From positions 1 to 48,329 of the IMG/VR virus record IMGVR_UViG_3300030451_006500: a stretch of 48,329 nt of DNA; one strand, 5' to 3'. The number at the start of each line of letters is the position of its first letter. The stretch's first letter is position 1. The DNA is from a virus. This document shows positions 1 through 48,329 of the stretch, piece after piece. The notes beneath the pieces were generated by a model. It had not been told where the DNA came from and made no database searches. It worked only from the letters and a program-made list of their open reading frames with translations. The position numbers and the translations under genes are program-made.

Positions 1-893
1 GCTTTTCCTCTTCCAGCTTGGTCAGATAAGTCCTTTCCTTTACCACAATTTCCATATCCACCAGCATTTTCAGCACCACCAAATCCAACAGGGATGCCAG
101 CTCCACCGCCACCACCGCCACCAGACCTACCAAAGTCTCTGGGGTTTTTGTTAGGATTAGACCAAGAACCTGCTCCTCCTCCACCACCACCGTATCCACA
201 TCTTATAGTTCCACTATTATTAATTTGTGCTGGATACTCAATACCTAAACCACTTGTACCTGTAAATGCTTGACTCGGTGTACCACTATTGGTTGCTCCT
301 TGTCTTCCATTACCACCAGCACCTTGAATTCTACCAGAGGATCCAATATCTATTTGTAAAGTTGTTCCTGATGGCCAGTTTCCAGTTCTCAATGCAACTT
401 TATTTCGATCAGAGTTTGATCCAGCTTTTGCACTACCTATCTCTTTATTTACATGGATGAATACTTTTTTACCACCCTGCCAAGATGATGATGTTAATGA
501 ATATCCAGATACACTCCCAGTTGGTCTACTCCTATAACCACCAACAACTTTAACTCTTGAGGATTGATTATTATATCTCCAAGTCGCTGCCATGGTATTT
601 GCACCATCATCTTGTCGATTCAAAACATTATTAGCCTCACCACCACTTGAACCAGTATCATCATAATAATCAACTACCATATTCAATTTTTTACTATAGA
701 AATCACTGAATTTTATTTCACCAGACGCAGGTATACCAGTATCTAATGGTAAATTTGTTAATTCTCCTAAAGTTTCATTTGTAAATGCGGGATCTGTGCT
801 TCGATATTTTCCAAGAGTCCTGCCTGGATTAGAACCAAATTCTGCCTCTATTTCTGAAAATGATAATGAAGATCCAGATGCTTTAATTGTCAT
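1..893 (-). CDS. Glycine-rich tail fibre adhesin, 3' end beyond the window
   Basis: An open frame runs from an ATG at 891-893 to the left edge without a stop, giving about 297 residues of an incomplete protein. It starts MTIKASGSSLSFSEIEAEFG, an N-terminus I recognise from T4-like marine phage structural proteins. The middle (roughly residues 70-200) looks like a beta-rich domain. From about residue 195 it becomes glycine-rich, with runs such as CGYGGGGGGAG and SGGGGGGGAG. Such glycine-rich motifs form the receptor-binding loops of T-even gp38-type adhesins, so a host-recognition role at a fibre tip is inferred. It begins 5 nt after the stop of the 695-residue fibre gene, in the same operon. 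Gly codons explain the CCACCACCA-like runs on the plus strand at 60-200. It could also be a general structural protein with a flexible glycine-rich tail. Confidence 0.75.
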   Translation of the reverse strand, partial: MTIKASGSSLSFSEIEAEFGSNPGRTLGKYRSTDPAFTNETLGELTNLPLDTGIPASGEIKFSDFYSKKLNMVVDYYDDTGSSGGEANNVLNRQDDGANTMAATWRYNNQSSRVKVVGGYRSRPTGSVSGYSLTSSSWQGGKKVFIHVNKEIGSAKAGSNSDRNKVALRTGNWPSGTTLQIDIGSSGRIQGAGGNGRQGATNSGTPSQAFTGTSGLGIEYPAQINNSGTIRCGYGGGGGGAGSWSNPNKNPRDFGRSGGGGGGGAGIPVGFGGAENAGGYGNCGKGKDLSDQAGRGK

Positions 894-898
894 TACTG

Positions 899-2986
899 TT
901 ATGCCTCAACACTAGTTACTGTTTCCCAATTATTTCCATTATAAACTTGAAGTTTATTTAAATCTGTATTATATATCATCGCACCTGCAACAAGACTTAC
1001 TAATGCTGCTGTCTGTGCAGCACCAACCTTTGGAGGAACCATAAACATTCTATTCTGTTTAGCACCTGTAAGTCCTTGTCCAGCATTAGAGAAATCAACA
1101 ACCGAATTCGGTTGAGTTGTTCCAACACCAAGTGCTTCTCTTAGAACTACGTCTCCACTAACATATAATTCATTTCCAAAATTGTCATCAGTTCTTATAC
1201 CAACACTTCCACCATCAGTGATAAAGAATTTTTTATCGGCATCATCATTTACAGCTAATTGAAAAGTACCCATTGTGGTACCAATACCAACTGCTGCAGC
1301 AGATAATTGACCAAATTCATAGTAAACTGAAGTATCTAAATCTAGTCTCTTAAATGTTGATACACCTGAATTTGCGAACACATTTCCAGTCAAATTTCCT
1401 GTAACTTGACCAATGACATTTAAGGCAGCATTTCCAGTAACATCTAAATCTCCACCTAATACAACATTACCACTTATGGTGGCAGCACCAAGAACATGAA
1501 GTGGAGTGGCAGGAGTTGTGATTCCTATACCTAATGAGCCTCCAATGCCTGTAAGTGTCATTAATGTAGAATTATTAATACCCTTATGCCAATGGAAATC
1601 ACTACCATCTACTGGTACTGATAAATTATTTGCATTAAGATAGAAATTAATATTTCCACTATCAGTGTTAGTTAAATCTAGTGACCTTCTTGTACTGTAT
1701 GGGGCACCACCAGTTCCTCCATATCGAAGTGATCCAAAGTGTGATGATAAACCAGATATGCCACCATTAAAACTTGCAACTTTTAATTCATTATAAACCG
1801 ATGCACCTGCTCCAATTGTTTCCAATTGAAGATCACCATTAAAATATAATTTTACACCAGCATCATCTTCAATTAAAACACCATGCTCATCTTTTTTTGC
1901 CTGTAGTGCAATATTTCCACCATTGTCTGGTCCTGTATTCAATCTTACATAAAGATTTCTTGCTGAAGAATCTATGTAGCTATCATTAGTACCTGCTAAA
2001 TTTTGACTATGATAAATCTCAAGACCATCGGTACTACCAAATTTTAATTTTGCATCATCAACAAACTTGAGAGAATTATCTGACTTATCAAAACTTATTG
2101 ATGTAATTCCACTGACACCATGAAACTCAACATCATCAGTGAATGTGGATGCTGTTGCAATCAACCCATTTGAAAAGTCTGCGGGTACACCACCGTTTCC
2201 AGAAAAAGATGTACCTCTTATAGCACCTGTTGCACTTATTTCTCCAGTTACTGTAACACCAGTACCAGAGACACTAAATCTTTCACTACCACCAGTTACA
2301 ACTGATATTATACCCCCAGAGGGATGATGAATGTAAGTATCTTGATCATCTGAGAGAATTAAATGTCCTGAACTGTTTATCTGAAACTTGTCAGACCCAT
2401 TTGTAGTTACTCTAAATGTATCGTTAGACTCAAATCCAAAAGATGTATTCGTATCTCCTGCATGATATATGTAATCATCTATCACTAATGATGTAGCAGT
2501 CACAACACCAACTGCATTTATTCCACCAGAGATAATTCTAACTCCTTCTCCTGTGGTTAATATACCAGATATATTTACATCACCATTAAATTCTGAGTCT
2601 CCTATAACATCTAATTGTTTTGTTGGTGTTATAGATCCAATACCAAGTTTTGCAGTTGTTGATAAAGATCCAGCATTTGCTATCAAACCAACTGTGGATA
2701 TTGCAACAATATTTGTCAAACTAGAAGCATCTCCAACAAATTTAGTTGCAGTTATAATTCCACTCGTAGCATCAAGTGTGATTCCAGCACCAACAGTTAC
2801 TATGCCAGTAATATTTAAATCAGTTGCAGTCAATCCACCGTTTATTTGTGTATTTCCTCGAACGTCCAAAGTTTTTTGAGGCACCGTGGTTCCGATACCA
2901 ACCAATCCGTTTGCGGTGACAACAAAATTGCTGTCATCTACCTGTAGTCCGTTCGTAAAATTGTATGATTTGTTATAATTAGACAT
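899..2986 (-). CDS. Tail fibre-like structural protein with GIGT repeats (695 aa)
   Basis: The N-terminus has the marine T4-like fibre signature NGLQVDDSNFVVTANGLVGI, followed directly by GIGTTVPQKTLDVRG. Repeats of the GIG(T/S)..P...LDV.G type recur through the protein, alternating with short segments such as LKFGSTDGLEIYHSQN that also occur in the larger fibres. No S74 chaperone domain is visible at the C-terminus, which ends AMIYNTDLNKLQVYNGNNWE plus a few residues. This closing motif is common at the ends of phage and bacterial beta-fibre proteins. The gene lies 11 nt after the 1889-residue fibre gene and just upstream of the glycine-rich adhesin. I infer a shaft or connector carrying the adhesin, but its exact place in the virion cannot be read from the sequence. 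Confidence 0.8.
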   Translation of the reverse strand: MSNYNKSYNFTNGLQVDDSNFVVTANGLVGIGTTVPQKTLDVRGNTQINGGLTATDLNITGIVTVGAGITLDATSGIITATKFVGDASSLTNIVAISTVGLIANAGSLSTTAKLGIGSITPTKQLDVIGDSEFNGDVNISGILTTGEGVRIISGGINAVGVVTATSLVIDDYIYHAGDTNTSFGFESNDTFRVTTNGSDKFQINSSGHLILSDDQDTYIHHPSGGIISVVTGGSERFSVSGTGVTVTGEISATGAIRGTSFSGNGGVPADFSNGLIATASTFTDDVEFHGVSGITSISFDKSDNSLKFVDDAKLKFGSTDGLEIYHSQNLAGTNDSYIDSSARNLYVRLNTGPDNGGNIALQAKKDEHGVLIEDDAGVKLYFNGDLQLETIGAGASVYNELKVASFNGGISGLSSHFGSLRYGGTGGAPYSTRRSLDLTNTDSGNINFYLNANNLSVPVDGSDFHWHKGINNSTLMTLTGIGGSLGIGITTPATPLHVLGAATISGNVVLGGDLDVTGNAALNVIGQVTGNLTGNVFANSGVSTFKRLDLDTSVYYEFGQLSAAAVGIGTTMGTFQLAVNDDADKKFFITDGGSVGIRTDDNFGNELYVSGDVVLREALGVGTTQPNSVVDFSNAGQGLTGAKQNRMFMVPPKVGAAQTAALVSLVAGAMIYNTDLNKLQVYNGNNWETVTSVEA

Positions 2987-2997
2987 TACTTCTTTTT

Positions 2998-5900
2998 TTA
3001 ATTATTTATGTTGTTTTCAAGAACATCGACCTTTGTGGATAACTCTTTAATAGCTTCAATTAGAAGTGGAACCAATTTCTCATAGTCCACTGCCATATAC
3101 CCACTACTTCTTGTAGTTGTGATGCCTGGTAAACCAAGTGCATCAATTTCTTGTGCGATAACTCCTGTGAGTGGAGTTCCATCAGATTTTTTAGTAAATG
3201 TTACTCCATTTATAGAGTTAACTTTTTCAAGTGCTTTTGCTATGGGTGAGATATTTTCTTTTAAGTTTCTATCAGAACTAGAGAAAGCAACTATATCACC
3301 CGTAACTTGCAATGTAACATCAGCTTCAGTTGGATCACCAATTTTTACAAGTGTGCTTTGAACATCAAGAGCTGCGGTGTCATTAAATAAAACTTGAACA
3401 CCAGATGAATCAATACGCATCTTTTCATTATCTGTGTTAGCAAGTCCACCACCAGTATGAATACTGAGTGTATTTGCAGATGGAACTCTAAATCTTGGAC
3501 CTCCATCATTCAATTCTATTTCTGGGGTTGCAGCAGTGAGTTGTATATTACCATTAACAGTAGTAATTCCAGTGATTATAACACCAGATGTCGTTGCTTC
3601 TGCTCTTGTAACAATATTAGTATCAACTATTTTATTATTATCAATACCATCTAATGTACCACCATTACCATAGAAGTTAGTGGCATACATGTCACCCGTT
3701 ACTGTGGCACCAGTGGAAATGGTTTCAAAATGCTTGGTTGCCCCATGAATTAACTCAATAGAACTTCCCTTTAATTTAAGTGCTCCTGTTCCAGTATCTT
3801 CAATAAAACTGTCGTTTCCGTTATGAAGTATTTGTAAATCTCCTGAATTACCAAATTTTATTGCAGCATCATCAGGAAGATTAACAGTTTTACCAATGCC
3901 AACTCCCCCAGATACAACAAGAGATCCTGTGATGGATGAAGTTGAATCTGTGGTTGATTTAATTTTGAGTGAACTTTCTTTGATCTGAACTTCATTATTA
4001 AATGTAACAGGACCATCAAATTCAGATAGTGATGTTTTGGATTTACCACCTTCAACTACAAGTCTTTCTTTAATTGTTGCTTCATCAAACACAACACTCA
4101 ATCTACCAGGATTTTCACCTGTAACTGATGGTATTGGAGTATCGAAAGATGTCTCCTCACCTGTGAGTGCAGATTTCTTCTGGTTTCCAATGTAGAAATC
4201 ACCTTTGTTGTTCATTCCAGTGTAAACAACGGCACCACCTGCTCTTTCCTGTGACTGTGATAAAAACTCTTCCTTCTCAGAAATTGTTTTGACCTGAACT
4301 TGTGGAAGTGCAGTTGAATAGTTACCAGGACCATAACCAAGATATTCAAATGTATGACCTGATGCTCTAAGAATAGATGGTCGGTTAAATTGTATTGGGA
4401 ATGGTTTTATCTTTTTGACCAGTGAACCAACCGCATGATCTTTAATAACTGTACCAAAAATACCACGAATTACTGGAATTTGATTTTCATCAATACCTTC
4501 AAGTGCATTTTTAGACACCCTCATTATTTCTTCATCAATCAAAATATATGATCCATATGGGAATCTTTGTAATAAATTATTTGTGGTAGATAAGTCTAAT
4601 TGACAGACAGAATCTGAAGATCCCATTCCAACTTGTAACTTTCCATGTTCAATATCAAATAAATCAACACCCCTTATCGCAAGATTTTCTTGACCTTGAT
4701 CAGATATACCATCATTCGCAGACAATCCATGCTTGAGTACAAATCCACTATCTACACTAACATCAGAAGTTGATTCAAATGTGAATGAAGTGACACTAAC
4801 TTTTGTTTTAACAATATATGATCCCTTATTAACATTAGATGCATCGTTTATTTGGAATTTATTTCCAGCAACAAGTCCATGAGGTTCTGATGTTACGATA
4901 GTTTTAACACCATCAGAATAATTATTACCAGAGGCACTTATCTTAGATGATGGACTTACAATGAAACAATATTGATTTTGTAATGGAAGACTTGTGTCTG
5001 ATGCAGACTTGTGAATAACTATTTGTTTCTTATCAGTAACCTCTTTCAATCTAAAATATGAATCGGGTTGTGTTCCAATTCCAGTAAATTGAAGAACTAA
5101 ATCACTTGAAATTCCAATGTTAGGTGCGGTTAGTCCAGCTCCAGCTAAACCATCTATTTTTGCCTCACCATCACCAGATCCAATTCGAGTTGTATCAAAA
5201 TAACCTCGACTAGGTGGATTAGTTCCTGCTGTCCATCCTGAACCAGGATTAGTTATCTCAAATGAACTTACAACACCATTATCTACGATAACTTTAGCTA
5301 AAGTACCGTTCCAATTATTATCATTTTGTGTTGTGGAGTTGAAAACTTTAACATTATGATATGTTGCAATTCCTGACGAAGGATTATAATTCGCACCACC
5401 AGTGAGAGTAGCAGTCGTAATACCTGCAAAATTATGTTCATGGGTAAATGATACTATACCTGTAGATGCACTGTCTGTGTATGAAAATATACTTGCACCC
5501 ACACCTATAGATCTCATTAATTTATCATTAGTTTCTCTTGTAAGACTTTTTAATGGATCATTTGTAACAACTTGTCCTAAAGGAGATCTAACAGCAAAAG
5601 ATGTCGATGCTTGTGGATTTTCATTTATATTATCCCTATCCAATTGAGGATATAAGTCAACAACATTCTGACTATAATTTAAATTACTATATTCACCTTC
5701 AATGGAATTACTAGAGTTAAGTGCAAATACTTGATACACACCATCTTGAGTGCCATCAATGTACTCGGATACAATCGTATTTCTAAACAAGTAAATATTA
5801 GATTTTAGATCAGTTCTCTCATATCTTGGTAGAGTCGTATCTCTCACATCAAAATTATTTGACGCATTTGCACCCAAATTATCTCTTGTTGTTTTATACT

Positions 5901-8667
5901 CAAATGTTAAATTATTAACGATATTGGTGACAGTGAACTCTCCATTATATCCTTTTTCAAACTCACCAAGAGCACTTCCACCAGTTCCAGCATCTTTAAC
6001 ATTTTTTATTGAAACTAAATCACCCGTTGCCAAATTATGTGGTTTTTCAGCAGTAATAGTAATTACTCCAGTGCCACTATTATATGTACAACTGCTTATA
6101 AATCTAGGATTTCTCTTGAATCCAAAGTCAGCTCTTGTAAGAGTATCATCCTTTATAAAGTCATTATCTGATGTAAATCCAGTTGAACTCGATTCCTGTA
6201 TCACAAATCCATTCTCTGGATTTTTTGAGTTTGATATCTCCTTTGGTATTGCAAGTCTAACTTTATAAATTTTATCATCAAGAGATCTTGTGTCAGATTT
6301 TCTCTTCACATATGAAGGTTCAGTTCTACCAGTTAATGAAGAAATACTGTTAAATATTGAATTATTTCCCTCTACGTTTATAAACCATCCAGCAGTCTCT
6401 GTTGTTGTGACACCGTTTCTGGTAACTGATACACTAGAAGGGTCAAATTCAACTGGATGACCAAGTTCTCCTGAGTCTCTGTCACTCACACGACTTAAAA
6501 CTCTTAGATTTGTACCTTTATATACGTTTATAAACTCTCCATTGTCAGCATTTGTTTTTGATGATGCAAGTTTAAATTGAGTTCCTGATTCACGAATTGC
6601 GAAATATGTTGTCTTTTCAGATAAATTTTCTGGCAAATCACCATTATCACTAATAATGATTACTTTCTCTCCAGTTGATAATCTATGTATTGTAGAACTG
6701 GTAAAGACACCATCAGATGGTTCACTGATGTTAGATTCTTTTACACTCACTATAGATGGATTACCTGTTCCAAATTCTTCCATGAAGATCTTTGCAGATC
6801 GTTCTTGACCAGATATATTTACAAATAATTCATCATCTATTTTTGCACCAACACGGAATCCCTGTGTTACAGATGGAGGTTTAATATCTTCCGAATTAAA
6901 TCCGAAAAGATATAATCTCTTACCACCATAACCCTCAACAGTATCAACTTGTTTTGTTTTGTCGATATCAATTGAAATCCAATCTATCTCCTCTTCGGCA
7001 GTTGTTATTGCCTTTGGTGGAATTATATGTGTTATAAATGCTCTGTCATCTTTTTCAAAGGCATGTTTCTTAAATCCATCAGATACCAGTGCTAATTGAC
7101 CAAAGTTGGAGTTTGAGTTAGTGATAGAAGCATCAGAACCTGACTGTGCTTCAAAATGAACACCATATCCAATTGCAAATACAGATACAATTTGTAATAC
7201 AGCATCATTTGATATTTTTACATGTCTTGTTTGCCATCCATCCCTATAAATCGCATCAGAATCTAAATGAAATACCTTGTCAGTATCGACTGCAGATGAC
7301 TGAGAGGATAATGTTTCACCATATGCTGCTGGATCTATACTAAGACCAGTGTAACTTCTACCTGTTTTACTATATTTTACAAAGGCACGATCATCTTTCT
7401 GAAGTGATACACCTGTAAACTGTGCAACAACCATTGAACGGAAACCAGTTGCTTTTGCACCATCAGCGTGCATACCATTCATACCATAAACAGATCTTAG
7501 TGATATGTTAAAGATATATGGTGAAGCACCACCAACAGTATCAGTTTCTACTGTAACAGTTCCACCAGTTACGTTTGTAGCAGTTGCTGGCAATTCATCA
7601 GGGACAGATTCAAGAGTATATGTAAATTCTTTTGGATTAGTTACACTTACAGCTGTAACTTTTGATGAAACATTATAATCTAATGGAACAACTCCTGAAA
7701 TTTTAATAGGTGTTCCAACATCTAACTTATGATCTTGTTGCGTAGTTACAGTAACAACAGGAGATACATTTGAACCATCTCCAGATTTAAGACTTGTTAT
7801 GTTAATTGGATCTGCAGCAAAAGCACCAACAATCTCAAATTCTGGTCTTCTTGCAGCAAAACCATCAGTGCTTGCAGGGAACTTGTCAATAATATTTCGA
7901 TTTGTTGTCGCAGTACCATAAGCTATTGAAAGCTTATAATAATACATATTCAAGTCAGTTATACCAGAAGTTGTTAAATCTTTATTAACACCGTCAGCAT
8001 ATTCAAATACTGTCAACTTATGATGTGAAAAAGTTGGTGTGCATAATTTATCTCCATCAAAAGTTGTGTTATCTGTATAAACTAACTCAGTTTCTTTACC
8101 ATCAAATATTGAGAACTGCCAAAAATAACAAGCACCTGTAATTCTAAAAATTGCAGAATTAGGAACTGATGGATCTGTGGGGTTTGGAACATATTTTGGT
8201 ATGATTTTTGTTTTTCTTAAATCAAGACCTACAATAGAAGTTCCACGAGGAACAATGACACCACCTTCTACACTATTAAACTTATGTAATATATTATCTT
8301 TATTGTTTAAATCAAAATCTGATTCTAAGTTAAGACTAATTGTATCTGTGGATACAACAGATCCTGATTGATTTACAATTTGAGCATTATTACCCGATTT
8401 TTGGATCCTAAATCCTGGTCGGTTATCAATGATATGCTCACCAGGCATCAACAATATTGTTGTTTTCTCTGTTATATCATTATTGTTTCCTTGAATGTAT
8501 GAAAATCTTGCTGCTTCAATCAGTGCTCTCTGCACAGTTTTGAATGGTGCTGTCTGGGAATTACCCTGATTTGACATCGCATCAGTTGCATCTAAATCAC
8601 TTGGACTTACATAAAGAATACGACCTTCTACGTTTTTTAGGAAATTATCTAACTTATTCAGTGGCAT
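2998..8667 (-). CDS. Giant tail fibre/spike with N-terminal beta-helix and S74 chaperone (1889 aa)
   Basis: The N-terminus (YVSPSDLDATDA... TAPFKTVQRALIEAARF, about residues 18-56) resembles pectate-lyase-like beta-helix spikes. Around residues 510-530 the motif ASITNSNSNFGQLALVSDGF continues the helix. The middle holds Ig-like segments (PHNLATGDLVSIKNV). Near residue 1435 the FEYLGYGPGNYSTALP and GDFYIGNQKKSALTG motifs typify marine phage structural proteins. Fibre-shaft repeats follow. The last ~93 residues are an S74 intramolecular chaperone, with Ser1798-Asp1799 in SSDRNLKENI and the GVIAQEID and YEKLVPLLIEAIKEL helices. By family behaviour it trimerises the fibre and is then cut off before Ser1798. 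The gene has its own late-promoter candidate upstream at 8699-8706. A virion fibre or spike is near certain; any enzymatic activity is unproven. Confidence 0.88.
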   Translation of the reverse strand: MPLNKLDNFLKNVEGRILYVSPSDLDATDAMSNQGNSQTAPFKTVQRALIEAARFSYIQGNNNDITEKTTILLMPGEHIIDNRPGFRIQKSGNNAQIVNQSGSVVSTDTISLNLESDFDLNNKDNILHKFNSVEGGVIVPRGTSIVGLDLRKTKIIPKYVPNPTDPSVPNSAIFRITGACYFWQFSIFDGKETELVYTDNTTFDGDKLCTPTFSHHKLTVFEYADGVNKDLTTSGITDLNMYYYKLSIAYGTATTNRNIIDKFPASTDGFAARRPEFEIVGAFAADPINITSLKSGDGSNVSPVVTVTTQQDHKLDVGTPIKISGVVPLDYNVSSKVTAVSVTNPKEFTYTLESVPDELPATATNVTGGTVTVETDTVGGASPYIFNISLRSVYGMNGMHADGAKATGFRSMVVAQFTGVSLQKDDRAFVKYSKTGRSYTGLSIDPAAYGETLSSQSSAVDTDKVFHLDSDAIYRDGWQTRHVKISNDAVLQIVSVFAIGYGVHFEAQSGSDASITNSNSNFGQLALVSDGFKKHAFEKDDRAFITHIIPPKAITTAEEEIDWISIDIDKTKQVDTVEGYGGKRLYLFGFNSEDIKPPSVTQGFRVGAKIDDELFVNISGQERSAKIFMEEFGTGNPSIVSVKESNISEPSDGVFTSSTIHRLSTGEKVIIISDNGDLPENLSEKTTYFAIRESGTQFKLASSKTNADNGEFINVYKGTNLRVLSRVSDRDSGELGHPVEFDPSSVSVTRNGVTTTETAGWFINVEGNNSIFNSISSLTGRTEPSYVKRKSDTRSLDDKIYKVRLAIPKEISNSKNPENGFVIQESSSTGFTSDNDFIKDDTLTRADFGFKRNPRFISSCTYNSGTGVITITAEKPHNLATGDLVSIKNVKDAGTGGSALGEFEKGYNGEFTVTNIVNNLTFEYKTTRDNLGANASNNFDVRDTTLPRYERTDLKSNIYLFRNTIVSEYIDGTQDGVYQVFALNSSNSIEGEYSNLNYSQNVVDLYPQLDRDNINENPQASTSFAVRSPLGQVVTNDPLKSLTRETNDKLMRSIGVGASIFSYTDSASTGIVSFTHEHNFAGITTATLTGGANYNPSSGIATYHNVKVFNSTTQNDNNWNGTLAKVIVDNGVVSSFEITNPGSGWTAGTNPPSRGYFDTTRIGSGDGEAKIDGLAGAGLTAPNIGISSDLVLQFTGIGTQPDSYFRLKEVTDKKQIVIHKSASDTSLPLQNQYCFIVSPSSKISASGNNYSDGVKTIVTSEPHGLVAGNKFQINDASNVNKGSYIVKTKVSVTSFTFESTSDVSVDSGFVLKHGLSANDGISDQGQENLAIRGVDLFDIEHGKLQVGMGSSDSVCQLDLSTTNNLLQRFPYGSYILIDEEIMRVSKNALEGIDENQIPVIRGIFGTVIKDHAVGSLVKKIKPFPIQFNRPSILRASGHTFEYLGYGPGNYSTALPQVQVKTISEKEEFLSQSQERAGGAVVYTGMNNKGDFYIGNQKKSALTGEETSFDTPIPSVTGENPGRLSVVFDEATIKERLVVEGGKSKTSLSEFDGPVTFNNEVQIKESSLKIKSTTDSTSSITGSLVVSGGVGIGKTVNLPDDAAIKFGNSGDLQILHNGNDSFIEDTGTGALKLKGSSIELIHGATKHFETISTGATVTGDMYATNFYGNGGTLDGIDNNKIVDTNIVTRAEATTSGVIITGITTVNGNIQLTAATPEIELNDGGPRFRVPSANTLSIHTGGGLANTDNEKMRIDSSGVQVLFNDTAALDVQSTLVKIGDPTEADVTLQVTGDIVAFSSSDRNLKENISPIAKALEKVNSINGVTFTKKSDGTPLTGVIAQEIDALGLPGITTTRSSGYMAVDYEKLVPLLIEAIKELSTKVDVLENNINN
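3001..3279 (-). other. S74 intramolecular chaperone domain of the 1889-aa fibre
   Basis: Codons for residues 1797-1889. The Ser-Asp pair, the LKENI segment, the VIAQE core and the C-terminal coiled-coil helix match the S74 endosialidase-type auto-processing chaperone. Predicted self-cleavage is on the N-terminal side of Ser1798, releasing about 92 residues. Confidence 0.85.
3003..3010 (-). promoter_or_regulatory. Late-promoter-like CATAAATA
   Basis: CATAAATA on the minus strand, one base from the T4 late consensus TATAAATA. It lies in the last codons of the 1889-residue fibre gene and ends 17 nt before the ATG of the next gene. It is plausible by position, but in AT-rich DNA it could be chance. 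Confidence 0.35.
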
Positions 8668-8698
8668 GACACAATGATTCTACTATGATTCTATGTTC

Positions 8699-8706
8699 TA
8701 TTTATG
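8699..8706 (-). promoter_or_regulatory. Late-promoter-like CATAAATA upstream of the 1889-aa fibre
   Basis: CATAAATA followed by G lies in a 53-nt gap, one of the few real gaps in the operon, about 31 nt upstream of the ATG at 8667. Position and sequence fit a T4-type sigma-gp55 late promoter with one mismatch. Confidence 0.5.
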
Positions 8707-8720
8707 TATTCAAATTTGAG

Positions 8721-9311
8721 TTAATTTGGTTCAACATAATACCAAGTTACAGCAACCCTCTTAATTCCTTCGGTTACAAGTTCACCAGCATGAGGATAAC
8801 ACCAATTTGAGGGGAATATCAAAGCATAACCAGGTTCTGGTTTATATCTCATATGTGGAAATAAAGTTCCACCTCCTTCAAAATCATTTGTCAAATAAAC
8901 GATAACTGATATTGTTCTATGAAATTCATACCTTTCTTTATGGTTAGCAACATCATGATGAAATTTATACTCTTGATTTTTTTCATACTCTAAAACTTGT
9001 ATACTCTCTCTCCAAGAATGAGTATCATATCCACCAATCATAGGATAGTATGAAAAAATTTCATGAATGTTTACTAAACGTTTTTTATACTCATCCAAAC
9101 CCTGATTTATTTTACTATGAAAGTTCACAGTAATTTCATGGTTCTCATCTAAAAAACATCCAGTGCTACTTCTGTAATTTTCATCAAGGTCACTACCTTG
9201 ACTTCGCAACATTACCGAACTTTTGCTAAATTCAAAATTATCAACAAAATTATTTAATTCTTTAACTTCATGAGGTTCAAGAATTTTTATGACTTGTATT
9301 AAATCATGCAT
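8721..9311 (-). CDS. 2OG-Fe(II) oxygenase, prolyl 4-hydroxylase-like (196 aa)
   Basis: The protein carries the 2-oxoglutarate/iron dioxygenase signature: an HxD motif in YKFHHDVANH (His118, Asp120), an EGGGTLFP turn at about 145-152, a distal iron ligand His174 in YPHAGE, and Arg185 or Lys184 in IKRVAVTWY for binding 2-oxoglutarate. Overall it matches the short phage prolyl 4-hydroxylase-like proteins common in marine T4-like phages. I chose the ATG at 9311, which overlaps the stop of the preceding gene by 8 nt. A longer reading from TTG at 9329 adds six residues but is less likely. It lies inside the fibre operon, and a collagen-like protein with Gly-Pro-Pro triplets is encoded nearby at 10648-10938. 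Hydroxylation of prolines in a structural protein is therefore a reasonable inference, but the substrate is not shown. Confidence 0.85.
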   Translation of the reverse strand: MHDLIQVIKILEPHEVKELNNFVDNFEFSKSSVMLRSQGSDLDENYRSSTGCFLDENHEITVNFHSKINQGLDEYKKRLVNIHEIFSYYPMIGGYDTHSWRESIQVLEYEKNQEYKFHHDVANHKERYEFHRTISVIVYLTNDFEGGGTLFPHMRYKPEPGYALIFPSNWCYPHAGELVTEGIKRVAVTWYYVEPN

Positions 9312-9567
9312 TATAAGGTGATTCACCAAGAATGGTTGTATCCCATTGTTGTTTTAACTCTGTGGCACTCGTAGCAGTTGCGATACCAGCAGAAGCTGGA
9401 GCATCTCTTAATGCATTTTTCTTAGCAACAATATCAGTCGTACTAGCACCAGTTTCGAGTGCTCTTTGAAATTCAATATCAAGTTCTGCAAGTTTTGATG
9501 TTCTTGCAATTCTTATGTTCGTTTTGTGAATTTCTTTGGCTTTCGCCATGTCGATTCCGAATCCCAT
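9304..9567 (-). CDS. Tail-fibre-assembly-like protein, C-terminal half (87 aa)
   Basis: The sequence IDMAKAKEIHKTNIRIARTS, then LDIEFQRALETG, KNALRDAP and LKQQWD, fits a family of phage and prophage tail-associated small proteins that I recall as reading DM.KAKEIHR...R..L..LD...ALE.GD....K.ALRD.....L...W. In that family an upstream DR(S/T)FRNAW segment is usually part of the same chain. Here that segment is at the end of the separate 66-residue gene. The ATG at 9567 lies 5 nt after that gene's stop; a TTG at 9591 in the same frame would overlap it. Its 3' end overlaps the oxygenase start, implying coupled translation. A chaperone-like role in fibre assembly is a guess from family and place. 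Confidence 0.7.
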   Translation of the reverse strand: MGFGIDMAKAKEIHKTNIRIARTSKLAELDIEFQRALETGASTTDIVAKKNALRDAPASAGIATATSATELKQQWDTTILGESPYNA

Positions 9568-9572
9568 AATTT

Positions 9573-9773
9573 TTAAGGTGTATAAGTCCAAGCGTTCCTA
9601 AAACTTCGATCAGTAGGAACTTCTGATTTGTCTACTATATATGATGTTTTTCCTGGTGGAACATCTTTTGCTTGAATTTGTTCAACGGTTAAATCGCAAT
9701 TATCTGCTGGTATTATAACCGCAACCACACCATTGTCTTGTGTGTAAATTATTCTTTTATCAGAGTTTGCCAT
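9573..9773 (-). CDS. Small conserved tail protein, N-terminal half partner (66 aa)
   Basis: A 66-residue protein with a beta-rich start (RIIYTQDNGVVAVIIPA), a middle segment VEQIQAKDVPPGKTSYIVD, and the end VPTDRSFRNAWTYTP. The DRSFRNAW ending is a motif I associate with the N-terminal part of the tail-associated protein whose remainder is the next gene. The two frames differ by -1 and are separated by 5 nt. The start is an ATG preceded by an A-rich stretch with no clear Shine-Dalgarno sequence; a late-promoter-like AATAAATA lies at 9793-9800. The function is unknown. Confidence 0.7.
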   Translation of the reverse strand: MANSDKRIIYTQDNGVVAVIIPADNCDLTVEQIQAKDVPPGKTSYIVDKSEVPTDRSFRNAWTYTP

Positions 9774-9792
9774 TTTTTTATTATATTTAAAT

Positions 9793-9800
9793 TATTTATT
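9793..9800 (-). promoter_or_regulatory. Late-promoter-like AATAAATA
   Basis: Within TAATAAATAA on the minus strand. It contains the stop codon of the 130-residue gene and lies about 20 nt upstream of the ATG at 9773. It has one mismatch to TATAAATA. Confidence 0.35.
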
Positions 9801-10191
9801 ATGCGAATATAACAACTGATACACGATCCACGTCATCTTCCGCACCATCATCTAAATCACCCATTCCAATGTAAACTTTGTCCACAAATTTATTTAAAAT
9901 TATTGGAACATTATCTTGATTTTGTAAACCATCATCATATGTGTCTATATTTGCTCCTGCAGATGCAAAAACAGCATAATTTGTGTTACTAAAATTAGAG
10001 GAAAAATTAACTGTGTAGTTTCCATTAGATCTTCTGTCCAGACTACTTACACCAAAACTAACAATTTCCGTGGCCTCATTCTGACCCGAAAATTCAACCC
10101 ATACCCTTGCCCTGCCTGATGCAACTTGTTCTGGAGTTGATGAATTATTTCCATCAATATCTTGAATTGTTGATACTTTAAGTATTGACAT
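9799..10191 (-). CDS. Small tail protein of the WVNF/YTVNF type (130 aa)
   Basis: It starts MSILKVSTIQDIDGNNSSTP and contains RARVWVEFSGQNEATEIVSF, SSLDRRSNGNYTVNFSSNFS and NYAVFASAG. This pattern of a (V/A)WV(N/E)F strand, a D-rich turn and a Y.VNF strand recurs in marine phage tail and fibre proteins. It is clearly a diverged copy of the next protein upstream (10194-10622), starting 3 nt after it. The C-terminus (DKVYIGMGDLDDGAEDDVDR) is acidic. It is probably a small beta-sandwich virion protein attached to a fibre; its partner is unknown. Confidence 0.75.
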   Translation of the reverse strand: MSILKVSTIQDIDGNNSSTPEQVASGRARVWVEFSGQNEATEIVSFGVSSLDRRSNGNYTVNFSSNFSNTNYAVFASAGANIDTYDDGLQNQDNVPIILNKFVDKVYIGMGDLDDGAEDDVDRVSVVIFA

Positions 10192-10193
10192 AA

Positions 10194-10622
10194 TTATTGA
10201 TCCCCATAAACTGCTAAATGGACATTTTTCTTATCCATAAACTGATTACTACTTGTTCCTCGATGAGTTTCAACTGTAACACTAGCTGCAAGTATAAAAT
10301 CTTCGTTTGCATTATGTCCATCCATTATCATGAGTACTCCATGATCACCGTTTGTTCCCGACTGTCCTAATCCACCAACAACAGCATATCCATCATTAGA
10401 TGCCATGTTGTTTGTAAAATTAACTCTATATCTTCCAGTTGCTAAATCTGTTACAGAATCAACATTAAAGCTAGCTCTTATCGTTTTATTTGTTCCTGAA
10501 GACTGTCCATCAAAATTTACCCAAGCTTTTGCAAGTTGTCCTCTTTCAGTACCTGAACTATTTCTGAATACTGGTGGTGCTGATGAAGCACTTTGAATGT
10601 TTGCTACGTTTAATGTACTCAT
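10194..10622 (-). CDS. Small tail protein of the KAWVNF type (142 aa)
   Basis: It starts MSTLNVANIQSASSAPPVFR and contains LAKAWVNFDGQ, IRASFNVDSVTDLATGRYRV, NFTNNMASNDGYAVVGG and KKNVHLAVYGDQ at the end. The AKAWVNFDG...ASFNV.S.TD...G.Y.VNFT pattern is widespread in small tail proteins of marine phages, and the NVANIQ N-terminus also occurs at fibre N-termini. It is paralogous to the 130-residue neighbour. A Shine-Dalgarno-like AGGAAA precedes the ATG. It is probably a virion tail-fibre accessory or adhesin; its exact role is unknown. Confidence 0.78.
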   Translation of the reverse strand: MSTLNVANIQSASSAPPVFRNSSGTERGQLAKAWVNFDGQSSGTNKTIRASFNVDSVTDLATGRYRVNFTNNMASNDGYAVVGGLGQSGTNGDHGVLMIMDGHNANEDFILAASVTVETHRGTSSNQFMDKKNVHLAVYGDQ

Positions 10623-10647
10623 AATTAGTTTTTTCCTATATTATATA

Positions 10648-10938
10648 TTAGATTATTGTAAATGTCGATCCAGAACTTATAGTCAACGTGACACCAGTTG
10701 CAATCGTATAAGGACCAAATACTCCACCATTTTTTGTACCAGTAGAAGGGAACGTGGTATTTACGTTTAAAGTTGTTGGGTTTTGGAAGAATTTATTTGC
10801 TTCAATTACATCACCCGTAGTCCCACCTGTTGGTCCTGGTGGTCCATTTGGTCCTGGTGGTCCATTTGGTCCTGGTGGACCTGCTATTCCATCAGCTACA
10901 GAGACCCATGACCCACCTGTTCTTACGTTTAAACCCAT
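10648..10938 (-). CDS. Collagen-like small tail protein (96 aa)
   Basis: After a short N-terminus (MGLNVRTGGSWVSVADGIAG), residues 17-37 form seven uninterrupted Gly-X-Y triplets: GIA, GPP, GPN, GPP, GPN, GPP, GPT. This is a short collagen-like triple-helix module. It is followed by a linker and a beta-rich C-terminus (about 50-96) ending GVTLTISSGSTFTII, a motif often seen at the end of phage tail proteins. Three prolines (22, 28, 34) sit in the Y position of GPP, the position that collagen prolyl 4-hydroxylases modify, and a prolyl 4-hydroxylase-like gene lies about 1.3 kb downstream. I infer a trimeric connector or tip protein. The collagen stretch is short, so stability without hydroxylation or flanking trimer domains is doubtful. 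Confidence 0.82.
   Translation of the reverse strand: MGLNVRTGGSWVSVADGIAGPPGPNGPPGPNGPPGPTGGTTGDVIEANKFFQNPTTLNVNTTFPSTGTKNGGVFGPYTIATGVTLTISSGSTFTII
10832..10882 (-). repeat. 18-bp tandem repeat encoding GPP-GPN triplets
   Basis: On the plus strand the unit GGTCCTGGTGGTCCATTT occurs at 10832-10849 and 10850-10867. A third, partial copy at 10868-10882 has one substitution. Each unit encodes two collagen triplets, so copy-number slippage would change the collagen length in steps of six residues and keep the frame. Confidence 0.9.
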
Positions 10939-10959
10939 AATCTTACATTCTTGTAAATT

Positions 10960-10967
10960 TATTTATT
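10960..10967 (-). promoter_or_regulatory. Late-promoter-like AATAAATA upstream of the collagen-like gene
   Basis: Within TAATAAATAA on the minus strand. It contains the stop codon of the 3803-residue fibre gene and lies about 22 nt upstream of the ATG at 10938. This is the same arrangement as at 9793-9800. Confidence 0.38.
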
Positions 10968-13900
10968 AAGATACTGATGCGTTAGCTTTCATTTCATTGA
11001 TTTCATCTTTAAGTTCTTTGATAGCTTCTATCAAAAGTGGAACTAACTTCTCATATCTTACCGCTTTTGTTCCATCTTGTCTAGTGGTTGTAACACCAGG
11101 TAAATCAAGTTTTTCAACTTCTTGTGCAATTACTCCAACATCTTTACCTTTATTACGTGATTTTTCATTCCACTCAAATGTATTACCACTAAGTGATTTA
11201 ACTTTTTTAAGAGCATTTTTAATTGGAGAAATATTTTTCTTTAAAGTTATATCAGAAGTAGAAAATGCAATTACGTCACCTTCGACTTTAAGATTACCGT
11301 CACTTGGTCTGACTTGAAGTTTACCAGCATCATTAATTTTTAATACAGTTGCTGATGAATTATCGGCAAAAGTGATATTACGATATGATGTATCTGTAGC
11401 ATTTGCTAATGTAACTCCTCCACCAGTTCCACTTGAGCTAGTATCATACCATACATCACCATCACATACTGAACTTCCAGTTGGTTCAGTAGTTTGAACA
11501 TACTTATGACCATCAGCATTACTTGTAGTTGGGATGTTAATTGTTTTTGTAGTTGTTCCAGTTACAGTGATTGGAGTAGAACAACTTCCACTTCTTCCTG
11601 TATATGATACTGCTATGTTAGCAACACCTGTATCACCTGTAATTGTACCATTTATGACAAGATTACCATCAACTTCTAAATTACCACCAATAAAATTGTC
11701 AGGTGCAGCTGAGGTGATGTATAACCCATAAGGATTGTTTAATCCATTTGTTCCTCCATCTCCACCATAGGTACCATAGAAAAGTGCTGTCGTGCCACTT
11801 GTTCCCATGTTGGTATTCGTATAATTATCATTCTCCATTCGAGCATAAACAGCATAGGCATTTGATACATTAACGTTTGTATTTGCATTCAAGTTAGGGG
11901 AAGTACCACCACTATTACCATCAGATATACGACACTCAGCCCTGATTCCATACATGGAGGTTACACTTCCAGTGGCACCATTAATATTTCTTGACACAAC
12001 AAATGCACCATACATGCCACTTGTACTTCCAGTACAATTAGCTCCATATCTGTATACATCATTATACATTCCATAGATATTACTGACTGTTGAAGCATTG
12101 GTGATTCTTGGTAAATTATATGTTCCAACTGCTTGAGATGTCTGTCCTGTTGAATAATTAATATTAACATCATTATAAATTCCTCTTACAATATCATTGT
12201 CAGCGTTTATGTCTACATCATTCCATATATTATAAACTCTTAATTCATTCGATGTATCACCACCATAATTAAGACCATCAAAATCTAAATATATACTTCC
12301 TCTTTCTCTATCAGAAGTTGCTGTTCCTGTATTATCATCATCAATGTCCAGTCTCATCCCATATACAGTATCTGCGTTTGCATCTCGAAGATCAGCTTTG
12401 AGGTATACTGCTTCTTCATTAGTGGCATCAACAACAATTGGAGAAGATTCTCCAATCCTTACCATACCCTCATTCGTAATTTCGAATTTTTTTGTAGTAT
12501 CATTATAAACTGTAAATTTACCAGCATTACCTGGTGACATTCTGATCTCATCAATTAATGCTGTACCAGATTGACCAATCTCTATTATTTCATTACTTGA
12601 TTTTCCAATTAATCTTCTCTTAGCTGACGTACCATCAAATGTATAAATGTAATCACCCTTCTCCATCATAAATGCAACATTAGTTGGATCAGATTCTGTT
12701 CCAGTTGAATTGATAAATGTTGCACCAGTAGCTCTAAATGCAGGTGCAGTGATGATACCAACTGATTCTATATTTGTTACGTCTTGATAAGTTAACTGTC
12801 CACCAACTGTGAGATTTCCAGTGAATTCTCCATCACCCGTGACTTTTAATCTCTTAGATGTTTGTGCGTAATCACCACCAATGTTTACTTGTCCAGTTGA
12901 TGTGATGCGAAGTTTTTCTGTTACAGTTCCATCATTACCATTATCACTGGTATGGAATTGTAATCCCAGATTTCCACCACCACCTCTCCAATTGATTCTC
13001 GCATTAACACCAGTACTGGATCCCCAAGCAAGAGTACCAACATCACCACCACCAGAGTTTCTATATATTTTGATACTTGGATTATCATCAGTTATTGCCC
13101 TTACAACAAGTTGAGAATCTGGACTTGGTTCATTTATACCAACTTTTCCGTCATTTGTGATGCGAAGTCTTTCATCTGGTGCAGCATCACTATTTGAATT
13201 TCTTGTATAGAATAATAAACTACCTCTTGAATCTGAAGCATCAAATTCTTTATATGTAATTTGAGCTGCTGGATGAGTATGAGTGGCATTAGCAGCAAAT
13301 CCAATTCCAAATTCTTGTTGAGTTGCTGCATCAACATCTTGAGAGAGTCGTAATACTTCAGTTACATCTCCTGTGAAAAGTGATCGTCCATTTTCATCAA
13401 TTTTCAAACGATCTGATGTTGCGATTGTGTTTGATCCTGTGCGAACTAAAAATTCATTACGAGCAATACGTACGTGTTGTGTAAAGGTTCCTCCTCTATT
13501 TTGTGAAGCATAGTCTCCAATTTCAATATATTCATTTGTACCAGCGCTATCAGAATCATCAGATGTAGATATTCTTAAATATCCAGCATTACTACCACCT
13601 TTCCACTCAATATGTGCATCATCATTTGCAGCAGTACCAGGTCCAAATTTTATTCCACCGTCTGTTTTTATTACTTCTAAAATTCCATCAGCTGCGTCAT
13701 ATCTTAAATTTGCATTTGTCTTGATGCTTTGATTACCTGTTGCTCCATTTGAAAATGTTATATATCCGTCAACATCAGAAGTATCATCTGCTAATGTTAC
13801 CTGTGATGCTGAACCTGATACAGTTCCAACAATTGAATCAGCATTTAATTGTCGAACATATATTTGTCTTAGATAATTACTTCCTCCACCGAGATCAACA

Positions 13901-16900
13901 CCATTCGTGTCAGTACCGTTTGAAGCAGATCCAGATGGTAGAAGATGAACTCCTGCTCTAATGTTTAGGGTTGATGCTGAATCAGTTGATGACTTAGCTT
14001 GTAAAACTGGTGTTTCGAAAGTTCCTGCAGGAGCTACAATCGCACTAACTGAGTACGCTCCCGTGATTGAAGCATTTTCACCGTCTCCTTGAACTGTTAT
14101 AAAAGTCGAAATAGTCGCACTAGGAGCATCTGCATCATTTGATTGTACTACTTCAATCGCATCACTAATCTCTGCATTTGTATCATCACTTGTTCCTCTA
14201 AATATCGCAGCATATGGTTGTCTTGTTTGAGTGCCAGCACCCATTCCTGCTAATTTAAACAATCCAACTTTTTGTGCTGCAGTACGAAGGGTATCATTAA
14301 GATCATCAGTAAATGCATCCCAACTAACTAGAACTCCAATTTTGGTTCTGTCCATATTACCTATGGCAGTTGCTAGATTATTAACAACGGTAGTACCACC
14401 AGAATGTGTATTATAGGTTGTTCCAGAGTCTAGTGTTAAAGAATCATCGGCATCAAAAATTAATAAGTGAAGTCCTATATTAGAACTATTTGCACCACTT
14501 ATTTGATCTACACCATTTATGGTGCATATCCTGTTGTTGCTATTATTAAGTCCAGTTCCACGAACATAGATATGTGAAGTGCGAAGAGCACTGTCAGAGG
14601 CACCATATCGAACATCTTTTTTAAGATTTAATGCAGTAGATTGAATTCTCATTACCTCTTGGTTACCAGCGGTAAAACCTAACTGATTACCTGCTGGATG
14701 ATTGAAATAAGTATCCGTATCATTCTCTAAAATAATTCGAGCATCACCGTTAGTCGTGTTTACATCAAAGGTAAACATCAAATTGTCATTATCACTTTCA
14801 AAGAATCTTATCAACCCATCAGCATGAAGATCAAGATTACCTCCGTCAATATCTATTTTTTCAACACCACCCGATGTATCATCAAAAATTAAAGTCCCAC
14901 CAAGTTTAATATCACCACCAACGGTTAATTTATCTGTTGTTTTATTAAATGTTAACCCTGCATCTGCACCCACATTGGTTCCACCATCATTGAATAAAAC
15001 TTGAGTATCACTACCTGGTGATGCTAGTGTACCAGTAATACTATCTGCAGTTACTGTAGTTGCAAATATTTCGTTAAATTTAAGGGATGATGTTCCTAAA
15101 TCTAAACCATTGTTACTTGCTGGTCTTAGACTATTTTCATCAAGAATTAAATATTCATTTCTTGGTTTACCACCATTTCCAAATTCTGCTGCTGTAAAGT
15201 CTCGGTTTGAATCGGTGTTTGTATTCGATCCACCACCCCATATAAATTCCCCAGATGGAGCAACTCCGTCAGTATCATTTGCATCTGCAACAAAGTAAAT
15301 AGATGAATCAGCACTGTAAGTTACACTTGCTCCACCATGTACAAAACTACTAGTGTTATTAGGACCTAGGTATATAAATCCATCAACTTGAAGAGCTTGT
15401 TGTGGACTGTTATTGTTAACACCTACTTTACCATTTGATGTAATTGTAATTCCATTAGATGTGCTATTATCTGTTTTTAATTTTATAGCACCCTCGTCAA
15501 TTGTTTTAATGAGTAAATCACCTGTTCCTCTATGAAATAAATTAGAGTCTGCGTTTTCACCAGTGTTACCTCTAAGTAATCTCAGTCCATAATCAGTGTA
15601 AGTCGAATCACCAACTAAATCAACATATGCATAATTATTTGCATTCTGTCCTGTACCTATTTCGATCCTATTTGCTGCACCTTGCTTCGAAAGATGTATA
15701 ATTCCTGATTGAACATCAAGTAGTGCACCCTTTATATCAGCACCAGCACGAGCAGTTATAATTCCTATTGAATCTACGTTTGTAACATCTTCGTATGTTA
15801 AGACACCACCAACAGTCATATCACCATCAATGGTCAAATTATTTGTACTTGGATTATATTTGATTCCAGCATCGGTATAGAGACTCTCTGCAGATGCACT
15901 ATTATTGTTTGAGTCAACAAATGTTACATAATGATCTGCATTGGTGCTTCTAGATTGAGTTTTAATTTCATCGGCAGCTCCTGTTATATTACCACTAATA
16001 TTCGCATATAAAGTTCCAGTGACCTCTGCATCACCAGTGATTTTAACCATTCTATTTGTCTGGGTATAATCACCACCAATATTAATGGTTCCACTATCTG
16101 TGAGTCTTAGTCTTTCTGTGAACGTTGAACCATCCCAATGTCCTGTTTGTAATTGTTCACCAGCCTCAACAGTTAAATCACCCTCACTATCACTTCCACC
16201 CCTTAAATGTAAAACAGGTCCAGTAGTATCTGTATCGTGAATATGTAATGTAGCTGTTGGATTTGTGGTTCCGATACCAACTAGTCCTGCTTGTGTGATG
16301 CGAACTTTTTCAGTATCAGTTCCACTGTTTCTTAGAGATATTCTTAATGGAACATTTCCTGCACCATAATCCTGTGTATCGATTACTGCTCCCCAATTAT
16401 TATTTCCAGAAGCAAGATATACATGAGGTGTTGTATCACCTTGTAAAGGTCCAATATGTAATTTTGCATTTGGTACTGCTTGAATAATACCAACATTACC
16501 ATCTGGATCAACTCTAAATTTTTCACTTATAGTACCAGCTCCAGCACTTCCAGATCCTTTAGAAGTATAAACAACAAATGATCCAGATCCCTCATTTGGA
16601 ATACCACCATCAGCACCACTAGTTTCTCCAACTTGAGCTCCAATTCTTACCTGTGGAATAAAGTTTACATTAGTATCTACAAATCTAAAATCAATGTAAC
16701 TTCTTTGTCCGTTAAGACCTAAGATATCTCCATTGTTAGCTGATGATCCAACATGATTGTTTAAACGTAATAATGTAGTGCCAGTATTACTATTATTTGT
16801 ATTTGTAAATTGAAAGACATCAAGTTGATGTTGTGGATCAACAGTTCCGATACCGACTTTACCATCCGATTCAATACGCATTTTTTCGGAATTATCAACT

Positions 16901-19900
16901 GCAAAAGCAACACGACTATCAGCAACATCATTACCTTTGTCTGCGTGAATAATCGCATTTGCAGCATTAGCATCAAAATATGCGAAAGCATATGGACTTG
17001 GATTTGGACTATTGTCTCCTAAATTACCACTATCTGATAAACGAATTCCTGGAGCTGAACTGTGAATATGTAAAATGTCAGATGCAGTATTAGTTCCGAT
17101 ACCAACCTTTTCATCTACAAGTACACGACCTTCAACTTTAACAATTGTAAGATTTTCAGTTCCTCCGATTATAAAACCATCATTTGATCCTGGTGCTACA
17201 CTATTATCAGGATGTTTATATCTAATATGACCTTGTTGAATGTAATTTTGACTTTGATTATCACTAAATTTAATTTGAGCACCATTGGTCGGAGCATTGG
17301 AATCTGTTACTATAACAAGTCCATCATCATTAATTATTGTGGGAGATGCATTGACAGTAAGAGTGTCTGAAGTTGCATTTCCTAATGTCGTATTTCCATC
17401 GACTTGTAGATTACCAGTTATGGTTACATTTCCAGTTGGTGTGATGGATCCACTAATGTTTGCATATAATGTTCCAGTGACCTCTGCATCACCAGTGACC
17501 TTTAATTCTCTTGTTGTCTGAGTATAATCACCACCGATGTTTACTGAACCTGAAGTGGTGATTCTTAAATATTCATTAGAAGAATCCACATCATAGTCTG
17601 TTCCATCATATCCTGATTTTCCAACTTTAAATCCATGACCATCAGAGATTACCAATGCCATCTGACTAGCAATTGCAGTATTACCACCAGATGCCATATA
17701 CATCATGTCCCCAGTTGGGTTTTTATAATCCCAAGCAAGTATTGGAGAAGAGTCATAATCTAAATTATTCCAATTAGAAACTGATTGAGATACTGTAAAT
17801 AAAGAATCAGATACGATGAAATTTTGATTGCCTGATGCGTCCCTTACCTGTGAAGTTCCATGTACGTCAAAGGTTACGCCAGGATTATCAGTGTTAATAC
17901 CAACGAAACCATCTTTTGTAATGTTAAATCTATGTTTATCATTCGTATCATCAAAGATAAAGAAATCTGGATCACTATTACTATCTTTGTTACTTCCTAT
18001 AATAAATTTGGTGGATCCTGCACTTTGGAAAGCAATAGATGTTTGACCATTTGTATTGGTGTTGTTTAAATATAATGCTTGATTATTTGTCGAGTTTATG
18101 GCAGCATCTCCACTGACATCAAGACGATAAGTTGCACCTGGTGTTGTTGTATCACTTTCACCGTAACCCAAACGAAGAGAATGAGCAAGTGCCATCTTAC
18201 CATTGGTGGTCAATGACATTGCACCTTGTGCATCACTATGTGCGTTATCTAAGAACACCCAACCACGATTATTTTGATTATTCATCTGGAAGGTTGTTGC
18301 GTAGTCATTTAACCCACCAAATGTCATACCATTATCAAAACCTATAGCATATGCATTATTATTCCAAAGTCGATATTTGTCTCTCGATGCTACGTTAGGA
18401 GAGTTACCATCACTTGCTTGGAAAATTTGTGATATTAAAACCTTAGATGAAGAGTTGTATTCAAAGGAAGTTGAAGTATGAGGTTCTTGATCTGCTGATG
18501 CTGCATTTTCAACAAATACTGGGAAACATGTGGTATCAGTTGTTTCGTCAGTTACCGTGATCTGAGATGCAGAACCAGTAACAGGTCCTACAAATGAACT
18601 TGCATTTATTGTTCCCGTTATGACTACATTACCAGCAACATCTAATGCTTCTGTAGGAATTGTGCTTCCGATACCAACATTACCTGTTCGTGCAATGCGG
18701 AATAATTCAGATTTTGTTGCTCTTACATTACCAGAGGTTCCTTTACCAGTTGCACTACCAGATACAATTTTACCAACAGTGAAATCTGAATTTCCAGAAT
18801 CTATGGCCTCACCAGCAATATACATACCTGCTTGCTGAGAAGTATTGTTAAAATTTGGTGCTAATGATATGTTTACAGAGGCACTAGAATTACCATATTT
18901 ACCAGTAAAACCTACCCAATGATCTTCACCGTCATCTAAATTAGCTTGACCCCAAGCACTCAACCATTTACCAACGGGTTGATAATATGTATTTCCATCA
19001 GAATGAGAATAATCACCACTCTTATTGATAGTTAATCCATTTACTACTAATTCTTCATTAATTCCAACAAAACCATCCGATGTGATGCGAAGTCTTTCTG
19101 CTAGAGTTGAATTATGTCTTGTCTGAATTACAAAATCAGCAGAAGCATTTGTTGAATTGTTTAATGCACTTAAGTTAACAACACCTCTTCCATTTCCATC
19201 TGTAAATAGATGAATTCCAGCAGCATTTGTAGCAGAAGAAGAGTTAACATTTCCGACTGCTAATTGAGCAATTGTTGCATTTGCTGCGTATGCAGTATTA
19301 ACAGATTCATGTATTTGTAATTGATAACTTGGACTTCCTGCGTTGACACCAATTCCAAGTTTACCACCTATATGAACATTACCATCAGATTTGGCACGAA
19401 GTACTTCTGCATTAGATGAACCAGTTTCAATTATAAAATTACTTCCACTATCACCATGTATTCTTGCTCTATTTGTTGTTCCATTTGCCCAAGTTAATTG
19501 ATATCCTTCATCTAAGATAATTCTTCCAGCAGCGACATCAAGTTTTTCCCTTGGAGAAGTGCTATTAATACCAACTTTACTTGAGACGAAGACATCTCCA
19601 ATTACATCTAACTTATTTGTTGGATTAGTAGTTCCAATACCGATTTTGTCACTTGCAAGAAATGGTGCTAATGATATCGTTCCATCTGCATCGACATTTA
19701 TGCTTGGAGTTCCACTGATATCATTTACAGCAAATATCGAACCTGATGATAAATTATTTGTAACCGAGAATAATTGACCTTCAGTACCTTCAATGTTGAA
19801 AGCAGTTACAGATGAACCAACATTTACACCTAACAGTGCGTTTGGATTTGTTGTTCCAATACCAACGTCACCATCTGGTGTGATACGAACTTTTTCTACT

Positions 19901-22377
19901 GCCCCCATAAAAAATCCAAGAGGTCTTATTGTTGCTGTGCCATTTGTACTTGATCTAAGTCTAGCAACATTACTAGCAAAATCCATCGCAATCTTCGATG
20001 AATTATTCATAGAAAGGGAGGTGTCTGATTCAAAAATTTCAAACTCTCCATTATCATCGATCTGTAGATGACCGTTTGCACCACCTGATAGTTGAATAGC
20101 ACCATTTGATGTGATGCGAAGTCTTTCTGAAGCAGCAGTATCAAATTTTATTTCATTAGTGCCAAAATTTATTTGAGTATCTGTATCTCCAAGATGTATT
20201 ATGGCATCAGCAACATGTATATCGTTAGCAAAAGTTGCAATTCCAGAAACATATAAATCATCTGCATTAATGTCACCTGATAAAGAAATATCACCACTTA
20301 TGTCAACATCATTTGCATATAATATATTCCACCTTTTACTAGAAGATCCAAGATTTTGTGTACCATTGGCACCTGGAAGAACATTACCAGTTGAATTAAT
20401 TTGGAGTCTTTCACTACCAGCAGTATCAAAATTTATTGTATTATCCTCAAATTGCATCAAAGTATCTGTATCACCAATATGATAGAGACTCTCAGTAATA
20501 CCAAGTCCAGTTGTGGTATTTTCAAGAGTTTTTGATCCATTTATATAAAACTGTTGATAAGTATGTCTTAGTCTAATATTATCTGCTAATCCATTTACTG
20601 TATCTGTAACTCGGATTCTAAAGTAACTAAAAGCTCCACCAGCATTATTAACAACGGTAGGTTTCAATTCAGCAGTTTCAGGAGTTTGGGAATTCTCATT
20701 AGATGCTGTCCATAATATTCTCCAATGTTGAGTATTTCCATTAGATTCATGCCAGTTTCCATTATGAATATTATTCAATCTCAATTCTGGTCTTTTGGCA
20801 TTATTAGATTCAAGCATCACAGTGGTGAGACCAGAATTTGCTCCTGAAGTGGCAGCAGCTTGTGCAGTAACATACAATGGTATGTAAGGATCAGATGAAC
20901 CATGAGATCTGATATCTACTAAACCTCTTGGAGTACTATAGTTAACACCAACTAAACCATCATTAGTGACAGTGAGTAGAGTATCACTATCAAGTCCAGC
21001 ACTTCCTGAAAGTTTAAATTTATCACTATCACTATTATCAATTCCTAAAGTATATTCCCGTGTTCCCTTGAGTTGGAAATCAATTGCTGCATCACCAGTT
21101 CCATCCTGCGTAATTTGAAGAATACCACCAGCACTTGCATTATTAGCATAAACGTCTAATTTTGCTTCTGGACTATCAGTTCCAATACCAACTTCACCAC
21201 CATCATCAATACATAATGCATCTATGCTATCAATTTGAAATTTAATTGCATTTCCTGTTTGGAATCTATAGTAATCACTAGTAGTATCGGTTGCTGGAGA
21301 ATATAAATTGAAAGCTCTTTCACCAGCAGTTGAACCTAGACTACCTCTCCACTGCTGTAATAATGTATCAGTTCCATCCTGATATACTCTAAGTCTAGCA
21401 CCACCTGTGCTATCAGACCCGATACCAACATCACCAGTTGATGTGATGCGAAGTTTTTCACCGTCTCGATTATAAATTAAATCATCAGTGCCATGATCGT
21501 ATTGGAAAAACCCTGCTTGATCACTAACACTATCACCAAATTGGATAATACTATCACCGTTAATTGCGGTTAATCTTAACTTTGAATCTGTAGCACCCTG
21601 AACCATTATTACTGCTTCACCACTTGCTGTATGCACATGAAGTTTTTCAGTTGGATTTGTTGTAGCATCTCCGATACCAAGATTACCCTCTTTGGTAAGG
21701 CGCATCCTTTCTTCAACTAAATCTGGATCTGCGTTGTTACTATCATCTACATGAAATACTAAATCGACAGAATCATTACCTTGATTTTCAGCATTTATTA
21801 TAGCAGCATAGGCATTTCCAGAGTTTTGAAACGCAATTCCACGATTAGAAGCATTTGCAGTTGTTCTTATCGAAAGTAAATCTTTTCCAGTACCATTAAC
21901 TTGAAAATGTCCAGTGCTTGCATTAAATCTTAAAGCAGTCGCTACATCACTATCAATGAAAAAATCTTGGTATGATCCAGTTGTCGCAGAACTATCAACA
22001 AAAGGAATTGTAAATTCTGAATTGGAACTACTTGTGGTGACTTTTAATTTATTTGCATTGTTTACCGCAACACCAGAATCAATAGTTCCTTTAAATGTTC
22101 CAAAATATTCGTTTGCGTCAATTCTTCCCGTATAACTTATTGCAACCTGCGTCGTCGAACTATTATTAAAAACCTGAAATGCTTTTGGAGTATTAGAAGT
22201 TAAGGTAGTATTAGCACTTATACCTATACCAGCTGATGGAAAATCTGAAACAAGAGCAACGTTTGAGAGAATATCCAAATCACGATCTGGTGATGTGATT
22301 CCAATTCCTATTTTATCTGAATTTAGTATAACTCTACTATCATCAATAATAGTTGAGCCTGATATTTTAATTGCCAT
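10966..22377 (-). CDS. Giant tail fibre with GIG repeats and S74 chaperone (3803 aa)
   Basis: At 11.4 kb this is the largest gene in the window. The N-terminus MAIKISGSTIIDDSRVILNS is the typical attachment end of marine T4-like fibre proteins. The rest is a long array of shaft repeats built from ERLRITS.G.VGIG, P...LDV.GD, INFGTNEIKFDTA and NLGSS..(R/K)W..(L/I)YA motifs, with IGGDYTQT...VTGDAEVTG cassettes and two TY(E/Q)DVTN modules. Near residues 3400-3580 is a segment poor in these repeats. The last ~98 residues are an S74 chaperone with the predicted nucleophile Ser3708 in STSDITLKKNI, then GVIAQEVE and YEKLVPLLIEAIKEL. Composition is Gly/Asn/Asp/Ser/Thr-rich with almost no Cys, as in trimeric beta-fibres. 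I infer a very long fibre whose C-terminal tip binds the host. Confidence 0.88.
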   Translation of the reverse strand: MAIKISGSTIIDDSRVILNSDKIGIGITSPDRDLDILSNVALVSDFPSAGIGISANTTLTSNTPKAFQVFNNSSTTQVAISYTGRIDANEYFGTFKGTIDSGVAVNNANKLKVTTSSSNSEFTIPFVDSSATTGSYQDFFIDSDVATALRFNASTGHFQVNGTGKDLLSIRTTANASNRGIAFQNSGNAYAAIINAENQGNDSVDLVFHVDDSNNADPDLVEERMRLTKEGNLGIGDATTNPTEKLHVHTASGEAVIMVQGATDSKLRLTAINGDSIIQFGDSVSDQAGFFQYDHGTDDLIYNRDGEKLRITSTGDVGIGSDSTGGARLRVYQDGTDTLLQQWRGSLGSTAGERAFNLYSPATDTTSDYYRFQTGNAIKFQIDSIDALCIDDGGEVGIGTDSPEAKLDVYANNASAGGILQITQDGTGDAAIDFQLKGTREYTLGIDNSDSDKFKLSGSAGLDSDTLLTVTNDGLVGVNYSTPRGLVDIRSHGSSDPYIPLYVTAQAAATSGANSGLTTVMLESNNAKRPELRLNNIHNGNWHESNGNTQHWRILWTASNENSQTPETAELKPTVVNNAGGAFSYFRIRVTDTVNGLADNIRLRHTYQQFYINGSKTLENTTTGLGITESLYHIGDTDTLMQFEDNTINFDTAGSERLQINSTGNVLPGANGTQNLGSSSKRWNILYANDVDISGDISLSGDINADDLYVSGIATFANDIHVADAIIHLGDTDTQINFGTNEIKFDTAASERLRITSNGAIQLSGGANGHLQIDDNGEFEIFESDTSLSMNNSSKIAMDFASNVARLRSSTNGTATIRPLGFFMGAVEKVRITPDGDVGIGTTNPNALLGVNVGSSVTAFNIEGTEGQLFSVTNNLSSGSIFAVNDISGTPSINVDADGTISLAPFLASDKIGIGTTNPTNKLDVIGDVFVSSKVGINSTSPREKLDVAAGRIILDEGYQLTWANGTTNRARIHGDSGSNFIIETGSSNAEVLRAKSDGNVHIGGKLGIGVNAGSPSYQLQIHESVNTAYAANATIAQLAVGNVNSSSATNAAGIHLFTDGNGRGVVNLSALNNSTNASADFVIQTRHNSTLAERLRITSDGFVGINEELVVNGLTINKSGDYSHSDGNTYYQPVGKWLSAWGQANLDDGEDHWVGFTGKYGNSSASVNISLAPNFNNTSQQAGMYIAGEAIDSGNSDFTVGKIVSGSATGKGTSGNVRATKSELFRIARTGNVGIGSTIPTEALDVAGNVVITGTINASSFVGPVTGSASQITVTDETTDTTCFPVFVENAASADQEPHTSTSFEYNSSSKVLISQIFQASDGNSPNVASRDKYRLWNNNAYAIGFDNGMTFGGLNDYATTFQMNNQNNRGWVFLDNAHSDAQGAMSLTTNGKMALAHSLRLGYGESDTTTPGATYRLDVSGDAAINSTNNQALYLNNTNTNGQTSIAFQSAGSTKFIIGSNKDSNSDPDFFIFDDTNDKHRFNITKDGFVGINTDNPGVTFDVHGTSQVRDASGNQNFIVSDSLFTVSQSVSNWNNLDYDSSPILAWDYKNPTGDMMYMASGGNTAIASQMALVISDGHGFKVGKSGYDGTDYDVDSSNEYLRITTSGSVNIGGDYTQTTRELKVTGDAEVTGTLYANISGSITPTGNVTITGNLQVDGNTTLGNATSDTLTVNASPTIINDDGLVIVTDSNAPTNGAQIKFSDNQSQNYIQQGHIRYKHPDNSVAPGSNDGFIIGGTENLTIVKVEGRVLVDEKVGIGTNTASDILHIHSSAPGIRLSDSGNLGDNSPNPSPYAFAYFDANAANAIIHADKGNDVADSRVAFAVDNSEKMRIESDGKVGIGTVDPQHQLDVFQFTNTNNSNTGTTLLRLNNHVGSSANNGDILGLNGQRSYIDFRFVDTNVNFIPQVRIGAQVGETSGADGGIPNEGSGSFVVYTSKGSGSAGAGTISEKFRVDPDGNVGIIQAVPNAKLHIGPLQGDTTPHVYLASGNNNWGAVIDTQDYGAGNVPLRISLRNSGTDTEKVRITQAGLVGIGTTNPTATLHIHDTDTTGPVLHLRGGSDSEGDLTVEAGEQLQTGHWDGSTFTERLRLTDSGTINIGGDYTQTNRMVKITGDAEVTGTLYANISGNITGAADEIKTQSRSTNADHYVTFVDSNNNSASAESLYTDAGIKYNPSTNNLTIDGDMTVGGVLTYEDVTNVDSIGIITARAGADIKGALLDVQSGIIHLSKQGAANRIEIGTGQNANNYAYVDLVGDSTYTDYGLRLLRGNTGENADSNLFHRGTGDLLIKTIDEGAIKLKTDNSTSNGITITSNGKVGVNNNSPQQALQVDGFIYLGPNNTSSFVHGGASVTYSADSSIYFVADANDTDGVAPSGEFIWGGGSNTNTDSNRDFTAAEFGNGGKPRNEYLILDENSLRPASNNGLDLGTSSLKFNEIFATTVTADSITGTLASPGSDTQVLFNDGGTNVGADAGLTFNKTTDKLTVGGDIKLGGTLIFDDTSGGVEKIDIDGGNLDLHADGLIRFFESDNDNLMFTFDVNTTNGDARIILENDTDTYFNHPAGNQLGFTAGNQEVMRIQSTALNLKKDVRYGASDSALRTSHIYVRGTGLNNSNNRICTINGVDQISGANSSNIGLHLLIFDADDSLTLDSGTTYNTHSGGTTVVNNLATAIGNMDRTKIGVLVSWDAFTDDLNDTLRTAAQKVGLFKLAGMGAGTQTRQPYAAIFRGTSDDTNAEISDAIEVVQSNDADAPSATISTFITVQGDGENASITGAYSVSAIVAPAGTFETPVLQAKSSTDSASTLNIRAGVHLLPSGSASNGTDTNGVDLGGGSNYLRQIYVRQLNADSIVGTVSGSASQVTLADDTSDVDGYITFSNGATGNQSIKTNANLRYDAADGILEVIKTDGGIKFGPGTAANDDAHIEWKGGSNAGYLRISTSDDSDSAGTNEYIEIGDYASQNRGGTFTQHVRIARNEFLVRTGSNTIATSDRLKIDENGRSLFTGDVTEVLRLSQDVDAATQQEFGIGFAANATHTHPAAQITYKEFDASDSRGSLLFYTRNSNSDAAPDERLRITNDGKVGINEPSPDSQLVVRAITDDNPSIKIYRNSGGGDVGTLAWGSSTGVNARINWRGGGGNLGLQFHTSDNGNDGTVTEKLRITSTGQVNIGGDYAQTSKRLKVTGDGEFTGNLTVGGQLTYQDVTNIESVGIITAPAFRATGATFINSTGTESDPTNVAFMMEKGDYIYTFDGTSAKRRLIGKSSNEIIEIGQSGTALIDEIRMSPGNAGKFTVYNDTTKKFEITNEGMVRIGESSPIVVDATNEEAVYLKADLRDANADTVYGMRLDIDDDNTGTATSDRERGSIYLDFDGLNYGGDTSNELRVYNIWNDVDINADNDIVRGIYNDVNINYSTGQTSQAVGTYNLPRITNASTVSNIYGMYNDVYRYGANCTGSTSGMYGAFVVSRNINGATGSVTSMYGIRAECRISDGNSGGTSPNLNANTNVNVSNAYAVYARMENDNYTNTNMGTSGTTALFYGTYGGDGGTNGLNNPYGLYITSAAPDNFIGGNLEVDGNLVINGTITGDTGVANIAVSYTGRSGSCSTPITVTGTTTKTINIPTTSNADGHKYVQTTEPTGSSVCDGDVWYDTSSSGTGGGVTLANATDTSYRNITFADNSSATVLKINDAGKLQVRPSDGNLKVEGDVIAFSTSDITLKKNISPIKNALKKVKSLSGNTFEWNEKSRNKGKDVGVIAQEVEKLDLPGVTTTRQDGTKAVRYEKLVPLLIEAIKELKDEINEMKANASVS
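10969..11262 (-). other. S74 intramolecular chaperone domain of the 3803-aa fibre
   Basis: Codons for about residues 3706-3803. The Ser-Asp pair (3708-3709), LKKNI, the VIAQE core and the long C-terminal helix are present. The position that is often Arg after the Ser-Asp pair is Thr here, as happens in other members. Confidence 0.82.
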
Positions 22378-22414
22378 TTTCTACCGTCTTCGTGTTTCCA
22401 CTGGGTAATTTCTT

Positions 22415-25400
22415 TTATTTATCAAGAAGACCTCTCAATTCGTCAATTTGTTTTTGTTGATCTTTAACAGTCTCAATTAATAATCCAATCAGTCCATTAT
22501 AATTAACCGATTTAGTATCCTCACCACTGACAATCTCTGGTAATACCTCCAGAACATTATCTGCAATCACACCAAGTGATGGTTGATTTGTTTCTTTCCA
22601 ATTAAATGAAACACCATCAATTTTCATTATCTTTTCAATTGGATTTTCAATGACTTGAATATTTGTTTTATATCTACGATCTGATAATGAATCAAAATTA
22701 GTTGCTGCAACAGTTCCATTAACTTCTAATTCATATGAAGGTGATGTAGCTTTAACTCCAACTTTACCGTCCTGAAGAACTGTGATTGCCTCAAATTGAG
22801 TTCCCTCTGAATTATCTGCGAAAAGTGAAAAACTATTATTATTTCCAGTTCTTGATCCCATGTATTTCAATGAGAATCCATAATTTGAATCATTCGATTC
22901 CCCATCATGATCGTCAGTTGCACCATCAACTCGAATTAAAGTAAAATCATTACCAGAACCACCAGCACCCATACGTATTGCTGTTCCGTTACCACCACCA
23001 TTAAGACGTATAGTTGAGGCTGATTCACCAAAATCTAAAGTATATGCTGGATTTTCACTTCCAATACCGACTCTACCATTACTATCAACACGGAATGCTT
23101 CATCAGCATTGTTGTATACACTAAAGAATCCTGAAGTACCTGGTAAAACTCTAACTTCATTAATATATCCAGTACCCTCTGTACCGATTTCAATTACAGC
23201 ATTTTCATTTTTAATAAGATTTCTTGTATATCTTCCTAAATTAGAGACAGGATGCTCAACATAGATTCCCGAATTAGGAGGTATCACTAAAGCTGCATCA
23301 GATAAGGTGTCACCACTAGGATGTGGAGAAGTATAAGATCCTGCGTTTGTTTTTATCGGACCATTAACTTCAAGTGTTGCATTTGGAACTGTGTTTCCAA
23401 TGCCAACCTTATCATCAAATGTAGATACTCCTACAACATCTATACCATTTGCAAGTACATGGATTCCATTTCTTGCAGTAACAAGACCAATCGCATCAAC
23501 GTTAGTAACATCTTCATAAGTTAATGTACCACCAATCGAAACATTACCAATAAAATTAGCACTTGAAGCAGTTATGATTCCCGTTACGATAACTCCATCA
23601 CTTGTCGTGGTAAGTCTTTCTGCATTATTATGATATACAATTGACCCAGTTTCAGCACCTTTAAAGTAGTATGATGAATGGTTTTGATTCATCAACTCTA
23701 CTTCTCTAGCAGAGATAGTTAAATCAGCATTATTTGCTGCTGAAATAAAGTTGTTATTAGTAGCACTGAAATGATAAATCTGTAAATCAATATCATTTCC
23801 AAACTTAAGTTTCTTATCATCTGCGAATCTTGCCTCTTCAAATGTTGAAATACCAGATACATTTAAACTATCCAATTCTGTATGACCATCTACATCTAAA
23901 TTTCTATCAATTTCTACATTACCACCTTGTTTAATTGAGATTCTCGGTGTACCAAATGCATTAGTGTAAAAATTTAAACTGTCACTTGAATGATCATAAG
24001 TTATTTCACCTCTCTTTCGATCATCACCAGTTGATCCGTCAGCAAACAAAATGCGACCTGTTGTTCCATCACTATTAATAGTTAATCCACGACTACCCTG
24101 ACCATCACCAACAACTAAATCATCTGCTAGAAATAATGAAGGATCTGTTCCAATTCCAATCGTATGAAATGTTGCGACACCAACGAAAGTACTAATTCCA
24201 GTTACAAATAAATTACCTGTAACTAAATTTTCTTGAATTGTATTAATTTCACCAACAAACTCATTGGCATATACTACGTCCCATTTGTTAGTAGAGGATC
24301 CAAGATCTTGTGAAGCACCACCAGGTAAAAAATCACCACTAGAGTTGATGCGAAGTCTTTCTGCACTTGCTGTATTATCATATATTTGGAAGAAATTATT
24401 TTGTGCTTGAACATCAAATCTTATTGCTGAAGTTTGAAGAACTAAACCAGCTACATCTGTACTACCTGTTTCAAGTTTTATTCTACAATTTCCACTACTA
24501 ACCTGTACATGACCTCTTTCATCAATACCACTTCCTGTTCCAAATCCAAATCGACCATTTGAGTCGATGCGAAGTTTTTCAGAACCTTCATGATTGAAAA
24601 CAAAATCTGAAGTATTAGCTGAGACATACTTGTTTCCAATATGCCAGTCAGCATCATGTACTCTAAAATGAGCCAGTGCCATGGCACCAGTTGTAGTATT
24701 ATCGTTTTCAATTCTTATACCATTTCCACCCCAATTACCACCACCCCCACCACTAAGTGAGGTATTTGCATTATTAAAATTAACTTGAAACTTGTAGTAA
24801 GGACTAGTGGTTCCGACTCCAACATTTCCAAGTAAATGTCCACCACCAGAAGATTTTAAGAAACCAATTTGGATTGAGGAATTTCCTACTTGTTTTGCTG
24901 TTCCATCAGAAACAAAATTCCAAGTTCCACCTGTTCCATAATTTGAATTATCATCATGCCAAATATGATCTATATTGCTGGTACCACCATTATTAGAGAT
25001 CAACATATTATTTTGGAAATTAATATCTCCTCGAACATCTAATTTTGCCGCTGGTATCGCACTTGCAATTCCAACTTTACCATCCTGAAGAATTGTGACT
25101 GCTTCAACTTGTGGACTTCCTGTCCCTTGATCTCCAAAGATTGAAAGACTATTATCATTATTAGTCCTTGAACCCATGTATTTGATCGAAAATCCATTGG
25201 CACCATCATTACTTTCTCCATCATGGTTAGGAGTCGCACCATCAACTCTTAACAAAGTAACATCATTAGCACCACCACCAGAACCCACACGTATTGCTGT
25301 TCCGTCGTTCTCACTCACAAGACGAATGGTAGATGATGATTCACCAAAATCTAAAGTATATGCTGGATTTGCACTTCCAATACCAATATTACCAGCAGAC

Positions 25401-28400
25401 ATTGCAGTAAGAATTTTGTTAGTTCCACCAGCACCTTCTACAGCAAAAGATGGTCTGTTAGAGTTATTATCAGCATCAACAATTAAGAAGTCTGTGCTAC
25501 CAGCTGAAACAAAAGATTTAAAATATGAATGTCCTGGTTTAAATTTAGCCTCAAAGTGAAGATCTGGAGAACCACCGCCTGTATCATCAGTATCAATATA
25601 TCTAAATCTGGCAACCCCATCACCATATGTGTCAGTGCTTTGCTCTAGAACATCAAGTTTTGTCAACAGATCATCAGTTCCGATACCAACTTTACCATTT
25701 CCTAGAAGTGTTAATCTATCCTCTTGTGTTGCTGTTGAAAAACGCATACTATCGTCAGCATGTCGATATTCAATAGAACCTTGATTAAAAGAACCAACTC
25801 CATCAGAGAACATGATTCTTCCAACACCAGTTGAGGCATTACCTAATATTGATATTCCTGTATTAACATCATTTATAGTTCCAACGACAACATCATTTGC
25901 ATTTGTTGATGCAGAATTATTTGATGATCCATTTACAACAATTCCTTGTGAAATAACATGAATTCCATTTCTTGCAGTGACTAATCCTATCGCATCTACG
26001 TTAGTAACATCTTCATATGTTAATGTACCACCGATTGATACATTACCATCTACATTTAAATCACCAGGAATATCGACAAGACCACCATTTCTTATACTTA
26101 ACCTATATTCTGTGTCATTAGTCTGGGTCGTCTCCATAATTATGAAGTTGCCATCCTGTTTTCTTATTTTGTAATCAGGAGTTCCAGTAGTGTCATTAAA
26201 AACTAATGTAGGTGCAACACTTTGAATTTCCAAAGCACCTAGAATCTTAACATTATCTTCAAATGTTGAGATGCCAGAAACATTTAATGTTTCAGAAATA
26301 TTAGTAATATCTAATTCAGAACGACCATCTACATCTAAATCTCCGTTTATATCTGCTCCTGTTGAAGTGATAATTCCAGATGCGTTTAATTGAGTGGCAT
26401 CAACTGTTCCATATACAGTGACACCTAATCCAGATGTTTCTAATCTGATATCTGAAGCAAGACTAGTATAATGCCCACTATGATAGAGTCTTGTTGATGT
26501 GCTGTCTGCTCGTAACCATACACCTGCACCAGATTCACTTCCTAACTGTATAACTCCAGAACTACTAATTTGGAATCTTGATGATTGATCTAATATCCAA
26601 AAAACATCATCCAAATAATCAAAAGCAGAATCTAAAACATAACCAAATGATGTTACATTTGTACCATGTGTCGGACCATGAGCCCAACTAATAACACCAC
26701 CCTCTGGAGCAAATCTTATACCAGTGCTTCCCGTTGCAAAAAATACCGTTGTTCCAAATCCAACAGTTGCACCTGTTCCTACAAAAACATTATCAGAGAA
26801 TGTTGATACTCCAGATACATTCAAATGAGTAGTATCTAATTGATCATAAACAGTGACTCCAACTCCAGATGTTTCCAATCTCTTAGTTGCTGTACCACCA
26901 GATGAATGATACAATTCAACTGTACCAGAACCACCATTATCAGAATTTGCGATAATCGCATCTCTTGCAAATTGTGTTCTTATTTTTATAGCAGTGCTTT
27001 GACCACCATCAATGAAGAAATTATCTCCACGAGTCAGTATATATGAATTATATGTCGGGCCAGCACCATTATAGTTACCCTGCATTACAAATCCACCTGT
27101 AGCACCTGCACCTACATTAAGTTTTGTACTTTCATAAAGACGAAGAGCATCTAAATTTTGATTAGTTCCATTACCCTTATGAAACTGTATGCTGGTTTGT
27201 GCAGAACCAACTGGAACACCTATGAAATCTACATCATCATTGAATGTTGAGACACCAGCGACATTTAAATTATCTAATTCTGTATGACCATCTACATCTA
27301 AATCTCCATTTACATCTAAATCATTAACTGTGGTAATACCAGAAATGTTAACATTATCTAATTCAGTGTGACCATCTACGTCTAAATCTCCATTTACATC
27401 TAAATCATCAACTGTGGTAATTCCAACCACATTTAAACCACCACTTGTTATATCAATACCAGACCTTGCAGTTACAATTCCTATCGCGTCTATATTTGTG
27501 ACATCTTCATAGGTTAATGTTCCTGCAATTGAAACACTTCCCTGAAATTCTGCAAATCCTACAAAAGTTGACAATCCAGATACTTTTAAATTATTAGTTT
27601 CATAATTATCAACAACAATACTACCACCAGACGCATTTATATCTTTTACATAAAGAGTATTCCACCTTAATGTTCCTCCACCTAAATCCTGTTGTTCATT
27701 GTCACCTGGTAATAAATCTCCCGTTGAGTCAATGCGAACTCGTTCATTACCAGCAGTATCAAATTTTATTTCATTAGTGCCAAAATTTATTTGAGTATCT
27801 GTATCTCCAACATGAAATATTGAATCTGCTATTCCAACAGCACCACTAAATGTAGATATTCCAGTGACAAATAAATCACCTAAACGTGTATCACCAGAAA
27901 CATCTAATTTTGACTGTGGATTGGTAGTTCCAATACCAATCTTATCATTTGCAAGAAATGGTGCTAATTGAATTGTTCCATCTGCATCAACATTTATACT
28001 TGGTGTTCCACTAATATCATTAACTGCGAATATCGAACCTGATGATAAGTTATTCGTGACTGAGAATAATTGTCCTTCAGTACCTTCAACATTGAAAGCA
28101 GTTACAGATGAACCAACATTGACATCTAATTTTGCATTTGGATTTTCTGTGCCGATACCAACTCTACCAGTTGATGTGATGCGAAGTCTTTCTTGGTTAT
28201 CTGTTTGAAGTCTTAAATTACTTGCTCCGTTAGTTGTTAGAACAGCATCACCACTTACATTTTGAAGTTCAACATCTGTAGCAAATCCAGCATCTTCTAA
28301 TCTAATTCGACAATCTGTATCGAGTATGTGAAGAGGTCTGACGGGATTGTTGGTTCCAATACCAACTTTTTCAGTTATTTCTAAATTACCTGTTACCTTT

Positions 28401-30445
28401 CCACCATCCACAAGAGTTTCGATTCTCTTCGTAGTGTTATAGTACAATTCAACAGCGGCATCATCTAAACATTTTACATTCCAATCTCCACCCTTATCTT
28501 TAAATCCAATATTATCACTATTATCAGCAAATATTTTTCCTCTTACTGTATTATCATTAGTTGATAAATCTATTGTTGAATCTGTTCCAGTTCCATATAC
28601 AGTGACACCTAGTCCAGATGTTTCAAATCTAGGTAAAAAATCATGATATAATTTAACTGATCCATTATCATTTGCTTCAAGATATGGTTCATTACCATCC
28701 TTATTTCTAAGAATTAACTTGTCTGCTCCAATTGCTAAAGTACCAGCTACACCTGCTCTTGTATCTCTAATTATCGACTCACTACCACTACTCTTGATTT
28801 CTAAAGTCTGACTAAATCCCATTAGGATTCTTGTGTCATCAGAGAACCATAAGTAGTTATTTGCTTTCGCCCAAATCGCAAATGGTGTGCCACCATTTCC
28901 TGCACCTGTGCCTGTACCTTCAAATGTTGTTAGACTACCTTTAAATTCTGCGTTACCACTAAGTGTAGTAATACCAGATACATTTAAATCATCTAATTCT
29001 GTATGACCATCTACATCTAAATCTCCATCAATATCTACATCATCAAGATTTGCAATTCCATCTACGTCTAAATCACCATTTGCATCTATATTATTAGTAA
29101 ATGTAGAGAAACCAGTGACACTTAGATTAGTGGTATCTAATTTTCCGAAAATTGTTACACCAACACCTGATGTTTCCAATCTCTTTGAATTATTCCAATA
29201 TAATTCCACACCTTGATTTTTCTTTGCTCGAAGCATTGTCTTAGAATTATCAGATGTCAATTTGATGGAAAATCCATTTGTATCAAGATTTAAATTACCT
29301 TGTCCAGTATCTTGAATATAACTCTGATCTGAGGAATGATATATTTTTAAATCTTCACCCTCACCAAACATGGCTTGAACATCGTCACCAAATGTTAACT
29401 TATTCAGTGACTTATCAAAAAGTATGTTATTGCCATTATTAGTGATAAATTTAACATCATCATTAAAAGTTGATATACCAGCATCTACATTTAATCCAGC
29501 ACTATCAATATCAATACCTGATCTTGCAGTTATAATTCCTATTGCATCAACGTTAGTTACATCTTCATAAGTTAATGTCCCTGCGATTGACACATTTTTC
29601 TCAAATACCACATCATCAACAAATGTTGCAATACCTGTAAACCTAGATTCACCTAGAACATCTAATAATCTATCAGGTTGTGTTGATCCAATACCTATAC
29701 GATTGTTTGTAAAATCAAAAACAAAATTAGGAGCACCCCCAAGTAATCCTGTTGCATCATGGAATTGAACTTGAGTAAATGTTCCAGCAGCACCAGTTTC
29801 AACACTATTATTATCGATCCATCTAACACCACCTGTAGCAGTTTTAATTAATAAATCACCTGGATTTCCTGGTTGATTATCTTCACCATATATTGTTTTA
29901 TCTAACTTAACATTTCCAACGACATGTAAATTTTGAGTGGGATTTGAAGTGCCGATACCAACTGAACCAATACCTATACTATTATCAAAAGTAAAATAAG
30001 GTGATGTTGCAAATTCACCATCATTATTAAATATAACTCCATGATTTTCACCTGGTGCAGAAACGGTAACAGTTATAGCAGTACCAGCTGACCCATCTGG
30101 ATTAATATAACCAAGAACACTTACCGCAGCTCCTACAAAATCAACGTCTGTAATACTATTAATACCTAAATTAGGATTGGCATTAGTTCTTGGAACAATT
30201 AAACCTTCATCTCTAAACGTAAGAGAACCTGGAATTATACCACCACCAACAGGAACCCAAAATCTTTCACCTGGTCTCTCAATAAAAGAAACAATCTGAT
30301 ATTGCGTACCAGACGGTAGGGGATCAAATTCGGGAGGATCACCTATATTAGGTTCTGTCTGTTCTAACCCAAGGAACTGATATCTATCTGTCGTTAATGA
30401 TCCTTGCGGAGTTCTTTTGACTCTGCCACTTAAATACTTTGGCAT
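22415..30445 (-). CDS. Giant tail fibre with DLDVDG repeats and S74 chaperone (2676 aa)
   Basis: A distinct N-terminal domain (MPKYLSGRVKRTPQGSLTTD to about residue 150, with FIERPGERFWVPVGGGIIPG) is likely the attachment end. The shaft contains GIGT..P...LDV repeats, many (D/N)GDLDVDGHTELD repeats, (T/S)SGVGVTVYG segments and four copies of the LTYEDVTN module. It ends with an S74 chaperone of about 90 residues: Ser2588 in SLSDRRYKTNI, GVIADNVLEVLPEIV and a C-terminal coiled coil. The DRRYK form keeps the conserved Arg. It shares long cassettes with the 3803-residue protein, so the two are paralogues over much of the shaft but differ at both ends. I infer a second, separate trimeric fibre. 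Confidence 0.88.
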   Translation of the reverse strand: MPKYLSGRVKRTPQGSLTTDRYQFLGLEQTEPNIGDPPEFDPLPSGTQYQIVSFIERPGERFWVPVGGGIIPGSLTFRDEGLIVPRTNANPNLGINSITDVDFVGAAVSVLGYINPDGSAGTAITVTVSAPGENHGVIFNNDGEFATSPYFTFDNSIGIGSVGIGTSNPTQNLHVVGNVKLDKTIYGEDNQPGNPGDLLIKTATGGVRWIDNNSVETGAAGTFTQVQFHDATGLLGGAPNFVFDFTNNRIGIGSTQPDRLLDVLGESRFTGIATFVDDVVFEKNVSIAGTLTYEDVTNVDAIGIITARSGIDIDSAGLNVDAGISTFNDDVKFITNNGNNILFDKSLNKLTFGDDVQAMFGEGEDLKIYHSSDQSYIQDTGQGNLNLDTNGFSIKLTSDNSKTMLRAKKNQGVELYWNNSKRLETSGVGVTIFGKLDTTNLSVTGFSTFTNNIDANGDLDVDGIANLDDVDIDGDLDVDGHTELDDLNVSGITTLSGNAEFKGSLTTFEGTGTGAGNGGTPFAIWAKANNYLWFSDDTRILMGFSQTLEIKSSGSESIIRDTRAGVAGTLAIGADKLILRNKDGNEPYLEANDNGSVKLYHDFLPRFETSGLGVTVYGTGTDSTIDLSTNDNTVRGKIFADNSDNIGFKDKGGDWNVKCLDDAAVELYYNTTKRIETLVDGGKVTGNLEITEKVGIGTNNPVRPLHILDTDCRIRLEDAGFATDVELQNVSGDAVLTTNGASNLRLQTDNQERLRITSTGRVGIGTENPNAKLDVNVGSSVTAFNVEGTEGQLFSVTNNLSSGSIFAVNDISGTPSINVDADGTIQLAPFLANDKIGIGTTNPQSKLDVSGDTRLGDLFVTGISTFSGAVGIADSIFHVGDTDTQINFGTNEIKFDTAGNERVRIDSTGDLLPGDNEQQDLGGGTLRWNTLYVKDINASGGSIVVDNYETNNLKVSGLSTFVGFAEFQGSVSIAGTLTYEDVTNIDAIGIVTARSGIDITSGGLNVVGITTVDDLDVNGDLDVDGHTELDNVNISGITTVNDLDVNGDLDVDGHTELDNLNVAGVSTFNDDVDFIGVPVGSAQTSIQFHKGNGTNQNLDALRLYESTKLNVGAGATGGFVMQGNYNGAGPTYNSYILTRGDNFFIDGGQSTAIKIRTQFARDAIIANSDNGGSGTVELYHSSGGTATKRLETSGVGVTVYDQLDTTHLNVSGVSTFSDNVFVGTGATVGFGTTVFFATGSTGIRFAPEGGVISWAHGPTHGTNVTSFGYVLDSAFDYLDDVFWILDQSSRFQISSSGVIQLGSESGAGVWLRADSTSTRLYHSGHYTSLASDIRLETSGLGVTVYGTVDATQLNASGIITSTGADINGDLDVDGRSELDITNISETLNVSGISTFEDNVKILGALEIQSVAPTLVFNDTTGTPDYKIRKQDGNFIIMETTQTNDTEYRLSIRNGGLVDIPGDLNVDGNVSIGGTLTYEDVTNVDAIGLVTARNGIHVISQGIVVNGSSNNSASTNANDVVVGTINDVNTGISILGNASTGVGRIMFSDGVGSFNQGSIEYRHADDSMRFSTATQEDRLTLLGNGKVGIGTDDLLTKLDVLEQSTDTYGDGVARFRYIDTDDTGGGSPDLHFEAKFKPGHSYFKSFVSAGSTDFLIVDADNNSNRPSFAVEGAGGTNKILTAMSAGNIGIGSANPAYTLDFGESSSTIRLVSENDGTAIRVGSGGGANDVTLLRVDGATPNHDGESNDGANGFSIKYMGSRTNNDNSLSIFGDQGTGSPQVEAVTILQDGKVGIASAIPAAKLDVRGDINFQNNMLISNNGGTSNIDHIWHDDNSNYGTGGTWNFVSDGTAKQVGNSSIQIGFLKSSGGGHLLGNVGVGTTSPYYKFQVNFNNANTSLSGGGGGNWGGNGIRIENDNTTTGAMALAHFRVHDADWHIGNKYVSANTSDFVFNHEGSEKLRIDSNGRFGFGTGSGIDERGHVQVSSGNCRIKLETGSTDVAGLVLQTSAIRFDVQAQNNFFQIYDNTASAERLRINSSGDFLPGGASQDLGSSTNKWDVVYANEFVGEINTIQENLVTGNLFVTGISTFVGVATFHTIGIGTDPSLFLADDLVVGDGQGSRGLTINSDGTTGRILFADGSTGDDRKRGEITYDHSSDSLNFYTNAFGTPRISIKQGGNVEIDRNLDVDGHTELDSLNVSGISTFEEARFADDKKLKFGNDIDLQIYHFSATNNNFISAANNADLTISAREVELMNQNHSSYYFKGAETGSIVYHNNAERLTTTSDGVIVTGIITASSANFIGNVSIGGTLTYEDVTNVDAIGLVTARNGIHVLANGIDVVGVSTFDDKVGIGNTVPNATLEVNGPIKTNAGSYTSPHPSGDTLSDAALVIPPNSGIYVEHPVSNLGRYTRNLIKNENAVIEIGTEGTGYINEVRVLPGTSGFFSVYNNADEAFRVDSNGRVGIGSENPAYTLDFGESASTIRLNGGGNGTAIRMGAGGSGNDFTLIRVDGATDDHDGESNDSNYGFSLKYMGSRTGNNNSFSLFADNSEGTQFEAITVLQDGKVGVKATSPSYELEVNGTVAATNFDSLSDRRYKTNIQVIENPIEKIMKIDGVSFNWKETNQPSLGVIADNVLEVLPEIVSGEDTKSVNYNGLIGLLIETVKDQQKQIDELRGLLDK
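22416..22423 (-). promoter_or_regulatory. Late-promoter-like GATAAATA upstream of the 3803-aa fibre
   Basis: Minus strand GATAAATAA contains the stop codon of the 2676-residue gene and lies about 39 nt upstream of the next ATG at 22377. The 37-nt gap is longer than most in this operon, which supports a promoter there. Confidence 0.42.
22418..22690 (-). other. S74 intramolecular chaperone domain of the 2676-aa fibre
   Basis: Codons for about residues 2586-2676. It contains SDRRYKTNI, the GVIADNV core with LPEIV, and a closing helix rich in Gln, Lys and Glu. Predicted cleavage is before Ser2588. Confidence 0.83.
27268..27427 (-). repeat. 84-bp tandem repeat (28-residue fibre repeat)
   Basis: Two adjacent near-identical copies with an 84-bp period encode ITTV(D/N)DLDVNGDLDVDG followed by HTELDN(V/L)N(I/V)(S/A)G. 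Related degenerate copies lie at about 28975-29060. This looks like recent tandem duplication in the shaft. Confidence 0.8.
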
Positions 30446-30447
30446 GA

Positions 30448-31452
30448 TTATGAGGTACTATTCTCCAAGATGCTACAAATAAATTCCATTTGTAAAGGTC
30501 CGACTAATCCACCCGTAGTCGTGACTCCAACATTTACTGCGAAAATTAGATTATTTCCTGTAAAAGTTGTAACACCAACGGTAGTACTATTATTTGCAGG
30601 ATCTGTTGGTCTAGGATATGATTGCTCTTTTAAATAATTGTCTTGTGAACATGTAAAAAATATAGAATTATTTGTAAATCTAATAGTGTCATTTGTTCCT
30701 AAATTATGCGGTGCTGCTGTAGTCACTGAAAGTATACCTGTGACAGCATCATAATTAGTTCCTTTGGTAGGTGTTAATGTGTCACCTGCGGTTGCAGCAC
30801 CATTTGAATCCACAACAACTGTCATTGCATTGGCATTTGATCGAACAAATCTATGAAAAGATGGTCTAAAAGTATGTGGTAAACTATTAACTATTCCTGT
30901 GTTTGTCTCAAAAGATTTGTTATCTATGATTCTATCAATTGTAAATGCCGCTTGAGGAGCTGGGAATATTGAACTTGTTATACCTGCAGTCGATGGACAT
31001 GTGAATGCAATTCCTGCCATCGTAATTTGATCATCTACACTAAATCCATGAGGATCTAAAGTCGTAACGGTTGTTAATCCTGTATTACTGGTGTAGGTGA
31101 CATCATTTATTGTCGTGATTCCTGATTGATTACCACTTATAATTAATGAATCAGATATTAATGCTGTCCTTTCTAAAACTAATCTACCATCTATTAAAAC
31201 TAAAGCATCATTTGGTGGAATTTCTCCATCTTTTATAATACGATTATTTCTTACATTCCCTATAGTTCTTGTTGCAACACTTACTCGACGATGAGTGAAG
31301 GTAACACTAGGAGTTGTATTTACTCCAACATTAGATACTTGTGCATATAGCACAATCGCAGATGTTCCAACAGGAGCTTTGTAAATATCCTGTTGACCAG
31401 GTGCGACTGGAACAGCAATTGTCAAAAATTTATTTAGTGGTGCTATTGCCAT
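30448..31452 (-). CDS. Virion structural protein with HGFS and SYPR/DP domains (334 aa)
   Basis: An N-terminal domain (about 1-110, PLNKFLTIAVPVAPGQQDIY; later INDVTYTSNTGLTT) is followed by two related modules common in marine phage structural proteins. The first has DPHGFSVDDQITMAGIAFTC with a GITSSIFP motif and an HTF ending. The second, about 230-310, has APHNLGTNDTIRFTNNSIFF, TCSQDN and SYPRPTDPAN. The second module is homologous to three copies in the adjacent 1882-residue protein. The gene lies between two giant fibres with gaps of 2 nt or less on both sides. It may link fibres to the baseplate, but I do not recognise a characterised homologue. Confidence 0.75.
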   Translation of the reverse strand: MAIAPLNKFLTIAVPVAPGQQDIYKAPVGTSAIVLYAQVSNVGVNTTPSVTFTHRRVSVATRTIGNVRNNRIIKDGEIPPNDALVLIDGRLVLERTALISDSLIISGNQSGITTINDVTYTSNTGLTTVTTLDPHGFSVDDQITMAGIAFTCPSTAGITSSIFPAPQAAFTIDRIIDNKSFETNTGIVNSLPHTFRPSFHRFVRSNANAMTVVVDSNGAATAGDTLTPTKGTNYDAVTGILSVTTAAPHNLGTNDTIRFTNNSIFFTCSQDNYLKEQSYPRPTDPANNSTTVGVTTFTGNNLIFAVNVGVTTTGGLVGPLQMEFICSILENSTS

Positions 31453-31453
31453 A

Positions 31454-34400
31454 TTATCTTAGTGCTAATATTAACGGTGTGACTTGTGCTTGAATTGATC
31501 TGCTAAAGTCTCTTCCAGAAATACTTGAAGTTGTTTGGTTAATTTGTAAACCCTGACCAATATCAAAATTACCTTGCTGATCTGTAGATGTAAATGGAAT
31601 TTGTGCTCCATCTTTAGCTACGATTTCATTTGCCTTTATCGGAATTGCACCTTGTAGGGGTGTCGATATATTTATGTCTGTACCAGCACCAACATATTCA
31701 AATGAGTGAGAACTTGTTAGAATACGACTGATTCTTTGTAGAGAAAAGGGATCGTCTGGGAATAGTTCATATGGAATAAATTCATTAAATGTTATGGTAG
31801 TTATTCCTGCTGGTTCTCTATTTGCTCCAACATTTACTGTGATAGTATTATTTGTTCTTGAATCAATATTAATTGCAGTATCATAAAAAGGATCACTGGG
31901 ACGAGGATATGAATGTTGAGATGAAAAATTATCTTTTGCACATGTAAAAGTTAATGATCCGTTTGCAATCTTAATACTTGTGTCTTGAGTCAATGTATTA
32001 GATCCAATTGTTAAAACCAACACACCCGTATTATTTTCGTAACTTGCATTCGTTACATCATGATTAACTATTGGTGATGCCCCAACATTAACTGTAAATG
32101 TATTTGTAGTTGGATTTGTAATTGCAAGAGTTTGTCCTGATGCAGGGTCAGTAGACCTCGGATAACTATGTTCAGTGGCATTATTATCCATTGCACAAGT
32201 AAATTTTAATGCGTTATCCGCAATCGTAACCGTATTAGATGCTGTTAAATTATGAGAACTAGATGTAATGACAAGTTCTCCTGTGCTAGGTGTATATACT
32301 GCATTTGTAATTGCATTTGGTAAGTTACCGACATTACTTGTAACACCATTTGGCACAGCAGATACAAATGTATGTGTATAGTCACCACCAGACTGAACTG
32401 CATTACTTGCTGTCCCACCTACGTAATTATGAGCACCTGATGCAATATAATTTTCAGTAGCAGATTCAACTGTGAAGAATATTGGACTCATAACAGCAGT
32501 TGCAAGTCCAGTATTACCTTCAATATCAACAATAATATTTTGACCAGAAAGATAATTCCTACCCTGTGCAATTACATTTACGCCAACAAGAAATCCTCTC
32601 GCATCTATGTCTGCAGTTGCTTCTGCAATAACACCTTGAGGACCTTTTGGTTCCACTTCACCATCAGCATCACGTATTAGTACACTCGGTGGATCAATCG
32701 CACTAAATCCTGACAAATCATTTCCTGTCGCAATCAAATTAACTGATTCTAACTGTTGAAGTGGTGCTGTAATTCTTCCATCTGCATCAATCCCAGTAGT
32801 GACACCTGTGGTATTTACATCTGGATAATTATCAAGATCTATTCTGAAGAATAATGCTTGACCATCAAAAGGTCTTCTAGATACACCATTTAAATCAAAA
32901 ACATCAGCACATACAACAGTATCCTGCCCTTCAGCATTTGTGCTCGCAATTATATTTCCAGTAGGATCTGTATTACTTACAATTCCAGTAAATTGTGTTG
33001 AACCTAAACCAACAGCAACCAAACCAAAATTACCAAATGAAGAGTTTGAGTTTGTTAAATCACACTGTGCACCACTTGATGCAAATATTCCAATATCACA
33101 ACTAATTGTAAATATTGAAACTAACTGAGCATATCCATTATTTGTAAGAGAAACACCTATTCCATTTTCATTGTATTGTGTATAAGAGTCTACCACCATA
33201 GATTTCAAATCACCACCAACTGTCGAAGCAGTTGCATTATCACCATCAACTTTTAATCCAATACTATCAGTCATAAAGTTAGTACAGTTTCTTACATATG
33301 GTGACCTCCATCTACCACTTGGTCCTTCAGTTGCAGGTCCAAATTCTGTATATCCAGTAACTGCCTGAAAATCTTTTCCAGCGTTTACACTTGCTTGAGT
33401 TGGTGGAAATGCAACACATGCTGCCCCTGCATGAGAAACTCCAACATTTGATCCACCAAAGTTAAGGTTTTCTATTAAACATCCTCTTCTCACATGGAAG
33501 ACATCCTTGTCCTTATTTTTTGACTGTACAGTCACCAATCGAAGATCTTCACCTGTAATTGAAACATCAGTTCTTAAACCAATTGGATTATCTTCAATGT
33601 ACAAACCTGGTCTAATTTTAATCGTATCTGTTTCAACTGCGATTGAAGCTGCTGCACCAATCGTCGCCTTGGCATCACCTTCAAGTAATCCACTATTACT
33701 ATCAGATCCACTCTTAGAAACCCATATAGTTCTCTTTGTTTGAACACCAGAAGGTCTCCATGAAACACCAGCACCAACTGATGCCAATCGATAATCACTT
33801 TTAACATATTGACCTGATGAATGATATACACCATTAGATGCTGTAATGAACGTATGTGAATTGCCAGAGGCAAGTCCACCATCACCAACATTTACTTCAA
33901 ATGTATCATCAGTTTTATTAGAAATAACTAACCATCTTCCACTTGCAGGATCTTTTCCTCTTGGATATGTTTGAGTTCCACCATTACCATAATTACAAGA
34001 AAAAGTGAGAGTATTATCAGGAATCTGTATCGAATCACCGTTTGAAAATCCATGTCCAGCAATTGTAATTTGCAATAAACCATTCGCTGCATTATATGTT
34101 GCATCTGTTATAGTATTAGATAATGTTGATGAAACTGTAGTTCCAATATCATCATTTTGATCTTTTACAGTGCTATCTAAATCTACTGTTCCTTGGAACG
34201 TCGAGACACCAACAACATTTAATGTCTCAGAAATATTAGTAATATCTAATTCGGAACGACCATCTACATCTAAGTCTTGAGTGATGGTTGCAGTACCAGC
34301 AATGCTTACATTAGCATTAGCATCTACATCTCCAGTAAATGTGGATAAACCACTTACTTGAAGAGTATCTGTTTCAACATGTCCTGTTACGTCAATACCA

Positions 34401-37102
34401 TCATCATTTGTTGTTAATTTTACATTTCCTGAAGAGAATAATTGAACATTGTTAGTTCCAGCACCATCAACAACAATACTATCTGTTCCATTTGCTCCTT
34501 GGATATTAATATCCTTTGTTGAATCCGTCTGTTGTATGAATAAATCACCTTGATTAGAAATTATATAAGAATCAGAACCAGACGAATATATATCTAAATC
34601 TTCACCAAACTTTATTTTTGCATTATCAGAAAATTCAAGTGCGTTTTCCGACTTATCCCAGAAAACATCATAATTTTGTCCAGTAAATTTAACATCGTTA
34701 CCAAACGTGGAAAATCCTGTTACATTTAAGTCTGTTGTAATATCTAAATGTCCGAATACTGTGGCACCGATTCCAGATGTGGCAAAACGTTTTTCATCAT
34801 CATAGTATAAATCTACTGGTCCATCAACAAAAAATTCTGCTAGTGATTCTGCACCAAGACCTTTTGCCAACCTTATTTTTTCACCATTCGACCCGATCAC
34901 TAACTGACCAGTGCCTTGATCTACTATCCAAGAATTAAGAGCATTATGATATAGTTGTAAATCTCCATCATCTCCTATTTTCAATTTTGCATTATCAGCA
35001 AACTCTAAAGCATTGTCTGATTGATCCCAGACCATATTGTAGCTTGCACCAGTGAAGGTTACATCATCAGAGAATGTAGCGTTCTCTGCTACATTTAAAA
35101 TATCTAAATCTGTTTGACCATCTACATCTAAATTAGCATTTGCATCAATATTTCCATTAAATGTTGAAAGTTGGTTAACAGTTAAGTCTACTTCAATATC
35201 AACACTTGCATTTATATCAACATCTTGAGAAAATGTCGAAAGACCAGCAACACTAAATCTATTTGCAAATAAACTACTTTGTTGAGTTGTAATTCCAACG
35301 AATGTGGATACCCCAGATACATTTAAATGAGTGGCATCTAATAGACTTCTCTGAGTTGTAACACCAACTAAATCAGATCCTCGATGCACATTTAAAGTTT
35401 CTGATTGTATATTGCCAAAAACTGTAATACCAGTTCCAAGTGTTCTTAATGTTTCTGTCGTTGAATGGAAAAGTTTAACTGATCCACCACTAACCGCCTC
35501 AATCATTGGATCAGTAGAACCTAGAGCTCGAATATAAACAGTTCCGTCAGTTGCTATGTTTATATCATTACTATTTGTGCCAGTAATAAAATTACCTTCA
35601 TCATAAAACATCTCCATTGTTGCTGTTGAACCAGGTGGTCCAAAAATCAACTTAGTTTCAGTAGGAAATTCTAAAGTATTCTCAGATTTATCAAAAAATA
35701 TAGTTTGATTATCTCCTTGAAACTGAACATCATTTGTAAACGTAGTTACTCCAGTAAATGTAGATATTCCAGTGACAAATAAATCATCTAAATGTGTCTT
35801 GCCAAAAACATCTAATTGTGCACCAGGATTTGTTATTCCAATACCAACTTTTCCTAAATTTGTTACAGCAAAAACACGACCATTTGAATTTACTTGAAAT
35901 ACTGTACTTGGATCAGTAGTTCCAATACCTACTTTACTCATCCTATAGATTGAACTATCAGTAGCATTTCTAGTTTTAAAACCCCAAAAATCAGATGTGA
36001 AAACTGTTGCCAATCCAGCACCAACACCATCTACTGCCTCTATTGTGTCAGTTCCTTGACCAAAACTGTTTACTGATGCGAAGTTAACAATACTATATGT
36101 TTTTGCTGCTCCAGCATTCGGTATGAATACACCTTCATCCTGTATTCGAATACCTTGAGTTTCTTCTGGTTCAAATGCTGACCAACGAATACCATCACCA
36201 TCACGTTGTAGAAAATATCCATTAAATCCTGGTGAACCAGCAGAGTCATATATATTTCTTGAAATAGATATACTTCCATCAACGGTTAATCTTAATGCTC
36301 CATTTCCTGTTCCACCTAATGATGGTAGAACACCATTTCCATCATCAACAGAATGCATACCAATTGGATTTGTTGTCCCAAGACCAACCCGTGATGTTCG
36401 TATCCCAACATCAGGAACTATAAGATCACCTAAAACCGAAACACCAGTACCAGTGGTCTCAAATTTAGGATTCCCATCAAAAAATAATTCGACTTTACTG
36501 TTTGGGATAAAATTAGCTAAAACTTCATCATCAGGTTCTCCAAAAGCTCCTAATGCTGCTCGAAGACTTATTTGCCGTCCTGCATTAACTCTTAAATTTA
36601 AATTACTTGACCTTCCTTCAACATATGCATTACCTAAATGACTGAAAATATATAAATCGTTATCATTTCCAAATACAGCATTAACGTTATTATTGAAAAA
36701 TACGTCAGAGCTAATTCCAATAGTAGATCCAGCCCCAGTAAAAATATCTTCTTGGAATGTTGATATACCTGTGACTAAAAGATTTCTTAAATCTAAATCA
36801 AGTATTTTTGCCTTACCATATACATCTAATAAAGCTTCAGGATTTGAACTTCCGATACCAACTCGGCCACCATCTAATCTTGTATCAGCAAAAAATAATG
36901 TGCCCCCTGCTCCAACTGTAAATTTATCAAAAACTTCTTGTTCAGGGAAAGTTATATCTTGGGAAAAATTAACTCTGTTTAGAAAAGTTGTCTCACCTGA
37001 AATCTGGGGAACAAAAACAGTTCCTTGTATAATAACATCTTTAAGAAAGGTTACCTTTTCATTAAATTGTGCTTCGTTACCAGTTACAGATATATTTGAC
37101 AT
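31454..37102 (-). CDS. Giant baseplate-associated fibre with beta-helix and SYPR/DP repeats (1882 aa)
   Basis: It starts MSNISVTGNEAQFNEKVTFL and goes into GIGSSNPEALLDVYG-type shaft repeats up to about residue 1000. A SYPR/DP module lies near 1000-1075. A beta-helix region follows: TIWVSKSGSDSNSGLLEGDA at about 1120, IKIRPGLYIEDNPIGLRTDV, and DLTNSNSSFGNFGLVAVG at about 1350. Two more SYPR/DP modules lie at about 1595-1760, and the SHSFEYVGAGTDINISTPLQ module at about 1797. There is no S74 chaperone. Gene order puts it directly after the gp5 hub and needle-like genes, and the start has a strong AGGAG Shine-Dalgarno sequence. I infer a spike or short-fibre-like component; the beta-helix could be a carbohydrate-binding or degrading domain, but no catalytic residues can be assigned. 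Confidence 0.82.
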   Translation of the reverse strand: MSNISVTGNEAQFNEKVTFLKDVIIQGTVFVPQISGETTFLNRVNFSQDITFPEQEVFDKFTVGAGGTLFFADTRLDGGRVGIGSSNPEALLDVYGKAKILDLDLRNLLVTGISTFQEDIFTGAGSTIGISSDVFFNNNVNAVFGNDNDLYIFSHLGNAYVEGRSSNLNLRVNAGRQISLRAALGAFGEPDDEVLANFIPNSKVELFFDGNPKFETTGTGVSVLGDLIVPDVGIRTSRVGLGTTNPIGMHSVDDGNGVLPSLGGTGNGALRLTVDGSISISRNIYDSAGSPGFNGYFLQRDGDGIRWSAFEPEETQGIRIQDEGVFIPNAGAAKTYSIVNFASVNSFGQGTDTIEAVDGVGAGLATVFTSDFWGFKTRNATDSSIYRMSKVGIGTTDPSTVFQVNSNGRVFAVTNLGKVGIGITNPGAQLDVFGKTHLDDLFVTGISTFTGVTTFTNDVQFQGDNQTIFFDKSENTLEFPTETKLIFGPPGSTATMEMFYDEGNFITGTNSNDINIATDGTVYIRALGSTDPMIEAVSGGSVKLFHSTTETLRTLGTGITVFGNIQSETLNVHRGSDLVGVTTQRSLLDATHLNVSGVSTFVGITTQQSSLFANRFSVAGLSTFSQDVDINASVDIEVDLTVNQLSTFNGNIDANANLDVDGQTDLDILNVAENATFSDDVTFTGASYNMVWDQSDNALEFADNAKLKIGDDGDLQLYHNALNSWIVDQGTGQLVIGSNGEKIRLAKGLGAESLAEFFVDGPVDLYYDDEKRFATSGIGATVFGHLDITTDLNVTGFSTFGNDVKFTGQNYDVFWDKSENALEFSDNAKIKFGEDLDIYSSGSDSYIISNQGDLFIQQTDSTKDINIQGANGTDSIVVDGAGTNNVQLFSSGNVKLTTNDDGIDVTGHVETDTLQVSGLSTFTGDVDANANVSIAGTATITQDLDVDGRSELDITNISETLNVVGVSTFQGTVDLDSTVKDQNDDIGTTVSSTLSNTITDATYNAANGLLQITIAGHGFSNGDSIQIPDNTLTFSCNYGNGGTQTYPRGKDPASGRWLVISNKTDDTFEVNVGDGGLASGNSHTFITASNGVYHSSGQYVKSDYRLASVGAGVSWRPSGVQTKRTIWVSKSGSDSNSGLLEGDAKATIGAAASIAVETDTIKIRPGLYIEDNPIGLRTDVSITGEDLRLVTVQSKNKDKDVFHVRRGCLIENLNFGGSNVGVSHAGAACVAFPPTQASVNAGKDFQAVTGYTEFGPATEGPSGRWRSPYVRNCTNFMTDSIGLKVDGDNATASTVGGDLKSMVVDSYTQYNENGIGVSLTNNGYAQLVSIFTISCDIGIFASSGAQCDLTNSNSSFGNFGLVAVGLGSTQFTGIVSNTDPTGNIIASTNAEGQDTVVCADVFDLNGVSRRPFDGQALFFRIDLDNYPDVNTTGVTTGIDADGRITAPLQQLESVNLIATGNDLSGFSAIDPPSVLIRDADGEVEPKGPQGVIAEATADIDARGFLVGVNVIAQGRNYLSGQNIIVDIEGNTGLATAVMSPIFFTVESATENYIASGAHNYVGGTASNAVQSGGDYTHTFVSAVPNGVTSNVGNLPNAITNAVYTPSTGELVITSSSHNLTASNTVTIADNALKFTCAMDNNATEHSYPRSTDPASGQTLAITNPTTNTFTVNVGASPIVNHDVTNASYENNTGVLVLTIGSNTLTQDTSIKIANGSLTFTCAKDNFSSQHSYPRPSDPFYDTAINIDSRTNNTITVNVGANREPAGITTITFNEFIPYELFPDDPFSLQRISRILTSSHSFEYVGAGTDINISTPLQGAIPIKANEIVAKDGAQIPFTSTDQQGNFDIGQGLQINQTTSSISGRDFSRSIQAQVTPLILALR
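31820..32318 (-). repeat. Two tandem SYPR/DP domains in the 1882-aa protein
   Basis: Protein-level repeats of about 80 residues, each with (V/I)TNA.Y..(N/S)TG.L(V/T)(L/I)T, then (L/K)FTCA(M/K)DN, HSYPR..DP and TVNVGA. The copies lie at about 32070-32318 and 31820-32065. A third is at about 33885-34115, and a fourth is in the neighbouring 334-residue gene. Confidence 0.8.
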
Positions 37103-37103
37103 A

Positions 37104-37751
37104 TTATTCTCCTGAATCTAGAGATTTAAAAATTTCACTGGCAGTGCTTTGTAAATCAGTAGCTTTTGATTTCAAAGATTCCACTTGATCTCCAATACCA
37201 GAGACAACTGGTTTAGATAAAAATTTATCACCAACAGGAGGATTACTGAGGTAATCTTGTCCTACATAACTACCTTTAAAAGATCTTTGTAGAAAACTAC
37301 CAAGTGTTTTCTCAATCAAATTACCAATAAGTCCAGTTACTTCAACTTTAATACCTTTAAGTAAAATTTTTGATGCTGCATTTAAAGTTATATTTCTACC
37401 TGCCTTGAAATCAATATCCTCATCTGCCTGTACCACAATATTACCACCCTTTATCCTAACATCTCCGTTATTTACAGTTATTGTAATGTCTCCTTTGTCA
37501 GACAAAATTTTAACACCAACATCACTCTGAGTATTTTTAGGTCCAGCTATTATTTCAATTGTTCTTTCATTATGAAGACGAAAAACACCCGATTCACTAA
37601 GTGCCTGAAATTGAGTTTCTTTGTTATCAGTTACAGCATACATCAAATATACATTTGAACCATCAGATCCCATCTGTGGATTATTTGTATCGATACGAAA
37701 CTTCGGACCTCTACTATCAATATCTCTTGCTGCCCAATTTTTTTCTGCCAT
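37104..37751 (-). CDS. Beta-helical needle-like baseplate protein (215 aa)
   Basis: From residue 78 to 140 the chain is a series of 7-9 residue strands with Gly/Asp turns: DITITVNNG, DVRIKGG, NIVVQADE, DIDFKAGR, NITLNAAS, KILLKG, IKVEVTG. This periodicity is that of the trimeric beta-helix needle at the C-terminus of T4 gp5 and of VgrG/gpV spikes. The N-terminus (MAEKNWAARDIDSRGPKFRI) is unlike gp5. The gene overlaps the gp5-like gene by 1 nt, and its Shine-Dalgarno sequence GGAGGAGGT is embedded in the Gly-Gly-Gly-Tyr codons ending that gene. I infer that it supplies, or extends, the membrane-piercing needle. A more general baseplate role is possible. Confidence 0.72.
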   Translation of the reverse strand: MAEKNWAARDIDSRGPKFRIDTNNPQMGSDGSNVYLMYAVTDNKETQFQALSESGVFRLHNERTIEIIAGPKNTQSDVGVKILSDKGDITITVNNGDVRIKGGNIVVQADEDIDFKAGRNITLNAASKILLKGIKVEVTGLIGNLIEKTLGSFLQRSFKGSYVGQDYLSNPPVGDKFLSKPVVSGIGDQVESLKSKATDLQSTASEIFKSLDSGE

Positions 37752-40084
37752 TAGTAACCTCCTCCATATCCACCACCTGAAGGTGGAGCACTTGGTGGTG
37801 GAGTGCTTGGTGGATTTTGTATATTATTATTTGACATAGTTTCAGTAGAAGTTACAGTGGGTTGACTCGTAATCTGAGTTTGAGTTGCAGTTGAAGCAAC
37901 ACTTACTTGATTTGTGGAGAAACTTTGTTCTGGAGTATCATATATAATGTCATGTTGAGTTGAAGTGTGTACAGCACCAACCATTTTGACTCCTGTTGTA
38001 GGATGTAAATGATAAGGACCGTAATATGGTTTACCATTAACATAACCTACGATTTGATTGGTTTCAGGTCCTACACAATCTATAACCTGAATAATTTCCC
38101 CTTGTGGTGTAAGTGGTAATCTACCAATAATTGGTTTTATCAATGCACCTGTTCCAGTTGATGAAGACACTATAATTTTAGGTATTTCAGTAATATTAAT
38201 ATTATTTATCGGGGTAGCTGATATAATTTTACCGTTATCAATTATTAAATTATAATCAGTATTTCCATCACTGGCTGTTGTATCATCACCATAATCACTA
38301 CCACCATCTGTTATTTTTGTTTCAATTACACCTACTGGCACATCTTCAGAATTAATTACCTCATCAGTGCTTGAACTTGGATAATTTTCACCATCAGAAA
38401 TCATATCAACCCCAATAATTTGACCATAAGTATTCGAATTTGGATCATAATCAACAATTGCTCTACCAACTGCACCATATCCTTGTCTACATGGATCTTC
38501 AAAACTGACGACAGGAGGAGTTGTAAAATAAGTTGAACCTGGATCTGTAATCTCTACACCAATTATACTTGCAGTTCGACTCACATCTGCAGTCACATCA
38601 GACAATCCCTCAGTGTTATCTACAATACCACCTAATATTACTCGACCTAAACCACCGACACCATCACCACCAAAGAAACTAACAGTTGGAGGACCACAAA
38701 AAGTTCTGGTTGCACAGTCTGGTTTTGTGATAGGACCACTATCAGCACCAAGTGTATCTGCGATATTCATATTTTTGAGAACATTATCATAGGTATCTTG
38801 TAAATCAAATGATCTAGCAGGACCATAACCAATAGAGAATTTTTTAATTTTACCTACACACTGATTATTACTCTGGTTACATCCAAACAAACCACCAATA
38901 GATTTGAAGGTATCAGATGAACTTCGAATAAAATCTTGAACTTTAAAACTTTTAGGTATAACTTGATTTAATGATTGAAGTGGTGCATCAAGAGCATCTG
39001 ATATATCATTTGTAATTCCATTTAATAAAGATCCAGCAAGTTGTTCTGTAATACATGTTCCAGTATCTACCACTTCAAAAACTGCAGATTCAATCATTCC
39101 TCGAATTGTTTTTCCTAATCCATTTACAATCTTACCTGGCAAACAATTAACAGCATCTTGAAGTGTAGCAACTCTCGAAACTTGTGATTTTTGTGCTTCA
39201 ATACCAGCTAATTTTGCAAGACCACTATTTCCAGTTGCTGCAAATACTTTACCGTAAGTTCGAGTGTACAGTGCATCTAATCCACCTTGTATCTCTGGAA
39301 TTAACCTTGAATATGTAGATTCCATCATTGTTGAGACAGCATTATTGGATAATGACTGTATTTTACTTGTGACAATCGCAACATCAGACAAGAAATTAGT
39401 TGACTCTCCTAAACCATTTAACAAATTATCTAAAGTCGAAGATACATTTCCGATAAAATTATCTTCACAAGAATCAGCAACTATTTCTGTTTTTCCAAAT
39501 GTTGATGACACAGAAATTTCTAATGGTTCTCCATCCTTTTTATTTTGATTTATCTTCTTAATTGTTTGACCATCAGTGGTTCTTGGTGATTTTAAAGAAT
39601 CAATATTAGCATCATTTGCCTCTCCACGATCTAAAGTACCACTTGGTGGTTGTATACTTTGTGAGTATCCAGAAAATGGTTCAAAACCAAGAGAATCATT
39701 TGGCAATCCCCCTATAAAATTCTTTGTACGTCCAAATGAACCTAGTATTACTGGTTGTTGAGCCTCTTCTCCATCAAGAAAGAATCCAATGACAACATCA
39801 CCTGGTCTTAACTTAACTGATTGACCAAAAGCAGCAGCTCCTGTTCCTGCAGTTGAGGGAAGCATTACATTTGCCCAAGGTAAATCTTTATCAGGTAATT
39901 CTTTTTTTGAAAAGGGATGGTATCCCATTATTCTAACTTTTACACGATTACCCCATGCATTTGGATTATTTTTTCCTAAAGTAAGTTGCCAAAGACCAAC
40001 TTGGTCAGGTGCCACTTGACCAACCCACCATCGGAATCCATCTTTACCTATAACATTAGTTTTGAATAAAGACTGATCTATCAT
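37751..40084 (-). CDS. 5: gp5-like baseplate hub protein without lysozyme (777 aa)
   Basis: Residues 15-135 form the gp5 OB-fold: FRWWVGQVAPDQVGLWQLTL, NRVKVRIMGYHP, LPWANVMLPS, FGQSVKLRPGDVVIGFFLDG and QQPVILGSFG, in the order of T4 gp5. The middle (about 150-420) is Ser/Asn-rich and helical. A later part has repeated GSTYFTTPPVVSF-type beta segments, and near the end is GPYHLHPTTGVKMVGAVHTS, a conserved block in marine T4-like gp5. No T4-lysozyme-like domain or obvious peptidase is visible. The tail is Pro-rich and ends GGGYGGGY. The ATG overlaps the previous stop in an ATGA, with GGAG upstream. In the virion it should trimerise beneath the tube and hold the spike. Confidence in the gp5 assignment is high; the missing lysozyme is read from the sequence only. 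Confidence 0.86.
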   Translation of the reverse strand: MIDQSLFKTNVIGKDGFRWWVGQVAPDQVGLWQLTLGKNNPNAWGNRVKVRIMGYHPFSKKELPDKDLPWANVMLPSTAGTGAAAFGQSVKLRPGDVVIGFFLDGEEAQQPVILGSFGRTKNFIGGLPNDSLGFEPFSGYSQSIQPPSGTLDRGEANDANIDSLKSPRTTDGQTIKKINQNKKDGEPLEISVSSTFGKTEIVADSCEDNFIGNVSSTLDNLLNGLGESTNFLSDVAIVTSKIQSLSNNAVSTMMESTYSRLIPEIQGGLDALYTRTYGKVFAATGNSGLAKLAGIEAQKSQVSRVATLQDAVNCLPGKIVNGLGKTIRGMIESAVFEVVDTGTCITEQLAGSLLNGITNDISDALDAPLQSLNQVIPKSFKVQDFIRSSSDTFKSIGGLFGCNQSNNQCVGKIKKFSIGYGPARSFDLQDTYDNVLKNMNIADTLGADSGPITKPDCATRTFCGPPTVSFFGGDGVGGLGRVILGGIVDNTEGLSDVTADVSRTASIIGVEITDPGSTYFTTPPVVSFEDPCRQGYGAVGRAIVDYDPNSNTYGQIIGVDMISDGENYPSSSTDEVINSEDVPVGVIETKITDGGSDYGDDTTASDGNTDYNLIIDNGKIISATPINNINITEIPKIIVSSSTGTGALIKPIIGRLPLTPQGEIIQVIDCVGPETNQIVGYVNGKPYYGPYHLHPTTGVKMVGAVHTSTQHDIIYDTPEQSFSTNQVSVASTATQTQITSQPTVTSTETMSNNNIQNPPSTPPPSAPPSGGGYGGGY

Positions 40085-41442
40085 GATTTATCTCCATAAA
40101 AACCAAAGGTGTCTCTCATTAATTTCATAGATGTAAATGATCTGTTTGCTTCAAAGTGATGGCACAATTCCTTTATCATATAATTACCACTTGTTACATC
40201 ATCATATATTTCACCACCATCATCTCTTGATATTTTTGGAAATCTACATTCAATAACATCACCAGCACGTAAATCAGTATTACAAGGAATTGTCATACTT
40301 AAATTTTGTGTATTCATCAAATTATATCTCATAATATTTTGCCCCAGATAATTATCAATTTCATAATTTTGTTTTTGACTAATATCTGATGTAGCACCAA
40401 TGTCTACAATCTGTGCTAATACTCTTGTTGGTGCTCTATCTAATGTTAACTTTGAATCATCTGATAATTTTGGTAACTTTAATTCTTCTGTTCCAAGATG
40501 ATCCATTGAATCTTTCTTTGATGACTTATTTTTTTCAGTGTAACTATGAATATCTTGTTTAAATTGAAAAGTGTTAGGATTAAAGGTTAATCTTTTGAAT
40601 GAATATGAACCCATTCTTAAATTTTCAATTAAATCTTGGTTTTTATCAACAGTGTATTTAAGAATATTGAAATCATTATTTTCTGTAATTGAACTTTCAT
40701 TAGTCTCTTTGTAAATATATGTTGCTTTTGGTTTTTCACTAATCAATTTATCTATAGATTTAAATTGAAATCCATCTTGTGTTTGAAAAAATACATATCC
40801 TGCAGTCGCACCCCCTGATTTATTTGGTATTGATTTAGATGCCAAAGAAATCAATACTGAGAATGGTTTCCTTAAATTACCCAAAAAATTATAAGTTCCC
40901 TTTGTTGGTTCTACCATATCATTGAGTTTTGATTTATCCACATTCAAACCAATTAGTGGGTCTGTTAAAATTTTTTTCACAGTTTCACTAATTATACTGT
41001 CATACCTTTTATAAACTCTAGAAGTTTCATTTGTGATTGCCTCTCTTGAAACTAAATTAAGTAAAAAACTTTCTCTTTGAGTTTCCATTAAAACTTGAGT
41101 AACACTAGAAACATATAAACTGACTTCCTTATTAGAGGAAAAATCAAGACCAAGTTTTTCTTTACCTTCTGCATTTGCTTTTCCTTGGTCTTTGATTTTT
41201 ATTTCAATTCTTTCACCACCTCTAAGTGGAAGTCCACTATATAAACCTCTTCGAATCTTACCTTCTTTATCCATAGCTGTATTACCTGTATCAATTACTC
41301 TCACCTTTGCAGTTACGGTTGGTGAGAGAATATCTTCATAATAATCAATCGAAACGATACCACCTCTTAAATCAACAGACCTTTTCTGATCGTTTGATTC
41401 TATTAATATTTTTTCAAAACTTGATGCTTCTGATGCTGACAT
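40081..41442 (-). CDS. Baseplate hub protein, gp27-like (453 aa)
   Basis: Position and motifs suggest the gp27/gpD-type hub. The N-terminus has LRGGIVSIDYYEDILSPTVT followed by KVRVIDTGN, and LRGGERIEIKI, consistent with the first tube-like domain. The C-terminus has TDLRAGDVIECRFPKI, then SGNYMIKELCHHF and MKLMRDTFGFYGDKS, a closing block common in marine T4-like phage hub proteins. It is near the T4 gp27 length (391 aa). It lies directly upstream of gp5, its expected partner, with an ATGA overlap. Sequence alone does not let me exclude a different hub subunit. The symbol is left blank for that reason. Confidence 0.68.
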   Translation of the reverse strand: MSASEASSFEKILIESNDQKRSVDLRGGIVSIDYYEDILSPTVTAKVRVIDTGNTAMDKEGKIRRGLYSGLPLRGGERIEIKIKDQGKANAEGKEKLGLDFSSNKEVSLYVSSVTQVLMETQRESFLLNLVSREAITNETSRVYKRYDSIISETVKKILTDPLIGLNVDKSKLNDMVEPTKGTYNFLGNLRKPFSVLISLASKSIPNKSGGATAGYVFFQTQDGFQFKSIDKLISEKPKATYIYKETNESSITENNDFNILKYTVDKNQDLIENLRMGSYSFKRLTFNPNTFQFKQDIHSYTEKNKSSKKDSMDHLGTEELKLPKLSDDSKLTLDRAPTRVLAQIVDIGATSDISQKQNYEIDNYLGQNIMRYNLMNTQNLSMTIPCNTDLRAGDVIECRFPKISRDDGGEIYDDVTSGNYMIKELCHHFEANRSFTSMKLMRDTFGFYGDKS

Positions 41443-41443
41443 A

Positions 41444-42592
41444 TTAAGATACTGCTAATACTTGATGATCTCTAAGAGTATCATTTTTTTGTGTAACTAC
41501 GATAGTGCTTCCACTATTTGACTGTTGAGTCATTTGAGATTGATTACTATTATTACCAACAATCATGATGGTATTGCTTGATTTTCGATCCATCACCATC
41601 GTAGATGTGTTTATCACTTTGTTAGGTTTATTAATATTACTTATATTCAAGTTGTCTTGTGATGATGTATTATTTATTGCTGGACTTAACGTCTTATTTG
41701 ATGCTGAATCATTCATATTCGACATTGCTTGTCTAGCTTTTGCTAATTCATCTTCAAAACCCTCATCTCCACGCCTTAATTCCCTACCATCTAGAGTTTG
41801 TATTACAGTATTTCTAAATGGATCTTTTATATCTTTTATATCCTCTCTAAATGCTTGCACTCTCTCGTTATCACCAAAACTTGTTGCCTCTTTTTCAATA
41901 GTTTTTAAACTTTTTTTAAAATTTTCTGTTTTCGTGTCGATAGTTTTTTGCATATCACTGACACTTGAATTATTATTTGTATCTAATTTATTTGGTTTTT
42001 CTCCACTCTTATCCTCTAAATTATTGACACTGCTCATTTCACGGGCACCAGACTCAAAATTACTTTTCATATCACTAAGTGAACTATTAAAAGATCCAAA
42101 TGCATTTGATATATTATCTGAAATACCTGATAAATCGATTGATTTTATGAAACCAAAAACCTTTCCAACTATCTGACCCACTGATTTGAAAAATCCAATA
42201 ATCCCGTTAAAAAAATTCTTTATTTTATCAAAAACATCACGAATTGTACTAATTATCTTTTTAACAGATTCTATGATTTTTGGTAATTTATTTACAACAA
42301 ATCCCAATATCAGTGCCTGAACAAGTGATATCAATCTCTCTAAAGGACTTTTTCCTGAACCTTTAGTTTTTTTACCCTCTGTGTTTTTTTGTGTATTTTG
42401 TTGTTCTAATAATGCCTCTTGCTCTCTCCTCTTCTTTTCAAGTCTTCGTCTTCTCATATATCTCTTTTCTGCGACACGAAATCTCTTTTTGATCTTGGCA
42501 TTTTTTACAGTGCTTTTAGTGACACCTTTCAATATACTCGCAGACTTTGCTGCAACCTTTGCTCCAATTTTAAGTACTGCTGAAACTGCCAT
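41444..42592 (-). CDS. Basic hydrophobic tail protein, possible tape-measure component (382 aa)
   Basis: A highly basic predicted helix (about 33-60, with KKRFRVAEKRYMRRRRLEKK) is followed by an amphipathic or hydrophobic stretch at 84-150 (LISLVQALILGFVVNKLPKI and later FFNGIIGFFKSVGQIVGKVF). The C-terminal half is Ser/Asn/Asp/Lys-rich and looks flexible. The order hub chaperones, then this pair, then hub protein puts it where T4 encodes gp27-28-29. The GF(V)(V/A)NK segment also occurs in the neighbouring 443-residue protein (GGFVANK), so the two may be related. A role inside the tail tube or in membrane contact at ejection is possible. I do not recognise a characterised homologue. Confidence 0.6.
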   Translation of the reverse strand: MAVSAVLKIGAKVAAKSASILKGVTKSTVKNAKIKKRFRVAEKRYMRRRRLEKKRREQEALLEQQNTQKNTEGKKTKGSGKSPLERLISLVQALILGFVVNKLPKIIESVKKIISTIRDVFDKIKNFFNGIIGFFKSVGQIVGKVFGFIKSIDLSGISDNISNAFGSFNSSLSDMKSNFESGAREMSSVNNLEDKSGEKPNKLDTNNNSSVSDMQKTIDTKTENFKKSLKTIEKEATSFGDNERVQAFREDIKDIKDPFRNTVIQTLDGRELRRGDEGFEDELAKARQAMSNMNDSASNKTLSPAINNTSSQDNLNISNINKPNKVINTSTMVMDRKSSNTIMIVGNNSNQSQMTQQSNSGSTIVVTQKNDTLRDHQVLAVS

Positions 42593-43924
42593 TTACACCA
42601 CCATATTATATTGAGTCTGAGAATACAATGTAAAAGTGTTATCAGGATCTGAGGATGATATATTAGGAATATTTGTTGCTAACTTTTGACCTCCTTGACT
42701 AACTTGAGTGTTTGAAACTTTATTTTGAGTCATGTCAATCACTGTTGGTTTTGGATCTTCTAATTTTGTAATATTATTTTTCAAAAGTGGTTTGTCTATA
42801 TTAACGGTTTCTTTTTTATCAAAGGCACCAACATCTTTTGCGATTAAGGCAGCATCAATTCCAACAGATGCAGCAGTTCCAAGACCAGGAATTGTTGATG
42901 CAGCACCAGAAGCCAATTCAAGAGCAGCACCAGAAAAATCACCTGCCATGGCTCTTTGAGCAGCAAAAATAGCACCAAGACCCAATCCAAGTAATGGAAT
43001 TTTTTTAGCAAGTGCTTTTCCTAGACCTTTTTTAGCAGCATTTTTTGCAGTTTTTTTGACAACTTGTTTACCTATTTTTTCAGTTGCTTCTTTTGCAACT
43101 TTTTCCGACACTTCTTTACCTGTCTTTTTCATGAATAATTTACCAACATTTTTTCCACCAACGGCAGTTGCCAATCTTGGTAATATTTTTTGCGGACCTT
43201 TTTTAAAGACAGAAATCAAAGTTTTAGCAATTTTTCCAATATTTCTTATAGCACGAATTGAACCAAATATTAAATCTGGAATCAACATGAGTCCACGACT
43301 TGCAACGAGAAAAATACCACCAAGAACTGCAATTCCTTGAATCAGTCCATTTCTCATTTTTTTAAAAGTTTCAGTATCACCAGACATATTTGCCTGAATC
43401 ATACGAAGTGCTTTATTTGCTACAAATCCCCCAAAAATGAATAATAATGCGTCACCTAATCGACCTAAAACACCTTTTACCTTTTTAATTACCGATTGTA
43501 CTGGTTTTAGAAGACTTTTACCAACTGATTTTCCTACACCCTCTAAAAGTCCCTCTTTTCTTTTTCTACGATCTTTCTCATTCTCAATTTTTTCTGCTCT
43601 TAGTGATTCTCTTCGTTCTTGACCCTCATTTTCAGTATCAGTTGTGATAAATCCAGTTATTTTTTGTACAGTTTGTTGAATATTTGCAACAGATGCCACC
43701 AAAGCATTCATTATATTATTTGGTTTTTGTTGATTAACTTTTACGATTGAACCAGATCTTCCAAATACCTTTTTTGCATTTATCTTCCTTCTTCTAAAAA
43801 TTGCAATTCTTTCCTTTTTAGACAGTATTCTACCAGTAGATGGATCCACACCAGTATCTGCAGCATCCAAATTTGGATTACTCTGTATATTAAAAAACTG
43901 ATCTTTTGAGATGTTAGATGCCAC
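42593..43924 (-). CDS. Hydrophobic tail protein, candidate tape measure or hub component (443 aa)
   Basis: The start is GTG at 43924, inside the last codons of the gp51-like ORF (11-nt overlap); the next ATG would remove 70 residues. Residues 100-150 are very basic and charged (EKIENEKDRRKRKEGLLEGV). Hydrophobic stretches follow at 159-170 (LLFIFGGFVANK) and 194-222 (LIQGIAVLGGIFLVASRGLM). Lys/Ala-rich repeats run through about 230-300, and a glycine/alanine segment covers 300-370 (SGAALELASGAASTIPGLGT). In long-tailed phages the gene directly after the tail chaperone pair is usually the tape measure, so that is the leading guess. It is shorter than T4 gp29 (590 aa), and the adjacent 382-residue protein may share the role. 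Confidence 0.6.
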   Translation of the reverse strand: MASNISKDQFFNIQSNPNLDAADTGVDPSTGRILSKKERIAIFRRRKINAKKVFGRSGSIVKVNQQKPNNIMNALVASVANIQQTVQKITGFITTDTENEGQERRESLRAEKIENEKDRRKRKEGLLEGVGKSVGKSLLKPVQSVIKKVKGVLGRLGDALLFIFGGFVANKALRMIQANMSGDTETFKKMRNGLIQGIAVLGGIFLVASRGLMLIPDLIFGSIRAIRNIGKIAKTLISVFKKGPQKILPRLATAVGGKNVGKLFMKKTGKEVSEKVAKEATEKIGKQVVKKTAKNAAKKGLGKALAKKIPLLGLGLGAIFAAQRAMAGDFSGAALELASGAASTIPGLGTAASVGIDAALIAKDVGAFDKKETVNIDKPLLKNNITKLEDPKPTVIDMTQNKVSNTQVSQGGQKLATNIPNISSSDPDNTFTLYSQTQYNMVV

Positions 43925-44093
43925 TTTGTTGTTTTTGTCTTAAATTTTCTTCTTCAATATATTGCTCCAAGAGTGCGACATATACGTCTTTTTCCCATGG
44001 AATCATATTTTCTATCTCTGTCAAAGAGTATTTATGGTGTTGTACCAAAGCAAAGTTGATTTTATAGTATGACTCTAAACTTGTGTGAGCCAT
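43914..44093 (-). CDS. 51: gp51-like hub assembly catalyst / frameshift extension of gp26 (59 aa)
   Basis: A 59-residue ORF from ATG at 44093 to TAA at 43914. It contains FALVQHHKYSLTEIENMIPW then EKDVYVALLEQYIEEEN, the motif I associate with gp51-like baseplate hub assembly proteins of marine T4-like phages. It is much shorter than T4 gp51 (249 aa). The ATG lies 2 nt after the gp26 stop, with only a weak GAG upstream. The reading frame is exactly -1 relative to gp26 and stays open back through the slippery site at 44102-44108. It could therefore be made both alone and as a gp26 fusion of about 300 residues. It overlaps the next gene's GTG start by 11 nt. Confidence 0.78.
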   Translation of the reverse strand: MAHTSLESYYKINFALVQHHKYSLTEIENMIPWEKDVYVALLEQYIEEENLRQKQQSGI

Positions 44094-44095
44094 AC

Positions 44096-44815
44096 CTACT
44101 CGAAAAAAGACGATAACCCTTCTAGAAGAACTTCGTTTTCAACTTTTGTTTTCGGATTAGTCACCTTAATTTTATGTGACAATTTAGGCATAGTATCAAA
44201 AAACTGTTCAATATCCTTAAATTGCTTTGAACTCAACTGTTCCAGAAAATCGACCATTTCTTTTTTTGTACAATCTGATGAAGTCCATGACTCTTCTTGA
44301 TTGTATATTTGATCAATACATGATATGACTAAATCAAATGATTCCTCAACACCTACACCATCACTAAAATCAAAATTTGTTTTTATAAATTCATTCAAAG
44401 ATGGATATCTCATTCTCATTATTAGATCATTATCTAATTTAATATCTTTTTGATGTTTTGGATCTCTTTGAATTTTAATCTCATCCAAGGGTATTATCAC
44501 AGGAACTTGTGTTTCATTATCATCAGGACATGTGATCACTACTTCTACGTTTTCACCAACTGATTTACCTCTTATATTTAAGAAAAGATATTCAATATCG
44601 AATGTTGATAACTTATCAACTTTGATTCCTCTTGTCAGTATACAATTATTAATCACAGTCTTTAATGCATTGGTTATCTGTTTCTGATCTTCAGACTCCA
44701 TCGCAATTATTAAAATTTTCTCTTCTTTTACTAAAAAAGGTCTATATTTTATTTTTTTATTAGAAGACGGTAAAACCATCTCATATGTCGGTGTCGCAAT
44801 TTTTGGTAATGGCAT
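44096..44815 (-). CDS. 26: gp26-like baseplate hub chaperone (239 aa)
   Basis: The start MPLPKIATPTYEMVLPSSNK, then KIKYRPFLVKEEKILIIAME, LSTFDIEYLFLNIRGKSVGE and TCPDDNE (a CP.C-like zone with one Cys) match the T4 gp26 baseplate family (PF12322 as I recall it). The second half has RMRYPSLNEFI and an acidic EEESW-like zone near EQLSSKQF. T4 gp26 is 208 aa. In T4, gp26 works with gp51 in hub assembly; here the gp51-like ORF follows in the -1 frame. The gene starts a transcription unit: a perfect TATAAATA lies about 26 nt upstream. The last codons are TCT TTT TTC GAG TAG, which contain a slippery heptamer. Confidence 0.82.
   Translation of the reverse strand: MPLPKIATPTYEMVLPSSNKKIKYRPFLVKEEKILIIAMESEDQKQITNALKTVINNCILTRGIKVDKLSTFDIEYLFLNIRGKSVGENVEVVITCPDDNETQVPVIIPLDEIKIQRDPKHQKDIKLDNDLIMRMRYPSLNEFIKTNFDFSDGVGVEESFDLVISCIDQIYNQEESWTSSDCTKKEMVDFLEQLSSKQFKDIEQFFDTMPKLSHKIKVTNPKTKVENEVLLEGLSSFFE
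44102..44108 (-). other. Candidate -1 ribosomal frameshift site T_TTT_TTC
   Basis: In the gp26 frame the codons read TCT TTT TTC GAG TAG. The heptamer T TTT TTC has the X_XXY_YYZ form, and both tRNAs re-pair after a -1 slip. Reading on gives CGA GTA GGT ATG GCT, in frame with the whole 59-residue gp51-like ORF and without a stop. No strong downstream hairpin is obvious. Confidence 0.65.
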
Positions 44816-44819
44816 AATG

Positions 44820-44854
44820 TTTATAGCACTTCAGTATTTTTATTTATAGCACTT
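44820..44854 (-). repeat. 12-bp direct repeat at the gp26 promoter
   Basis: On the plus strand TTTATAGCACTT occurs at 44820-44831 and again at 44843-44854, with a 23-bp period, about two helical turns. The distal copy overlaps the TATAAATA late promoter, and the proximal copy ends next to the gp26 start codon. Confidence 0.85.
44841..44848 (-). promoter_or_regulatory. T4-type late promoter TATAAATA for gp26 operon
   Basis: A perfect match to the T4 late consensus on the minus strand, in the largest intergenic gap of the window, 26 nt upstream of the gp26 ATG. It is the best promoter in the window and probably drives the hub genes and the downstream fibre block. Confidence 0.75.
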
Positions 44855-44872
44855 TTTTGAAATCCTGACAGA

Positions 44873-44910
44873 CCAAAAATTTTGCGGGATTTTTTTTGCC
44901 CGATTTTTGG
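44873..44910 (-). terminator. Possible hairpin terminator after the gp54/gp19-like gene
   Basis: An outer arm CCAAAAAT/ATTTTTGG encloses a CGGG/CCCG stem with an A/T loop, about 20 nt after the stop at 44931. The minus-strand RNA has a U-run in the 3' arm rather than a clean tail, so termination is uncertain. On the plus strand it looks more like a classical terminator, but no plus gene precedes it. Confidence 0.35.
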
Positions 44911-44930
44911 AATTAAAAGTTGATTTTGGT

Positions 44931-45599
44931 TTAGCCCCTTGGATTTACTTGATTCTCATTCTTCTTTCTATTAAAAGCACTACTTGTTTCTTTACCTGCA
45001 ATATATCTTTCATAACTGAACACAACATCACATCTTAGCACATCACTACTACCATATTGAACAGCAGTCGATGATAAGTTTGTAGGAAACAATCCGAAGA
45101 AAGTATACTCTATTTCTGATCTATAATCTACGTTAAACTTTACGATCTTTGTTTTATCACATTTATATCCTGAATTTCCACGAGGATATCTCATGCGATA
45201 GAAATAACCTTCCCTATCTTTTCTGACATTAGGTGAGAACTTCTCTGATCCATTTGAAATATAATCTATCCAATGTTCAAAAAATTTGATCATTTTATAA
45301 TCCTTATCCACATAGAATTGTAATGAGAGTTCAGTAAACTGTCTTGTATGTGCAAATTTTTCCTGTACTCCAGTAAAATTACCAAATATATCAGTCGTTG
45401 CTAATGAACTACCAGGTATTGATGCTTGATTACAAAGCAATCCTACATTTTCTGTTATAAATCTTCTATTCACTCCTTTTGTTCCAAGAAATTTAAAAAG
45501 ATCTGGTTTTAACCCATCAAAAAACACCTGATAATGAGATGTTTGTGCTACATTTGTCAGTATTGGTTTGATATCAGCTATTTTCTTAGGACGAACCAT
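44931..45599 (-). CDS. gp19-superfamily tail tube protein, gp54-like initiator (222 aa)
   Basis: Motifs include YQVFFDGLKPDLFKFLGTKG, NQASIPGSSLATTDIFGNF, EKFAHTRQFTELSLQFYVDK and FEHWIDYISNG, then EGYFYRMRYPRG. The PG..L...D..G...G..E..AH.R.F..L.L.FYVD.....FFEHW pattern resembles tube proteins of the gp19/gp48/gp54 superfamily. T4 gp54 (320 aa) begins the tube on the baseplate. The gene lies next to hub chaperones and is transcribed divergently from the gp4-gp48-gp53 block. The ATG has no clear Shine-Dalgarno sequence; a promoter-like TCTAAATA lies upstream. Assignment to gp54 rather than another tube paralogue is an inference. Confidence 0.65.
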   Translation of the reverse strand: MVRPKKIADIKPILTNVAQTSHYQVFFDGLKPDLFKFLGTKGVNRRFITENVGLLCNQASIPGSSLATTDIFGNFTGVQEKFAHTRQFTELSLQFYVDKDYKMIKFFEHWIDYISNGSEKFSPNVRKDREGYFYRMRYPRGNSGYKCDKTKIVKFNVDYRSEIEYTFFGLFPTNLSSTAVQYGSSDVLRCDVVFSYERYIAGKETSSAFNRKKNENQVNPRG

Positions 45600-45606
45600 C
45601 TAAATA
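45599..45606 (+). promoter_or_regulatory. Late-promoter-like TCTAAATA for the gp4 operon
   Basis: One mismatch to TATAAATA, 30 nt upstream of the gp4 ATG at 45636. It is the only plausible late promoter for the plus-strand block. Confidence 0.45.
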
Positions 45607-45628
45607 CTTTATATTTTGTCTTACTATC

Positions 45629-45636
45629 TATTTAGA
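45629..45636 (-). promoter_or_regulatory. Late-promoter-like TCTAAATA for the gp54/gp19-like gene
   Basis: Minus strand TCTAAATA with one mismatch to the late consensus, 30 nt upstream of the ATG at 45599. It mirrors the plus-strand element. Confidence 0.45.
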
Positions 45637-46076
45637 TGTCATATAAGGGAAGATATAGACCATCGAATCCGAGAAAGTATAAAGGTAACCCTTCAAACAT
45701 AATTTATCGGTCACTTTGGGAAAGAAAGTTCATGGTCTATTGTGATAATCATACTAAAATACTTGAGTGGGGTAGTGAAGAGATCATGTTACCCTATCGA
45801 TCACCAATTGATAATAAAATACATCGATATTATCCTGATTTTTATATCAAAGTCAAAGAATCAAACGGTAAGATTAAAAGATACATCATTGAAATAAAAC
45901 CAAAGAAGCAGACAGTTGAACCAAAGATGAAGAAGAGAAAGACAAAAGGTTATATCTATGAAGTTTATGAGTATGCAAAAAATCAAGCAAAGTGGAAAGC
46001 AGCAGAGGAATTTTGTAAGGATCGTATGTGGGAGTTCAAAGTATTGACTGAGGATGAATTAGGAATTAAGAAATGA
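45636..46076 (+). CDS. 4: gp4 head completion protein (146 aa)
   Basis: It matches T4 gp4 in length (150 aa in T4) and in pattern: a basic N-terminus (MSYKGRYRPSNPRKYKGNPS), RSLWERKFMVYCD, RYYPDFYIKV, YIIEIKPKKQ, and a Lys-rich C-terminal helix. Glu29, Asp68 (in PDF) and Glu86-x-Lys88 (EIK) make up a PD-(D/E)xK nuclease-like motif. gp4 is needed to finish filled heads before tail joining; the motif suggests that it handles DNA ends. It is the first gene of the plus-strand operon, overlapping the next gene by 4 nt. No Shine-Dalgarno sequence is seen before its ATG. Confidence 0.85.
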   Translation: MSYKGRYRPSNPRKYKGNPSNIIYRSLWERKFMVYCDNHTKILEWGSEEIMLPYRSPIDNKIHRYYPDFYIKVKESNGKIKRYIIEIKPKKQTVEPKMKKRKTKGYIYEVYEYAKNQAKWKAAEEFCKDRMWEFKVLTEDELGIKK

Positions 46077-46450
46077 ATAGTTATCCTACCGATGACAAAG
46101 AAAATCGTGTAAGATCAGTTGTTTATGGTCTCATAGGCACGGAAGATGCTGATGACATCATGATTGAATTGATGGATACTTTAGGAAGTAGTCAAACATC
46201 TGTCCCTGACGTTGGTAAGTATTATATATTTGTATATCAACCGAAGACACCTAATATACAGTACGATCAAAACCCACTAGTCGCAGTGACAGATGTTTTC
46301 AGATGGGGGTTTCGTGGAATCAATTTACACATGGGACAGTACCGACAATATACATGGAATGAATTGGTTGGTCAACTATATGAAATAAATCCTGATGAGT
46401 TATCAGATGTACAAGAACTTCCTTTTGGAAAAATGTTGCTAAATAGTTAA
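46073..46450 (+). CDS. Conserved small virion-operon protein of unknown function (125 aa)
   Basis: Motifs are VGKYYIFVYQPKTPNIQYDQ, NPLVAVTDVFRWGFRGINLH and QYTWNELVGQLYEINPDELS. I recognise this as a conserved protein found between gp4 and gp48 in marine T4-like phages, with no assigned function. It overlaps the gp4 stop in an ATGA, and an AGGAATTAAG Shine-Dalgarno-like stretch lies in the gp4 end. The aromatic YYIF and W residues and the acidic start suggest a compact beta-rich domain. A baseplate or neck role is possible from its neighbours only. Confidence 0.75.
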   Translation: MNSYPTDDKENRVRSVVYGLIGTEDADDIMIELMDTLGSSQTSVPDVGKYYIFVYQPKTPNIQYDQNPLVAVTDVFRWGFRGINLHMGQYRQYTWNELVGQLYEINPDELSDVQELPFGKMLLNS

Positions 46451-46464
46451 AAAATAGGTCGATA

Positions 46465-47592
46465 ATGAGTAATTTAGGGCAGTTATTTAATAAAGAGGGT
46501 GAAGGTCAATATACATCTGGGTATGTTAGATCTCTACAAAAGAATGCATCTGTTAGAAATGTATCTGATCCTACTTATGGAACTAATATCCCATCTGGTA
46601 AAAAATTACCACCAGGATCATTTGGAATTAGTGAAAAGGGAAAAAAACAGGCAGAAAAAAATAGAAGACAAAAAGCAAGATCTAGGAATCGTCAATTCGA
46701 AAAAAACTTACGTTATCCTGTCGAAAGAATTGATACAGACAGTGATTATCTAGAAATAAAAGTTTTAGAATACTCGGCACCAGGATTTGAAAAAAGTCAA
46801 TCAGGTCAAGCATTAAGATTACAAACTAGTTCAGAGTCATTAAAAAATCAAGAAAAAATTCTTGGGATGATATACCTTCCGATTCCAGAATCAATTATCG
46901 ATTCAAATGGTGTTACATGGGGTGAAGATAGATTGAACGGTTTTGCCGCTGCTGGACTTGGAATTGCAAGTGATATGATTACGTCTGGTAATGTTGCTGA
47001 GGCTATAACAGCAGGAGCAACTCGTACAAAAGATGCCATTGGTAAATTACTAGGTGATCAAAATACAATTAATGCTACGAACAGTGTTTTTGCAGCTGCT
47101 GCAGTCAATGCACTTGGTGGTCGAACAAGTGCAACAGGTATTCTAGCAAGACAATCAGGTGCGATCTTGAATCCTAACATGGAATTATTATTTAATGGAG
47201 TTCAATTAAGATCATTCAGTTTTAATTTTGATTTTGCACCGAGAGATAAAGAAGAAAGTGTTGTAATTAAAAATATTATTCGTGCGTTCAAAAAAAGTTT
47301 AAATGCAAAAAATGGTTCGAGGGATGATAACAGTAGTGGACTCTTCATCGGTTCGCCAGATGTTTTTCAGTTGACATATAAAACTGGTGGAAAAAAACAT
47401 GAATTTCTTCATAAGTTCAAACCAATGGCATTACTCAATATGGTGGTTAACCATACAGGTGCAGGAACATATGCTACTTACGATAATACCGCACCAGTGC
47501 ATACAAAAATTGATCTTACATTCCAAGAGTTGGAGCCAATATACTCTGAAGATTATGAAGATGGTCAAGGATTGGAGGGTACAGGATTCTAA
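46465..47592 (+). CDS. 48: gp48 baseplate tail tube cap (375 aa)
   Basis: The length is close to T4 gp48 (364 aa). The N-terminal third is basic and probably flexible (KKQAEKNRRQKARSRNRQFE). The core has ILGMIYLPIPESI, then an Ala/Gly-rich helix (AAAAVNALGGRTSATGILAR), and the diagnostic block ILNPNMELLFNGVQLRSFSF, FDFAPRDKEES and IIRAFKKSLNAK, followed by PDVFQLTYKTG and LHKFKPMALLNMVVNHTGAG. It belongs to the tube superfamily and caps the hub to begin the tail tube. Its stop overlaps the gp53 ATG, with GGAGGG just upstream as the Shine-Dalgarno sequence for gp53. Confidence 0.9.
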   Translation: MSNLGQLFNKEGEGQYTSGYVRSLQKNASVRNVSDPTYGTNIPSGKKLPPGSFGISEKGKKQAEKNRRQKARSRNRQFEKNLRYPVERIDTDSDYLEIKVLEYSAPGFEKSQSGQALRLQTSSESLKNQEKILGMIYLPIPESIIDSNGVTWGEDRLNGFAAAGLGIASDMITSGNVAEAITAGATRTKDAIGKLLGDQNTINATNSVFAAAAVNALGGRTSATGILARQSGAILNPNMELLFNGVQLRSFSFNFDFAPRDKEESVVIKNIIRAFKKSLNAKNGSRDDNSSGLFIGSPDVFQLTYKTGGKKHEFLHKFKPMALLNMVVNHTGAGTYATYDNTAPVHTKIDLTFQELEPIYSEDYEDGQGLEGTGF

Positions 47593-48248
47593 TGGGATAT
47601 TTTAGAGAATTACCAGATTTATTATATCAATCACCATATTCAAATCGAATTTCAAGTAGCACTTATGTGTCTGCTAAAAATATTTTCCGTCGTATGAAAA
47701 TACGTGATGACTTAAAAAATGTATTCACAGTTTTTAACAAATATGAAATTGAAGATGGTGAGAGACCAGATACAATTGCAAGAGATATATACGGTAAGTC
47801 AAATTTAGATTGGGTAGTTTTAATTACAGCAAATATCACAAATGTTCGGAATGAGTGGCCACTATCAAGCAAAGAATTATATGATTATACAGTATCTAAA
47901 TATGGTCTAACTGAAATTAATAATGTTAGGCATTATGAAACAACTGAAGTCAAAAACAATCGTGGAATTGTTATTTTACCAAAAGGAAAACATGTAGATA
48001 AAGATTTTGAGATTAGGAAACCCGATATCGCAAACGATGCAACAACAACTATAAAACCAGTGAGAGGTGTTAGTTATTATGAGCATGAAGTAATTTTAAA
48101 TGACAACAAAAGAAATATTAATCTTCTTCGACCAGAATATTTACAACAATTTTTAATTGACATAAAAAATGAGATGACCTATAAAAGATCATCCCAATTT
48201 GTCAATAATAGATTAATAAAAACAGAAAATACTAGAGTAACAAATTAA
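47592..48248 (+). CDS. 53: gp53 baseplate wedge protein (218 aa)
   Basis: The start MGYFRELPDLLYQSPYSNRI, then IFRRMKIRDDLKNVFTVFNK, YEIEDGERPDTIARDIYG, LDWVVLITANITNVRNEWPL and YDYTVSKYG are hallmarks of T4 gp53 (196 aa in T4). The E.GERPD.IA...YG...LDW......N segment is LysM-like. gp53 closes the six wedges around the hub. The gene is translationally coupled to gp48 through a TAATG overlap and ends directly against an opposing gene. Confidence 0.92.
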   Translation: MGYFRELPDLLYQSPYSNRISSSTYVSAKNIFRRMKIRDDLKNVFTVFNKYEIEDGERPDTIARDIYGKSNLDWVVLITANITNVRNEWPLSSKELYDYTVSKYGLTEINNVRHYETTEVKNNRGIVILPKGKHVDKDFEIRKPDIANDATTTIKPVRGVSYYEHEVILNDNKRNINLLRPEYLQQFLIDIKNEMTYKRSSQFVNNRLIKTENTRVTN

Positions 48249-48329
48249 TTATTCCTCTGCAAGTTTCTGGAAATAAGAAAGTGCATCATCATCGTCTTCA
48301 TTTACAGATGATGGTGTTGTAGATACAGC
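48249..48329 (-). CDS. C-terminal 26 residues of an opposing gene (partial, acidic tail)
   Basis: Reading minus from the window edge gives an open frame ending in ...SVNEDDDDALSYFQKLAEE and TAA at 48249-48251. The acidic tail DDDDALSYFQKLAEE would suit the acidic C-terminus of a T4-like ssDNA-binding protein (gp32), but 26 residues are not enough for identification. The stop codon abuts the gp53 stop with no spacer, so both transcripts must read into each other or end inside coding sequence. Confidence 0.55.
   Translation of the reverse strand, partial: AVSTTPSSVNEDDDDALSYFQKLAEE

Follow-up and report, generated by a model that had tools for sequence, protein, structure and literature searches.

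A predicted programmed -1 frameshift connecting the gp26- and gp51-type chaperones of marine T4-like phages

In a stretch of viral DNA of 48,329 nt (positions 1 to 48,329 of the IMG/VR record IMGVR_UViG_3300030451_006500; hereafter, the window), a single locus homologous to genes 26 and 51 of phage T4 very probably specifies a short and a long tail-assembly chaperone by programmed -1 ribosomal frameshifting, a reading to which a rough probability of 0.94 is assigned on the basis of comparative sequence analysis. According to the proposed mechanism, most ribosomes would terminate at the gp26 stop codon and release the short form (gp26), while a fraction would pause at the heptamer T_TTT_TTC, aided by a 3' hairpin placed 5 nt downstream and by the motif GAAGGG placed 8 nt upstream, slip into the -1 frame and continue in that of gp51, producing a gp26-gp51 fusion of 300 aa. 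We infer both the occurrence and the rate of slippage and, by analogy with gpG/gpGT of phage lambda, gp26 and the fusion would act together as chaperones of the tape measure protein. A frameshift joining these two genes had been proposed in the first-pass annotation of the window, and the prediction is now supported by the conserved phase of the two frames, the presence of tails devoid of start codons, a covarying element on the 3' side, a Shine-Dalgarno (SD)-like motif on the 5' side and the composition of T4 gp51, which corresponds to the full fusion.

The features of the locus are listed in Table 1. The 3' end of gp26 reads TCT TTT TTC GAG TAG, and a GT separates it from the ATG of a 59-aa open reading frame (ORF). 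The heptamer (44108-44102) contributes the codons TTT and TTC to the 0 frame, in the phase already described in the first-pass annotation, and from the slip onwards the -1 frame reads TTT TTT CGA GTA GGT ATG GCT and contains no stop until the 59-aa ORF ends; the earlier estimate of about 300 residues without an intervening stop thus proved accurate. The interval originally delimited, 43914-44130, covers the gp51 ORF and the junction, but the gp26 gene extends to 44815. The family matched by the 59-aa ORF, PHROG 634, is annotated as "baseplate hub assembly catalyst", and the same ORF also matches the PHROG 150 profile at its C-terminal end, a hint that relatives with both parts fused exist.

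Table 1. Features of the gp26-gp51 locus and its neighbours (window coordinates)
Feature	Position	Strand	Basis
gp26 homologue, predicted short form (TAC-N-like), 239 aa	44096..44815	-	Pfam T4_baseplate PF12322, E 1e-73; PHROG 150, E 8e-80, full-length profile match
Slippery heptamer T_TTT_TTC, in gp26 phase	44102..44108	-	Sequence; conserved among relatives
SD-like GAAGGG, candidate stimulator located 8 nt upstream of the heptamer	44117..44122	-	Anti-SD duplex energy
Candidate stimulatory hairpin	44066..44096	-	10-bp stem (44096-44087 with 44075-44066) with a loop of 11 nt; 5 nt separate it from the heptamer
gp51 tail (TAC-C-like), read as an extension in the -1 frame after the predicted slip	43914..44102	-	PHROG 634, E 2e-29; homology to the T4 gp51 C-terminus, blastp E 8e-7
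59-aa gp51 ORF of the annotated type, within the -1 extension	43914-44093	-	ATG at 44093-44091
443-aa gene, GTG start, candidate tape measure or internal tail protein	42593..43924	-	PHROG matches are large uncharacterised phage proteins
382-aa gene, second candidate tape-measure protein	41444..42592	-	Weak match to PHROG 305 (tape measure), E 1e-4
Tail-tube type protein, upstream of gp26	44931..45599	-	Phage_TTP_2 PF23849, E 1e-17; PHROG 45 (tail tube)

The 443-aa protein retrieved no curated tape-measure match in the PHROG profile search, and the assignment of the 443-aa and 382-aa genes as tape measures is plausible on weak evidence; in phage HTVC008M, a clearer tape-measure candidate sits one gene further on. 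The GTG start of the 443-aa gene overlaps the end of gp51 by 11 nt. Judging from their arrangement, gp26, gp51 and the 443-aa gene look translationally linked. A large part of the window is filled by four giant ORFs, including three on the minus strand (2998-8667, 1889 aa; 10966-22377, 3803 aa; 22415-30445, 2676 aa) that carry a Peptidase_S74 (endosialidase chaperone) domain close to their C-terminal end and are likely tail fibre or spike proteins, and a further one of 1882 aa (31454-37102).

The comparison of junctions from related phages, a check suggested in the first-pass annotation, supports the predicted frameshift. Eighty IMG/VR relatives were fetched as a close set; 79 of them hold both genes, and in 79/79 the tail lies open in frame -1, the offset of the ATG is constant and the heptamer is present. 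With the addition of more distant matches and isolates, the full set comprised 267 loci, which fell into 126 clusters when grouped at 90% protein identity and into 62 when grouped at 70%. An in-phase T_TTT_TTN was found in 124/126 and 61/62 clusters, respectively, as T_TTT_TTC, T_TTT_TTT, T_TTT_TTA or T_TTT_TTG, and the tail was always in frame -1; the phase is thus not random, and the site is absent from one Vibrio lineage only. The codon preceding the slip is always of the form NNT (GAT, AGT, TCT, AAT, GCT, ACT) while the amino acid it encodes varies (S, D, N, A, T), and the second slip codon can be TTC, TTT, TTA or TTG, so that the residue can change with the heptamer still slippery. When the estimate was conditioned on the encoded amino acids and on the codon usage of the genes themselves, the chance that all 61 clusters (70% identity) are slippery was about 10^-20.5, a figure that is optimistic, as it assumes independence among sequences of shared ancestry. 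The heptamer by itself means nothing, and its significance lies in its position, phase and conservation.

The position of the 0-frame stop is less constant: its distance from the slip is 1 codon in 107 clusters, 8 codons in ten clusters, 0 codons in five and 2 codons in two. As heptamer, phase and tail register do not vary with this distance, the first two are evidently kept while the stop wanders. In the ten clusters with the most distant stop, gp26 carries an extra C-terminal peptide that overlaps the tail in the -1 frame. The same arrangement was found in P-SSM2, P-HM2, HTVC008M, pf16, KVP40 and ACP17, in the Straboviridae Ah1, CC2 and S13, and in other lineages. One locus (L091) appeared to be an exception because of an earlier in-frame stop, yet its poly-T site is intact at the usual place. 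The Vibrio phages D504 and K452 are an actual exception; they contain no heptamer and their tail ORF starts at a TAATG overlap, with the gp26 stop at about position 2221, which suggests that translational coupling replaces frameshifting in these phages.

The sequences flanking the slip site also carry candidate signals. The folding of the 45 nt beginning 3 nt past the heptamer was compared with that of dinucleotide shuffles, using other stretches of the same genes as controls. The mean z score over 124 clusters was -2.56 vs -0.12 in the controls, and values below -1.5 were obtained for 66% of the clusters and 12% of the control stretches; in roughly a third of the clusters, HTVC008M, S13 and CC2 among them, no significant local hairpin was found within these 45 nt. 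The hairpin of the window has a dG of -12.7 kcal/mol and z scores of -2.4 to -4.8 over slightly different spans, and 99.3% of its cells are paired over 45 distinct sequences of the clade; one pair occurs as U-A, G-C and A-U, indicative of compensatory change, and most of the other pairs are invariant and hence uninformative. A second clade displays a hairpin of different sequence with three pairs showing double changes, in which 72% of the cells are paired and which is found in only part of the members. The junction hairpin matched no Rfam family. On the 5' side, an SD-like motif is located about 8-10 nt upstream of the heptamer in about 108/124 clusters; the duplex with the anti-SD has an energy of -5.7 kcal/mol, against -1.9 kcal/mol in the control stretches. 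Since a largely conserved [E/K/Q/R]-Gly pair of gp26 contributes to this motif, the case for selection on it is no more than suggestive.

In the hairpin of the window, the gp51 ATG sits in the 5' arm of the stem. A free gp51 may additionally be produced from this ATG in the window's clade. A more specific proposal is that the hairpin plays a double role in this clade, stimulating the slip and hiding the ATG, which would be exposed by the passage of ribosomes to give free 59-aa gp51 as a third product, with only two products in the clades without ATG; this proposal is regarded as rather unlikely.

T4 provides a natural control for the predicted products. T4 gp26 (208 aa) and gp51 (249 aa) are encoded by separate genes on opposite strands, and PF12322 is detected in both (E 9e-64 and E 4e-52, respectively), which also match each other by blastp (E 2e-6). 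Residues about 203-246 of T4 gp51 match the tail of the window (blastp E 8e-7), and the protein matches PHROG 634 with an E value of 1e-23. In T4 gp51, the tail thus comes after a gp26-type domain, so that this protein and the predicted fusion are collinear, and T4 gp26 is the counterpart of the unshifted product; by these homologies, the two are paralogous short and long forms. The end of T4 gp26 reads TTC TTT, which is not slippery. Both solutions are used within the Straboviridae: T4 and Aeromonas phage 31 keep genes 26 and 51 separate, and Ah1, CC2, Aeh1, PX29 and S13 are of the frameshift type. The gp51-type gene of phage RB43 (1201-1944) is in-frame, like that of T4.

One alternative, in keeping with existing annotations of a separate gp51, is that ribosomes re-initiate past the gp26 stop and make gp51 as a small protein in its own right from the ATG at 44093-44091, with the heptamer present by coincidence. 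The clade of the window does retain an ATG at the start of the tail, with TAR-GT-ATG conserved at a fixed offset, and D504 and K452 dispense with the heptamer and show the TAATG overlap. However, a scan of the -1 frame from the preceding stop to tail residue 14 found no ATG, GTG or TTG near the tail start in 59/124 clusters, so that the tail cannot generally start alone. Furthermore, in 10 clusters gp26 does not stop until 8 codons beyond the slip, well within the reading frame of the tail, the heptamer is preserved across amino acid changes, T4 gp51 is equivalent to the full fusion and the ATG of the window is buried in the 10-bp stem. Re-initiation was thus rejected as a general mechanism in view of the many tails without start codons and of the ten clusters in which the gp26 stop has moved beyond the point where the tail starts. 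It may apply to Vibrio D504 and K452, and as an account of the window we consider it very improbable.

The predicted frameshift would also clarify several inconsistencies in the annotation of gp51. The records of P-HM2, HTVC008M, Melnitz-3, C48C1 and phage OC hold a short, internally started gp51 or a hypothetical gene, and those of Ah1, CC2, S13, Aeh1, ACP17 and Atu_ph04 list no gp51, although frame -1 does contain the tail. In Ah1, CC2, S13 and Aeh1 it is an unannotated, ATG-less tail within the approximately 165 nt that follow the gp26 stop. In a comparative genomic study, cyanophage gp51 was reported to reach just about 20% of its normal length, and Aeh1 to be the one phage missing it (Sullivan et al., 2010; PMC3037559); frameshifting would explain both the "truncated" and the "missing" protein. 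Since gp51 is given a wrong start in many records or is absent from them, the two genes should be joined by annotation pipelines.

A second alternative is that the -1 product originates from slippage of RNA polymerase on the T6 run and not from the ribosome. Six to seven T are present at the site in all the heptamer-bearing clusters, which speaks for this explanation, but the run is short for transcriptional slippage, and a 3' hairpin together with an SD-like motif at ribosomal spacing fit ribosomal slippage; polymerase slippage therefore appears even less probable than re-initiation. Finally, a chance origin, in which the AT-rich end of a gene happens to hold T_TTT_TTC next to a gene in frame -1, agrees with the fact that TTTTTTC is not enriched in the window (23 observed vs 23.3 expected) but is refuted by the comparative data over 126 clusters, with heptamer and phase conserved in 124 of them (about 10^-20 under independence).

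With regard to previous work, frameshifting in tail chaperone genes was described in the review of Atkins (2016; PMC5009743) as a widely conserved feature of long-tailed phages, "except T4". According to papers that cite it (PMC10885494, PMC12846349), the study of Vladimirov, Gautam and Davidson (2022, Virology 566:9-15) identified the tail-assembly chaperones of T4-like phages. It is cited in the PRFect paper (PMC10885494) for T4-like phages with one short gene and one long fusion gene, and in the Adele paper (PMC12846349) for poly-T -1 slippery sequences in T4-like TAC-N genes. These chaperones are apparently gp26 and gp51, a match made by description, as the citing passages do not name the genes. 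As far as can be judged from these passages, the central idea of a frameshifted chaperone in T4-like phages is not new, and the impression conveyed by the first-pass annotation, that gp26 and gp51 are usually described as two separate proteins, has to be corrected. The present analysis adds the breadth of the arrangement over marine contigs, the covarying 3' hairpin, the SD-like motif and an account of the missing or truncated gp51; no earlier report of these was found in the texts consulted, the 2022 study being known to us through the papers that cite it. Altogether, marine T4-like phages, cyanophages and several further lineages probably rely on frameshifting to make the long version of an essential T4-type assembly factor.

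Structure prediction was also applied to gp26 and to a T4-type gp51. The AlphaFold2 model of gp26 (pLDDT 87) had no significant match in the PDB by Foldseek, and a sequence search of the PDB with gp26 gave no convincing match. The tail-assembly chaperone gp13 of phage HK97 (2OB9; E 1.0, probability 0.69, 72 columns) was the sole phage chaperone, and by far the match of highest probability, among the fifty matches listed, weakly supporting a likeness of fold. When compared with predicted viral structures, the gp26 model matched, as expected, proteins annotated as baseplate hub proteins of other phages. The model of this T4-type gp51 (pLDDT 84) shows an extra helical C-terminal part, and a fold search of the PDB with it returned nothing informative. 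The connection with lambda G/GT drawn in the first-pass annotation is backed by literature and gene context and, weakly, by the fold.

As in lambda gpG/gpGT, the window would encode a short chaperone and a -1 extended form, with the heptamer just before the stop and the locus upstream of a presumed tape measure gene, but the protein family and the slip sequence are different. The three-part signal proposed here is that of Escherichia coli dnaX, in which -1 frameshifting depends on an upstream SD sequence, a heptamer and a downstream stem-loop; the window differs in its heptamer (T_TTT_TTC vs A_AAA_AAG) and the genes are unrelated. Compared with T4, which has two separate genes, the window has one locus whose long form depends on the predicted frameshift, and the two paralogous genes of T4 would thus do what frameshifting does in its relatives.
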